Shown here: one piece after another, positions 1 through 64,000 of the stretch
How the letters are laid out: each line of letters opens with the position of its first letter
Numbering within the stretch: the first letter of the stretch is position 1
Source of the DNA: Gracilaria domingensis
Taxonomy: Eukaryota; Rhodophyta; Florideophyceae; Gracilariales; Gracilariaceae
Direction of reading: 5' to 3'
NCBI GenBank assembly: GCA_022539475.1
Contig: VCMS01000278.1
Coordinates: forward strand, 1-64,000
Length of the DNA: 64,000 nucleotides
Program-made: the position numbers and the translations under genes
The notes under the pieces: generated by a model
Seen by the model: the letters and a program-made list of their open reading frames with translations, nothing else
What the model was told of the DNA's origin: nothing
Databases searched by the model: none

Positions 1-351
1 ACTGTGACTGGTACGGAGTTTCTGCACCTGAGGAACAGACCAGGACAGGCTCAGGATAGAAAGGAGAGCGAAGTCTACATTGTCCCGGCGCCTTTTTGTA
101 TCGGGGGCTACATTAACGACGCCGGATATCATGCAGGGGATCCCGATTTATCGGAGCCCCGGTCAAACAGGACTCGAAGTGCCAATGTGCAGGTGGTGGA
201 AGCGAAGTCCGTGATACAGTTCAAGTCAGACCTTTCTAACTATGCTCTACTTCGTTGTAGAGCAGTAAGAGATATTGAGAGGGGCGAAGAGTTGTATTTC
301 AACTACGGAGAGCAGTACGCCTGGGACTGGGCTCTGACATTGGAGCAATAG
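1..351 (+). CDS. SET-domain protein, C-terminal part (truncated by window edge)
   Basis: Open from the window edge to the TAG at 349-351, about 115 codons. It ends in a SET-type signature: a motif reading CIGGYINDA, then a 50-residue spacer, then RDIERGEELYFNYG. SET proteins normally have an NHSC motif followed by a GEE-x3-DY motif, where residues bind S-adenosylmethionine and lysine. The second motif is clear here; the first is altered to YINDA. The homologue at 60650-61285 has the same YINDA, so the change belongs to this family and is not local decay. The upstream half, including the GxG cofactor motif, is off the window. The expected activity is methylation of a protein lysine, probably a histone, but this is inferred. 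The companion coiled-coil gene follows on the same strand 248 bp later. Confidence 0.7.
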   Translation, partial: TVTGTEFLHLRNRPGQAQDRKESEVYIVPAPFCIGGYINDAGYHAGDPDLSEPRSNRTRSANVQVVEAKSVIQFKSDLSNYALLRCRAVRDIERGEELYFNYGEQYAWDWALTLEQ

Positions 352-598
352 ATGAGTTCAGTACCGAATAGAAAGTAAATATGCTTGTGAGTGTTGCAGC
401 TGCCTGCAATACGCGTTGTTGTACATGTACACTGGAGCTCTTCATCTGTAACGGCGATATTTGCGACCCATTGGGCACCTCAAATTCCTAAAAAGCAGGA
501 ACTGCGGAGTCTCCCGGAATATCTGAACCATGCACCCCCCCCACCCCCTCCCCCCCTCCCCAACAATTTCGTTTCATTACCCTGTTTATCTCCACAAC
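352..598 (+). promoter_or_regulatory. Intergenic leader with a C-rich tract
   Basis: This 247-bp gap separates the SET gene from the companion gene. It contains an almost pure cytosine run at about 533-563 (G-rich on the minus strand), with blocks long enough to form a G-quadruplex, ending about 35 bp before the likely ATG at 599. No TATA box is obvious. The tract is the most likely place for promoter or 5'-UTR control of the companion gene. I saw no equal tract upstream of the right copy's companion gene. Confidence 0.35.
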
Positions 599-2996
599 AT
601 GGGTATAACGCCGAGAAAGCGAAATAGTACGCAGCGGAACAAGAGTGGACAGAAGAAGAGAAGAGCATCGGATGATACGAATCAGGCTACAAGCACCGCA
701 CTTCCTAAACGGAAGTCGTCCTCGACGAAGGAGAGAGTCAGTGGGCGTCCTTCTACAGGACTCTCTCGCCCATCTCGCAGCGGAGCGTCTTCCGGGATTG
801 CGTCAAGAATTCGTGGATCAGCGAACGATGTCGTGCCGTCAACTGCCGATAATGCAAATCGTGCATCTGTCTCTGCTCCTCAAGAAGATGAGGTAACTCG
901 GCCCAGCTGGTCAGGACAGGAGGGCATGACAACTGGAACCGAAGAGGTTAGTATGACACCAAAACCTTCATGTCCCCGGCCGATATCGAAGACCGGAGCT
1001 ACTGGGGAGCGGGTTACGCCGCCCAGTGGATCTGGACAACAAGGGACAATGACGAGAAGTCGTGAGAGCCCTAGTATATTAAGATCGTCACGTCCATCCC
1101 TGTCTTCTAGAACTGGGGCCGCTATGAATCGTATCATGCCTCGCAATGGGTCCGGACAAGGGAGAAAGACAATAAGAAATCGAGAGACAACTGATAGACG
1201 AGTTACTTTTTCGACCTTCCCCTCTTTCCAGAACGGGGGCCGTTGCAGCTCGTACGAGGCCCAATTCATCTGATATACCATGCCATGGAGGAGGACAGAC
1301 ACGGGAATTGGAGCTCGGAGCCGTGCCAAGGGTGGACACAGAATGCCTGCAGCCTCTCGTGTCTAAGGCTATGGCACATGAGGATAGTTCCGATAACGAA
1401 ATAACACCGAATCCTGCGGCATTACCGGGGCCTGTCGCCGAAGAAGCTAGGGAAATAACGGAAGATATCCAAACTGGTGTGAATTCAAGCTCTATGAACA
1501 AACCTGATCTTTTAAATGAACTGAATTGCTTGAAAGAAAAGGTTAAGACGCTACAAGAGGACTTGATGGTTCGGGGAATTCTAGTGAAGGTCGCCCAAGA
1601 GCAGAGTACGGCTTTGAAAAAGAGGCTTGAAGAGAAGGATCTAGTCATTGAAGGGCTAAGAGGGGCACTGAAACAGGAGGGAGATAGGAGTACACGTGGT
1701 GGTGAACCTGGGCAGACAGGTCGAAAGAAGCATAAAATTGAGGTGTGCGACGAGTTTCGAGGGGTTGCTCGAGCAGTGTATCACAACATGCTGACGTGGG
1801 CAAGGAGAGAAACAAGTGAGCTATGGCTCGAAGGTGGGTCGCTCACCCGAAATTGGGGTAACCGTGCCGAGAAGGTGGAAGACGCAACTGAGAGTGGGGA
1901 AGGGCTTATTGAGCCGGAGGAAGGTGGTTCATACATGGTTCCTAAAAACCCCGTGGAGCTCTTGGGCAGTTTTGGCATGTTCACACCGTCGGTAGAGGGG
2001 GGGCCAGATGCTTTGCTGAAGAAAATGGTTGAAAGCGAGTTGAAGGAGTTGAGCTGGGAAGGTATTAGAAAAGCATCTCTTACCGACAGGTGTATACTGG
2101 AACTTTGTGCAGATATGTGCCTTAGGCAGAGAATGCGGCAGACTATGAGTGACGTCGTGGGCGTTCGTGAGAGAAATACGAGGGATAAACTATTTCTGCT
2201 CCTGGGGTACGATCTGATTTGGAGAAGAACAAAGCTGGTAGAAGAGAATGCTGACGAACTCACAATGCAGTTGAAGGAAGCGCAGGAGAACATACTGCGT
2301 CTTGACGAAAATGGTGTACCGAACACTTCATGGTGGAGAAAAGCCCCATTTGTTCGTCTAAAGTACTCCAATGTGGACAATGTCGAGGATATGCGGACGG
2401 AAGATCAAGACTTGTTCTTCCGAAACCGTGTCGGGGTACAAGTGCTGAAGGAGTTTATTGGGTATGATGTGGAAGACAAGGATACGGGCACCTTTTTAGA
2501 TGGCACAATACTGTTGCTCGCACGTTTGGACGCTTGGGTGTTGACGGTTGTGAGCCTTCTAAGTACGGATGTGTCAAGGGGTGGCCAGAGACAGAAACTG
2601 TTTACAAAGAAGTTTGCCGAACTGCTACCTCTGTGTTTAAAGAATGTTCTGGGGGATGTTAGGCAACGTGTCTTGAGGACCAATTCCAGCGAGTTTCATA
2701 ATTTTGGAACGACAACGGAAGATTGGACTAAAGTTCTTGGTAATGACATGAGAGAGGCTACATTTGGATATCGAATGCCGTCGAACGGAAGACTTTACCT
2801 CACTGTGAAAGAAAAATTTTTTATTGACAGTGAGAGCCGAAGATTGGTGTCTATTAGCGATTGCTTCGTTGGTGAATGCGAGGAAGGGGATATGGAGTTC
2901 AAGGAAATGGACATGAACGATTTCGGAAGTAACACAGGATCACAAGAAAAGGCACCACAAGGTGAACATGTAGAGGATGGAGCCCTTAATGTTTAA
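599..2996 (+). pseudogene. Transposon companion coiled-coil protein, one frameshift
   Basis: Starts at ATG 599 with a basic N-terminus (MGITPRKRNSTQ), reads to about 1217, then continues in another frame to the TAA at 2994-2996, about 800 codons. The N-terminal third is Ser/Arg-rich and holds four 40-residue repeats (893-1370). A heptad-rich coiled coil follows near 1500-1690 (LKEKVKTLQEDL...LKKRLEEKDLVIEGLRGAL). A conserved C-terminal region follows, with RNWGNRAEKVE, DMCLRQRMRQTMSDVVGVR and RLYLTVKEKFF. All three motifs recur in the decayed homologue at 57.4-60.1 kb. I recognise no known domain; a DNA-binding accessory role like TNPA in CACTA elements is possible but only by analogy. The single frameshift may be a mutation or an assembly error. 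Confidence 0.65.
893..1370 (+). repeat. Four 120-bp coding repeats in the companion gene, with a one-base insertion
   Basis: The repeat anchor T-G-A followed by a V/I-T/M-x-P block falls at 992, 1112 and 1233. The first spacing is exactly 120 bp and the second is 121 bp. Each unit encodes 40 residues with a conserved SGSGQ or GGGQ core. The extra base lies between about 1217 and 1229, inside unit three, and accounts for the change of reading frame. The repeats therefore show that the two reading frames were once a single gene. Confidence 0.7.
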
Positions 2997-3183
2997 GGCT
3001 GTACAAGATCAACGTGCTCAGTTGGTCCTTCATCTGAATCATGATAGAATCGATTGATGTAGAATCGGTGTTGAAACCATTGAAGTGGAGGACAAAAAGG
3101 TGGAGCAGGGTAGTTTGATCGAACAACATGGACAGTTCCCTGTAGTGCAGAAGCCGGAACCATCCCGTACCAAGGAGTTAACT

Positions 3184-6171
3184 CTACGATAGTCTCCGTT
3201 TGGAATGACGAGGGAACGGAAGAGTGTGGTTCTTTTCATCGTTTGTAGCCCACCGTAAAGATATGCATTTCAATATGTGGTCGATGTTTGTTGCGGGGGG
3301 TAAAACCTCGAAATACCGGACGAATGCCACCTCTGGTGCGGTAAGTGCAGAATCAAGGAGAGATATTCGAATCAGAGCGACTACCTGGGCAACCCAAGTC
3401 TCTGAATCTTCTCCGTTTACCAATACAGTGGAAAACTTTGGCTTTCTACTGGGACCAAATGCTGGAGAAGCGAAGACACGTTGGATGATGGGGTATTTGG
3501 GTCGTCCCAGCTTAAGTGCCTTAGAAGACGAATCGAAGTGTTCAAGAGTCGGAACGAAACCGCCTTTCACGACGGCCGAATTCACCAGAGTTATCCTTGT
3601 CTTTTCTGGGAAGTATGTAATAGAGTGATCATCCAGTGTTTCTTTCACGAGACTGAGGAAAGGAGGAAGGGCCTGTTGACCAATTTGATCAAGAATCGAC
3701 CTTGTGTCCGTACTTGAGAACATTTCTCTAACAGCAGTCCATGTTTTTGAACTGGACATACTTGAAACACAATGTTGAAGAGCTCGTAAAGTGAAAGAAC
3801 GCCCTCTCATTGCAAACCGAGGAAGCTGTGTGGAAGTTCCTGGTAAACCTGGATTACGCTGGTAAGGAGTATTGCCATTCCATTGCTTTCTAACATGTCC
3901 GTGCTCAATGGAGCGAATAGTCTCCTCCACAGCCGTTGCTGTTCTTCTGGACGTCTTTTTGTAGTGTCTTTTAAATAGCAGGTGTGCATGTTCGTATATG
4001 CCTGCGTCGTAATACTTGATACTTCCCAGACGGCGAATTTCGTCCACGAGATGATCGAGAAGATGAAACTTCAGAGTTCCCAGTCTGGAGGGATGAAAAT
4101 CCGCCAGAGTCTTTGTTGCGGAACGCTTGAGGGCTTCAATCTCCGAGCTAAGACACAGGAGAGAGCTTTCAGTCCAATACGGGTCACGATTGTATCTGAA
4201 TAAGGTCGAGAGCAAGTCCGAGTACTGAGAGAAAACGGTTGTGATTGGGGCAACGTCCTGTTCTCCACAGCATATGTCAAAGAATGCTCCTATGAAGGGA
4301 AAGACCATGTCAAGTGCTTTGTAGTTTTTGGCCTCCAGCATTCCACGGAGACCGTCTTTCGTGAAGATACCATTCAAAGATTTGCCTTTCTCCTGCGTGG
4401 AGAAATCGATATGTAAACCTTTGGCAGGAGAATCGCGTTCTATGGCAGCTAGAATTGCGTTTGCATGGTTGAGGAGTTGGGTGCGTATCGTTCGAAATGA
4501 ACGCGATGCAGATGTTCCTATTGTGGTGCACAGGGTGTCTGACTGCAGTCTCTCGATTGTGGCCGTTTTTATCAACTTTGAGAGGCCGAGATGCAAGTTT
4601 TGTAATGGTTCAAATGAGAACAGACTGTATGGAGACAATCCCGGGATCATTCCAAGGCTTACGGAAGTTTCGAGGAACGAAGGAATGAGAGATATGGAAT
4701 TTGAACGCATCAGAGTATCCGCTTGAGATCTCCTCTCCCTCGCACGACGTGGACGTCTTTCCGCCTCGTCTTTTTGTGCATGTTGCAAGATAGCTGTGTA
4801 TGTCTTTCGGATGTTTTTCGTGTGCTTTTGAGAACGTCCGTTGAATGAGGTGGGAATAGGACTGCATAAAGATGAGCGAGGGGCTTTGCATGTATGACAC
4901 GGGATTTCCGTTTTGGTCCCATGAAGAATGGACAGAATGTCCTTAGCCTCAGGAATATCCGCACAATAACTTGCAAGCAGAGGATGGCACACTCGACTTA
5001 GTTTGTCTTCGCCGATGAACTGAAAACCTTTCTGCGTGAGATTTAGAATGGGCTCCAGGACTTGACGAAGAGATTCTTGAAGGATTTGCATCCTGGACTC
5101 GCGTAGAGACTTGCTAGAAACAAATGGCATTGCGTCTGCTTCAGATGCGGAAACCTCGATCAGTGTGGTAGGGAAGTTTGCGACTACTGTGAGGTCATCA
5201 CGGATACACTTACGGCGAAGCTGGTCGGAGAAGTTGAGAAATATGAGGTGAAGAGGATAGGCGGTAACCGATGTTTGCTTTAGAGTTGTTGAAGACTTAT
5301 CGGTGTATACCTGCAGAAGACCTACGAAAGATTCACTGTAACTTATTTCTTGGAAGTACCACACTATTCTACTATCCAAAGAGCCCATGACCATTTCTTT
5401 AAGTTTTGAGGTGGCGTCTCTTGCGAGAGAGCCGGACATGGGGTGAGATATTTTCGTGGAGTGGGTCTGAGGTATAGGGTGGAAGAATGTGTTTTCGTTG
5501 TTAGCCAACTGGAGCTGTTTCACAAGTGTCTGAACGGGGTCTCTCGTGTAGAGGGTGGCGCTGAACTTACATCCTTCTGGCGAGACAGTTCTGCGATTGA
5601 AACCGTCCTTTGAGGCGTATCGTTCGAAAATGGCGTTCTTCAGTTTTGTACAGCGCTTGGAACTTGTTATGGTCTCGTTGAATCGCTTTTGCGAGAATCG
5701 CGGGTCCCGAAGTAGCCCAATTAGCTCGTCCGCCTCACGATGACCAAGGTTGGAAGCTACTGAAGCCAGACAAACCGTGAGATAATCCATATGCAAATCA
5801 CCAAGGGCCTCCTCAGAAGGCACTGGGCGGGAACTGCTTCCGTGTTCTCGCTCTAATGACGCGAGACCCGCGGAAGGAGAAACACAATGCGAAGTGTCCG
5901 GAATGGGAGGGGCGCACGGAGTGGGGTCGACGATGTCCTCGGACACTGGAGGCTCGAGAAGGCGACAAGGGGCAGTGACCGTTTCGGAAGATGCGGGCGC
6001 GGGCGCGGAAAGCTTGAGACGCTTGCTTCTCCGAATGGCCCGGCTATTGTCGTCTTCCAGCGCTGCTTTCAGACGAAACGGGCAATGGTTGACATGCTGT
6101 TGAAGAGATAAGACTCCTCGGCGAGTAACGAAGGGGCACCCACGCTTCTTATGTGTACAGTAGTAGACCAT
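3184..6171 (-). CDS. CMC superfamily (CACTA/Plavaka-like) DDE transposase, intact
   Basis: A 995-residue protein from ATG at 6171-6169. An upstream TTG at 6255 keeps the frame open, but the right copy also begins at the equivalent Met, so 6171 is preferred. The N-terminus has a Cys/His finger-like segment (CTHKKRGCPF then QQHVNHC). The catalytic region has VYTDKSSTTL near residue 291 followed by YPLHLIFLNF, resembling the first catalytic Asp and the YPvYltigN block of Plavaka/Tnp2 transposases. ADIPEAKD follows near residue 405, then a CxxC (425-428). A His-rich block (LKFHLLDHLVDEIRR) lies near residue 704. The gene converges on the companion gene, with 187 bp between their stops. The family call is by motif recall, and the KDZ group is the main alternative. 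Confidence 0.75.
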   Translation of the reverse strand: MVYYCTHKKRGCPFVTRRGVLSLQQHVNHCPFRLKAALEDDNSRAIRRSKRLKLSAPAPASSETVTAPCRLLEPPVSEDIVDPTPCAPPIPDTSHCVSPSAGLASLEREHGSSSRPVPSEEALGDLHMDYLTVCLASVASNLGHREADELIGLLRDPRFSQKRFNETITSSKRCTKLKNAIFERYASKDGFNRRTVSPEGCKFSATLYTRDPVQTLVKQLQLANNENTFFHPIPQTHSTKISHPMSGSLARDATSKLKEMVMGSLDSRIVWYFQEISYSESFVGLLQVYTDKSSTTLKQTSVTAYPLHLIFLNFSDQLRRKCIRDDLTVVANFPTTLIEVSASEADAMPFVSSKSLRESRMQILQESLRQVLEPILNLTQKGFQFIGEDKLSRVCHPLLASYCADIPEAKDILSILHGTKTEIPCHTCKAPRSSLCSPIPTSFNGRSQKHTKNIRKTYTAILQHAQKDEAERRPRRARERRSQADTLMRSNSISLIPSFLETSVSLGMIPGLSPYSLFSFEPLQNLHLGLSKLIKTATIERLQSDTLCTTIGTSASRSFRTIRTQLLNHANAILAAIERDSPAKGLHIDFSTQEKGKSLNGIFTKDGLRGMLEAKNYKALDMVFPFIGAFFDICCGEQDVAPITTVFSQYSDLLSTLFRYNRDPYWTESSLLCLSSEIEALKRSATKTLADFHPSRLGTLKFHLLDHLVDEIRRLGSIKYYDAGIYEHAHLLFKRHYKKTSRRTATAVEETIRSIEHGHVRKQWNGNTPYQRNPGLPGTSTQLPRFAMRGRSFTLRALQHCVSSMSSSKTWTAVREMFSSTDTRSILDQIGQQALPPFLSLVKETLDDHSITYFPEKTRITLVNSAVVKGGFVPTLEHFDSSSKALKLGRPKYPIIQRVFASPAFGPSRKPKFSTVLVNGEDSETWVAQVVALIRISLLDSALTAPEVAFVRYFEVLPPATNIDHILKCISLRWATNDEKNHTLPFPRHSKRRLS

Positions 6172-6536
6172 GGGAAGAAGAAATGAACGAGAAACGACCA
6201 CAAAGACTGCAAGGGAAGGGCGTTCGAAGGGAGAAGGAGGTCGAGCGACAGTCAATATCGACGTCTTGCTCAGAACGGAGAATATATTTTGAGTTTAAAT
6301 CACGTGCTTTCGTTCAAAAAAGGAACGTAGGTACACGTCGACCTCAACACAAGGGTGTACTTCTCGTATTATCTACCACTGGTTATAAACCTGTGGTTTC
6401 CCAACGTTGTACGCTGTACACTTGTCCAATCTCGCACAGAAAAATAAATCTCTTCCCTCCGCCGCCGCCGCCGCCCGTCCGACGTCCGACCTTTTGTTAC
6501 CGTCGTGATCCGTGCCATCCTCGCGTTCTACTCCGC

Positions 6537-6602
6537 TCCGTCGTACGTTTTTCCGCCCTTGCACTCGCTACGAAGTGCGAGGGCGGAAAAAAGTACGACG
6601 GA
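6537..6602. repeat. 28-bp-arm hairpin
   Basis: The arms 6537-6564 and 6575-6602 are reverse complements with two mismatches around a 10-base loop (TCGCTACGAA). Both arms contain a CCGCCCT/AGGGCGG core and a GTAC. The hairpin lies about 365 bp upstream of the transposase ATG. It could be a transposon end, a foldback element or a transcribed hairpin. Confidence 0.7.
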
Positions 6603-6871
6603 TTACGAATTAGCGTGCTAAGAATGGATTCCATTAAGCGGACATGAAGCGTACCTCATTCTCTTTCTCCGCCCTCGTCGGACGCCTTCATAAAGCGGAC
6701 AGCATCCGTATCTCACGGATGTATTCCGTGCAGTCTTTCCGTGCAGTCTTTTCGTACGTGCTTCCATTTCCTTCTACGTATCTTTGTTCTAAACTAACCA
6801 ATCCTCACAACGTCTCTTCGCGCTCTGCGACATGTAAACGGCAGGAAAAAGGCTTTGGGTTACTTTTGCGA

Positions 6872-7385
6872 GTTACTAGGTCTCTCGACTTTTCTAGCGC
6901 AACGTTTCTGTTTTGCTCTTATCAATGGTACGTTCTATCGCATTTCAACTGTATCCAACGGAGCATTGACTAACATATGGATACTTTCTGCTTGCGTATA
7001 CAAGTAAACGACCAATTTCATTTCGTCTCTCAAGATCGATCTCTGGCTGTTCGGGATAGGCGATTCTGGTACTTGGTTGGGACATAGGCTGCTCTTTCGT
7101 TTATCGCATCTTGAGGTATGTTTGCTGCATGGGCATTCTTGGTGTCCTTGGTTGTGAGTTCTCGCTTCAACACCTTTCGCGCTTTACGATGATGGTGGGC
7201 TGGTAATCTAACCGACCTCTTTCCTTCTTCTTTTTCATTTTGCGTGTTACTAGGTCCCTCGACTTTTCTAGCGCAACGTTTCTGTTTTGCTTTATCAATG
7301 GTACGTTCCATCGCATTTCAAATGTATCCAACGGATCACTGACTAACTTATGGATACTTTCTGCTTGCGTATACAGGTAAATGAC
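6872..7385 (+). repeat. Direct repeat of about 140 bp (two copies)
   Basis: Copies at 6872-7012 and 7246-7385 match over their whole length with a few substitutions and one-base gaps. Each starts GTTACTAGGT and ends near GTATACA(A/G)GTAAA. Inside each is CTAAC/GACTAAC followed by a T-rich stretch and a CAG or CAA, which looks like a branch point and 3' splice site, so a duplicated intron end is one reading. The intervening 233 bp is unique. Confidence 0.7.
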
Positions 7386-7422
7386 TTTTGATGCGGACGT
7401 AGCTCACGAGTTGCAGGTGCAG

Positions 7423-7578
7423 GTTCCTCAAGTAGGGAACCATGCATCTGGGCATGGTTCCCTACATGAGGAACGGAGAGGATGAGGCGCTTCGCGCCTC
7501 ATCCTCTCGGAGTGCGTATTTGTTCTACCGATACAGCCGATGGTGGACGTGCAGTCTGCGGCATCTGCCGCAGATTGC
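7423..7578. repeat. Three consecutive strong hairpins
   Basis: The first has 23-bp arms (7423-7445 and 7452-7474) with one mismatch. The second has perfect 15-bp arms (7476-7490 and 7494-7508) with a 3-base loop (TTC). The third has 13-bp arms (7551-7563 and 7566-7578) with one mismatch and a 2-base loop. Such a series on one strand is unlikely by chance and would form a rod-and-branch structure in RNA or extruded DNA. No coding gene overlaps convincingly. Confidence 0.75.
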
Positions 7579-7832
7579 GCCTACACCCGCTCCATCATGG
7601 GGATATGGTACATGTAATATAGCGAAGTAGTGGTTAGGAAAAGCGGTCGATAGAAGAATAGATACGAATAGAACGGTATGATTTCATAATGGGCATCATC
7701 TGTACTAGCACTAGTATTCCATGCGTTGCAGGGTATCATTCCGCAGAAGGTATCGTGTAATGTGCACCTTAATGGAAACTGAACCTAGACTTCGCGAAAT
7801 ACCGTTCAGGTAGCCCTCGACTAAAGAACTAG

Positions 7833-8816
7833 CATGAGTGGAAAACCCACCAGTATTTACTGCACAGCGGTTCTGGACGACCCAAGCATTTATCTGCAAA
7901 TTTTGAAATAATTGATCTCGATATTTTTTCAAAAAATTTACTGGACGACCCTTGCCAATTTCTGGACGACCCTCGCCAAAAACTAGCATCTGCAAGAGAC
8001 AGACGGAGCGATGACCATTCGCGTTCGAACATTAAGTGGCCGTGGGAGTCGGACGAAGGGGTACGGTCGCACAAGAAGTTAAAGAGTGTGTTCGAGGAGG
8101 AGGAAGAAAAGGACGAGCTGGACTGGTGGGCCACTGCAGTGCTGGGGTGTGCCGGAGCGATGGGGACGCGCATGGGAGAGAACGTGGGTCGACTGACGAA
8201 GAAGGTGACAGGGTTCGTGGTAAGGGAACTGAGGGGGATGAAAGAGGAGCAGAAGAAGATGATGAAACGCATTGAGAATCTGGAGGGGAGCTCGAAGGAG
8301 GTGAATGGGAGGAAGAAGGGCGGGGTAAGGGGTGTGGAGGGAACGCCGGTAACTCCGGCGCCGAAGACGAAGATCGTGAATGGCGTTGGGGTAGGAGTGT
8401 GCATCGGAAGCTAGGACGAGTATGCGAGAGACTTTGTACCGGCAACGGATAGTTTTGGGGCGGATGAGGTGATGGAGGGAGAATTGGTGAGGAAGAGAGG
8501 TCTGAAGAGGAAGGTTGGCGATAGGAGGCCGATCCAACCGAGGAGTGTGGGGGTAGAAGAGGATGAAATTCAGCCGAAGGTGGAGAACAAGAAAGGAAAA
8601 GGGGATAGTAAGAAGAGGACACGGGTTGGGTTCAGGACTGTTCCGAAGCCGGTGTGGAAAGGGAGCAGTGTTGTTGGATACGAGGAGAAGTGGAGCTGGG
8701 AGGATGTTGTGGAGGATGAGGAGGAAACCGTTGAGAATGATGATGGGAAAGAATTTCGTACGCTATCATTCGCGGATGTGGAGGTAGAGGAAGGAGATGA
8801 AGGTGCTTTACTTTGA
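7833..8816 (+). pseudogene. Hypothetical charged protein with one in-frame stop
   Basis: One frame is open from just after the TAG at 7830 to the TGA at 8814-8816, except for a TAG at 8412-8414. There is no good ATG at the upstream end. The product has a short duplicated LDDP-x-Q motif near the start (two CTGGACGACCC repeats about 7940-7975). An acidic patch (FEEEEEKDELDWW) and a helical, probably coiled-coil segment (REL-RGMKEEQKKMMKRIENL) follow, then a Lys/Arg-rich and finally an acidic tail. I do not recognise the family. The frame keeps its charged character on both sides of the stop, so the two halves were probably one protein. Confidence 0.45.
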
Positions 8817-8899
8817 TTGAGGTGATACAGTAGTTGCCGGGTTGATGGAGGTAGAAAAGCGGTGGGGGAATGGATGTGCGCAACTACCATTTCGTGAAT

Positions 8900-9600
8900 G
8901 TTGCACTAGCCAGAGTTAGTTTACATTCATTATTTGTGTTTATTTGCAATCGACAAGTATGCAAGTGCCGTTGGTAGCTTCCAGATCGATCTACCACCTA
9001 ATCCGTCTGAGTATACTAGGTACAAAAACTTTCATGTCATGGAGGTGAACTAGCAATTATGTCCGCTTTCAGTCATTCTACAAATTCTGTAGTATTGCTT
9101 GAATAAATGAAAGTATGGTATCCAAAAAAATTTTTTTTTGGCTTGCACATAGCCGTACATTCAATTCTTTGCACATTTTTTAACGATTCAATCCACAAAA
9201 TAGCATTCTAGCCTCTTTACATAGCGTTCCGGAAACACAGACGTAATGTTATAGATGGTCAAGGCGGAATGCTGACACCAAAAGGATGTGGCACTTTATC
9301 AGGCTCTTGCGAATCATCAGCGGCGTTGAGTCGGAGACAGTGTAAGAAGAGAGGTTTGGCCCCACCCTAGCAAAACTCATTTTCATTGAATCATCATGCG
9401 ACGATAAATAAAATTGATGCCTTTCAATAAAATGTAAGGGCACTTTCGAGGAGTTTAATTTTTTCAAAAAATCACACTCATGGAAATGTCTGTGAAACAA
9501 ATACTTACTCATTTTTCAATGAAATTGGTCACATTACCTTACTACACGGGTCATCTTTTCTGTAAGTCTACTGAAAATTCTTTTAGTTTTCGCTTAACGA
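8900..9600. other. AT-rich intergenic stretch
   Basis: No supported gene. There is a short A/T run at about 9124-9140. The 15-base string GAGTTTTGCCTGGGT near 9599-9613 recurs at about 22475-22489, which may mark the edge of a dispersed repeat, but too little is shared to define one. Confidence 0.3.
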
Positions 9601-9603
9601 GTT

Positions 9604-10230
9604 TTGCCTGGGTCAGTGAAGAAGGTGAAGAAGCAAAGGAAAGTTTCCCATACAATACGGGTCTCAGTGGCGCCACATATATCAAACCTGATTTGCGAAA
9701 ATGATATGGCAAGTGACGTAGACGAGTATGAAACTATTGCTGTGGAAAAGAATATGGACACGTCATCGAGCCAAGACTCTATTTAAAATGGAGTAAGCAT
9801 CTCAGATGACGTAGATTGTGTCCAATCCGAGCATGGAGAAACAGAAGATCAGCCCGGTATTGAGCCGATCAAGCAGTGCCGAATATCTCAAGCACCTCAT
9901 TCATATGTCGAGAACAAACGAGTTTCGAGTTGCCAACAGAAGCAGCAGAAGAAAAGAAAGATTATTGCTGTGAACGACGAGCTGTTCAAACCCGCAAGTC
10001 TGTCCAGACCTGGTACTATGGGCAACGGAGATGAGCATAAGGATACCGCTATCAACCGTTCCAAGAAGGGAGAAAACTTGCTGAAAGGTCTGGGGATAGG
10101 AGTCAAAAAGGCCTCCAAGCAACGTAAAAAGACGATTAAGATGACCAACGCTTCGAGAAAGAGGGGTAAGCAAGTTCCAAAACGATTGCAAGCAGCTCGA
10201 ACGGTCGAGAAGTCTTCTGACGACGAGTAG
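9604..10230 (+). pseudogene. Hypothetical basic/acidic protein relic with one stop
   Basis: One frame runs from about 9604 to the TAG at 10228-10230, with a TAA at 9784-9786. The first part is acidic and Ser-rich. After the stop the frame continues through a Gln/Lys-rich stretch (CQQKQQKKRK) to a strongly basic tail (KKASKQRKKTIKMTNASRKR) that ends SSDDE. This is typical of a nuclear protein's disordered tail. No start codon is evident and no domain is recognised. The charge pattern across the stop suggests one former gene. Confidence 0.4.
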
Positions 10231-11670
10231 TGAACGAGATACCCATCATTTGGACGAGAGTCCTGTTAAGTGCTCCTGCATGCTTACCTTCCAGGACCGG
10301 AGAATGGGTTTTTGCAGGTTTTCCCATCTCTGCTTCGTGCACGTAGACTTGGTTAAACTCTACTGCTTTGAGTTTGAGTTTCAACTATTATTTTCCCTAA
10401 TGAGATGAATAAAAACGTTTCGTACATAGCCATCCCCGTTCTAAACTCCGTACCAATATCTTGCACACAAGAAAGACGAAAGCGATAGTAATGTTAGAAA
10501 CGATGATAATGACAGGTCTCAGGGACGTACATTATGTTCTCGATTACGAAAGAATGGCAGCGTTGATTCGTTCATACAGAGCACTTCGGCGAAAAAGTCC
10601 AAGGGCAACTTATTTTCCATGAAACTTTGATTGTTCAGACTGCTCATCATTCGTTACGAAGCCGAAATCGTAACCTTGTTTGATGGAGTGCCTGTAGAGC
10701 AAAATCAAAAATATTCACATCCAAAGGTCTCATATATCTTCAGTAATGCCATGATATATCTCGCTTACACTTCTTTCCCTGATAGAATGAGAAATAGAGC
10801 CATAGAAGTTCACGTACTTCTGAACAAAGTGGTTGGTATCTGTTCAGTGCGAATACAATATAGATCACATGCTTGACTGCCAAACAAACCTGACGGGATG
10901 CACAAAGGCGGCGATTATGTGCGCTAGTGGGTGTTCTTCAAGGTATGTCTTCGTGCGATTGGCAGGTAGTAAAACCCATGTTCTAGTTTCTCAGTGTATT
11001 GCGTCGAACGCGGTTTTCATATGCGTGTGCCAATAGAGATCCGTCATTTAAATCTGAAATGTGATATCTGTAACAGATACGAAATGAACCACAGAACTGA
11101 GGCTACATCTTGCCATATTGATGAAGACATCCAAAAGTTTCACCCATTAACCATCGTTTAGAAAAAACTGCAACACGTCGGGTAGAGACGCAAACAGGCA
11201 AAGCACCAGATCATAGCATGCTCGTAGGCCAGAGTATCGTGGCTGTTATCTGAATGAAGCTTTAGGCATTGATTTCTCCATCAGCATCTTGTTCTTCCCT
11301 TCGTAGTACTGCACTTCAATCATGAATAAATTGCTGCTCTGGACAATTCGGAGCAAGTCAAATTGATGCATTGCAATCGAGGGAATCAGCATCATAGGGA
11401 CGACCGTTGGGGCTTTCCCACTCTTCCAGAAAGCTGCAGATGTGGTCATAAGTGCACAAGGTCGAACTTGGCTCTCATTGGTTAGCATGCGGACAGAAAT
11501 ATGTGAATAATGGCATGTCATTGGCTCTGCGCTGGGACAGGAATAAATCGTCTGACGGTACAAGTACCGCTGCAAACCCCAGGTGCTTTGCGGTCAACCT
11601 CGAGCATTCCCGTCAAACTCGGAAACAACAACTGGTGTACAAGCCTAAAATACCACAGGAAGGTATCAAA
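10231..11670. other. Intergenic, no supported gene
   Basis: Only short frames of about 60-110 codons with no recognisable motif. No strong repeat or hairpin was noticed. Confidence 0.3.
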
Positions 11671-11756
11671 CGTGAATAATGCGCGATAGAAATGCCACAT
11701 GCAATCCATTAGCTAATGATAATTGCGCTCCAAATACCACGACATAACAGGATGCG

Positions 11757-12626
11757 GAAGGTATCCCCAATACCATCACGTCGCCAAATACAAACGATCA
11801 TGTGAGTACTGAACCGAATTCTGGAGTCGATAATACTGCAAGGCCCGATACAGCCGCCCTGCCATTTTGCTCACCATCGCAAAGTATGGAGCCATCCCCG
11901 AATGCAATGGCATCACCGGACACTGAAGTAAGTTCGGATGGCATAAAACATCCGCATTTCGGTGCCTCAGGAAATAAAATACAATCCCAACACTGCTCAT
12001 CGTCAAGCAGTACACTTAACTCACAATTTAGGCTGCGTACTGCTGTTCTGCTCTCAAATGTGGTGCCAAATTCTGCGAAGGTCATTTGTATAGTCGAGAA
12101 AAAAGGACAGGAGCCTTGTACAAGGAAACCGAGCCCTTTTTTGGTCAGCCAGCTACAGCACCCCCTTAGGCATTACTTCGCCCGAGAAAGGGACCATTTG
12201 TACCTTCAATGCTCCAATCGAGTTTAAGTGCCAAAGAAGCTGCAAGAAAGCGAAAATACAGATCAAAATCGCAGAACAGGGAACGAGAAAGTGCCCTTGC
12301 AAGGACCCGCTACAGCAAAAAAAAATGGAAAGAAATATAGTGTTTGCAAGGCTATTGGTGCTTCTTCAATGTTTACAAGCTTCCATTCTACAAGTGAGGA
12401 AATCTTTAGCACATCATTCTCACAGAAATCCACTCGCGAAGTTTCTTCGTCCCCGTCTTCAGTATCAAGTGATTCCTCCAAAGATTCGAGCTGCTCTGAT
12501 GCGGTTCCTTTGATACTTCAGTTTGATCCACACGAAAAGATGCCGATAATGGGTACTGACGAGTTTTTCACTGATGGTACTGTGGTTTCTACAAAGGTCA
12601 GTTCAGTGTACCACATAGACAGGTGA
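11757..12626 (+). pseudogene. Ser/Thr/Asn-rich disordered protein relic
   Basis: A single frame from just after a TAA near 11754 to the TGA at 12624-12626, interrupted by a TAA at 12225-12227. The composition is low complexity (SPNTNDHVSTEPNSG; later SSSPSSVSSDSSKDSS), with a short folded-looking piece around LRTAVLLSNVVPNSAK. There is no ATG at the upstream end. The bias persists past the stop, which supports one disrupted coding region. It could be a transcription-factor-like disordered region or part of a transposon protein. I do not recognise it. Confidence 0.35.
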
Positions 12627-12726
12627 TACCATGTCTGGTATCCTGAGTCCGATACCAACACATCGCATGGTTCGTCCTTCAGCGTGAAAAATGATGGAAA
12701 TAAAGGACATAGATTGATAGAAGTAG

Positions 12727-13096
12727 TCAGCCCCAATAGTTAGTGACTCCTGTGTCACTTTCGTTGTTTTCGGTCTGTCGAGCTCCTGCACGAAGTTGCC
12801 TTGATCCATCTTCTTCGTGGGGCCCATTTACAATAACGTTCTTCCTCGCACTGTCCGGTGCCTCCTCGTTCACTTTTTTCGAATTCAAAGATTCATCCCC
12901 CATTCTAATTCGTCTTTCTTCTTTTACCTTATCTTTTTTCACAACTGATCCCTGCTTGCTCTTTCCTTTTCTTCTAAGGACCCTAACAGCTTCCTTGATG
13001 TAATTCTTTCTCTCCTCCATTTGTTTCGCGTTACGTACTCTCTTTTCCACGTTTCCTTTATTTCTGACTTCATTCCTTAATCGCAGTGCATCTCTC
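12727..13096 (-). CDS. Highly charged ORF next to the CPSF160 relic (uncertain)
   Basis: An open frame that also overlaps the end of the CPSF160 relic. It encodes Lys/Arg/Glu-rich sequence (VEKRVRNAKQMEERKNYIKE, VVKKDKVKEERRIRMGD). It starts only with a TTG, one frame off from the CPSF160-like frame. It may be a lineage-specific insertion of the CPSF160 protein after a further frameshift, or an unrelated nuclear-type tail. No domain is recognised. Confidence 0.25.
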
Positions 13097-15029
13097 TCAC
13101 GCATAACACTGGCGCGGTCTCTCAAAGCTCAAACTCCGTTGCACACAGGAACTCGGAATTTCGCAACTGAAAGTAGTGTGAACTGACTGGTGAACTACGG
13201 CGAGGCATCCATTATTGGCATAGCCACCCGCGATCACCATATCAACCTTTGTCCCTGTATCATCACCTGCTGCAACACCTAGGGCCAAATCTGAACCGGG
13301 ACCAACGCATGGAAGAGTGTCTTTGACTTTCAAATCGCATGTTCCTGAACTTGAGCTTCTTTTTCCAGTTGCTTCATCCCTCCCTGAATCGAATACCTAT
13401 CCGAGTTCATCTTCATCGTCATATACATCACGGGTTCCTTCATCTTTTTTGTCCAAGTTCAGAGCATGCTCATCCTTTTCAAGCCAGTCCTCGGATTCTT
13501 CATCGGATGATTCTTGGGGACGTTTAACGCCGTAAATCATCTCGTACTCGACGTCATCTTGAGCTGAACGTTTTCCTCTCTTTCGATTCTTTGTATCCTT
13601 CTTGCAGTCGACGACTGGGGTGATTGACTTCAAAAGGATCTCGCATTTTGAGATTTCAGCACGACCTTCAGTGTCTTGGGCAGCTCTTTGATACTCAACG
13701 AGCAAGTAAACGCTGACCCGAGAGGCATGTATAAGGAACCGATGGTTGATAGGCACAATTTCAGAGACAATTACCATTCTTCGGGCTCGGTTCATGACAA
13801 AAGAGTTTCTGGAAGCGACAGTTATGTTTAAAGAGTAAAGCTCTCCTCCCTTTAATGAAAACAGAGCCACGCTTTCGACAGCTGGGGAAGAAGAATCACT
13901 TGGAGCCTCTTCAAGGTCTAGAAATCGATAACTTGCTCTGTCGTATTCGACAAGAGTATCAGATTGTTTGAATGTCTCAAACTTGCTCTTAACTTCGGTT
14001 GCATATGAGTCATCGGAGCAATTCAGGGAGAGTCCGGTGACACAGGCACCATGACGAAGCTGCATGATAACGCTTGTGCAAAGCAGCATAATACCTCCAC
14101 CAGCAGACTCTGGGATCGGTTCAAGTCTAATGCTGTCATATAGTAGCTGATCAACAGTCCATGTCTTTGATGTTCTCTTTGATTGAATGCGTATTGAGAT
14201 GTTGAGATTTTGAGAGATGTTCATATGTACAGCCGCTCTTCGGGCTCATGTTCGCTTTGGCTCGTACAAAATGACGACGTTTGGCTGAAAGGAACCATGG
14301 AGAAAAACAAAGTCTTTAATATTCGAGGCTTCGTAGTTAGTTGAGAGATCAACGAGAAAAAACGTCAGCAGGATGAAAAAACCTTGGCGGTAAGGAGTAA
14401 AGTCATCTTCTGCACTGAAAGGAACGATATACAGTACGTTCTCACTCTTAGGTAAGACTCCTAAACATCTGCCAGATGGGTCAGCCTTGATGAACGGTTG
14501 GCTACTCGTACCCACCATTCCGCGCAAGACGCGGGGCTCTTGGTCGCGAGGGTCTTGACTGAGCAATATCGATGACGGAGAAAACAGAGGAGAACCGAGT
14601 AAGGTGGCACGTGGCACGGTCTATGAGCTGGGTAGTGATCCAGCTACGAGTGTCGTGATGCCATGCAAACACCGCTGTTCGCATTCGATCTAATTTCAAC
14701 ACGAGAAGATCATGAGCGGACCCAAGACTTAGTACGAACATGCTTACAACGTTTGGGCCAAGCGCAGCAGACTGAACGAGTTCCAGGCGCGCCACTTTAG
14801 CATTTGCGAGAACGACGTACGGGCCGATGCTACTCTTTCGTGCGAAGACAGTGGAAAGCGTTGTCGTCGTTCTGAAGTACCCACGTAGGCTTGATTCACA
14901 CAGAGCGGTGCTTGGAACACTTGAGCCACGCCGAGCATGCTGCTCAGTAGCTGGTGAACCAATGGTCTGGGCGAGCAGGACTTCGGCCAGGAACTGTGAA
15001 GTGCGATAGGACGGCAGCAGTTGTAACAC
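13097..15029 (-). pseudogene. CPSF1: 5' part of CPSF160 (cleavage and polyadenylation specificity factor subunit 1), decayed
   Basis: CPSF160 is the large beta-propeller scaffold of the mRNA 3'-end cleavage and polyadenylation complex in the nucleus. Four successive segments match its N-terminal third in order: VVLANAKVARLELVQ and a following VVSMFVLSLGS (before 14600), DPSGRCLGVLP and DFVFLHGSFQPNVVILYEP (14617-14246), VALFSLKGGELYSLNI (14224-13397), and MVIAGGYANNGCLAVVHQS (13333-13097). The frame changes near 14600. At 14246-14248 a TGA replaces the Trp that usually follows the FEP/YEP motif, and another stop lies near 13395. The remaining two-thirds of the ~1400-residue protein is absent. 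It is a truncated copy or captured fragment, not a working gene. Confidence 0.85.
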
Positions 15030-15039
15030 CCTTATTTCC

Positions 15040-16260
15040 GGCTTTCAACAACATTTGATCCTTGAGACACAAACGTTTCAAAGTTGACCAGATTTGCGTA
15101 ATGTGCCTTGTGAAACCTGATATGCCCTTTTGGCAAAAGACGTTTGGAGAAGTTAATCGGCGAAAATTTTTTGTGCGGTGATCTATCAGACGGTGTGATT
15201 CAGACCAGTACAAGCAGGCAACCGGAGCGTCGGATCCAAATAGTCGGGTAGCATAGATTGTAGACGAGACAGTAGGTACGACGGTACCAGATATCAGATA
15301 GCCCGAGCTCCATTTGTGCTCAAAAGTACTACAATAGGCTACAGTTCATAGAAAACGATGACGATCTCGTTCTTGAGATCAGCTCCGTTCCGAATACATC
15401 GGCGTTTCCCTATATCCCGAAGAGTTTGTAAATTATGGGCGACGGCGGGCTCTGCTTCGAGGAGAGAAACTTTGCCTGTCAGCAATCCTCCAGTTTTTTG
15501 TTCTCTGGGGACCCAGGAGCGGCACGGGGACGCAATGTACGCTGCTTAGACGTGATATCGACGTGGCACGGGTCTGCGTTGTAGATCTTCTTCGAAAAGA
15601 AGCCAAGAATGATACACCGCTTGGTAACAGTGTTACCGTTACGATGCAGAGAGATGAAATTCCCAGGCGGAACTATCTGTCATTAGCTTTTCAATCCGAT
15701 TCCTATATGTGCCAATTTTTTCTTAGTACTCCAATATCTTTTCAATCGCAATTACATGTCAAATTTTTTGGCTTGCCATCTCTCAATAGAAATTCAATAT
15801 GTTACTGTTTTCTTCAGTTAACAGAGTTCCTAAAGGATTCTTCTTGAAACCTGAATGAAATCTTAATGACAGACGCACTCGAGTATTTCCGCCAGGGATT
15901 GTTCCTGGGCACGTGACAATGGGCTTGCTTCCGGATGAGCTGCAAAACCTTATGGGTACGTGCGATAGTGTTTTAATTGATGGCTTTTCTCTAGCTATAG
16001 AGCAAGCAGAAGAGTTTGAGCGAGTGATAGCTACATGCGAATTTCGTGAACTTCGCCCTCATCCTTCATGGTTGATCGAGCTCTTCGCAGGTACCCGCAG
16101 TTCACATCTCCTTGTTTCTAGCTATTACGGTATTCGATTCAATCCCCCGCGCAAAGGTTAATCGTACTCTAGACTACATTCCAAACAAACATCCTTTCGC
16201 TACGCCTCAATACGATGGCCAGCTTTCCAGCACCAGGATAGATCTCGTCTTCGAGATTCG
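15040..16260. other. Intergenic, no supported gene
   Basis: Short frames only. One pair of similar phrases (TTTTCAATC...AATTT) occurs near 15690-15790, but no clear repeat unit was found. Confidence 0.3.
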
Positions 16261-16269
16261 TCTACCAAC

Positions 16270-17000
16270 CAGTTTGTTCTTTTCCCTGCGATAACGTGTA
16301 TATTGAACTCGAGATATTGCTTGAAGCTTTCTTCTTCGGGCCATTTCTGCTTTTGAAGACATATCGCGTCCTCCTCCTCCCTATCTCGTCAGAACGTCAG
16401 TCATGCACCAAACCCTCTCCTTATTTCTGTGGCTCCTATCACCTATCGAACTGTACTGTACAATACTAAGCAACATTGGACGGCAGCATATCGGTAAGTA
16501 CCGTCCTCGAGATTAATTTATCAAGCAACAGTTTCTTCTCGCTGTGTCCACCAACAACTTGAACCAGAATTACCGCTTGCAGCTTTCTTACGTAGGCCAA
16601 GTTTGCTACATTAGTCGCATCACAATTTCTTCCTCCACATCTTGTCAGAAGTCAGTCGTAAGCCAAATCCTCTACTCATTTCTTTGGCTCTCATTTTCCA
16701 GAGTATTTCCATCACATGGTTTACGAGCAAACTCTATATCGAAAAGTCCTGTCCGCGTGACTTTTCCATCAAGCGAAGTGTTCTTTTTGCTGCGTTGACG
16801 GACATATTGAATTCGAATAATCGCTTAGAGATCTCTTAGTTACGCCAATTTTGCTTATGGAATCGTATCACAATACCTTCCGCCACGTCTTTTTACAAAG
16901 TCAGTCGTTCACCAAACCCTCTCCTCATACTCGTTGCTCCTTTGGCGGAATATTAACTATCAGATATAGAACGGGATCAATTGTCCGATCGCGAGTCTCG
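16270..17000 (+). repeat. Tandem repeat, about 250-bp unit, three diverged copies
   Basis: A shared phrase (TTCTTTTxxCTGCGxTxAC) occurs at about 16276, 16531 and 16782. A second phrase (GTCAGTC-x5-CCAAAxCCTCT) occurs at about 16396, 16650 and 16900. Both give a period of 249-255 bp. The copies are pyrimidine-rich and clearly diverged, so the array is old. No coding capacity is shared between units. Confidence 0.65.
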
Positions 17001-17498
17001 TCCGGCCTGTGTTTCCATCTTTGACCTCAACGTTTTACGCTACTCGATTATGTCCAATTAATGCCAACTTGAACCCTAATATTAGTTTGCAATCCTGAGC
17101 CGCTGTTCCGATAACTCAGGATAAACATAGAAGCAGTGTATCATATTTCATCCTACGATTACCATCTCTGTTTCACCATCGTGGTGCTTTACCGCACGGG
17201 GACGATATGATGTCATTCCGATGCAGCAAAGCTTGTTGCGCATTTGCACAAATTGTGATACTGAAACTCCTCATCGAATCCTTGCCTAATCTGCAAAAGT
17301 CCCTTCACAGACTGATATAAATGAGAGTTCCCAGTCTTCCTCGTTCGACAGTCCCGCTCAACATCCTCTACAACGAGCAATCGTTTCTTCTGTTCATCCT
17401 GCAGATTGGACACTCGATTCCACTATGAAGCAATCCGTGCACCACGCCACTCCTTGCACTTTAACAACACCGGAGAGAGGTCTTCATGGACGCAATGA

Positions 17499-18482
17499 AT
17501 TGGCGCACGAATTCCTCGTCGCCTATCTCTGAAGTTGTTGCTCTTCGTTTCTGTCACTGTTGCGCTGGCTCTCGCTGTTTCGTACTCCATGAGCGACATG
17601 GAGTATGACTCTCCTCGTGAATGGTCGCGTTCGTCTTTTCAAACGACTAAACACATCGACTACAATCAGCTCAATGAAGATCCTTTCAAACGCGCAAGGA
17701 ACATGGCACCTTCCAAGATCACGAAGAGCTCTATTCTACTTGAGATAATGCATCACCGACTTGATTTGTTCTTCAGGGGAAGGTTTGGTGGTCGTTGGTA
17801 TCGCAAGTGTGCCAAACTGGGGGGCCCTCGGGGTTGCTGCGCCTGGAGAAATCGCATTCGCCCGAGGAGGAATCAATGCGCTTGCGAGTGTCACCAAGGA
17901 GAAGTTGTGGAAAAATGTCTTTCCTGCGGGAGAAAGAAACGAAGACCAGTTTGCTGTTCAACTCCGGACGGAAAAGTCACAATCAGAAACAAATGTGCAT
18001 GCAAGTGCAACCCTCTAAACAAGGTGCTATCGAGAGCGAAATGTCCCGAAATACCAGCGCTAGTGTCCTCACCCTCTTCATCTCCTTCAGCTAAACCTTC
18101 AGCCTCTTCATCCTTGTCACCCATTCTTTCACCATCTTCATCTACCTCACCTATACCTTCACCGTCTTCATCTTCGCCACCCAAGCCTTCACCTTCACCA
18201 TCGTCGACACCGTCCGTGGCTTCAACCCCTTGTATCCGAGACCACTTTCCCGGATGACGTAGCTTCGAAAATGATGATGAAGAGTCCTCCTATAGCAAAT
18301 GAAATTGTCTTAAGGCCGGCGGACTAAGGTATTTGGATGGTTTTTGTCCCAAATTTTATGAGTACGAAGAGCAAGACGATTGCAATTACAGTTATTTATG
18401 CTTGATTTCTGAGAAACAGTGTGCCGGTTCTTCAAGAGCGTCTTCGTCAAATGAACAAGCTTGGAGTAGTCGATTCTGTTAA
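17499..18482 (+). pseudogene. Secreted Cys-rich, Ser/Pro-rich protein, interrupted
   Basis: One frame from after the TGA at 17496 to the TAA at 18480-18482, with TGA stops at 18255-18257 and 18300-18302. Near the start is a signal-peptide-like segment (LKLLLFVSVTVALALAVSYS), but no in-frame ATG precedes it; an ATG at 17485 is in another frame. The body is Cys-rich (GCCAW, CACECH, CLSCG, VCCS, CACKC). A Ser/Pro-rich linker follows (repeated SPSSS, PSPSS), then after the stops a further Cys-rich piece (FCPKFYEYEEQDDCNYSYLC). This looks like an extracellular or cell-wall protein that has lost its start and acquired stops. Family not recognised. Confidence 0.5.
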
Positions 18483-18499
18483 GCTCGGTAAGGATGGTT

Positions 18500-19080
18500 G
18501 AAAACGTCGTTATTATGAACAGAAGTTCCCATGGGGGAAAACCACAAACAGGAGAACTTAGGTCTGCTACGCAAGTATCATGAGGGCTTTAAAGTGGTGA
18601 TGAAGTATTATTACGTCGAATGCATATAATAGGGGTGGTTCTACCCCTATGACTACGCACCCTTTGCATCGGATCTCGTTGAAAGCGAATTTCTATCAAG
18701 TGGTGCGAAGTTTGGAATTGGGAAACCGTTTGAGCCGTTCTCTCAGTTACAAGCGGGTATGCTCGCATCCAGTGGCAGACTTGTGCTACCCATTTTTTAC
18801 TGCGATCTGATGGTGAACCCGGTGTCGCCAATCATAGACTAATACCCTGAAGAATAGGTCGATCTGAATGCAAACACTACGCCTGGCAAGGCGTGGTCTT
18901 GCTACCTTTCATCGATGATAACAAGTAAATTCCGCCCTCTCGCCACTGAAGGAGAAGCTTTTCCAAGAGGAGCGTCATCGAATTGCCTTTGGTAGATCCT
19001 CTATCATAATTCATGGAGACTCTCATCTTGGAAGATCGAGAGGAAAGGCAACTTCGACATCTGATACGGAAGTGAAGAAA
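18500..19080. other. Intergenic, no supported gene
   Basis: Only short frames. The last part (19040-19080) may belong to the relic that follows, because an open frame with Ser/Glu-rich sequence runs into it. Confidence 0.3.
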
Positions 19081-19159
19081 ATCAGCTCCGAAGAAGCAAG
19101 AGAATATTTGTTTTGAGAACTTTCCGACTTCGTTGAGCGCGGCTACCAAGTAGTGCTAG

Positions 19160-19980
19160 CATTTACATTTGAAGTGACCGAGTATCTCCCACATTGCTCT
19201 AATCCCATACCAGAAGCAAATTTATCACCCAACTTCCTGGATGATTGGACAAAGTCAACTGCAAGAAACTGCGGTCAGAACCAAGCCCGATTTGGGCCTC
19301 TTAGACGGGTTGCCCGTGATTTACTTAACGACAGACAACGCCGAATATCTTCGTCAGGTAGAGGAAATCCTCAACTCGCTGAGACGAGATTCATCACAAC
19401 ACGACCTACCTGTTATCAACCGACCTTGGAGTGATGTGAGCTCAATGTTTGGTGGATTAGGTTCTTCAGCACCTTCTATGCCTCGTTGGGTACGTGGTAT
19501 GCACGCTAAGTAGACTAGGCGTGGTGGATAAGGTCGTGGATGGGGACAAGGGGGACAAGGGGGACAAGGCGTATACGGGGTTGAGGTTGATCCGTACAGG
19601 CCAGCCAGCAAAGATGGTGGATACTACGCAAGAGGGGGAAGCATACACCACACACCAACAGCTTGGGGTTCTGGAGCAGGTTGGCAAACACAGTCTCAAG
19701 GTCAGAATCAATATGATATAGGTCGACAGAGAGATATGCGAGGACCAGAACATGTCTCGAGACAAACATATGGTAAAACACAAGAACATGACGGCAGAAA
19801 AGCAGGTTGGAGCTAGTATGGTGGTCACAATGGTGGGGTATCGCAACACCAGCAACAAAGCTCAGGACAGTACTATGTGGCGCAAGGAGGTCAATATGGC
19901 AGCGTCGGCATCGGGAGACAGGCTGGTAATGGTGGTGGTGGAAGAAGCAGCTTGTCCGGCCCCACTGCGGCATCCATGTG
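19160..19980 (+). pseudogene. RGG/Gln/Gly-rich protein C-terminus relic
   Basis: One frame reads a folded-looking segment (LLDGLPVIYLTTDNAEYLRQ) up to 19510 and then, beyond stops at 19511-19513 and 19529-19531, a low-complexity tail. The tail contains RGWGQGGQGGQG (a triplicated GGGGACAAG DNA repeat at 19549-19566), GGYYARGG, SQHQQQSSGQYYVAQGGQYG and GNGGGGRSS. A third stop lies at about 19817. Such Gly/Arg/Gln/Tyr tails are typical of RNA-binding proteins that form granules. The N-terminal domain was not identified. Three in-frame stops mark it as decayed. Confidence 0.45.
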
Positions 19981-19999
19981 AAGAGGGAGAGGCGGGAGT

Positions 20000-22640
20000 T
20001 AGAACGCTGGGAAGTATGGCCCTGATGGTACCGACTAGGACTAGAACTGTATATAACATTACATTTATCGAGGACAAATAACAGGACAACATGATGTTCG
20101 CAGTTCTATTCGACGATGGCCGAATTCTTCGGCATTCATCAGCAGAAGGTCGCGTGGCCTATTAGCGTGCGGCTCCGTAGTCACTGCTGTGAATGAATGA
20201 CGGCAAAAAGGACGACCGCCCAAATCAAGACTTGTTTGCAAGGCAAGCTCTCCCTGACAAACTGCTCTAACCACTCTAAGCCTTAGCGTGAAAATGGACA
20301 AGCAGTTCTGGTGACGGCGATCATGATGGCTGGTCGTGGTGCAGGGAAATGGCTGCTATTCGAAGTGCCCCTTGTGTGGCGGGCCAAGAAACGTGGCGGT
20401 GGAGAGGGAGGGAAACGATGACGTACACACATGGGCGCACATATTACCACAAAGCGACGAATTGTTAGAAAGGTTTGTATTGACTCCCGCTGACATGGAC
20501 GCCTGGTGTGATCTCTATGTTGGAACTTAAGCTGAAGCAGTTTCCTTCGAGACTATCGTGATTGTCTCTTCTTTCCTTGACTGTTTCATGGCATTCCATC
20601 TTCACCACACTTCGTGAGCGGTAATGAATGTCCCCAAAGCACAGAGACTGGCAAAGGTATCTTTACATAGGTACAGTACCGAAGGTAGGTCATGATGGCC
20701 TGACTGGCATCTTCTTTGAAGAAACAAATTGGGTGGCATACAGAGTATGCTTAGAGCCTTGCCGCGTGTCTTCAAACATTGTTATCCAATGCGTACCAGG
20801 AACAGTTAATTGGGCACACAAAGAGCTACGTCTATAGAAAAGCAAATGCATGGTATGCTGAGTTTATCCACAAAGAAATACCTATACGATGGGGTAGATA
20901 ACATATTTTCTCCTATCTGCATCAAACTTCCCGCCAATTGCCTCTCAGTTCCAAACGTTCGAGAATATAGAAACTAGACAGTTGGCAATCCGAGCCGAAT
21001 TGAAGATCTGGTGGTATTTACGAGACGAAGGCAGTGAGTAGAAGCACCCGCGAGCATAAACGTTTCCGCAAGCGCAAAAATAAACGACGGGGCAGGGCTT
21101 GTAGCATTCGTGTGCCTCTGCCGATATAGGAACTCTAGGGTGCCATACAATGTGTGTGAATCGCAAGCTGCTAGATCCGTTTCCATCCGCTGCGTGTGCT
21201 CTCAACCACCGGAGGTGGTCCGTACTTGATCATATAAGTATCCAAAATGAGTCAGCCGATTTGCGGAGCCAGCATGCCTATGATATGTCCAGTTCAAACT
21301 CAAGCTGAAGAAGACATCAGCACGGTGCAAAAACGCAGCAGGGAGCGCCCATTGTTACAAGTATTTAAGCATATGAAAATGAGCAATGACACCACAGAGC
21401 TTCTATTATTCTGCAGCGTTTCATCGTGCGTCACAGTTTTCCCAAAGACACCACCAGAAGCGATATGTGAAGCCGCCTGCTCTGTCGGTCTTGACGCAGA
21501 ATTGTTTCATGTCGCAACATTCCGTGCCACCATCGCAAGCCTGATCTTGAAAAAAGCAATCGCCAGAAGCGGCCATCATATCTTCCTGCTTGCGCTTACC
21601 GAAATCCTCATGAGTTGTCAAGGTGTCTTCATTGTCTAATCCGTGTGACGCCAATTCCAGAACTTCTTGCGGGTTCTCTTTCACTTTAGTCTCATCATCG
21701 GCAACCGCTGCCGGGTCTGGCACCGTTCTTGCGAGGGCCTGGACGGCACCAGGACTGGTGCCATCGGGTGAGACCTACACATCAGCACAGGACCGGAACT
21801 TCTCGGACAAAGAAAGGCCACGACACACAACACGTCGGCACGAGAAGAACTACCATGACACGCGAAGGACACCGAGACGGCGATGTTGCGGCATGCACGT
21901 GATGGAGGAGCATGGCGCGCGTAGGTGTCTGGAGGACGGCAGCAAAGATGCAGCGCATGCGACTACGGTTGATTAGCCTGCACGGGCACCCGAAAGAGTT
22001 GAAACAGCACGTCTTGGCCGCACACACCACGAGGACGGGTGCAGGAGATGTGAATGAAGCGGCAGCGCCTCGGGGCAGCTACATCAGTCTGTCGGTTGCG
22101 GGAGGAGGGGTCTGTGTCAGGCGGAGAGCGCCACGCTTTTGGGTATCTCAGTAGTGCCTTGCAGCGTGTCGATGGCTTCTTCTGTAACATGAACAATCGA
22201 CCCATCGGCATTATTTTTATTACTCTTTCATTGACTTCAGTAGATGATAATGTAAATTACTGATCGTTCCATGACGGCAGTGAATGTGATGTAAGTTTAC
22301 AGAGCATCCACGGAGTCCTCCGATACAGGTTGCACGGCAACTGAACAAGGGGCGAGTTCAATTACAGCTCACTGAAAGTCAAATTTTTAAGAAAACCGTG
22401 TGCACTGAAAAGTCCCTGATAATTAATTAAAAACGAACAAGTTACTGAGCTTTTACATACATTTTACTGAAAAAGAGTTTTGCCTGGGTATGTCATAATG
22501 TGTACTCCCATCTCCCGGCATCGCCGCGTGACTTATGAATCGCTCATCGCGCTAAGTACCCGCAAACGCGTTGCACTACATCTCTTGCTCCTTAAGGTGC
22601 AGACGACCCCGCGAGCAGTTTCCGTTTCCCTCTTGGAATT
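20000..22640. other. Mostly non-coding; small ORF candidates only
   Basis: An ATG-initiated frame at 21247-21639 (130 codons) has no recognisable motif. The opposite strand over 21421-21723 is also open and is Cys-containing (CDGGTECCDMKQFC), so the coding strand is unclear. A 64-codon frame at 20336-20530 has a CxxC (CSKCPLCGG). None is strong enough to call as a gene. Confidence 0.3.
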
Positions 22641-22658
22641 GTGCTAACGCGCGTCACG

Positions 22659-22823
22659 ATGACGGTTTCCAACCCGGCTTCTACGGCTTCTCCACACGAA
22701 AATATCGATCGTAACATCTCTCCGCTTTCTGCGGTAGTTTCTCTTCCGATACGTCGTCGCCGAGTGGCACACCCTCGTGACCACTTCCGACTGCTTCAGC
22801 AACGGGCGCTGTACCAGCGATGA
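22659..22823 (+). CDS. Small hypothetical protein overlapping the next ORF by ATGA
   Basis: ATG at 22659, TGA at 22821-22823, 54 residues. Its stop overlaps the ATG of the next frame (22820) in an ATGA arrangement, unusual for nuclear genes and common in compact viral or plasmid genomes with coupled translation. The product is Ser/Asn-rich at first and Arg/His-rich at its end (RRRRVAHPRDHFRLLQQ). No family recognised. Confidence 0.4.
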   Translation: MTVSNPASTASPHENIDRNISPLSAVVSLPIRRRRVAHPRDHFRLLQQRALYQR

Positions 22824-24508
22824 ACAAACCTAACCAGGTCAATGATCAACCACATTGCAGAACTTTCAACCAATACTATGTTGGTTTTGGGGCGCCAGTT
22901 CAGCCTTCGTCGTCTTCAAGACCTTCTCCGTCGGTCAACCCCTGTTTCGACCAAACGCTCACTGTGGCTCAGATACCCCAGTGGAATTGGATTGCTCCGA
23001 TGCCAGCCAGCTACGCAGCCTGTCTTCAACCCGAATGCAAGGGCGTGGCCGTCGTATGACGACCTAGAGAACGTCGACCCGCGACATAATCAAACACCGT
23101 TCTTACGCGCCACGTGGTTTGACCCGCAAGAAGTGACAACGCGCTCCCTCATCGAGGCCTACGCTGATGGCAGCGGTCACCTCCCAGGCGGTATACACGT
23201 CTGGATGACCGTCACCTTCCACTGGCGTTTCTTGATCACTATGCCAACACAAACACTTGTCCACGATCGTGGTCAGTACCACAACTTCGCACGAGCGGAC
23301 ATGATACGCATTGCGCACACGCAAATGTACCGAACGTACTTCCCAGAGAAGCAGGGGGATATGCCTGAGATACGCGGGAGTTATATTCTTTGATTGTATG
23401 CATGGTAGATCACGCGTCATATCCAACAGTATAGATGCCGAATGTCATTTGCTCGTCTCACGTGGATCGGCAATTTTCTTGGATGTACGAATGATATCCA
23501 GAAATCAAGGAAATTGCTTGCAAGGTACTTTTCTTGATTTTTGGGTATCTTTTGGATATAAAACAAAATTACCGATGACCGAAAGACCTACAAGTGATAT
23601 ATTTGTTCTATACTGGTTGATATAACCTGTGATATATGATGTACAAAATCAAAGAGTATAACTCCGGCACATTCCATGCACAGCTGCCTGCTTCTCTGGG
23701 CTCGTAACCACACATCCCAGCGGCGTTCTGATTCGACCTGGTCTTTTACAGAACTCTCGGTGAGATTCAGTATGGCGAGAACCTTACCCGGATTGCGCGT
23801 GTCGTGGAGCGGTACCAAAATGTACCTTTACACCAGTATCTACTGTGCTGGCCTGGTCCGCTGCTGCGCGATGAGATCCGCTACCTTCCCCGCCAATTAC
23901 GGTCGGACTATACGCAAAACCATATCCGTGATAAACCACGGGCGCGCTCCCATTGCGGCTTTCTTATCTCGTACCAAAACACGGAGGCACATCGGATTCG
24001 TCCTCGCTACATGCGTGGGAGATACGTTCCAATACCCTTTGTGTAGGCGTCAGTGGAAGTGTGCCGGGGTCGCTACGTGGAACTCCCACCCTGTCTCACT
24101 TACCTGGGTAGTCAGCTGGTGACAAACCGGTTCACTGGATGGTGGACCTTCGTCCTTACCAAATCGGCGGCGCAAACAGCGGTGTTTCTCCTCAACGAGC
24201 TCTATGACCAGTATCAACTGTGGTTCATTCCCCCGCTCTTACGGGAATTCATCGAGATTCTGGATCTCACAACCTCGCTCGGCCGGAATGGAAAGTTTTC
24301 AGAGCTGCTTGGCCTCTTGCGAGTGATCGACGCCGTCGATTGGAACCTCTTTCCTCGCTCGCAGAGCAGCAAGGCCGAAAGTGGCGTCGCTGTTGACCAT
24401 TCTCCGCGTCGTTGGTCCCCACTAGCCGGTGATTACATCTTCTATGATCCCTGGACCCGGGCACAGATTATCAACGCCGAGGCGGGGATACTGCAGATCA
24501 CCAAATGA
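22820..24508 (+). pseudogene. Unrecognised protein, frameshifted and split by a MITE
   Basis: Starts at ATG 22820. The first 60-80 codons are Pro/Ser-rich (FGAPVQPSSSSRPSPS) and run to a stop at 23059. A second frame takes over near 23040 (PSYDDLENVDPRHNQTPFLR) and reaches 23376, where a 289-bp MITE interrupts it. After the MITE a third frame carries on from about 23722 (FDLVFYRTLGEIQYGENL) to the TGA at 24506-24508, with a TAG at 24044-24046. Aromatic- and Arg-rich phrases (LLCWPGPLLRDEIRYLPRQL; GWWTFVLTK) look like a folded protein of 450-500 residues. I cannot place it in a family. It may belong with the compact ORFs at 25.4-26.2 and 29.8-31.0 kb. Confidence 0.45.
23377..23665. mobile_element. 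MITE-like insertion with about 60-bp terminal inverted repeats
   Basis: The left end (from 23377, GGAGTTATATTCTTTGATT) and the reverse complement of the right end (to 23665, GGAGTTATACTCTTTGATT) match with few differences over about 60 bp. The shared block ends near CCAACAGTATAGAxx. The 289-bp element has no coding capacity and sits in an otherwise open protein-coding frame. No clean target duplication is visible; the flanks (GCG/GGC) suggest either a 2-3-bp site or slightly longer inverted repeats. Confidence 0.7.
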
Positions 24509-24766
24509 GTCATTCCTTCTGAGCATCCGACGAGCTTCGTCATGACCTACGAGTTTTTTCACCCTATACGGGATCAGAACATCATGATTATTTGCAGAAT
24601 GACCCTTCGAGAAAACAACCGATAAACACTCCAAAGCTTTGTTCTCTAGGATCTTCAATTTCCCTTAAAGACCTCTACCCTACGTAAACACCCAAATCCG
24701 CCCAGCGGAAGCGCAGTAACGGAGAAGAATCAAATCCACGAGAACTAACGATTGAGTGCAGTACGA

Positions 24767-24957
24767 GCGCCAGGCGCTCTGCGGTCTCAAGGCGCTGGCG
24801 CATAAAAAGCAGCGCTGGCGACCCCGTCAGCGCTGCTCATTACGCACAGAGCCGAGCAATTCGCGCCACTGCGTAATTTTTCAGCAGCAGCAGAAGCAGC
24901 AGCAGCAAAACTCGCTACTGATTAGCTGTTGTCGCTGCAGCTGCAGCTGCTGCTAGG
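24767..24957. repeat. Cluster of four hairpins ending in CAG/CTG tracts
   Basis: Hairpin 1 has 11-bp arms at 24767-24777 and 24791-24801. Hairpin 2 has 13-bp arms at 24808-24820 and 24825-24837 with an ACCC loop and one G-U pair. Hairpin 3 has 8-bp arms at 24839-24846 and 24870-24877. Hairpin 4 pairs a CAG-rich run at about 24882-24906 with a CTG-rich run at about 24934-24956. All four stems lie end to end. The series could be a structured RNA, a replication or attachment site, or a foldback remnant. Confidence 0.6.
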
Positions 24958-25355
24958 CTGTAGCATTTTCACCCGTGTGCAGTTGCATCAACTCACACGT
25001 ATGCAAAAGCAACACCACAAAAACATGTATGCAGAGTATTTTTGAGGTAAAACACTGGACAGTTACGGTAGTGAATGTAGTGCCGCGCACTAGTAAACGT
25101 GCAAGAAGCCATAGACTTTTTTGACCCAGCACAGCAATAGTGACTACACAATTTTCTCTTACATATATTTGCATCGGAAAGAAACACATAACAAACAAAA
25201 AAACAATTGGTTTATTCTAGCTTATAACAAGTCATCATAAAACAAAAGATCCCACTTTGTGATCAGAATACTAACCACACTATACAAAACAAATAACTAT
25301 CTTCCAAAACCACTAACCATATTCGATCAACGATAGTAGAAGTAATGCCACACAC

Positions 25356-25871
25356 TTAGTGCTCGTGCACTCCATTGGCGACAGGATGCTTTTCTAACAC
25401 TCCAGGAGGATTCGGGAGGATAACTATATCCGAGCGGGGCTCAAACTGCAGAGAAAAGTCAGTGTCATCCGGAAACTCTTCAATGTGCACGACAGCGGCT
25501 TCGACCTCATCCACGAACGCGTCTTCAGGATCGGGAGCCAAATGACCAAAGTGAGCCAGGAGCCAATCGTAGAGATACAACTGAAACTCGTCATGCACAT
25601 CTGCCATCACGCCATCTTCGAAGGCAATGAACAGCCTTCTGAGCACCGGTGCAAGCTTCTCGGTTAGGAACGGCGCTCGAAGCTGCATCAAAGCGAAGAA
25701 GATGTGAAACGACCCCCACACCAGACGATACTTCTCGTAGAGGTCGTCGGTGATGATCTCAAACTACACCAACATCCGCTGGCCCCCCAGTTCAATACGA
25801 CCGTAGAACTGGTGCGCTATATCTAGCGCAAGCGTATTGTGGGGGCCATCGGGGTTGTTGTTGTTCTCCAT
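25356..25871 (-). pseudogene. Unrecognised 171-codon protein with one TAG
   Basis: ATG at 25871-25869 begins MENNNNPDGPH. The frame runs to the TAG ending at 25356, broken by one TAG at about 25764-25766. The part after the stop looks like a compact helical protein (EKYRLVWGSFHIFFALMQ; EFQLYLYDWLLAHFGHL) with an acidic C-terminus. The codon before FEIITDD is the stop and could derive from TGG. The shorter ORF at 26186-26046 lies 174 bp upstream on the same strand. Not recognised; the composition is unlike the transposon genes elsewhere in the window. Confidence 0.5.
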
Positions 25872-26045
25872 ACCGAATAAGCAGGAAGACAGGACGGAGA
25901 AGCGGCGGAAAGGAGGCGGTTTTGGAAAACGCAGCCGGGGAGCTGGGGAAGGACGGAAAAAAAGGGGGTGGAAGGGGAAAGTACGGGGAAAGAAAAGCAG
26001 AGATGCGGCAGAATGTCGACTGGGTGCGGCAGACGAAATGATTGA

Positions 26046-26186
26046 TTAATTGCCGGTTGGAGAAGTTGATGACGTGTGGGCATCGATCCAGTGATTCATG
26101 GCCTCGGCGATGTTCTTATAGAGCACGAGATAGTCGAGGCGGCTAGTCTTCAAAGCGTGGAATTCCACCACGACATATTTCATCAT
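26046..26186 (-). CDS. Small hypothetical protein (46 aa)
   Basis: Two adjacent ATGs at 26186-26181, stop TAA at 26048-26046. The product is balanced, not low complexity (MMKYVVVEFHALKTSRLDYL then YKNIAEAMNHWIDAH), as in a small folded protein with a beta strand followed by a helix. It lies upstream of and in line with the ORF at 25871-25356. No family recognised; chance remains possible at this length. Confidence 0.4.
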   Translation of the reverse strand: MMKYVVVEFHALKTSRLDYLVLYKNIAEAMNHWIDAHTSSTSPTGN

Positions 26187-26429
26187 GTGCTAGAGTTTCA
26201 ATAAGCTATGAAATGTGCATTTTCTACAACGCAAACAACCACTTCTAGAATTAACGTAGTCCAACCATCTTCAATCTTTTAAAAAAATCTCATCGGAAAT
26301 CTTCATATAAACGATAGCTTTGACATCAAACTGTCTACATTCTTTATTGCAGCTACAAACGGCGCCGTAACCAAATTCAATCAAGTGGTCTACAGTTATT
26401 CTTCTCTTCAACTGGGATCTCTCGTCTCA

Positions 26430-27360
26430 CAGTTTGTTCAAACAGTTATTTTAGGGTTGAACACGGACGCAGTGAATGCAGTGATTATAGTGTGAGTTGA
26501 TTTCGTCTCGCAGTTTATCTCAAAACGTATATCTCCTTTGGACGTGAACGCAGTGAATTGCGGGGCACATACGGTGAAGTGATACTGTATAATACAGAAG
26601 AAGTCGTTGCGATTTCTCGATTTAATTGGACTGTCGATGATCGAACATGATACAGTAGGGAAGAAGCGACCACCACACATCTCATCACAACGGTGCAGAA
26701 AGACACTAATTGGAATGACATCATGGAACGGCGATAGTAGAGAAAACGAGTAAGGGTTCTCAAGCGGCTTTATAATACGTACAAAGCATACAGTGTGCAG
26801 CAATCCACGACGAAGCTATTGAGCCACATAAGCCACTCAGGATTCCAAACTAAAGCTTACAAACTATGTAGCATAAGCATGATGAAACAATGAGTGCTTA
26901 AATTTCAGGCGCATACACTGTACGACGGTATTGCAAAAGCAATGAGCATGTAAGTGGGCAGATGTTACCATTATGTTTCTACGCCAAAGTAAGTGAGGAG
27001 TAGAAACGTCTTTTCGAATAGCGCAATAGAGAGCTCCATACTTTGAGAAGATTATGAATCAAGAATGGATGATACAACATGACATCGGCAAACAGTACTG
27101 TACGAAAATCATACAGATGGTTTACAGCAAATTCGCTATGGTTCTCAACTTTGCTTTTTCGTGTAACAAACCATTCAAAAAAGTATTTTACGGTTCATCA
27201 CGAACGCTTTGAATACAGTGATTTCGACGTGAGTTCACGTGGCACTATATTAAGAGCAGTCGTTGATAGTTATGAATACGATTGCATTCTTGATGAAGAA
27301 TCATGATACTCCAAAGGCAAAGCGTTCGCCACACATTTTATTACCAAATTATAGAAGGCG
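26430..27360 (+). repeat. Diverged duplication (two copies about 730 bp apart)
   Basis: The stretch from about 26440 to 26690 resembles 27170-27345 at several places in the same order. The phrase around TATTTTA-GGTT-x-ACACGAACG-x-GAATxCAGTGATT is one; the phrase CATGATAC-x-CCACACATxTxATxAC is another. In one frame both encode a YFxVxHxRxExSDxxVS-like string. The plus-strand frame 27079-27306 starts with ATG but is otherwise unrecognised. This looks like an old duplication of a small gene or repeat. Confidence 0.45.
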
Positions 27361-27442
27361 TTTTACTTGGATGTCGGTAGATAAAGAAAATTGTCTCCAA
27401 AAGCGTACAACGGTAAAGCCCTTGACTAAGGTATTTTTAGAG

Positions 27443-27505
27443 GTGAAAGGCAAACCGTTCGGTGGCGGCGCGAAGCGCCGCGTGCGGCCGAAGGCCGCCT
27501 TTCAC
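27443..27505. repeat. Branched (T-shaped) palindrome
   Basis: Outer 8-bp arms at 27443-27450 and 27498-27505 (GTGAAAGG/CCTTTCAC) enclose two GC-rich hairpins. These are GCGGCGC-GAA-GCGCCGC at 27465-27481 and GCGGCC-GAA-GGCCGC at 27484-27498, which share the last base with the outer arm. Both loops are GAA. The layout is that of a three- or four-way junction. Confidence 0.7.
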
Positions 27506-27530
27506 TTGTCACATAATAATACCTGATTAA

Positions 27531-27958
27531 TGACGCCCCCGACGAGGATGATATCTACGTAAGCACTGGTCCGGTGTTTCCGCCCGTTGCGGGTGCAGAT
27601 CTTACTCTAGGAGTCCATGTCTCTTCTGCGGGTGCCAATACAATAGTCCCGGCTTAGGTTAATGTTACTTTTGCGCCTCTGGCTGCTCCGGGGCCAGCAG
27701 TACCGACTGCGGCTCATGTACCCTTCTGTGTTGATTCCAACTCCGGTGGAGAACGCCACTTCGCCGGCGATGGCGGCGGCGACCACACAGAACGAGGCCG
27801 TGAAGGCGGAAATCTCTGAAGAAATATGGGCTGCCGTTATTGCTCAACTCCTCAAAAAAGCTGTTGCCGCCGTCGCAGCGTCTGGTGACGTAGCGCAGAT
27901 GCGCGACGCTCTCAGCGCGCAACTAGTCAAAGCGAGCGACCAGCAGGCATCCGAGTAA
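27531..27958 (+). pseudogene. Ala/Pro-rich protein relic
   Basis: A frame reading NDAPDEDDIYVSTGPVFPP from about 27531 continues past a TAG at 27654-27656 (VNVTFAPLAAPGPAVP). It then gives way, by a frameshift near 27725, to a frame that ends at 27956-27958 in an Ala-rich helix (AAVIAQLLKKAVAAVAASGD). The pieces match in composition and order, so they were probably one protein of about 140 residues. No domain recognised. Confidence 0.4.
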
Positions 27959-28059
27959 CTCGTGCAGCGCCTCCTCTATGGAGGCCTTCCTGGTTGATAC
28001 CCATCAGCTAAGCCGTTTTGCGGTCGACTAGCCAGCCGCGACATAGTGGCGATAACCAG

Positions 28060-28385
28060 TAAACTGTGACTTCTCTTGACTTCAAAGCTCTTTCCCTTTT
28101 CCAAGGTGCATACTTCATAACGTCTCCCTTGCGGGGTGATCTTCCTCTTACGAGTTTTCATTTCCTCTTCATAGAGTTCATCTTCTCCTCTGAGCTTCCA
28201 TTTCCTCCTCATAGGGTCTTCTTTCTCTTACGATTGTACTTAACTTCTCCTCTTCCTGACGGCATAACTTGTCTCTGCTTCACCTCTTCTCTTCACGAAG
28301 TTTATCTCCACGAATTCACTTCGGTACTCCACTCTTACGAGGGTCCTTTTGTTTCCTGGAGAGAGGTTCATCCTCTACCAACAAG
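28060..28385. repeat. Polypyrimidine stretch with short imperfect repeats
   Basis: About 320 bp are strongly C/T-rich on the plus strand, with repeated phrases such as TTCCTCxTCATAGxGTTC and CTCTTACGA. The spacing is irregular. This is simple-sequence drift, not a gene; the opposite strand reads as Lys/Glu-rich nonsense. Confidence 0.45.
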
Positions 28386-28937
28386 GTAGGTGGCACGACC
28401 GTGCGGTGCACGTGGCAATTTCAATGACAGCGGTCCTAGGGTGCATTTTTTTCATCGCGATTTTCGATGAAACGAATGTGCAGCTGCCCGAAAATTGTTC
28501 GGTGCAAGTGAGGTGGGAGCGTGGTACCAGTACGTCGGTGATACTGCAAGATCTTTGATCGGGGTAAGTGTTCCACTGGCTCATTTATGTCTTCTGATGA
28601 CTGATAGCCGAACCAACGAATTTGGTACTGCCTATACCCTTTTGGTGCCAGCTATGTCCCACAATGTGGTCTACAACAAACTCGTTCGAGTAAACTTCTC
28701 GTGTTTTACCGCCTTCTGAAGAGTTTTCGGCACGCTGCGACCGTTCGTTATGCCGCAAACCACCGACTTTGTTTTGCACTTTCAACGCCTTCGGCGGCTG
28801 TCGTGTACTCTGCTGAGGGTTTCTCATTATATTACGTGCTTCCTTCAACAGATTTTCTGTCGTTGCGGGCTCGCGAGCAGCTCAGTTGCGAGTAACTTCC
28901 GGTGTTGACGGTGGCTGTGGACGTGGACGTGAATTGC

Positions 28938-29633
28938 TTACCACGGCTCGTGCGTCTCACCTGATTCGGGTTGACAGTTGGTTTCTACGGCGCTGCCGGT
29001 CGACTGGACGGTCCCACTGAGTGGTTCACGGTTCGCGCCACGTGATGTGTGGTGCGCACGCGCTCCTGCGTTGGCAGCGTGCGTTTTCCTTAGCTCAGGA
29101 CTGTAATTCGACTCTCCATTGAGGTGTGCGCTGTCATGACTTGGTGAGTGGTCCTGACGTGCATTCAACGACTTTCCCATGGATGGATGTGACGGTGCTG
29201 TGCCTGTACTCGATTCTGGGTGCGAGTTCTCCGCTTCCGTGAGCGTCCTCTCTGCTTCCTGCTGTGCAGTCTCGAGGATACCGTGGTCAACCGTGACTTC
29301 CTTGCTTCGCGCCTGCGTCAGCGGTTTGCAGCGTACGTCAGCGACGGTTTTCGCCCTCAGCGCCTCCGGTATACTCCTTGTTGGAGCTTCCAGCTGTGCT
29401 GTAGCCGTCCTCTGCCGAGAAATCGGGTGATCATCGTCGATTTCCAGCGTTGTCGAGGGGACCTTTCTTGTGAGAGTGCGCTCTGGCTCTGCGTCTCTGC
29501 GACGGCAGTGTGCGCACTTTGGCGACGATTCCTCTGACTGGTGAGCATAACCAGTTTCCCCGGACAACTGTGAGTTTAGCGATTGCGTTTTACCCTTTTT
29601 CGAAAGGTCGCCATCCTTCGTGAAAGGTTGCAT
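28938..29633 (-). CDS. Disordered hypothetical protein (about 230 aa)
   Basis: A long frame with hydrophilic, Ser/Thr/Glu-rich composition (SPKCAHCRRRDAEPERTLTR; HPESSTGTAPSHPS). There is one CxxC and no hydrophobic core. The ATG at 29633 is plausible (MQPFTKDGDLSKKGKTQ). The frame is uninterrupted, but low-complexity open frames of this length can occur by chance in GC-rich DNA, and the opposite strand is also open over part of it. No family recognised. Confidence 0.35.
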   Translation of the reverse strand: MQPFTKDGDLSKKGKTQSLNSQLSGETGYAHQSEESSPKCAHCRRRDAEPERTLTRKVPSTTLEIDDDHPISRQRTATAQLEAPTRSIPEALRAKTVADVRCKPLTQARSKEVTVDHGILETAQQEAERTLTEAENSHPESSTGTAPSHPSMGKSLNARQDHSPSHDSAHLNGESNYSPELRKTHAANAGARAHHTSRGANREPLSGTVQSTGSAVETNCQPESGETHEPW

Positions 29634-29789
29634 GTCCTCCGCAGGATTCTGCGCGTCAACGGCCGACTGTGCCGCGTTCTATACGGAGCCCACACACGGT
29701 AGCCGGTTTTTCTGCCCACTGCCAGTGCTGTCCTTAGCAATTTCATATGCAACGGTGTCCTGCGACATTTAAATCTCTAATGAAACCAG

Positions 29790-30979
29790 CCGCTAGCGGA
29801 AAGTAATGAGGCGCTCGATCGCGCTGCATTCATCCACTCCGATTGCGGTAGGAATGGGGGGTTGTTCCCGTATTCGTTCCCATACGCTTCGCCGGATGAC
29901 GTGGAATGTCGGGAAACGAGTCAGCATCATAGTCGTACCAAAGGTATCCAGGTCCAAGTGTCTTGTCCGAGGCAGTCTGCACCACGTAGTCAAGGAGTGC
30001 GTCGGCCTTCCTTGCTCCGAAGTGAGTTCCCCCCACGGTGTTCTGTACCCCGAGTCCACGAATGAAGCAAACCAGTTCGTATGGAAGTCGCATCAGCCTC
30101 CCTGCCGGAGCTTCGAGATCGGGATCCATGGCAAGACGCCAGTTATGGAACTTCAACTGCATCAGGAGCCCGTACCTCGCGCGTACAAGAAGGCGAAAAA
30201 GACTAATACAGCCCACCCTACCTTGAGTACGGTTCGGACGAGGAAGGCCATCCGACCGTCGGTGACCATGCCTCCCGTATTGTACGCCGCAATCGGTGGC
30301 GTCGGCACGAATAGATACCGGGAGACGGTGAATACCTGCTCCGGTAAAGGGACCTTTAAATACAGTCCCTGCCGTTTTGGACGCAATAGGTCATGAAATT
30401 TCTGATTGTGCCAGCGGAAGAAGACATAATGTCCAGTTCGGGTACGCGCTTCTTCCCCAATATCGTCACTCCACCGCCCGCAGTCGGCGATAAGATAAAC
30501 GTTATCCAATGTACGCCAGGCGATGAGACCGAGAAGATTGTGGTCTTGTGGAGGAAACGGAGCCGTGTCGGGTTGATCGGCGTACTGTTCCGGCAGGAGG
30601 CGAAGGATGACTACTAATGATTGTTGGTATTCACGCTTCTGCGGGTACCGTATCCACGAAATGTCGACTGGGATACCGATATCGGAGTGCACGGCGATAA
30701 TGCGAGAGTGCTTTTGTCAATATGGATGCGCATGTGTCCCCAACGGGCCTCCCAAAAGTCATTGCGGAGACGGCTGTTGCCGATGAGATACTGGACACTC
30801 GGACGAACTGGTACCGCGGAGAAACGAGTGGCGTCAAACCATTCGCCGCTGAGGTCAACATACTCATCGACCGGATACGGAATGCATACGCGACGTCGAG
30901 AGAGAGGAACGAGGCCCCGGAGACGGCGATGATCGAACTCCGCATCCGGACTGACCCAATGCACTCCGACCTGTGACAT
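29790..30979 (-). pseudogene. Unrecognised protein of about 390 codons with two frameshifts
   Basis: Starts at ATG 30979-30977 (MSQVGVHWVSPDAEFDHR). It changes frame near 30650-30690 (TPISV joins DISWIRYPQK) and again near 30200 (FLVRTVLK joins VRARYGLLMQLKFHNWR), ending about 29790. The pieces have consistent aromatic-rich, folded-protein composition (RWHNQKFHDLLRPKRQGLYL; YELVCFIRGLGVQNTVGG). The Copia element inserted 87 bp upstream of the ATG. Not recognised. Size and texture resemble the unrecognised ORF at 22820-24508 on the other strand, but I see no residue-level similarity. Confidence 0.45.
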
Positions 30980-31066
30980 GATGGCATGAGGGAACAGGAA
31001 GAGATGAAGAGAAGGTATGGCCCGAGTACGGACGCTGAGGTGAAGAGAGACATTATGAAGTGGAGC

Positions 31067-31529
31067 TGTAGTATTTCACGAGGTATATCGGTGAGATAAG
31101 ACAGTATTCATCTTACATGATGGATATATCAGAATGTCTCGCCTGATAGTGTATGCATGTTAACGTTAGGATACAATAGGAGCCCCCTGCATTACGTAGG
31201 CTCATGTGGGCGACACTGGTTTCAGCAGGGTTTACAGCTGTCGATGATGATATATAAGGAGCAACAGCTTCACAGTTGGCGATGAATAAAGACCTATCAT
31301 CAACAACAAGAACAATACTATACCCAACCTTCGTTAGCACTCAATTGTGTCTACAACAGGACATCGGATCTCATACAACCTATCTCGGAAGGCCGTTGTT
31401 GTGATCCAGCCTGAATCTCGGTGTCTCTAGCTCAACGCGGGCCAGGGTACCCAACCGACTCAGCGCATTTATTCTGAGTCTACCCGTACTGTCTGCAGCT
31501 CTGACTCACTTCGAGAACAGGTGTCAACA
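31067..31529 (+). repeat. 5' LTR of the Copia element
   Basis: Starts TG and ends CA. A TATA box (TATATAAG) is at 31251-31258 and a polyadenylation signal (AATAAA) at 31285-31290, placing the R region between about 31280 and 31310. A primer-binding site should follow from 31530 (GTTATAACTGTTTGGTCGAC), but I could not match it to a tRNA. Confidence 0.93.
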
Positions 31530-31572
31530 GTTATAACTGTTTGGTCGACCGCAAGCATAAGAAACACCTGTC

Positions 31573-34500
31573 ATGGCCGGATCAAGCAACACCGCCAGGA
31601 ACGAAATCGATACTGGTGATGACGATGCTTTGGAACAGCAAGGTTATGCCAGCAACCCAGTCCTCGTGTCGCCAGAAACACTTGTTGATGAAATTGGCGA
31701 TCCAGACCCGCCCCCTGACGGTGCACCCGCAGACGTTTTCCAGTTATACAAAGACGACGTTGAGCGATATGCGCGGGAGATGCTGGATGTATTTCGTGAA
31801 TCAACCATCAGAGGAGAAGCCTTGTGGCTAGAATTTACGGCGACATTTCGCCCAGGCACGATTGGTCACCTGTCTAGGACAACTGCCTTCAGATGGGTAG
31901 AATTTCTTTTGGACCGCGGAGTCTATGTCAAGCGCCGACAAGGTTACCCTAGAACGAGAGCACTTGCAGAATGTTTAACGGCGACAACGTTCATTGGTAT
32001 CAGTCTACAGGAACAATCTGGGAGACAAAACAACGCACGCTCTGCGCAGGATACTCCTGCAGTGCATCAGCCTGCGGCCACTGCACGTGACGTATCAGGA
32101 GTTGAAGAATTGCATCTGGAACACGTCAATGCACCACGTCAGGATGAAGAGCGCAATGCATCTCAACCAGTAGCTCCTTCCCGTGGAGGAAAAGAGCGCT
32201 CTAATCTTGGCTCACAGACTCCACGCAATGACATAGAAGAAGTTCTGCCAAATATGATCGCCAATTCTCGTCACCAGGCATCCTCAAAAGAAGGAGTGGA
32301 ACCATCGAGTGGATCACAGGCGACAAAGGGAAGCTTTCCTATGGGGCCTAATGGGCTCATGAAGGCACTCGCAGGACGCCCAAAATATGGAGGTGGTTTT
32401 GACGAAGATCTGGAGAGCTGTATGGAGTTTTACGACTCTATGGCTAGAGTGTGCAGACTGACAGACCAGGAGAAGGTCGAGTCACTACCAATTGCGCTTT
32501 GTGACGGTGCTCTCTCGTTATATCTAAGCACATATCGTGTTGGAGACACCTATGAGTATATGCTACAAAAGCTGATTGACACGTACATGAACGAAGAACA
32601 GCGCAACCGCTCTTTGATTTTGTGGCAATCTCTACGCCTATCTCAGGCAATGCGTGAATCTCCCGAGAGAAGTGAACTGGATGTATTTCGGTCGTTCTGT
32701 ACGAGATTGGAGCAGCTTCAGAAACAGTTGGACCCAGCCTACAGAGGAGACAACTTTTTGCGCGATCAACTGATTGTATCGGCTGACACAAATCAGATTG
32801 CTCAATCTCTTCGAGAACGTGTACCTGCCACATCGCAGGAGGCACGAAGTCGTATCGCTACATTCCTTTCGAGCGAACCGAGATCTGCTGGTGCTTTTGT
32901 GACGTCAGCCGATATGTCTAAAGGATTGAATCAAGCCAATTACAGTCTCGGAAATACGTACGGCGGAGGAGCGAAGAAGAACTTCAGAGGCTACACGAGA
33001 AGAGGTGGAACGAGAAGATACGAACGCAAGGTCTCTTCCAAATGGATTTCTGGACGGAAAGGATGTTACGTTTGTGGAGCAAATCACCTTGCCCGAACGA
33101 GACACACCCCAGCGGAGGTCAAGGCAGCCATAGAGCGGCTGAAAAACAGCCGTCCTTCAGCATACATCTCAGTTGAAGACCTTGCCTATGTGGTTGACGA
33201 GCTCACAGCTGGAGAAACAGACAAGGGTAATGAAGATCAAGACGAAGTGAACTGCGTGTACTCCAGCGAGAGTGATGATAGTGATTGCGATAACGACGCA
33301 TACTATATTGAAGATGATGCACTTTCGTTGCACAAAGAAGATGAAGTGTATTTGGCAAACGCAGCATTTATTCATGGAAGATCTTATCATAAAGATCTGT
33401 CTTCTGCGTTGGTATCTATGAACGAGGAACTATCTCACGGCGAATATCAAAAATTCAAGGGCATACACCTCGATACTTGTGCAAACCGCTCATCAGTAAT
33501 GTCATTCGCGCAGTTTAGGGCATATTGTGAAGAGTTCGACGTTCCATGTCAACTAGACTCAAGGGATACACGACGATTGACTGGCATAGGTGGAAACCGT
33601 AGGGCAATTGGTACCGCCACAATCCCTATCCCTTTCAAAGATTTGAATCTTGTGATCGACGTGAAGTTTCAAATATTGAAGGATAGCGTTCCGACGCTTT
33701 TGTCTATGAAAGATATGATAGACAACGGTCTTGAGATCAGTATTCAAAACCGAGAAGTGATGTACAAGCATCTTCGACAACCCCTCACCTTTGAAAACTA
33801 CTTTCTGATCCACAAATGGAAGAGGGAGGATCTGATATACTCGATGTACACAGAAGCAGAACTCCGGAAGTTACATAGAGCATTTGGCCATCCAACGGTT
33901 CAAGCATTTACGAATTTGCTGAAGCGAGCACGGCCAGAGGAGATGTCGACAGAGGTGCGAGACGCAATTGCTCAGCTAACGAAACGATGTCTTACATGCT
34001 CCGTGAACGCATCGCGACCAAGACGTTTCAAATTAACAATCGGAACAGGCGATTTGCAATTCAACCATATAGTCGCAGTTGATATAATGTATATCAACAA
34101 TCGTCCATTGCTGCATACTGTGGACGAAGCTACTCACTTCAGTGCAGCTCTCTTTCTAAAACGAATCACGTCTGCAGAAGTATGGAAGGCATTTCTACGC
34201 TGCTGGTCTCGGTTGTACTTGGGGCCTCCAGATTTCCTGCGTGTAGACCAAGGTAGTAACTTCGTGTCAAAGGAATTCTTGGACTCAGCTGATTCGGAAG
34301 GTATCTCCGTTCTCCAAGCACCGGTAGAGTCTCCGTCAACCATGTCGCATGTAGAACGATATCACGGGCCACTAAGATCTGCCTATCTGAAGCTGAGACA
34401 GTCGCTACCACGTTCTGAATCCGATGCGGACTGTCTGCAGATGGCTGTAAAGTCCATCAATGACACAATGGGACCCGAAGGGTTATGTCCGACACTCCTT

Positions 34501-36234
34501 GTGTACGGATCGTTACCACGACCTGCTCGTAGGACGCCAGCAGAGACACAACTTCAGAGAGCGAGAGCAGTCGACACAGCGATGTCTCAAGTGGAGAAGG
34601 AACACGCCAAGAGACGTATAGCGTTCGGATTGAAGCACCGAGGAGGACCGAAAGGGAAGGAACATAGTGCTGAGCTCTCCAAACTACCTGCTGGATCTCC
34701 CGTATTTATATTTCGTGAATCTTCCAAGCAGTGGGAAGGTCCATTTCCTTTTATTCAAATCGAAGGGGAAACTGTGGTAATTCAACTTCCACATGGCCGA
34801 CGAATTTTCCGCTCACATGTGGTCAAACCAGAGATACCCTCACAATTTCAAGTAGCGCCCCGAGGTACCACCGATACCGAAAATGTCTCTACTCATAAAT
34901 CCCGTGGCACAGATGGGGTCTTCACCGCTGATCAGAGTACTAGGACGTTTTCGAATTCAAGAAAGAAAGAACTTGAAGGTTTGGAGAAACGAGAAACGTT
35001 TGAGGTCGTTGATGTCTCTTCTGTACCACCAGGAACCAGAATTTATGGATCGCGATGGGTAGACCTCATCAAATCCCAGAACGGAAAGGCGGTTGAAAAG
35101 TCGAGACTGGTGGCCCAGAATTATCGGGACAAAGGTGCTCTGAATATAGCTACGAAGTCTCCTACCGTTTCCCGGCTTGGACAACGGCTCGTTGTTTGCC
35201 TTGCAGCGATGTTTCTGCAATACAGTGCATATGTCAGAGACATATCTCAGGCCTATATTCAGTCAGGATCTCTTATCGAGAGGAATATTTTCCTCAGGCC
35301 GCCGTCCGAGATGAGCCTCGGCCCTGGAAAAGTATTGCTGGTCAAGAAACCTCTGTATGGAATACCTGAGAGTGGCCTCCATTGGTTCCTCACGTACCAC
35401 ACTCATCACAGAGATATGCTACGCATGATTCCGACCAAAGGCGATACTTGTTTGTTATTTAGACGGAATGAAGAAGAATTGAAAGCCGTAACTGCCCTTC
35501 AGGTAGACGATTCATTTGGTATTGCTGATGATGAGTTTCTTAGAGACGAAGAACAAGAATGCAAGCGGTTCCAGAGTAAGCCGAGAAAAATTATATCTGA
35601 CGGAGAAGCTACTGATTTCAATGGATTGACGATCACTAAGCAGTCCGGTGGCGTTATGAAGATTCATCAGGAGAAGAAGCTTCGATCCTTGAAAATACCT
35701 GTGTCTCAAGGCGACTTCACGAGCACAAGAGCTCAAATTCAGTATGTCGGATGTTGCACTCGACCAGATCTTTGTGCATCGGTACAGCTGCTGGCAAGCG
35801 CATCACCCTCTCCCCTTCCAAGTGATTATCGAATGCTCAAGAGAGTCGTACGTCGCTGTCATGAGACTTCGAGCGCAGGTCTTCGCTTTGTTCCCTTGGA
35901 TAGAGACTCGATACGCCTAGGACTTTTCACAGACGCCTCATTTGCCAATACAGACAACCTCAAATCTCAAATTGGTTATGTACTTGTGCTTGTCGATGGG
36001 AACCACAATGCCAATATCATTCACTACGGGAGTTCGAGATGTAAGCGAGTTACGAGGTCTGTGATGGCAGCTGAAATACATGCTCTGACGTTCGGTTTTG
36101 ACAATGCATATGTTGCAAAGCACATGCTGGAAGAAGTCTTGGGTCGTACTGTTGATGTCGATGCTTACGTGGACTCTAGGACTGTGTTTAATGTAGTGGC
36201 AAAGAACAGTGGAACGCTCGAGAAGATGACATAG
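31573..36234 (+). CDS. Copia gag-pol polyprotein, truncated at the RNase H end
   Basis: ATG 31573 to TAG 36232-36234, 1553 residues. In order: gag; a Cys/His knuckle near 497-511 (CYVCGANHLARTRH, atypical CCHH); aspartic protease near 632 with DTCA where D-T/S-G-A is usual; integrase zinc finger (HRAFGHP near 768, CLTC near 807). The integrase catalytic core has AVDIMY, RVDQGSNF and HVERYHG (835, 890, 926). Reverse transcriptase has RDISQAY near 1222 and QVDDSFG near 1310 (usually YVDD). RNase H has TDASFAN near 1452 and AAEIHAL near 1498. The protein stops soon after. Downstream DNA reads NIADG-stop-TK in another frame, the usual final ADxLTK motif, so about 100 bp has been lost and the frame shifted. 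Confidence 0.93.
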   Translation: MAGSSNTARNEIDTGDDDALEQQGYASNPVLVSPETLVDEIGDPDPPPDGAPADVFQLYKDDVERYAREMLDVFRESTIRGEALWLEFTATFRPGTIGHLSRTTAFRWVEFLLDRGVYVKRRQGYPRTRALAECLTATTFIGISLQEQSGRQNNARSAQDTPAVHQPAATARDVSGVEELHLEHVNAPRQDEERNASQPVAPSRGGKERSNLGSQTPRNDIEEVLPNMIANSRHQASSKEGVEPSSGSQATKGSFPMGPNGLMKALAGRPKYGGGFDEDLESCMEFYDSMARVCRLTDQEKVESLPIALCDGALSLYLSTYRVGDTYEYMLQKLIDTYMNEEQRNRSLILWQSLRLSQAMRESPERSELDVFRSFCTRLEQLQKQLDPAYRGDNFLRDQLIVSADTNQIAQSLRERVPATSQEARSRIATFLSSEPRSAGAFVTSADMSKGLNQANYSLGNTYGGGAKKNFRGYTRRGGTRRYERKVSSKWISGRKGCYVCGANHLARTRHTPAEVKAAIERLKNSRPSAYISVEDLAYVVDELTAGETDKGNEDQDEVNCVYSSESDDSDCDNDAYYIEDDALSLHKEDEVYLANAAFIHGRSYHKDLSSALVSMNEELSHGEYQKFKGIHLDTCANRSSVMSFAQFRAYCEEFDVPCQLDSRDTRRLTGIGGNRRAIGTATIPIPFKDLNLVIDVKFQILKDSVPTLLSMKDMIDNGLEISIQNREVMYKHLRQPLTFENYFLIHKWKREDLIYSMYTEAELRKLHRAFGHPTVQAFTNLLKRARPEEMSTEVRDAIAQLTKRCLTCSVNASRPRRFKLTIGTGDLQFNHIVAVDIMYINNRPLLHTVDEATHFSAALFLKRITSAEVWKAFLRCWSRLYLGPPDFLRVDQGSNFVSKEFLDSADSEGISVLQAPVESPSTMSHVERYHGPLRSAYLKLRQSLPRSESDADCLQMAVKSINDTMGPEGLCPTLLVYGSLPRPARRTPAETQLQRARAVDTAMSQVEKEHAKRRIAFGLKHRGGPKGKEHSAELSKLPAGSPVFIFRESSKQWEGPFPFIQIEGETVVIQLPHGRRIFRSHVVKPEIPSQFQVAPRGTTDTENVSTHKSRGTDGVFTADQSTRTFSNSRKKELEGLEKRETFEVVDVSSVPPGTRIYGSRWVDLIKSQNGKAVEKSRLVAQNYRDKGALNIATKSPTVSRLGQRLVVCLAAMFLQYSAYVRDISQAYIQSGSLIERNIFLRPPSEMSLGPGKVLLVKKPLYGIPESGLHWFLTYHTHHRDMLRMIPTKGDTCLLFRRNEEELKAVTALQVDDSFGIADDEFLRDEEQECKRFQSKPRKIISDGEATDFNGLTITKQSGGVMKIHQEKKLRSLKIPVSQGDFTSTRAQIQYVGCCTRPDLCASVQLLASASPSPLPSDYRMLKRVVRRCHETSSAGLRFVPLDRDSIRLGLFTDASFANTDNLKSQIGYVLVLVDGNHNANIIHYGSSRCKRVTRSVMAAEIHALTFGFDNAYVAKHMLEEVLGRTVDVDAYVDSRTVFNVVAKNSGTLEKMT

Positions 36235-36395
36235 GGCAGACTGGATGGAGAACATAGCTGATGGATAAACGAAGGGAATAGTTTCTGATTCCCACCCTCT
36301 CTGGAAGCTGATGGTAACAAACAAGCTTCACGTTACACCCTCAGGTTGGGTGGAAGGGACACGTTCTCCCCATGTCGAAAAGAAAATCTCTGGAG

Positions 36396-36861
36396 TGTAG
36401 TATTTCACGAGGTATATCGGTGAGATAAGACAGTATTCATCTTACATGATGGATATATCAGAATGTCTCGCCTGGATAGTAGTGTATGCATGTTAACGTT
36501 AGGATACAATAGGAGCCCCTGCATTACGTAGGCTCATGTGGGCGACACTGGTTTCAGCAGGGTTTACAGCTGTCGATGATGATATATAAGGAGCAACAGC
36601 TTCACAGTTGGCGATGAATAAAGACCTATCATCAACAACAAGAACAATACTATACCCAACCTTCGTTAGCACTCAATTGTGTCTACAACAGGACATCGGA
36701 TCTCATACAGCCTATCTCGGAAGGCCGTTGCTGTGATCCAGCCTGAATCTCGGTGTCTCTAGCTCAACGCGGGCCAGGGTACCCAACCGACTCAGCGCAT
36801 TTATTCTGAGTCTACCCGTACTGTCTGCAGCTCTGACTCACTTCGAGAACAGGTGTCAACA
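36396..36861 (+). repeat. 3' LTR of the Copia element
   Basis: Near-identical to the 5' LTR, with TATATAAG at 36583-36590 and AATAAA at 36617-36622. It is 3 bp longer because of small indels. Confidence 0.93.
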
Positions 36862-36866
36862 GGAGC

Positions 36867-38060
36867 GAGGAAGGAGGAAGATAAGCGCTTTTTTGCATGG
36901 TATGAAATAGACACCGAAAACCCATTCGAACGTTTCAGAGGGGAGGTTGCCCGAGGACGGGCAACAAGCTAGAAAGGAGGGTCTGTAAGATACTGAGCCG
37001 TGACGGTTGCAGTGGTGGTGCTGTAGGGAAAGCCGCTAGTCGGATTCTGTTATTGTAGTAGACATAGTAGTAGACATAGTAGTAGTAGTCCACGTGTATG
37101 CCGGTGGCAGCTAGTGCCCTGTAGTCCGTAAGTCATACACGTGTGTGGCGGCGCCAGACTAAATATTTATTTTCACCAGGTCGGCGCTAGCCCCCAAGAC
37201 AGTGAACCAAGATGCTTACTACCAGGTTTTTCGTCTAGTTTCCCGTGGCAGGGATCCTAAGTCGTAGTAGGAACTCAGCTTGTCTAAAACCTGCACAAGC
37301 TGTTCTGCAGCGACATCACTTTCGTTGCATTGGCTCTCTGGCTAGGCGCGTGGTACCTTTTTGGGCTGCGCGTGTTTCCGTACTCGGTTTCACCACAAAG
37401 TGCCATGAACTACTCCGCACCTTCAACGACCGAACTTACCCACTCCGCCGCTCACATCGCCTTACACTCCGTGTGCCGCAGATCGACCCTACCGTTCCCG
37501 GACATTCTATTAAGTAGAAGCTCGCGCGTACTATCTCACACCTCATATGACATTCACAAAACTGAAAAAATTGATAATTTAATATGCACCGGTCGCACGG
37601 AAGGCTTATTGAATGTAACATGAGGACCTACAACATCCGATTGTCTCCAAGTTACGTACACAATTTTGAAAAAATTTCTTATAAGGGTACATTCTGATAC
37701 TTCAACAATACCACGTCCGGGGACAACGCCAAGCACAAATGTTTTAGCAACAACCAGTGATTCCAGGATATCATTCTCCTTCTCCCTCTTCAATTGGGAT
37801 TTTAAAAACGCCATTTTGGTGATGGCGTCGGCGGTTTCAGCCAAAGGGGGCAAAAACGATAAAATTAAAGTTTGCTCTCGTAGAGTACCAGTCCAATCGG
37901 ACAAAGAACACTAGACAAATATACGCTTACGTAGATAGAGTACGGCAGAAGAGGAACAACAAAAGCACGAACAAAAGACCAGAGGAGGGATAACAAACGA
38001 TAGACAAAAAGATAAATAAGAACAAACAAGGATAGTATATGTAATGAGATATGAATAGAA
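36867..38060. other. Intergenic; microsatellite and an inverted CACGTG pair
   Basis: An imperfect TAGTAGACATAG microsatellite lies at about 37044-37088. It is followed by inverted 10-bp arms, CACGTGTATG at 37091-37100 and its complement at 37134-37143, each holding a CACGTG box. A minus-strand frame at 37904-37554 (AFLKSQLKREKENDILESLV) has protein-like composition but starts without a proper ATG unless an internal one is used. I do not call it as a gene. Confidence 0.4.
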
Positions 38061-38065
38061 ATGTG

Positions 38066-38593
38066 TCACAACTTGACGATGAAAAGAGAGACTTGTGCTC
38101 TAAAAGATAGTATTGTTCTTCTTTCTAAGTGTCGCAAGATGAGACGGCTTCTGTAGTGGACGCGCAGATCGTGGGCTTCAGAGAACCGGATGTCACAAGT
38201 CGTGCAGTGGATGTCCAGCTCGGTATAGTTTGCACGCCGCAAAGTTCTGCGATGGCGACGGCCGGCTTGATGGACTTCAGGCTGACGCTGGCTCTGGAAC
38301 TTGATGTCACAGACACGACAGCGTTTGAAGATTCGCTTACGAGGCGGAGGGTTACGACGGAGCTTCTCTTTCTGAGTGGCTACGCGAAAGATATGACGCT
38401 CGCGTGGCCCGTCAAGAGGCTGCACAGCCGACTTCTTTATCTGCGGAACGGGATCGGGGACTTCTTCTAGACGCTCGTCCGCGTCAACCACGGACGAGTA
38501 CTCGCTGGATGAAACGAAAGACCTTGGCACTTGATGTGAAACAAACAAGAAGTTAGTAGTCACACAAAATGCCAAAAGAGCAGCTGAGAACAA
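38066..38593 (-). CDS. Protein with two U1/JAZ-type C2H2 zinc fingers (partial or exon)
   Basis: The frame encodes about 175 residues. The first finger is CRVCDIKFQSQ-x8-HQAGRRH and the second CTTCDIRFSEAHDLRVH-x8-H. Both have the C-x2-C and long C-to-H spacing of the zf-met/U1 group, which binds double-stranded RNA or nucleic acid. The basic linker (RRTLRR) and Arg-rich N-terminal side (RRNPPPRKRIFKR) fit nucleic-acid binding. The N-terminal 25 residues are hydrophobic and may be intron or UTR sequence read through; the real start is uncertain. No neighbour suggests a pathway. Confidence 0.6.
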   Translation of the reverse strand: MFSAALLAFCVTTNFLFVSHQVPRSFVSSSEYSSVVDADERLEEVPDPVPQIKKSAVQPLDGPRERHIFRVATQKEKLRRNPPPRKRIFKRCRVCDIKFQSQRQPEVHQAGRRHRRTLRRANYTELDIHCTTCDIRFSEAHDLRVHYRSRLILRHLERRTILSFRAQVSLFIVKL

Positions 38594-38639
38594 CTTACTC
38601 TTGAACGATTGCCTCAGGGCCGTAGTTTAATGCGAACCT

Positions 38640-39700
38640 TACGCCGTATCACACAGTGTGTCTAGCAACAACAGGTGCAAAGCAACACTATGTGAGGAAC
38701 GGAATCGCAACACGAACGAACCAGTGAAACCAGAGTCCAAGGCAGAGACGAGAGGCAAGGGAACAGATGCAGGCAGGGAAGGCCCGCACAACGACGAAGG
38801 AACGGAGAGGAACAGCAAGAAAGACAACCGCGGCGGGTATAAACGGGAAACAAAGATAACGGGAACAACGACAACAAAGAGGACCACCACGGAGAAGACA
38901 GAGACGAGGAACCAAGCAGAACGGACTTTGGGAGAGAGAGGCACGCCCGCACAAGGCCAACCCAACGGTAGGGTAGCGCGGACGCTTTGCCGACTCACAC
39001 AAGACGAGCCTATACGAGGGGCTGTGTGAGTAGCAGGGAACGTTGGGGGGGCGGTAAAACCAGGCAGCCAAGGGGGGAGAGTGAGAGAGGTTGAGGATGG
39101 TGGGGGGAGAAGGTTGAGACGACAAAGGGGAGAAGAGATGAGGAGTGGGGGTGGGGGGTAGGTCATCGAGAGGGAAGTGATCTGGCCGGAGTTGAGTCGG
39201 AGGCGACTGCTCCGGCCCTTTTATGCACAACAGCACAGTCGATTCCAGGCTAGATTCGACGGTACGGTTGGCTTAGCCAATCGATGCGCCGTATCTACCG
39301 TACTAGCCAACGGGAGGCGCAGATGGTAGATACTTACGAATGTGTTTGTTCAGGTGGCACCTCCTGCTGGCCGACCAATTTATGGTATGTAAAATCAGGT
39401 TTGTAGCCTCTGGTGGCGTGGGAGGTTGTTAAGTAGACAGACCCGCCGTAGGGGGCGGAAGGCCGGGCCCAGGATCAGGCATGCGCATTGTGTGTTTGCC
39501 AACGAAAAATAAAGAAATGTAGCTAGGGTATGTACTGTGTTGGAGGGTATTTCTCCTAGAAAATATGTGCTTACGGTGATAATGTAACAGATGCCAAGCT
39601 GGCAATTCATGTCTGCCATGACCTGCCAGCTTAGTTGCTTTTTTCAAGGGCGGTGTGGCGGCTCGCCCCTTGCCGGTGCGATAAAAGGGACGCACCTCGT
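38640..39700. other. Low-complexity region and TATA-like sites
   Basis: From 38690 to 39180 the plus strand is purine-rich and both strands are open in several frames, which reflects composition, not a gene. GCATAAAAGGG on the minus strand (about 39216-39226) and GCGATAAAAGGG on the plus strand (about 39677-39689) look like TATA boxes pointing away from each other. The second one lies 25-35 bp before the ORF at 39714. Confidence 0.35.
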
Positions 39701-39711
39701 CGCTTAGGCTA

Positions 39712-39741
39712 GCATGATGGAACCACCAGGTTCCATCATGC
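39712..39741. repeat. Perfect 13-bp-arm hairpin over a start codon
   Basis: Arms GCATGATGGAACC (39712-39724) and its exact complement (39729-39741) flank ACCA. The first two ATGs of the ORF at 39714 lie in the left arm. The phrase ATGATGGAACCA recurs at 39780-39791. Confidence 0.65.
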
Positions 39742-40160
39742 AGCCTTCCAACACTACTTCCTTCATCCGCGCTCTAACGGATGATGGAACCAGCGTTTCC
39801 GCCCTCCCCAGCCCCGTCCTCGACGTCGAAGCCAGGAAGGTGCCGCCGCCGCTCGCTGTGCTGCCGCGCGCCGCGGTGGCGCAGGACGCAGCCAATCACG
39901 CGCCACGCCAGATTGTCGGTTTTGGTTTTTCTGTGTCCCTGGTGTGCGAATTTGAGGATATTTTCCGAAAGCTTGCGCGCGGCGAGCCCATTGCTGCCCA
40001 AAATCAGGTGGCCTTAAACGACCTAATTGGTCAGATGCCGAACCTTTATATTCGTGGGCTCATTCGCGGCATATTATTTGCCACGAATGCCCATAGAAAT
40101 TATCACAGTGGTGATATCTCGCAGCTCCTTACTCTGCTGCGGGAGCGCATTTTTAAATAA
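39714..40160 (+). CDS. Hypothetical protein (148 aa)
   Basis: ATG 39714 to TAA 40158-40160. The N-terminal half is Pro/Ala-rich and disordered. The C-terminal half looks folded and helical (VCEFEDIFRKLARGEPIAAQ; QMPNLYIRGLIRGILFATNA; SQLLTLLRERIF). A TATA-like GATAAAAGGG lies about 30 bp upstream and the start codon sits in a hairpin. GC content is higher than in the flanks. The combination of promoter-like element, ATG and uninterrupted frame makes this one of the better gene candidates, but the family is unknown. Confidence 0.5.
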   Translation: MMEPPGSIMQPSNTTSFIRALTDDGTSVSALPSPVLDVEARKVPPPLAVLPRAAVAQDAANHAPRQIVGFGFSVSLVCEFEDIFRKLARGEPIAAQNQVALNDLIGQMPNLYIRGLIRGILFATNAHRNYHSGDISQLLTLLRERIFK

Positions 40161-40608
40161 ATCAGTGGTGGTGAACCCGAGTGCTTCGCCCACTTTTCTG
40201 CCCGTGACAGATTTCTAGTCGATTTTCCGAGCAATCGATTCGACGGCACCATTTGGTTGTGAAGCAGCAAGCTTCTGTTCAAAATGTGTATATTTCGTAC
40301 ATGAATCATGTCCACAATATTTTGGCGAGAAAGTTCAATATACGATACAATTATTACTAACCCAATAAGTTCAGACTTTAATTATTATTTATTTCCGGGG
40401 CTAATCTGTTTAGTCTCGTCAATGGCCGTCGTAATCGGGAATTTTGAGAAATACGCGCTTCAGGTATTCGGACTACGTGAGGGCTTGGAGCGTCGCAAAA
40501 TACTCATTGTCGAGTTTTGTGGCAAACCAGCCGTGTGGCAATTGCGAAGAAATCTGGTTATCTATCCCTTCGATCCCCTTCTTGAGAGCTCTTCGGGTGT
40601 CAACCTTC

Positions 40609-41253
40609 ATGAGTTCCACTAGCGCTATTGGACAGTCGCCAGTTGCGGGTCATACTCGAACTGGAGTTGGGCGGTTCTTCAAAAATCGATCGGTATGTGA
40701 AGCAGCCTCATGCGAGGAGTGTTTCGCTCTTCTTACTTTAGATAGAGAAAATGTCAAGAAATGGGAAATTCTTTTTTCTTTGTTAAGAAAGGAAACTTCT
40801 TGTTCTTTGCTTCAAGAGTGGAAACATGTGCTGTGGGGAAACATCGTTACGGTATCCTGCTGTATCAAATGCTATAGATATAACTATGGGCCTTCTGGTG
40901 AAGAATTGCACATAGAGGAGATCAAGGGTTCCATTAATTACAACCCTTTTCGATTCAATCTCAAGGGTTCAAGAATTTGCGAAAAGCATAAGATTCCAAA
41001 AGTAGACTTGCGTTGTTTTGGTGATCTTCCATGTTTTGGTTTAGTGTCCACGCCTTGTACTGGAGCAAGTCTCAACGTGGCCCCCGTTACTTTCCTTCGT
41101 TCCTCCGAGGAAGAAATGACGCTCTCATATCACCCTTCGAGTACCCTGTTCGGAAATTCTCTTTTTATCAGGAACCCGAGTTATGAGAAATCATGGCGAA
41201 TGCAGAAGGCCACCGTTCTAGCCATGTTTAGTCGGAATTTGTACTTGGTCTAA
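40609..41253 (+). CDS. Cys-rich hypothetical protein (214 aa)
   Basis: ATG 40609 (MSSTSAIGQSPVAGHTRTG) to TAA at 41251-41253. The frame is open further upstream but without a better start. Cysteines cluster in zinc-binding-like groups: SVCEAASCEECFALL, VSCCIKCYRYNYG, ICEKHKIPK. Together these could form a treble-clef or similar fold. There are no transposon motifs. The frame ends shortly before another short frame (41303-41536) with no clear relation. Confidence 0.45.
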   Translation: MSSTSAIGQSPVAGHTRTGVGRFFKNRSVCEAASCEECFALLTLDRENVKKWEILFSLLRKETSCSLLQEWKHVLWGNIVTVSCCIKCYRYNYGPSGEELHIEEIKGSINYNPFRFNLKGSRICEKHKIPKVDLRCFGDLPCFGLVSTPCTGASLNVAPVTFLRSSEEEMTLSYHPSSTLFGNSLFIRNPSYEKSWRMQKATVLAMFSRNLYLV

Positions 41254-41539
41254 TTTAAGGCGAAACTACAACCTCAGTCGGAATGGAACCTCCATTAACT
41301 CAGTGCAGGCCTTCCGTTTCCCTTATACAGTTCAGGAATACAGAAGATTCTTCCAAGTATTGCCTTTGTTTGTAACGGTTTGGAAGGGACGCCAGTTTTC
41401 CTATGCGCCGATGTGCTACCGAGAAGGACTTCATGAGATTCTTCTTCAGAGCGAAGTGATTCATTCATATTGGGTGCCTCATATATTACCGAAAATATAT
41501 GGTGCAGTTTGCCCAGAACTTGAAATATTGAAATGATGC

Positions 41540-42390
41540 AGAAAGCTTTCGAAGAGCTGACGAAGAATATTGAGATGGATATTGAGATGATAGGTCTCAG
41601 TAGAAATAGTTTCAAATGTACTGAGGATTTTACAACATTTTTCAAAAAGAGAAAATTATGACATGCAAAGTAATAGTTCTGCTATGACTAAACTATTGAC
41701 CGAAAGCCGCAAAAAGATTTCAATGCACCAGTGAATATTAACAACTCAAAATGTCTCAAGAGAAATATTGAAATATTTAGCGATACTAGTAAGACAATGT
41801 TTTTATGTTATTGAATGTTCAGAATGGAAGCACATCTAGCCTTTATTTATCGATTGCCTTAGAGTTTTTGAGATCGTTGCTTACATTCAATACAATGCAG
41901 GAAAGACTTCAATCCTGGGGAGGTGGGTGTGTTGCCGACAATGCAGTTAAAGCGTCATAGTTACTGTTACTCAGAAATAGAATTCCATTACGCAAGCTCA
42001 GGAATACCACATTTCTTTCGTTCAGTGCTATATCAGCTCACTACGTTCGTACGAAGAGACTTTCCTTCAAGGACTTCATCTGATTTCATTAAGCATCGCA
42101 TGCATGTAGCGCTCGCGCATCGCATCTATCTACTAAGGCAAAAAAGAAGAGAATTTGAGACAACAACAATTTTCATTTTAGTGCGAAGCTTAAGTAATTT
42201 CAAATCCATGCGAAGTGCCAACAAGCGTCTCATACGTCCCCCCGTCCGTAGCCCCACTATCCCCGTAACCAAACCCCTTTCGAACTTCAATTTCCAATAT
42301 CCACGGCTTGTGTTACGGTATAGCACGCTAAGAACAACTTCGTTTCCCGATAACTTCTTCCAAGTAACTTCCTTCTACCACTTCTTCATC
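41540..42390. other. Intergenic, no supported gene
   Basis: AT-rich. A plus-strand frame at 41923-42459 is open for 178 codons, but it overlaps the end of the tyrosine recombinase on the other strand and has no recognisable motif. Confidence 0.3.
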
Positions 42391-42400
42391 CAACGGAGAC

Positions 42401-43207
42401 CTACAACGGCACTTGGTTTTCCTCCAAACCCCCAGCCCAAATTGGCGACGGAAGGTTGAAGAGCGATTGCGCATTGATTACAACCGCTTCAAAATTCTGC
42501 CGTTGTCCGGTACTTAAGGCATTAAGTGTCGCATAAAGTTTGTGAGGCTGGATATAGAGTTTAAAGTTCTGATCACTTTGCCATCGTCCATGGTATTTAA
42601 TTTCCTGATCGAAGAGCCTGCCGAACAATTTGTCAATGGTTGCGCCACCAAATCGAAGCATATGGGGTGTAACAGCAAACGGCAACGAAAGTCGTTCGAC
42701 GGGGCGGCGAAGGATGGCTCGAGAGCGCGCAGGCGCGAAAGGGAAGAGATGGTTCTCTCCGAGTAAAATTCTCCGCTCCTTCAGCCGCTTTAGCATAAAG
42801 ACCAAAAAGTAAGGACGTATCGTGAGGGCCTCCTTCCTTCCCCGCTTTCCAAGAGTAATGTTCATCGTGCCATAATGACTCCGCTTCGTTGAGAATTCCA
42901 GAAAAACCACATCCGCTAGCTTCAGTTGAAGCAAATCTCCTATGCACAGATACCCGTCAAAGAGAAAAAGAATCCCAATCCTCGCATCCGGGGCTCCGTG
43001 ACGAATAAAGTCGGCAGCTATAGCGTAGGCAACCATTTTCGGACAGACACCGTGATGCTCCGATGGACGCGAATTCGCCCACCCTTGCAAACTGAGTGCT
43101 GACAAGGACAATCGGCCTTGAAGGTGTGGCATACAAAATTCCAGACCCGCCTTAGGCTGCGCCAACCCAGTCGACTTCAACCCCGGATTCTCCCAATACC
43201 TCTCCAC
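42401..43207 (-). CDS. Tyrosine recombinase (DIRS/Crypton-like), first catalytic Arg apparently lost
   Basis: A 268-residue open frame from a GTG; no clear ATG. The C-terminal half has the tyrosine recombinase core: TPHMLRFGGATIDKLF (the HxxR box, with the RGGAT-like form usual in eukaryotic transposon recombinases), HGRWQSDQNFKLYI (His/Trp box and nucleophilic Tyr). An upstream helix reads FDGYLCIGDLLQLKLADVVF. Relatives have an Arg after YL in that helix, and here it is Cys. Such enzymes cut and rejoin DNA through a Tyr-DNA link and are carried by DIRS, Ngaro and Crypton elements. I found no DIRS-type reverse transcriptase nearby, so a Crypton or a solo relic is likelier. A tandem repeat lies just upstream. 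Confidence 0.75.
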   Translation of the reverse strand: MERYWENPGLKSTGLAQPKAGLEFCMPHLQGRLSLSALSLQGWANSRPSEHHGVCPKMVAYAIAADFIRHGAPDARIGILFLFDGYLCIGDLLQLKLADVVFLEFSTKRSHYGTMNITLGKRGRKEALTIRPYFLVFMLKRLKERRILLGENHLFPFAPARSRAILRRPVERLSLPFAVTPHMLRFGGATIDKLFGRLFDQEIKYHGRWQSDQNFKLYIQPHKLYATLNALSTGQRQNFEAVVINAQSLFNLPSPIWAGGLEENQVPL

Positions 43208-43251
43208 GCAATATCGCGTGAAGAGTTCACTTTAAATTCTTTTGTGTCATT

Positions 43252-43506
43252 CTTTCCACTGGGAGAGAATAAATGCTTAAAAATACGCGTACGAGGGCAA
43301 GTTTTCAAAGAAAACCAACGTTGTACTCCCGGTAACACAAGAGGCATCCGAGACCGCCACTAGTTACTGGAACTGCTTCTTTAATTTTTTCCACTTAGAA
43401 AGAAAGAAGTGCTTAACAAAACGCGTACAACGGCGAGTTCTCAAAGAAATGCAACATCGTACTTCTGGTACGACACCCTGCATCCAAGGTTGCCATTAGT
43501 CGCTGA
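43252..43506. repeat. Tandem direct repeat, about 135-bp unit, two copies
   Basis: Units at about 43252-43370 and 43386-43506 share, in order, TTTCCACT, TGCTTAAxAAxACGCGTAC, GTTxTCAAAGAAA, CGTACT(T/C)C and CCACTAGT/CCATTAGTCGC with moderate divergence. They lie immediately upstream of the recombinase frame on its strand and could be part of the recombinase element's end or core region. Confidence 0.6.
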
Positions 43507-43519
43507 AATTTAGTCCATT

Positions 43520-44980
43520 CTATGAACGAAAGAACCCTATACTATACTCAATAGGACCCCATCAAAAGATCGGTGCCTGCCAGCTTAGTTGATGAACGTT
43601 CTATACCTTTCCGTTGGTAAATGGCTTCATTTGACAACGTTTTGGACTCTGAACGTTTTATCTTCTGCCGTTTAGAAGCCTTTTTCATTTACCTGTCTCC
43701 GCATGTCTGGTTATCATGATAAGAAAGACCCATTCTCACAAAGAAAACGTAGGAAGATTTTGAATATGCGACTGAATAAGAAAGGAGGATATAGCGCACG
43801 GACCCTGATCCCATAGTTTTGACACGATCATAGTGACGTTTCGAAGTCTTACAGGTCAGTTCACATGCAGTTCGAACCCTAGTTTTTCGAAGGCGCACAT
43901 CCAAATACCTTTTCTACGAGAAACGTTTGTCCCCAAAGTGCATCTGAGACGACTAGGGCTTTTTGTAAATCGCTAAAAATGAAACATCCTCTGTGGATTT
44001 GTGTCCAAATTATTCAGTTCTTGAAAGATATCTCTTTCGATCTAGCATTTGTAATACGACGCTCCTGATTTTCGTGCCTTGAATTGTAGTGAATGTGTCC
44101 TTCCACTTTCTGAATAAGTTCGCCTCAACTGGAACACCACAGCGGGCAGCGCAGCCGCTTAAAGTCGCAAGCCCCGCAAATCGTCTTCGACATCGTGCTA
44201 ACCTATCATCTCCGAGAGGAAATAAGCCGACTCGAGCAGTAACGTTGGTATGATGGTGTCTTAGTTCGCGTGAGAGACTCAGTGTCAGGCGAATAGAATC
44301 GCGCGGTCTTCGTTCTGAGCTGGATCTTTGTCGGGGACACATTTTTGGATTTTCGCCGTCAATGACGCAGAGGTTTCAAGGAAGAAGGAAGATAGGATTT
44401 AGGGAGTTTAAATCTGACGGTATCAACGGTGCATCGCTGAATTTAGGGTCAGGCAGCGAGCTATGACACTGAGTTTTGCCTATAAAGTCACTTGCGATGA
44501 AGGAATCCGCGCTCGACAAAGGTCCCCACTGACATGGTTTGGCGGCGAGTAGTAACTCCGGCCTCCGACTATGAGGACGACGGTTACGTCTCCTTCTCGC
44601 CAACCCCCACATTTTCGGCGAGGATGAGGAGTCCGAGCCAACACGCTCTTTCCCGCCGCCGCAGCAGCCACAAGCATTCCAACTACCGCCGCCATCCGAA
44701 CCGCAGCATTCTGTCGATCCTCACACTCGTCTCCAAAGGCTACCGGAAGGCCAACGAAAGCTTCTACCGCAACTCCAACAGTCGCAGGTACTCTACCGAA
44801 GACACGGGTCTCGCCGCCGCACGTCTGTTGATATGACGGAGCCGTCTTCTTCAAAGAAGAAGGCGTCGGAAAGCATGGTCAGTCGGATCAAAGTCCTGGA
44901 TGGGAACTTCTTCGATAGTTCTAAGAGAATTTTGGAATAGAACACCGAGAAGAAGCGCGGAACTGTCGTCTATAATGGTA
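43520..44980. other. Mostly non-coding
   Basis: Short frames only. GCCTGCCAGCTTAGTTG at about 43576-43592 resembles a phrase at about 39621-39636. A minus-strand frame at 44342-44010 (RRRFAGLATLSGCAARCGVP) has an Arg/Cys-rich composition but no recognised motif. Confidence 0.3.
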
Positions 44981-44991
44981 TTCGAATTTAT

Positions 44992-45219
44992 GTGAGGAAT
45001 TGCTTTGACCTTGAGACTGTCTTCGATGCTAAGTTCCGATCTAAGGCGGTATTCAGAAGAAGAAAATCTCAACCATTGGATGGCTTGCGATGCACCGCTG
45101 GCCAGTTCATGCGGTTCGTAATCGCAATAGGCCTAGTTGGGAAAGACGTCGGGTATCAGAAGAATATACTTTTCCGAGCGCTGAGCGACAGCGAATCGTT
45201 TCAAGTATTTATGAATTAA
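44992..45219 (+). pseudogene. Unknown gene family, relic copy A
   Basis: A 75-codon frame that contains GQFMRFVIAIGLVGKDVGYQ and KNILFRA and ends FQVFMN. A homologous stretch lies on the minus strand at 47840-47526, with GQYMRFLIASGLVPARVGYR, KNVLFRS and AQFFMN. Identity is high enough on this strand, and poor on the other, to fix the coding direction. Upstream, a frame from about 44890 has a stop (44938) but similar texture. The function is not recognised; the hydrophobic MRFxIAxGLV segment is helical. Confidence 0.5.
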
Positions 45220-45577
45220 GCGAACGTGACCAGTACCCTATGAGTTTTCCTTCTCCCTCTGGAGTGGTTTGGAACAGCGCGCAGCCTACTTGGTATTCGC
45301 TCGAGTCCGTGTCGACGGAGAACGACAATTTCGGTTCTGGTAACAATAGGATTGGCGCTGATGTAACAGCCTCCTCCGAGGAGTTGAACGCTTTCGCTTG
45401 TGCCGGCGAGGATCGCGTTCTAGATCGCGTTGCCCGTTGCGTACGGCCTGAGAAGGTACTATACCGCTTCCGGCCAACAAGTAACTCCGCCTTCAGAGGC
45501 TCTCGAGGATCCTCCGACAGAATTGAACTGTTCAACAAAATCGATGGAAAGCTTAAATCGGTTTCGATTCTGGACAT
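45209..45577 (-). pseudogene. Ty3/Gypsy reverse transcriptase-RNase H junction relic
   Basis: The C-terminal part reads SSEEAVTSAPILLLPEPKL, then FSVDTDSSEYQVGCALFQ, then IGYWSRSLNS. This is the connection of Gypsy pol where the last reverse-transcriptase helix (PPiLaLP) meets RNase H (DTDASxxxxGavLxQ ... YxSRsL). The DTDSSE keeps the first RNase H acidic residue. The frame ends soon after, and the expected NYxxxExE continuation is not in frame. No LTRs were found around it. Upstream sequence is too decayed to read as reverse transcriptase. Confidence 0.8.
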
Positions 45578-45599
45578 TTAATGACATACAAATATTGTC

Positions 45600-47150
45600 C
45601 TTCTGCATTCACTTTTGTACTTCAAGATTTAGCTCCAGACATTCCGAGTTATTAATATTCATCAGTGAATGAGAAGCGTTCCGTTGCTTTCTTTTACTAC
45701 TTAAATCCTACTAGAAGTATTATTTTGCACATAATTTTCTTTTCTCGAAAATGTCGTGCGCTTCTCACGACAATGAAAAACTATGTCTACTGAGAACTTG
45801 GTCCTCAAAATCTACATTAACATCTTTTGTTCGTCGTACAAAAGCTATGAGCATCATTTCAATATTTCGATTTCCCGTTACAAATATTTAAGCTATTCTG
45901 CGATATATTTTGAAAAGCTCTCTGTATGTTTCTCCTACGTATTTCTTCACTATTATTACTAATCCATGGTTCTGGTATTGCATTCTTTTCTTTTTGTTCA
46001 TTTCTTATATGTTAAACCACTGGGGCTGAGGAGATTTAGCGGATTTAGACACTTTGCTGGTCTAGTCAGTGAGGAACTTGCGTAGAATACATTGAGAACT
46101 AACCCATAAACCCCCTGACCAACTGTGTGTAGTACAATTCAACAAAGTTGTCCACAATTCGCCCTATTCTAGATCTCTACGTTTGAGAGGGATCCGCTAT
46201 ACCTTTTCGGGAATCTACAATTATACCACATTTTTACTGAACAAAATCAATAATGCATTTTGCGAAGGGAGCGAAAGGAAGCTGGGGGGGTTTCATTCAA
46301 TTGCCGATCAGTTTGGGCGTTGGTTCTCTTCATGCGGAACGTTGCAGTGGAGTGGTGGACGGGATTCGATACTCATGTTCGCGCTCTTGAGGAATAAGAA
46401 GGTCGTTCGAGTTGTTCTGAACTATTTCATCGGTAATGCTTCGTACTATATCTTTTTGAAGTGCATTTCTGTTGGATATTGTGTCTCGCAAAGCGGTTTC
46501 TTGGCTCCTTGTTTCGTCTGATTTTCGTCTCAAAAAGTCTCCAGGGCACTCTTCTCGATCGAAGAGAACTGATCGGAGAAAGTGAAGACATTGCTCAGAA
46601 TGTATGTCGGACCTGAGACAAGCTCTCACTTTCTCATCTTCTACCTGGTTTAGAACGTATTCGGAGCATCTGTAACGATTCGCTTAGTATTTGTTGAAGA
46701 CGCGGAGGTCATGCGGAACATCTGAATCTGCGGTCAGCACATGCCGCCCGCTTCGCTGTTCTTAGCGCCAGGATGACTGAACCAGACGATCTCGTGAAGG
46801 AGGTGATGGAAATGTCCTCAGTTTAGTAAGGGCTAAGCGTCACGGCGATCCGGCCGCGTGGCACAAAGCGCATTCTGGATCAGAATTTCAGCGAGGCCGA
46901 GTTGGAAAGGACATCGAGGGCAAAGCGCTTTCGAAATAAAACAGAGCTGTCCTCGCAAAGCTCGGGAGAAGACGCAGAGGGTTCGATCTAGCACTTGGAA
47001 GCAACCACGGAGGGCGCTGTCGTTAGAGAAGCGGAAGAAGGGACGGAAGGTTCTGTGGGAAGAGTCGCAGGAAAAAGGACAAGAGGCTCAGTCGTGGCAG
47101 TCAAGGATGAAGAATGTGAGGACAGTATGTCAAACTATTCCTTACACAGC
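45600..47150. other. AT-rich intergenic; doubtful short ORFs
   Basis: A plus-strand frame at 46995-47297 is acidic and Ser-rich and overlaps the minus-strand relic B, so it is probably a shadow. A frame at 46183-46521 has no motifs. Confidence 0.3.
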
Positions 47151-47151
47151 T

Positions 47152-47840
47152 TCAGTTCCACAGAGATTGAGAGGTCAGACACGTCTGCTCCTTGGCTCCT
47201 TGGACAAGTGCTCCGGGTAGTCCCGATTCGTGAAGAGTCGCAATCGCATTTGGACGCTGCCCACCGCAAGAAAACACAAGAGTCACAAGAAATTTGATAC
47301 ACCATTTGTGTATTAAGTCTCGGCTCTTGCTTACTCTCGTCAGAAATGACCCCCTTCTTTTGACCTCATCAAGTTTGTACCTGTTCAGAATTCCTTCCAA
47401 GTGACGAATTGCATTAGTATAGGCATGCTCCTTCTCCGTGTCGAGGACCAAATGACCATAACCGGTATTATCCAGCACGCGCTTCTGCCAGTCTGCTCTT
47501 TGCGTTTCCTGCTCTGAAGCCGCAATCAAAGAGCGAAGAAACCAAAAACGACTTCCAGTTTGGTTTCTATTCCTTCTTCGTCCTTCAATCTAACTTTGGA
47601 TTCACTTGTTAGTGTCAAGATGAGGTTTGTTTTGGAAAAAACCGTATACGGAGAGCCTGTTAGAAGGAAAGGGTTCATGAAGAACTGCGCAGCATCAAGT
47701 TCCGCTGCGGATCTGAAGAGAACATTCTTCCTATATCCTACTCTGGCAGGAACTAATCCAGATGCAATCAAAAACCGCATGTACTGGCCGGCGGCGGAAG
47801 AAAGGTTGTTAAACACGGTGGAATCTTTCTTAGGAAACAC
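47152..47840 (-). pseudogene. Unknown gene family, relic copy B (longer)
   Basis: Begins in a frame reading VFPKKDSTVFNNLSSAAGQY, continues through MRFLIASGLV and LILTLTSESKVRLKDEEG to a stop near 47526. By a frameshift it then joins SLIAASEQETQRADWQKRVL and HAYTNAIRHLEGILNRYKLD, ending about 47152. It is the inverted homologue of the relic at 44992-45219 and extends the family by about 150 residues. Both are decayed and lie 2.3 kb apart head to head. Not recognised; a transposon-encoded protein is likely since the repeat is inverted. Confidence 0.5.
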
Positions 47841-47889
47841 AAGTTTTCCGCGAACGCGAGAGTCTTATACTGTTACCATGTCGTAACAG

Positions 47890-49440
47890 TTATGCTAACT
47901 CAAAGATAGACCATTGTACATCACAACCCCTTTTCTTTTCTTCTCGCTCGACTCCAAACGAGCTTCGGAACTAGTGAAGAAATCTCCATCAATAACTGTG
48001 AAGTGGCGAATCATCTTTTTCTACTTATCTTCTGTGGAACTCGGAAATGCTGGCTGTTCTCTATGTTCAGGCGACCGAAAAGGGCAATTTCGGGATCAGT
48101 ATATGGAGATTGGTTCTCGTGGTGGTTCCGGCAAGAGCTTGCGTTGCTCAACAAGAGGCTCTGTCAGTCGAGCCCGTTGCACCGAAAGCGGAGACAGTTC
48201 TTCAGTTGCATTGGTTTGCTCCAACCAGATCTGCTATGCTGCGTCTCTGCCGTTCTCCAAAGCATCACGCGCCCGAATGGACCCATTCGTAGAACACGGT
48301 AGCAGAATCGGAATTGGAAGAATAAGAGAAGTAAAATGTGGAGAAAACTAAGGTAATGGGGGCCGTGGCAATACTCAGAACTCGGCATTAGTCGGAGAAC
48401 TTAAAGTGTAGTCCTCATTTCCGGTTGTTCTCTTTGGCCGAAGTCGGGAAATATTGGAGAACAGGATAAACGCATTGGGCGGGGCTGGTTCGTTTTTTAG
48501 GGGCGCATATAGCATGATGCTAGTGAAGGGGTTCGCACCAGATTTATGAAGCATAGAAGTGATGAACTCTTCATGGTACGTGCATCAGCGTGGTACGTGT
48601 TGGGAGTGAAATAAAAGTTGTAGTAAGGATTTTCTGGAGTTTGGCGGAGTTTTCAGAGACCAAATCAGTCTTCAATGCAATTGAACTTGGTAGAGGGAGC
48701 ACGACAAATAAGACCTGAAGCGTTTGGTCGTAGCTCAGTGCTTGTGATGCATTGAGCAAGGCATTGAAGATGTTCAGAAACTCTTTGAGTTGAGATGCGA
48801 TTGAGGGGCGTTAGTGTAGAGGAATTTGTTAGTTGTAATTAGAGTGGAGTGCAGCGAGACGCAGCAGAGAAGGTGAAGAGGATGCTGGGGGACATTGGGC
48901 AAGGTGTGGTGGATTGAGTTCAAAACGTTACAATTAAAAACGGAAAATGTAATTAAAAAAGGCGAGAAGTAGCTAAAACGCGATAAAGAATGGGCTGTAG
49001 CGACGAAACGAGTGCGATTTGGGGGCTGAAATTAGACCGAGAGGTAGATGTGTTTGCTCTCTTTCGATTGCATAGCGCAAATAGGTCGTCGATGACGGAA
49101 GAGGTCGGGGGTTCTCGGGGGTTTGTACTGTGGTTTAAGGTGAGGTTTGTTATTCGACGCAGTCTAAGGGTTCGGACAGGGGGCCTGAGCGTGAGTACCG
49201 ATGTTTGCGGAGGTATTTAGGACCGTATTGAGATCGCTAATGGCCTGATATCAGGGGGAAGGAGCCAATTTGTGATGATGAGGTCTTAGCGTCTATAGTA
49301 TAGGGGTTCTAACAACTATAGATGAAAGGATTAAGTGCGAAATGTATTGCTTCTTGTAACTTATGTTCGTTGATTCTACTGGTTCTTTTCATTTCAATTC
49401 CACAGTCTTTTATCTCCTCTTAAAACCACTTAAGCTGGTT
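47890..49440. other. Intergenic, no supported gene
   Basis: Several open frames at 47914-48351 overlap each other in all three plus-strand frames, which suggests composition rather than coding. Nothing stands out in 48400-49440. Confidence 0.3.
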
Positions 49441-49457
49441 CCTTCAAATCCAGGACA

Positions 49458-49842
49458 GACAGCGCACCGCCCGTCCTCGCGCACTCAAACCGCCCTTCCT
49501 CCCTCTGTAGCACCTGTCTTTTAACAAAACCACGCGCCCTACAGACAGCGCACCGCCCTTCCTCCCTCTGTAGCACCTGTCTTTTAACAAAACCACGCGC
49601 CCTACAGACAGCGCACCGCCCTTCCTCCCTCTGTAGCACCTGTCTTTTAACAAAACCACGCGCCCTACAGACAGCGCACCGCCCTTCCTCCCTCTGTAGC
49701 ACCTGTCTTTTAACAAAGCCACGCGCCCTACAGACAGCGCACCGCCCTTCCTCCCTCTGTAGCACCTGTCTTTTAACAAAACCACGCGCCCTACAGACAG
49801 CGCACCGCCTTTCCTCCCTCTGTAGCACCTGTCTTTTAACAG
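49458..49842. repeat. 63-bp minisatellite, about six units
   Basis: CCCTCTGTAGCACCTGTCTT recurs at 49501, 49564, 49627, 49690, 49753 and 49816, exactly 63 bp apart, with almost no divergence. On the minus strand two frames are open throughout because 63 is a multiple of three. One encodes a 21-residue unit containing CAVCRARGFVKRQ, with a CxxC. The near-identity of units indicates recent expansion or active homogenisation. Coding is possible but not shown. Confidence 0.9.
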
Positions 49843-49859
49843 ACAGACGAAAGGGGGCC

Positions 49860-51050
49860 TTAGAGGTCTTGTATCCATGTTGAAAATTAAGAGTGATGCT
49901 CAGAATCTTATCTCAACCGTTCGTATCGAGCTTCAACCACCTGTATGGATTAGTGCATCATGTTGGATTCCGTATATGACAAAATAGCTTTCAAAATGGA
50001 ATTTGCTTCCGCATGCGTCTCCTAGTCCAATCTGGTATACTACGTGGGAAGTACTAGCACTACGTATGCCGGTGCCACATTGGCAGAATACAGTACTACC
50101 AATGTACAGCCAGATTCTTATAGTAAGTTTATGGCAGCTTCAAATCTCGTTTAACAAATTAAAATAATGCGAAGAACTCGTATTGCTAATTTACTATAGA
50201 CTTTGGTTTGAATTGAAGTGTTCTTGATTTAGCTCTAACACTAAGCAAGATACTTTAGATGCTCGTTATTTCTTCAGTTTGGGTGCAGCTGAGGGGAGAT
50301 GAAAAGAGTTGCAGTTCCATGACAGCGGAAACACTTTTTTCGTGGTCTGACCCACTCAAAACACATCTAACACCTTAGCAGTAGCTCTGGAGTACCAGCA
50401 GATATAGAGTTTCGTAGTATTCGTAGTCCTGAACCAATAAAAAGAAAGGTTTTGGATGGTTCAAAACTATTGCACCCGACTCGCTTGCACTCGCACAACG
50501 CAAGTTGCTGTGTGTTGTGTAAGAAATCCTCCTACATCAAATCCATTATCGCCCTCGATGAATACTTCTCTTGCAACGGAAACAGACATCGATTGTATCG
50601 ACTGTCTGGAACGAGCTTAACTGGCTTCGTTTGCACTTTATCTTGAGCTAGAGACAATGCGACCTTTCTATTTGGTATGTTTCTTTTTCCGTGCTTTCTC
50701 CGAATTTGCCGTCTGCGGAATTATAAATGTAAATGAGAATGGACTCCTTCTGCCAACCGTTGTATATCTTCAAAAGGTTCTAAATATTTGGGAGCAGACC
50801 CTTAAACTCGTCTAGGCTTCAACTTCAAGTTTTTTTTGTAAAAAGCATAACTTGTTCTCCTGGTTTGAGAATGTATGTCCCGTCTCTTTCAGTCTAACTG
50901 AAGTATTACAATTTGATTTTCATCATTTATCGAATAGCGAGCAATAGTTGTGTCGCATTTCACATCCTTTATGAATTTCTCTGTGACATCCGATGTTATT
51001 ACGGATTCATTTGATAAAAACATGTCCTCAATGTCTAAACTGTTTACTCC
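49860..51050. other. Intergenic, no supported gene
   Basis: AT-rich with short frames only. Confidence 0.3.
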
Positions 51051-51059
51051 ATATTCTAA

Positions 51060-52400
51060 TAAGAAGGTGTCTGGCAAGTTCCTTCCTTAAAATGATTATC
51101 ATTATCAAATTCTGCTCGAGGTGAATATTTATCCCAGTGTTTTTGTGAATAGCTTATGTAGCAGCGAAGCACTGTAATGTTCTGAAAGCTCTTTCATGTT
51201 GTGCGTCTGTTTGCCGGTAGAAATCTGTTGACAAATTCAGGGTTTTTTTAATTTCTTCACCAGTTTGATCCAAAAATGTCCAGTAAACTTAGGGTCTCTG
51301 TCTGACATTGTTTTTTTGGTATTCCATGATTTTTATAAATTTTCTAAAAGAAGGCTTCAGCGGTTGCTTTGGCCTTTAAATTATCCTTTAACGCAGTAAA
51401 ATGCGTTCGTTCTGATAATTCATCCTCGACAATTAAAATGCCTGAATATCCTTCGCCTGTTCTTGGTTGTCTAAATATAAAATTCATGGATAAAACCTCC
51501 CATTTCTTACTCAGTGGAGGATATGGTCTGATTAGTCCAAATTGTTTCGGGCTCAAAGTTTTACAAGCTGGCAATCATAAAATTTCCCAGCGAAACTCTC
51601 AAGTTCCATTTTCCTACTTAAGAATTTATCATTGTTATATACTTCTTCTAGCTTCTTCAAAGTTCTTTTGTGCCGTGCATTATCATAATATTCATTAGGT
51701 TTCTAATCATAATTTACGATACATGATGAGTGTTCTTATCTTTTCTTGAAAGAGCAATAGCCACGGAATTAAGCTTCACTTTCAAATATAAAGTTCATAA
51801 TCAAACTGTTGCAGAAACTCAACCCAACTTGTTTTCTTGACAAACGTATCTGGGTTTCAGGGGTTTTAAGCCGGTTTGATCCCTAACTATTGTAAGTTTG
51901 GAGCCATGCGAATATGCTCTTCAAGTTTTGAATGCATGTATAGTGGCTAGTAGTCCTTTCGTTTGTTGAGTATTATAGTTCAGCCGGGTCTAATTTTCTG
52001 CACGCATATGCGACTTAAAAGCATCCTTTCTCGTCTATCTGGGTAATGATTTCACCTATTACAGTTGTTGATTCATCAAATGTTAATTCATATGATAATG
52101 AAGGATCAGCACATCTAAGTATTGGGGTGTTGCTTAATTCTTCTTTCAATCTCTGAAAAGCTTTTTCTTCCTTTTCTTACCAATGAAAATATTTGATTTT
52201 CTTCGTCAAATACGTCATTGTCGCAAGGCAAATTCTTTTACGAATCTTCTATATTAGTTACTAGTCCCTAAAAGCTTTCGACCTCCATGACATTAACCAG
52301 TTTTCTCCAATCTTGTATTGCTATTGTTTTATTTGGCTTTGTCCCTATCGTCTGTGTTCTCGTTTGGCTAGTTAGTAGTCCAAAAATGCTGGTTTCAAAA
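51060..52400 (-). pseudogene. Ty3/Gypsy pol relic (reverse transcriptase end, RNase H, integrase)
   Basis: Read on the minus strand with frameshifts. At about 52300-52100 is an SF-x-GLVTNI-type block (usually SFLGLxxYYRRF) and AFQRLKEELSNTPILRC. At about 52080-51950 are FDESTTVIGEIITQ and AYACRKLDPAEL, the RNase H start. At 51574-51344 comes the integrase core start, KWEVLSMNFIFRQPRTGEGY and IVEDELSERTHFTAL (usually MDFI...VDRLSKMAHF). At about 51310-51150 are SDRDPKFTGHFWIKL and YRQTDAQHERAFRTLQ, the second Asp and the Glu region. The order is that of Gypsy pol. Multiple stops and frame changes make it a fossil, and no LTRs are visible. Confidence 0.8.
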
Positions 52401-52449
52401 TTCTAGTTTCAAAATGCTAGTTTTTTTGTATGTTAAATTGCACTTTCTG

Positions 52450-54340
52450 TAGTTTCCATTCGGAGGAAAAACTAGAGAAAACTACGACTAATGAATGATT
52501 CTGAGGCATGCTGAAGTATGCTATGTTTTTGATACTAGACATCTAAAACTAGCAAGTATGAAAGATGGCAGAACCGTACTTCCAGTCCTCCACTTTTGCC
52601 AGTGCTCTAGGTGAGTGAGCCCATTCGGGTGGTCTACCAACGGACCACATGGTAAGCCCAGAGAAAGGACCAGTCTGGACCGAACGCAGCCAGCCTCCGA
52701 GAATACTACGGCTGGAACATTCATTTCCTGCAGTACCCTGTGAGCACCACCACCGCAACCGCATATCCTCAAAACACCATGATCAAACCCAGATCTCATC
52801 TTCACAACTTCTTCATCGGCTGTTGCATGTAATTTCTTCTTTCGCACAGTCCACATACCTCAATCGCATCACCACAGAAGCCGTAAACGGACACAAAGTT
52901 AGTATTTATACTCAAAACAACCAAGAAACGTCTCTTCGATACATGAACCTCTTATCTCTCATTCTCTCTCAGTCTCAATCACCGTCCACACACTTTCATC
53001 GCGGCACCGCACAGAAACACACACTGAAACACAGTTAATACCCATAGCGCACACACAAACCTTTCAATGCGATATCTTCCTACCTTTTCAAATCCTCCAG
53101 TTCACGTATCCAAACACACCTTCACGTCCCTATTCAAGAATCAAGACCCCGCAAGAAGCAGTAATGAAACACAAAGTTAGCAATCAGATAATACACTCGA
53201 ACTTCTTCTCGATTCATTCGTGTTACATACGTCTCCATGTCTTCCAGTCCGCTAATGCGACACATTCATCCTTCACTGCTTCACGATCCATGTTTCTTAG
53301 AGTTTTGACCCATGTTGAATAGGAAAGTGAACGTTCGCGTTCCTATTCAACATGGATCGAAATTATGCAAGCAGTAATTGGACACACAGTTAGTACATAT
53401 ACAACAAAGGTAAAACTCTCCTCGTTAAGATATTGTTACATACCTCTCCATGTCTTCCAGTCCTGATAATGCGACACCTTCACGGTCTACCAGTCCACCA
53501 TCTACCCTCAATGCCCCCCCTCTGCCATAGTTTCCAAGCCAATTCAATGGACCACCCAAAGTTCACTAAGCCAGAACTAAAGCCAAACCCAGCTGTTAGG
53601 CATTAGAACCTCGCTAGTTAAGTTCTACAAGCTCACCAGTGAGAATTGTAGTACATTTCTCACTCGAATCGCTTCTTAGAGCGTAATTAGTGACGTACCT
53701 TACGAGCGCGCACATGCGTTCCTCAAACCTTTGCTCGCTCTCCGTAAATCGCTCACGTCACAAGGGGTCAGCAAGAACTAGATCCCATGACAAGCGTAGA
53801 TAGAGTGTCATCCGTACCAGTATGTCACTCGCATGATCTGCATAATAGTCTTTCGCTCGTTATTCGTACATTGCTCGAATCGAACTAGGTCAGCAACAAA
53901 TAAGATCGCACTAAGAGTCGACACCGTTACGTGTTTCACGTACCTGTATGGAACTCGCATGTTCTGGAAGATATTGTGTCGCAGAGAATTGCCATGATCA
54001 GAGCTCGCATTGCACTGGTCAGGCCCGTGCCATGGCACTTTCTTGACTTCTCCAGTGCAGCACTATCTCCGTCTAGTGTAGAGTTCACGCCGGCCGCAAA
54101 GTATGGTCTCAAAAATTTAGGAATGTTTTCAGTTTTTCATATTTCCTTCCCTCCTCGACGTACCAATATCATATCGTGATGTACGTAAATCGTCACGTGC
54201 ATGGCGCCGATTCGAGTCTCCCTATATTCTGTCCCACACGGTACGGAAACAATTTTTTTACAAGTTGCAACACTGCACCTTAGACCTCCGCTCCTCACCT
54301 CCAACGTTCCAAACAACCGCCTCCCCCCTCCCCGCCCTAC
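52450..54340. other. Upstream region of the right transposase with diverged direct repeats
   Basis: A phrase GTAA-x3-GACACA-x-AGTTAGTA occurs in variants near 52880, 53020, 53160 and 53372. The block TTGTTACATACxTCTCCATGTCTTCCAGTCC occurs in parts near 53222 and 53440. Spacings of 130-215 bp are irregular. A perfect hairpin lies at 53310-53355. The position upstream of the transposase matches the hairpin/repeat zone of the left copy, so these may be subterminal repeats of the right element. I could not match the sequences of the two zones. Confidence 0.4.
53310..53355. repeat. Perfect 16-bp-arm hairpin
   Basis: CCATGTTGAATAGGAA at 53310-53325 is exactly complementary to 53340-53355, around a 14-base loop that itself contains GAACGTTC. 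Confidence 0.75.
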
Positions 54341-54346
54341 TGCATC

Positions 54347-57300
54347 ATGTACATATGTTGCTTCCCCCACTACGCGTTTCATACAGACTCCATCGTTTCC
54401 CTCGCACAACATCAGAAACGTTGCAGGCACCGGCATGACCAAAACTCTTTTCTCACTCCTGCAGCGCCCCGCGGTTCCTTCTTCCCCCCCCGAACGAAAC
54501 GTCGCCGACTGAGCACTACCAAACCCCTTCTCTCTTCTCCCTCCAACCGCCCCTCCGATAATGTAGCACTCGCCACTGACGAACAGTATGAAGAACAGCA
54601 GCTCACTCTCTCCATACGTTCTTCTGACGCAGCACATCTCGCTACACCACACCCCCACTCAATTCTCAGTCTCTCTCCGTAGGTTCCGGTCATCCCCTCT
54701 CTCCGCCCGCTTCAAGTGATAACATTCACAATCTCGTCACATACATTTCCTCCATCGCCACGAAACTCGGAAAGCGGTCCGCAGACGAGCTTATCAACTT
54801 TCTCAGGCAGTCCAACTTTCCCCCCTCTGTTCCAAACCTCCATCATCTCTGCTTCTGAGTGTCTCAAACTACACTCCAAAATCTTTGAAGACACCATGAG
54901 CTCCATCGGCTTCACGTCCACAACCATTCACGATAACGACCGTCAGTGCTCTGCTACCCTCTATGTCACGGACCCCATTGAAGTCCTTCAACAACAACTT
55001 CGGCTAGCATCCCATGAGAACGCCTTCTTTCACCCAATTCACCACGCCTCCCGCACAGGAACCGACGCATTTGCGCATTCCATGGCCTCCAAACTCGGAC
55101 ATGACGTCGTTCCCGCTGTGAAAAAGCATATCGCACATTCTGCAAACCCAGGAGTCATCTGGCATGATACCACCACTACTGGTATAGACTCCTTCATCGG
55201 CATGCTTCAACTCTACTCCAATAAGTCCTCCACCACGCTAAAAAGCTCCTCTGTCACATCATACCCCCTCCATATCACGTTTCTCAACTTCAAGGACTCT
55301 TTCTGCAGAAAATATATCACACACCACCACACTCTCGTTGGCTACATTCCCACTTCCTTTACATCCTTCTTCCCCGATTCTTCCTCCACCGACACCGATT
55401 CTTTGGAAATTGGCCCGTTTTCGTCGACCATAACTCGCGTTGTGCGCATGGAGCTCGTCCAGAAGTCCTTGGAAACTATACTCAAACCTCTGTACGACAT
55501 ATGCGAAAAAGACTTTCCCCTTCAGATACGCCAAGGGAGTCGTTCGTCATTGCCATCCCATCATCGCTAACTATAGCGCTGAAATTCCCGAAGCAAAGGA
55601 CATTCTCGCTGTCCTCTACGGCACGAAACCAAACAAGCCCTGTCACAGATGCCTTATCCTTCGTTCACAACTCAACGTCTATCAAGCCATTCTCAAGGAG
55701 CGAACAGTATCCCACACCTCTGAAACGAGAAAGAAACACCAAGATCTACTTGCCGGCGCTTAACAGGCTCTGCTCTCCAGCAGACCTCGAGTGGAAAGGA
55801 CTCTGAAAAATGAAGCTGTTGAACTACTCCAAACCACCTCCTTATCCACTTACAAGTCCTTTCTCGAATCATTCCCTATGCTCAATGTCTCCGAGCTGCT
55901 CACTCCTTACTCAATCTTTTCCTTCGAGCCCCTTCATAATTTTCATCTCGGAATCTCCAAGCTCATCAAACTCGCCTCGATTGAACGCCTCAAGTCGGAT
56001 TCGCTTCACACTTCTGTTGGTTCTAAGGGAAACCGAGATCTTTCAAGACCGTTCGAACTTTATTCTCAGCCACGCCAACGCCATTCTCGCCAAAATTGAG
56101 CGCTCCTCTCCAGCATCTGGACTTCACATCGACTTCTCCACATCCGAAAAAGGAAAACCTCTCAACGGTTTCTTCACGACAGACGGCATCAAGCGTATGT
56201 TGGAAGCTAGGGACTACCATTCTCTTGACATGGTCTTCCATTTCATTTGCGCTTTCTTTGACGGCTGTTGTGGCGAGGAATCCTCCGCCCCTATTACCAC
56301 CGTGTTACATCCTACGCTTACGTCGTCAACAACGTCCTTCGCTACAATACCACTCCAGAATGGACGGAGCTCGCATAGCTGCGTTGGAAACTATGATTAA
56401 GAACTTCAAGTTTCACACAGTCTCCATTCTCGGCCCGTACTAAGCCTCTGACTTTTGTACTCTTAAGTTCCACCTCCTTGACCACATCATTCCAGGCATA
56501 CGGCGATACGGAGGCCTACACTTCGGCGATGCAGGCGTGTACGAACATGGTCATCTTCTCTTCAAGAACCACTATCGTCGAACTTCTCGAAGGCGAACTA
56601 CAGCTCAAAAGGAAACGGTGAACGCCATTCAAGAGTCACAACACTATTTCAATCCCTTTCGGTCAGAAGTCACTTCTCTTTCTACTCCAACTCTCGCAGC
56701 CCTTCCATCAACCGCATTCCGGCCATGGTTCGCAACAGTAACTCCTTCTAACTCTTTGACATCATCACAGCTGACAAGTACCTACGATCGCATCCACAGG
56801 TATCTTCTTCGGCACTGGCAGAACCTTTCTCGACAACCACACTGCAGTTCATCAACCAAATATCTCGCGACGCTCTCACCTCCTTCCGCACCCTTTTTAT
56901 AGAAACTGTTCAACAGCTGAAGAATCCTCACGACATCAAACTCACTGTCGTTAATTCTGCATACGTTATTAGCGGCTTCTGCCCCTATCTCGATGATTAC
57001 GATCGGGATCTTCGATGCATAATACTGAGGAAGCTCGATGTACCACTATGTGAACACATCTTCGCTACGACCTCCTTCGGACTTTCCAGGTTGCCTAAGT
57101 TCTCCACGGGTCTCGTGCACGGAGCACCCCCTCCCAACTGTACGTTTTCCACAGCGTGAATATGCAAAGTATTTGCATTGCTTTGCGTCCAGGACAAGAC
57201 CTTAGACAACTCTGAATCAGAGCTCGCTTTCGTTCGTTTCGTCGAAGTGACAGAGCCCTTGGACAACGCTGATGAAACTCTGAACTGTATATCACTGCGT

Positions 57301-57350
57301 TGGGCCACCGAAGACGAGCATGATTATACCGTGCATCCAAGTACGTCAAG
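54347..57350 (+). pseudogene. CMC-like transposase, decayed copy
   Basis: A true ATG at 54347 starts the Cys/His finger-like N-terminus (MYICCFPHYAF, AQHQKRC). Homology to the left transposase follows across frames: TSTTIHDNDRQCSATLYVTD and LQLYSNKSSTTL then YPLHITFLNF (54716-55570); CHPIIANYSAEIPEAKDIL (about 55537-55630); LLTPYSIFSFEPLHNFHLGI (about 55890-55960). The end reads AFVRFVEV and CISLRWATEDE (about 57230-57320). At least five frame changes are needed. The first catalytic Asp in the left copy (YTDKSS) is Asn here (YSNKSS). It is convergent with the companion gene, as on the left. Confidence 0.8.
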
Positions 57351-57405
57351 GATGAAACCTCGTTCTGCTACGGTCTCTCCTTGGTTCGGGCTTATCCCGT
57401 TCTCC

Positions 57406-60092
57406 TCAATCAAAGGCTCCATACACGTCATTCGCCAAAACTACCCTGCCCGTCCATTTTTCCGTGCCCTTCATTGGGAATTCCATCGTTTCTACATTAA
57501 GAGATTCTATCGTAACCCTCGAGCCCACATTCATCATACTCGTACTACGTAACATTCTTAACATAAATTGTTCATGTACTTCAGATATTCTCCTCCTCGT
57601 CTTCCATCCCGTGCTCATCGTCCACGCCTCCCCCGTCTTGTCCCCACTTTGTTCCCTGACATTCGGATTACAATCGATCACATTAGTATCTCGGATTTCA
57701 TCGATTGCTCTTATAGGGGAGTATACCCTATCCCGTTGGTCACAATACCAAATATAGCAATCCAATACGGCTCCGAGATGTTCCCTAATCTCTTCCATGA
57801 ATACATCTTCTCGAACAGCTAGATATAGCTTCTCTTTAGACGGTATCCAGTATGCGAGTTCCCACACGGTCATGATTTCCATGGGGTGGATCTTGAGCTT
57901 TTGAGTCGTTCCTGAACTCCGTTCCAAACTTCTGCTCCATTTTCATTCGTACAGCCATCAGTATAACTTCCAACGCCTGTGCAACATACTTTTCGAAAAG
58001 GGTGGAGAACAACACCTGCCTTTTACCGCCCCGCCTCCTTCAAACTCTGTAGCTCGAACAACTGACGCGATCCAAGCGTCTAGACGCGCCAACTGCACTA
58101 TTGTGCCATCGACTGGGTCCTTGTCTCCCGCATTTCTCAAATCCTTTTGGTTCACATCGTAACCAGAAACCTCCATAAGACCTGTAGGCCTCGAAAGTTT
58201 CTAAACAGCAAGTCTTGCGGCTTGCTCTCTTCGCCACGGATTTTGAACGCGGAAAATGATATGTCCTCTTTTTTCGATGTTCTCCATGTGGAGAGAATCT
58301 CACACCCTTTTGCATCTAGTGGCAGAAGCTTTTCCCGTAGTTCCTCCGCTTGTTTTAGGTATATGCTCCTCTCCCTCTTATGTGATGGTGTCTTCACCAA
58401 CATGTCATACCTTAGCCCGATCAACAACTTCTCCTTCGCATGGCGTTTCCGAACCCCCACCGCATCGCTCAAGGCCTGCTTCAACCTCTTCCGTAAGCAC
58501 ATGTCGCTGGTCAGCTGTCTGATGCAGTCTTCTTCCATCTTCATCTTCCGGATTGATTACCAACCAGGTTTCATTATCCCCGTCTCCACGATTTGCATCA
58601 GCAAGTTATGACCCGTACCACGAAACCGATGGAGGATAAGCTCTCATCTCCATCGCGACCTCCATTGGACAGCGTGGAACAATCTCTTTCCCATCAACGA
58701 CCAGGAAACTGTACTCAGTCTCAGGTCCGAGTGTCTCACTTCGATTCCCCCAGTTTCTCGCCGGTGAACTCATCTCGAAGCAGAATTCCCTTGTCTCCTC
58801 TTTCGCGTATCGCAGTATGGATTCGTATACTGTCTTCGCTACCTCTAGATACGCGTCGTTCACATCAATCTCGTATCTTTTCCTTTCCCTGTGCGAATCA
58901 CGCTCCCTTGTGTTGCTCCTCGCCTCAGTCCCTCTCGAAGTGATTGTATTAGAAGATCTTGTTCCTTCACCTTTAGCTCTAGTTCCGTCACGCGTTTCTG
59001 TGGTATTCTTACGCTCATCTTCAGACTTTCATTATCCTCTGTTACTCGAAAGAGATCCGCGTTCAAGTCTCCAATCTTGTCCAACAGCTTGTAGCGTGGG
59101 GTTACGCTTTCATCTTTTTCACCTTCTTCGTCTACACCAGCAAGAGCACGAGATGGAAGCGTAGGGTTAATTTTCCAGCGACCTGCCACATTACGACCCC
59201 TTTCGTTCCATGTCTCTCTTGATAATTCTGCCCCCACCTCTGTCCGTTCCCTACGCATCTCGCCAAAGGAAATCGAGGTCGAACCCTTCCTTCTTATTTG
59301 GTTGAACCTTTTCTGCGATTGTACGACCGTACGAAGAGCAGGCTGTATCTCCTCTACTTCTTCCTCGTTCGTACTACGTTCGGGATGAATGGAATCGTTT
59401 CCATTCCAGAAACTCTTCCTCGACGGTGCGGGCGCACGTATAGAGGAATGTATATTATCGACTTCTTCCTCGTCACTAGCACGATCGGCATGAAAGGAAT
59501 TCTTCCGATTTTTGATCTCCCTTCGCGATGTTGCCAGTGCACGTACATTGGGCTGTACATCATCGGCCTTTTCTTCGTCCCTACTACTTTGAGGTTGAAT
59601 GGAATCGTTTTGTAATGCGCCCCATCCTACCAGGTGAGATTGCTCTTTCATTTCTGTCCAACTCTTCTTCGATGACATTGTTTCTCAAATTTCTTGTCCG
59701 TGTTCCTTTCGCTCTCGTACGTCTCTCGCCACCATTCTCTTCCACATTCGCCTCATCGATTATTCTTGGCACTTCCTCTGCAGCCATGTGTTGGGGAACC
59801 CCCCTCCCACTGAGCTGTGATGTGGTAACACTACTTTGCTCTCTGTCACTTCCGTTGGGGTCGTACTAACACCCAGCTTCGGTTTCGGTTTTGCCTTCGA
59901 AACCCGGAGTGCTGACTTAGAACCAGACTTCTTTCCAGTAAGCTCCACACGGCGAGCTCGTCGTCGAGTACTTCTTCGGGTCGCGGCAGGCGGAGGGTTC
60001 TTGCGCTTAGCGACGCCAATACAATATCGCAGGATTCTTTGGGATCCCTTCGTCTCCCGGTCGTCTGCGTTGCTGAACCTTTGTGGAGCCAT
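57406..60092 (-). pseudogene. Companion coiled-coil protein, decayed copy
   Basis: Begins at ATG 60092 (MAPQRFSNADDRETKGSQ) with a basic N-terminus (RRSTRRRARRVELTGKK). Two frame changes occur near 59770 and 59690. The 59678-58860 segment has about three repeats of 34-38 residues around NDSIxPExSxxEEExxxIQP, in the same place as, but unlike in sequence to, the left copy's 40-residue repeats. The coiled coil (LDKIGDLNADLFRVTEDNE; VTELELKVKEQDLLIQSLRE) and the conserved part follow: ARNWGNRSETLG (about 58750), DMCLRKRLKQALSDAVGVRK (about 58500) and KLYLAVREDVF (about 57840). Several further frameshifts occur. Confidence 0.75.
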
Positions 60093-60645
60093 TATTGCCC
60101 TTCAAAATCGCGTGAAAAGGAAGGGATTATGTTCGGATTATAGATTGAGGAAACCGAAGCTTCTGGAGTTCTGCTCGTACTACGAGTAGTGTGGGTTAAA
60201 AAAGCGGAAGGGGGCGAGCTTTGAACCCTTTGCAGCAGATGATGGAGACCTTCAGTCGTTCTTGAGCCCTGAGTGAGCTGGTCCATTCCTGTTGCAGACA
60301 TTCATACCAATTTTCCACATTTCCAATGGCCGTATTTTTCATTGGCTATGTTCTATGTGCCAGGTCCGTCTGACGGGTCCCTTCATGATGAAGGTCGGCT
60401 GTTCCTTGGTCCAACCTCTGGGGTGTGAGGTGTTAATTCTGAGGTGTTGCTTTTGAGGTGGTAGCTCTGGCCGCTGTGGAGTATTCTTAGTAGCTCTTTG
60501 CTTAGCACGACAATGTGTCCTTGTGCCACGTTGTCGATTCCTGCAACAATAGGTTTACTGGAATGATGAATGCATTCAATAAATGACGCAGTAGTTATGA
60601 AATACACTACAACAGTTTGTAATACGTCAAACTATAAAGCATGGG
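60093..60645. other. Gap between SET and companion genes, right copy
   Basis: About 550 bp with no supported gene, longer than the 248 bp seen in the left copy. It should hold the companion gene's promoter. Confidence 0.35.
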
Positions 60646-60649
60646 AGAA

Positions 60650-61440
60650 TTACAAATACCTCTCCCATGAACAGCTGGGTCCATAGTCTACGTACACTTC
60701 TTCTTGTTCATGAATATCCCTTGTAGCCATCACCAACAGTTGTCTATAGCTTGCCAGTGTACCCAATGTGGTAGCTTGATGCTCGGAGGGGTGTCGAATA
60801 ATAGTGTTTGGTAAGCGGCCTTGGTAAGGCTCCATCTCGGCCAAATCCTTCTCACCGTTCCCATCCCGGTACGAAGCATCATTGATGTAGCACGCTATAC
60901 AGAAAGGAGCGGGTACTACCCAGGCAATTGCAGTATTGATTTCGGAATCATACTGAGGAAGCGTGCTGTACATCTGCCCTTTCAGCTTCACTTCCATGCA
61001 ATACCTCTTGAAACGAGAAACGGTGGCACCGAGCACTCCGCTTCCGTATTCCATCTGTTTTGCATTGCGTCGGCTTATGTCATGATATACCAATGTCCCA
61101 TAGAAGTACCCGACAACCTCTCCTTCCGAGAACGATCTACTATTGAACACTCCATCTTCACTTATGGAGTGTTCGATGTTTGATTTCTTCCTGTACAACC
61201 ATAAACCTGCTGCTTCAGTGGCGAGCAAAGTCTGTACATCCATCGTCTCCAATGCGCCTTGGAGATTCAGAGGCCACTCGTGCACCGGTTTCTCCTTTTG
61301 CTGAGCGATGAGACTCGGTTCTGCAAAACGTTGCGATGTAGGAATTGATATGAAACGGGAAACATTGGTATCGCGGGAATCCTTTCCGTGCGGTCCATAT
61401 ACGCGAGGTTCTTTGCTTCCCTTCCGGGGACTTTGTCTGT
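60650..61440 (-). CDS. SET-domain protein
   Basis: The frame is open from about 61440 to the stop at 60650. No ATG is found at the upstream end, and the first in-frame ATG lies just before the domain. The SET domain begins AAGLWLYRKKSNIEHS and FSEGEVVGYFYGTLVYHD (the usual G-x-G-V/L-x-A ... GE-x-IGEY-x-G part). It continues with PFCIACYINDASYRDGNGEK in place of NHSC, and ends in ATRDIHEQEEVYVDYG. It shares YINDA and the RDI-x-EE-x-Y motifs with the fragment at 1-351. Predicted role: protein-lysine methylation. It lies between the methyltransferase and companion genes on one strand. The uninterrupted domain contrasts with its broken neighbours. Confidence 0.75.
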
Positions 61441-61499
61441 ACTAAATACGAGGCTTGTACGACATCATTACTGACAGTTGACAGTTATTCTTGCGTTGA

Positions 61500-63784
61500 A
61501 CTCGTTACCCCAAACCTTCCTCGCATACATCACTACAGCATTGTGTTCAGCATGAGCGAAGCACTGCTCATCCCTCTCAAATCCAATAAAGCGTCAGGGC
61601 TCTTCCATGCCCATGCACGCCAAGGCACCGGAAAATGTTCCACTATAGGGATCAACCACAACGTCCCCGGGATTTGAGAACCTGGCAATGAGTTCCTTTA
61701 GCAGTGCCCTCGGTTTCTATTCGGGGTGAACCTGAACCGAGTGTATTTTGGAACGCTTCTTTAGTCCCCAACGGAGTCCTTCACAAGCCTCCAGATGCGG
61801 AACCTGATCGATAATGGAGTAATGCCCGGGGTACTGCGTGAGAACGTAGTTGAAATTTTTGTAGTTCACCATCACCTTCTGCTCCTCGTACGCGTTTACA
61901 TTCCGGACTTCGTGCACGGCATACTCGGTTGCAGAGAACAACGGTGTTGTGTTCTTTCCGGGGTTGTTCAAAGTGTGCGTACGAGAGGGAATGAATTGCA
62001 TCGGTGTGGGGTCGACAAAGAACGAAGCACTTTGCCACCCCAGAACATTTTCCGATTTGTGCCCAGGTAGAATCTCCTCCCAGTCCGCGAACTGTTCGAT
62101 AGTACAGAAATTATAAAATGACGGCCAGGGCGAAGCATTGAGGCCATCATTTCTGCAGTATTAACTATATCTTCGTCTAGAAGCTCATCATGCTCACTGT
62201 CACGTATACCATAAGATGGGTCCGTGAGTACGAGTTGAACATTGCTCTCTAGGGAATTATCGGAACGGTACAGTGTACCATGAGCCTCCACTAACTTTCC
62301 ATAACCAATGCAATGCATAGAGAACTGTTGCTCCATGTTCTTTCTGACCGCACCGAGAGCCTTCGTCGTCCTTACATCGGCAAAGTCGTGAGGTGGAAGA
62401 ATACCATCAGGAAAATTAGAAAGGGGGTGCGCTCCATCGTCGTCATCATCCGTGTCGTCTATGACAATGACATCCACCCGACCCGGGTCTGCACCGGATG
62501 TCTTACCGGATGTTTTACCCACCGCCCTAGCCATCGGTCTGGAGGAAATGGTTCTCTGTGCCGTAACCGTATCCTCAATCTTCACCGTGACCATGTTGCT
62601 TCCTTCCTGACGTCCTGACAGAGTGGCCTGGGATGGCTGCTGGGAAGGTCTCAGGTTTAGCTGGACAATAGCGGTACGAAGAGTAGCCAAATACTCATCC
62701 GAGAAAGCATCAAAGCGAGAAGGAAACCGTGTCTGAAGTTTGCTTCGAAAGCCTTCCAGCAGTTCCCACTTGGTAGTAGCGGACATTTTGTACAGAAATC
62801 CGTTTAAAACACCCTTGTTCAAATCGGACAGGAACTCTCTTGACAAATCCCTTAGTTTGGTATCGATATCATCCGAAAGGGTGTGAACCCAAGGCACAGT
62901 GGCGTTGACCTCTGTGGTTGGCTTCACTTCGATCCCCAATGTTTTACACACCGATGCTGGGCTGTATCCGGAAGAACGGGACTCAATTGCGCTGAAAGAA
63001 ACCATCGCTTTCTTCATGGCAAGAAACGGTAACAGCATTTGTTCTGCGTCACGAAATCCAAGACTGGAAGCAAAAGAATCCCATCCTAGACATACCATTT
63101 GCACAGCATAACCCATCCGCCTTACGTGCGCTTGGTTTGACATGAAGAAACCATCAACAAACGGTATCTGTCTGGGAGAACCAGTTGCAGTCCTCGCCTT
63201 CTTCGCAACTGCGAGTCGCCTCTCCATATTGATACGCTTCACTAGAGATAGATAGAGTAACTGCTGAAAACGAGTAGCAGGCTCAATCCGGAAGGTAGTT
63301 TTCTTCGTCTGCTTGGATCCGGGACCGTGCTCTTTGAATAAGTCATTCCAGAACACACGCCCCATAAAAGAATTCCCGCCATCCATATTCTTATCCAAAC
63401 TCCATTCGAAAAGATTCCTCACCCGACGATCTTCACTCTAGTCATCCACGTCAATGATACGGACATACTTGTTGACCCGACTTATGAACCTAACATCGGT
63501 ACTTATCTTCACCAGCTCCTGCGGCGTATAGTTCGCGTACGTGCTATTCGTAGCATCAGTGAGAAATTCCCCTGCACAAGCCAGACTGGCACGGTTTGCG
63601 ACAGCGTACTCAACGAGAGCCGTGTATCCAACCTGACGAGGGGAACCAATGCCGCCTCGAGACGCCGCAAACGAGTCTCTCAGCTCGAGAAGTATGCTGA
63701 AAAAACGAACGACCGCGTCTCCATGATATCTTTCTCACCGGAGCTAGACTGCGTAGATGCCATGGAAGATGCGGTAGTCGACAT
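61500..63784 (-). pseudogene. DNA N6-adenine/N4-cytosine methyltransferase (N6_N4_Mtase type), interrupted
   Basis: Likely ATG at 63784-63782 (MSTTASSMASTQSSSGEKDI). A frameshift at a T6 run leads to VVRFFSILLELRDSFAASRG, and the frame runs on past a TAG at about 63434 to 61968. The catalytic motif IV is LTDPSYGI (near 62220; family norm DPPY). After a frameshift near 62010 the fold resumes (NYVLTQYPGHYSIIDQVPHL). A TAG at 61717-61719 follows, then motif I, NPGDVVVDPYSGTFSGALAC, near 61650 and FIGFERDEQCFAHAE after a TGA near 61607 (probably from CGA). Motif IV before motif I is the beta-class order. Such enzymes methylate adenine N6 or cytosine N4 in DNA. The N-terminal 350 residues have no recognised domain. 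Confidence 0.75.
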
Positions 63785-64000
63785 CGCTCTGCTGTTAAGA
63801 CCACAAAGGGCCTGTTTCCGATGGGCGCCATGTAACTCTCGCAAGAACTCGCGAAAGCGGAATAGACGGTGGCGATGAAACTCGCTGGAGTAGTTCTCGA
63901 AAGAGTAGTAGACGGCGGTGATGAAACATTATTCTAAATTCGTATTTGAGCGGGTGTTAGTCGTACGCAGGAGGGTGTGAACAGGGTTGCGAGAGCGGGT
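63785..64000. other. Upstream of the methyltransferase gene
   Basis: No supported gene. A short ATG frame on the minus strand (63831-63610) overlaps the start of the methyltransferase gene and has no motifs. An imperfect direct repeat GGCG(A/G)TGAAAC occurs near 63871 and 63915. Confidence 0.35.

What the first reader, a model, noticed from the sequence alone, without database searches (positions are those of the whole stretch)
54347..63784. A transposon family that carries a DNA methyltransferase, a SET methyltransferase, a coiled-coil protein and a CMC-type transposase
Seen: in the right copy four genes lie together, and in the left copy (1-6171) three of them occur in the same order and relative strands (SET, companion, convergent transposase). 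The fourth would fall off the window. Known: CMC transposons usually carry a transposase and sometimes one accessory DNA-binding protein; a pair of chromatin- and DNA-modifying enzymes is not part of any standard CMC description I know. Inference: the element may mark its own DNA and chromatin to control or escape silencing, or to signal transposition-competent ends.
Basis: partly seen in the sequence, partly recalled or inferred. Interest (0 to 1): 0.92.

Follow-up and report, generated by a model that had tools for sequence, protein, structure and literature searches.

The report
Giant transposon carrying epigenetic enzymes
A very large cut-and-paste jumping gene, found in many copies in what is probably a red seaweed genome, carries genes for DNA-methylating and chromatin-modifying enzymes between its ends, which suggests that it controls how its own DNA is marked.

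Summary
Confirmed and enlarged. The right copy belongs to a giant Plavaka (CMC-like) DNA transposon that starts at window 52349 and runs past the contig end (71645). One related copy has matching inverted ends 22.5 kb apart, flanked by TTG on both sides. Inside lie the transposase, the coiled-coil protein, the methyltransferase and SET domains, and a further gene beyond the window. Corrections: methyltransferase and SET are one fused protein in intact copies (open frames of 1055-1121 aa), and a divergent gene encodes a ParB-like domain fused to a putative 2-oxoglutarate dioxygenase. Three families share this plan (A: right copy; B; C: left copy). SET follows the methyltransferase in 85 of 93 loci; ParB is divergent from it in 54 of 93. 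The enzyme genes show purifying selection between A and B. Methyltransferase-SET fusions occur elsewhere, including Chondrus crispus. Single ingredients have precedents (TET/JBP in fungal Plavaka; SET in oomycete transposons); this combination did not appear in nine searches of the held papers. Anti-silencing self-marking is favoured but inferred: no activity, base specificity or histone target is shown, the dioxygenase rests on a motif, and the whole-genome transposase search did not complete.

The parts
52349..52373 (+). Left terminal inverted repeat of the right (family A) element, CGTCTGTGTTCTCGTTTGGCTAGTT
   Evidence: Four of ten fetched copies start their homology here (one of them, C6, 5 bp further in). 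The C18 left-end 25-mer occurs inverted and exact at the right end of C36, and with 3 edits at the right end of C110; 199 of 200 random 25-mers needed 6 or more edits in C36.
54284..57333 (+). Plavaka-family transposase gene, decayed into several frames
   Evidence: Pfam PF18759 on one piece; tblastn with the left-copy transposase E 5e-88 over 54830-57333; ORF pieces
57406..59678 (-). Coiled-coil companion protein gene, function unknown
60650..63716 (-). Fused DNA methyltransferase-SET gene, broken in this copy (SET 60650-61441, methyltransferase and N-terminal part 61612-63716)
   Evidence: tblastn with the intact 1118-aa family B fusion, 58% identity; Pfam SET E 3e-7; Pfam N6_N4_Mtase and SET in the intact family B and C ORFs
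63717..64000 (.). Element continues past the window: ParB-like/dioxygenase gene at contig C278 65792-69377 on +, homology to other copies up to the contig end at 71645
1..348 (+). C-terminal 116 residues of SET of the left (family C) methyltransferase-SET gene; the rest is cut off by the contig start
   Evidence: 99% identity to the C257 fusion protein, E 1.9e-68; 97% DNA identity to C257 over 805 bp
530..2993 (+). Companion gene of the left copy; ORFs 530-1273 and 1308-2993 are in different frames here, whereas many other copies have one open frame of roughly 800-870 aa, so 530-1273 may be its N-terminal part (inference)
3184..6255 (-). Transposase of the left copy, 1023-aa open frame
   Evidence: Pfam PF18759 E 4.3e-16
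7976..8005 (-). Terminus of the left element on the transposase side, reading inward CGTCTGTCTCTTGCAGATGCTAGTTTTTGG
   Evidence: The same end joins family A sequence in contig C137, where a family C element interrupts a family A methyltransferase gene

Best explanation
It is a family of giant, Plavaka-like, TIR-bearing DNA transposons whose conserved gene set is (1) transposase, (2) coiled-coil companion, (3) one protein that joins a bacterial-type amino-methylating DNA methyltransferase (probably adenine N6) to a SET domain, and (4), divergently transcribed from (3), a ParB-like domain fused to a putative 2-oxoglutarate/Fe(II) dioxygenase. Shown: anatomy, recurrence, inverted ends, a nested insertion, and purifying selection on the enzyme genes between families. 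Inferred: the fusion protein marks element DNA and nearby nucleosomes at the same place, while the ParB-dioxygenase is directed to element DNA and removes or alters a methyl mark. Together they would keep new copies in a chromatin state that allows transcription and transposition (anti-silencing).
Confidence: 0.6

Rival explanations
1. The methyl mark is a transposition switch, not an anti-silencing device: methylated or hemimethylated ends are read by the transposase, as Dam methylation times IS10 (recalled), and the dioxygenase resets the state.
For: The enzymes are encoded with the transposase inside the same ends, and the MTase is of the bacterial amino-methylating type.
Against: Gives no role for the SET domain; methylation of the ends was not measured.
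Confidence: 0.18
2. Self-restraint: the fusion protein deposits repressive DNA and histone marks on older copies to limit copy number, comparable in outcome to the 4mC-H3K9 loop of bdelloid rotifers.
For: Rodriguez et al. report a bacterial-type amino-methyltransferase tied to SETDB1-type silencing in rotifers (PMC8885841; abstract and passages). The SET profile has its best scores to EZH2 and KMT5A chains.
Against: EZH2, KMT5A and KMT2 matches are all weak and do not fix the substrate; family C is abundant with near-identical copies, which does not look restrained.
Confidence: 0.14
3. Methyltransferase and dioxygenase form a pathway to an oxidised or hypermodified base rather than an add-and-remove pair.
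For: A putative dioxygenase is encoded beside ParB in families A and B and matched in family C.
Against: Dioxygenase assignment rests on a motif only; no chemistry known.
Confidence: 0.07
4. The enzyme genes are passengers captured from the host, with no role in the life of the element.
For: Giant Plavaka-flanked repeats with clusters of other genes are reported in Amoebidium (PMC11244446; passages); family C also carries HAD-hydrolase-like genes; some copies lack the MTase-SET gene.
Against: Same gene set and order in three diverged families, and purifying selection between A and B.
Confidence: 0.06

Closest known systems
[quoted passage not shown] outline, abstract and passages read)
   Same: Plavaka transposase; a 2OG-type dioxygenase gene proposed to counter silencing; short target duplications (2-3 bp).
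   Different: Here the dioxygenase is not recognisable as TET/JBP by Pfam and is fused to a ParB-like domain; a DNA methyltransferase-SET fusion is added; ends are CGTCTGT..ACAGACG rather than TGT..ACA or CATCA..TGATG.
SET-bearing HarbingerS and MuDR transposons of oomycetes (cited in PMC12730594, passage; the cited reports not seen)
   Same: A DNA transposon carries a SET methyltransferase.
   Different: Different transposase superfamilies; no DNA methyltransferase fusion is mentioned in that passage.
Retrotransposons with captured C5 cytosine methyltransferases in dinoflagellates and charophytes (PMC5890265; search listing only)
   Same: A mobile element encodes its own DNA methyltransferase.
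   Different: Retroelements and C5 cytosine enzymes; here a DNA transposon and an amino-methylating (N6/N4) enzyme.
Plavaka giant repeats of Amoebidium (PMC11244446; passages)
   Same: [quoted passage not shown] many encode tyrosine recombinases whose only database hits are in distant eukaryotes including dinoflagellates or red algae.
   Different: No MTase-SET or ParB-dioxygenase is mentioned in the passages read.
Bdelloid N4CMT (PMC8885841; abstract and passages)
   Same: Bacterial-type N6_N4 methyltransferase in a eukaryote, coupled to chromatin.
   Different: A host enzyme with chromodomain and SPPY motif; here a multicopy transposon gene with DPPY/DPPF motif and SET domain.

Membership tests
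Plavaka (CMC-like) DNA transposons | Plavaka transposase | tested here: met
   PF18759 E 4.3e-16 in the left copy and 2.6e-7 in the right, both above the curated cut-off
Plavaka (CMC-like) DNA transposons | Terminal inverted repeats | tested here: met
   The 25-bp left end occurs inverted at the right end of C36 (exact) and C110 (3 edits); family C has a similar sequence at its transposase-side end, its other end was not reached
Plavaka (CMC-like) DNA transposons | End sequences TGT..ACA (PlavakaA) or CATCA..TGATG (PlavakaB) | tested here: not met
   Ends are CGTCTGT..ACAGACG, compared with the passage of PMC12730594; so a further lineage within or near Plavaka, not PlavakaA or PlavakaB as described
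Plavaka (CMC-like) DNA transposons | 2-3 bp target-site duplication | tested here: inconclusive
   TTG on both sides of C36, one copy only
N6_N4 amino DNA methyltransferase | Pfam domain and DPPY/F motif | tested here: met
   PF01555 E 1.4e-14 and 4.5e-15; DPP invariant in 16 sequences; DPSY in the decayed window copy
N6_N4 amino DNA methyltransferase | Methylates adenine N6 | not testable with these tools
   Nearest solved relatives are adenine enzymes, but specificity needs an assay
SET lysine methyltransferase | SET domain with conserved core motifs | tested here: met
   PF00856 E 2.6e-6 and 3.4e-7, above the cut-off; N978 invariant and Y1041 nearly invariant in 16 sequences (their catalytic meaning recalled)
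ParB/sulfiredoxin-like fold | Sequence or fold match | tested here: met
   [not shown]
TET/JBP or other 2OG-Fe(II) dioxygenase | Recognisable domain by profile or fold | tested here: inconclusive
   HxD...H...R conserved in three families (motif recalled), no profile match, model failed

The most novel reading that the evidence does not exclude
A DNA transposon that carries a complete portable epigenetic system: a single protein that writes both a DNA base mark and a histone mark, plus a DNA-guided dioxygenase that erases or converts the base mark, so that the element sets its own chromatin state independently of the host.
Probability: 0.35. Interest if true: 0.92.

Novelty: new variant of a known kind. 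Interest (0 to 1): 0.82.

Why it matters
Transposons are usually the targets of DNA and histone methylation. One that carries a fused candidate writer for both, with a candidate eraser in the divergent gene, would turn the question of how elements escape or set their own silencing into a testable one, in a genome with many young and old copies to compare. It would also be a route by which bacterial-type amino-methylation enters eukaryotic chromatin, and the same fusion in Chondrus suggests that a protein annotated there simply as 'adenine specific DNA methyltransferase' may be of this kind.

Tried and rejected
Rejected: two neighbouring genes for MTase and SET (single ORFs read in C12 and C257; the same open frame listed for both parts in C157). 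Rejected: a 10-kb element. Rejected as a lead: a viral source for the fusion. The dioxygenase profile had no relative there among 33 pattern matches.

Led nowhere: protein-database search with the ParB-dioxygenase, no hit among the 7992 candidates scored; companion protein, 2 distant hits without a telling name; Pfam and PDB for the ParB alignment, no useful match; dioxygenase structure, pLDDT 31. The far end of family C and both ends of family B were not reached. The paper PMC12502185 on Gracilaria sex chromosomes does not mention Plavaka or methyltransferase.

Counting limits: three short MTase rows (31-40 aa) were dropped; no rows of the other tables were dropped. Fifteen of the 112 rows repeat the bit score of another row (for example C36/C460, C84/C505, C324/C571, C132/C383, C110/C440), so some 'copies' may be duplicate haplotype contigs; the counts are not independent events. 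Families A and B were separated by identity; copies of intermediate identity (70-76%) exist. In one search one of 93 MTase loci has its nearest dioxygenase within 12 kb on the same strand, unlike the other 51 that have one. In one search the HAD gene shows other orientations relative to the nearest SET (4 of 13 within 14 kb) and companion (5 of 15 within 16 kb); I did not resolve whether these are neighbouring copies.
Full report
What is in the window. The right copy holds a Plavaka transposase remnant on the plus strand and, on the minus strand, a coiled-coil protein, a SET domain and a methyltransferase; the left copy holds the end of SET, the companion and a 1023-aa transposase ORF in mirror order.

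Extent. I fetched ten copies of the right element (three extended). Their homology starts sharply at window 52349 in four of ten, one of them 5 bp further in, and in C36 it runs to the contig end. The left end CGTCTGTGTTCTCGTTTTGCTAGTT (copy C18) occurs inverted, exact, at the right end of copy C36 and with 3 edits at the right end of C110; of 200 random 25-mers, 199 needed at least 6 edits in C36 (one needed 1), and 199 needed at least 5 in C110 (one needed 2). The C36 element is 22,512 bp long and is flanked by TTG on both sides. Its flanks belong to a retrotransposon reading frame that stays open across the joined flanks. This is the only copy with both ends in hand, so the target duplication rests on one case; no uninterrupted copy of that retrotransposon was among the fetched loci.

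Gene content. In the C36 element: transposase (+), companion (-), methyltransferase-SET (-), ParB-like/dioxygenase (+). Six of ten fetched family A copies hold all four in this order and orientation. Of the other four, C461 lacks the transposase side, C184 stops at its contig end, and C137 is interrupted by a family C element; in C109 the family A ParB-dioxygenase lies beyond the fetched stretch. In intact copies the methyltransferase and SET lie in one ORF: C12 1118 aa (family B), C257 1055 aa (C), and, from the open-frame columns, C157 1121 aa (A). Lengths are stop to stop. Pfam gives N6_N4_Mtase (E 1.4e-14, 4.5e-15) and SET (E 2.6e-6, 3.4e-7). The second gene is one ORF of 1308 aa in family C copy C296, and open frames of 1326-1327 aa are listed for both parts in C434, C140 and C61 of family B.

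Co-occurrence. From searches of the whole genome with separate proteins (fragments merged): SET lies just downstream of the MTase on the same strand in 85 of 93 MTase loci, and 8 had none within 3 kb; ParB lies divergently upstream in 54 of 93, and 39 had none within 10 kb; the dioxygenase follows ParB in 60 of 75 family A/B loci, and 15 had none within 4 kb. In these three comparisons no other arrangement was seen. For MTase and dioxygenase within 12 kb, 51 loci agree, one has the other orientation and 41 have none. In family C the tool scored only the best matches (55 ParB of 914 candidates, 77 companion of 825); 13 co-sampled pairs all had the same arrangement, 11 of 77 companions had a sampled SET upstream on the same strand, and 6 of 55 ParB loci a sampled SET divergently upstream. 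Two of the 13 (C169, C106) have only 0.5-1.2 kb between companion and ParB, too little for the MTase-SET gene, so shortened copies exist. Counts are lower bounds and include likely duplicate contigs.

Three families. Full-length family B matches are about 61-65% identical to A in the methyltransferase, with some copies of intermediate identity; the SET of C (left copy) is about 38% identical to that of A. Family C is abundant: 77 companion matches at 88-100% identity and 125 matches to a further gene at 93-100%. Its transposase-side end, CGTCTGTCTCTTGCAGATGCTAGTT, resembles that of A. In contig C137 this end interrupts a family A methyltransferase gene; this nested insertion supports the end as a real one. 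A HAD-hydrolase-like gene follows the family C dioxygenase on the same strand in 17 of 22 loci.

Selection. Between A and B the MTase-SET has pN 0.23 and saturated pS 0.75 (1088 codons, C132); the ParB-dioxygenase has dN/dS 0.15-0.17; the transposase and companion between C and A have pN 0.39 and 0.43 with pS above 0.80. Pairs of copies within a family give 0.10-0.86, as expected if many copies decay after insertion. So the enzyme genes have been kept as parts of the element over the A-B divergence.

Beyond this genome. 25 proteins match residues 440-1055 of the family C fusion; 19 of 25 carry both Pfam domains in the precomputed list; the only named one is from Chondrus crispus, called 'adenine specific DNA methyltransferase'. 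With a size of 78 Mb and a window GC of 47.4%, near the values reported for Gracilaria (46.6-49.9% GC; G. domingensis given as 78 Mb; PMC10388701, passages), the host is probably a florideophyte red alga; this is inference.

Literature. Held papers only, nine searches, judged from listings except for the papers named. Eleven papers mention Plavaka, ten listed; they include Kojima's TET/JBP-bearing Plavaka in fungi and the Plavaka giant repeats in Amoebidium. None of the listings showed this combination; subscription papers and most preprints are not held, so this is weak evidence of absence. Iyer and co-workers' papers on fungal TET/JBP elements and on eukaryotic adenine methylation are recalled only (not held) and may bear on novelty.

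Mechanism. Favoured: a co-targeted writer (DNA plus chromatin) and a DNA-directed oxygenase keep element copies in an expressible state; likely but untested. 6mA is reported to be associated with transcriptionally permissive chromatin in several eukaryotes (PMC12695648; title and start of abstract, passages). Rivals: a methylation switch for transposition, self-restraint, base hypermodification, or passengers.

Noticed in passing
window 31573-36234 (+): Long ORF (1553 aa) with RVT_2 above its cut-off and an integrase core match just below it: a Copia-type retrotransposon, unrelated to the finding.
   Followed up: no
L038 4228-5184, L037 3508-4464 and L037 2382-3449: Family C copies carry HAD-hydrolase-like genes next to the dioxygenase. 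In the two copies read, the first gene has SSVDETL or SSVDGTL where its paralogue has SDIDGTL, so its nucleophile residue may be lost (motif meaning recalled).
   Followed up: partly
C137 10815 (oriented copy; L026): A family C element is inserted into the methyltransferase gene of a family A element.
   Followed up: yes
L013-L014 (C489): Two family A copies lie in opposite orientation with about 600 bases between their homologous parts, transposase sides facing.
   Followed up: no
L030 7630-8499 and contig C278 70249-70881 (-): A hydrophobic ORF (290 aa in C36), by eye a membrane protein, lies between the ParB-dioxygenase gene and the right end of family A; no Pfam match. This stretch differs more between C36 and C110 (about 75% identity) than the rest of the element (about 91%).
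   Followed up: partly
C184 (L011) against window 50990-62399: 97% identical including the flank left of the element: a duplicated segment or alternative haplotype contig.
   Followed up: no
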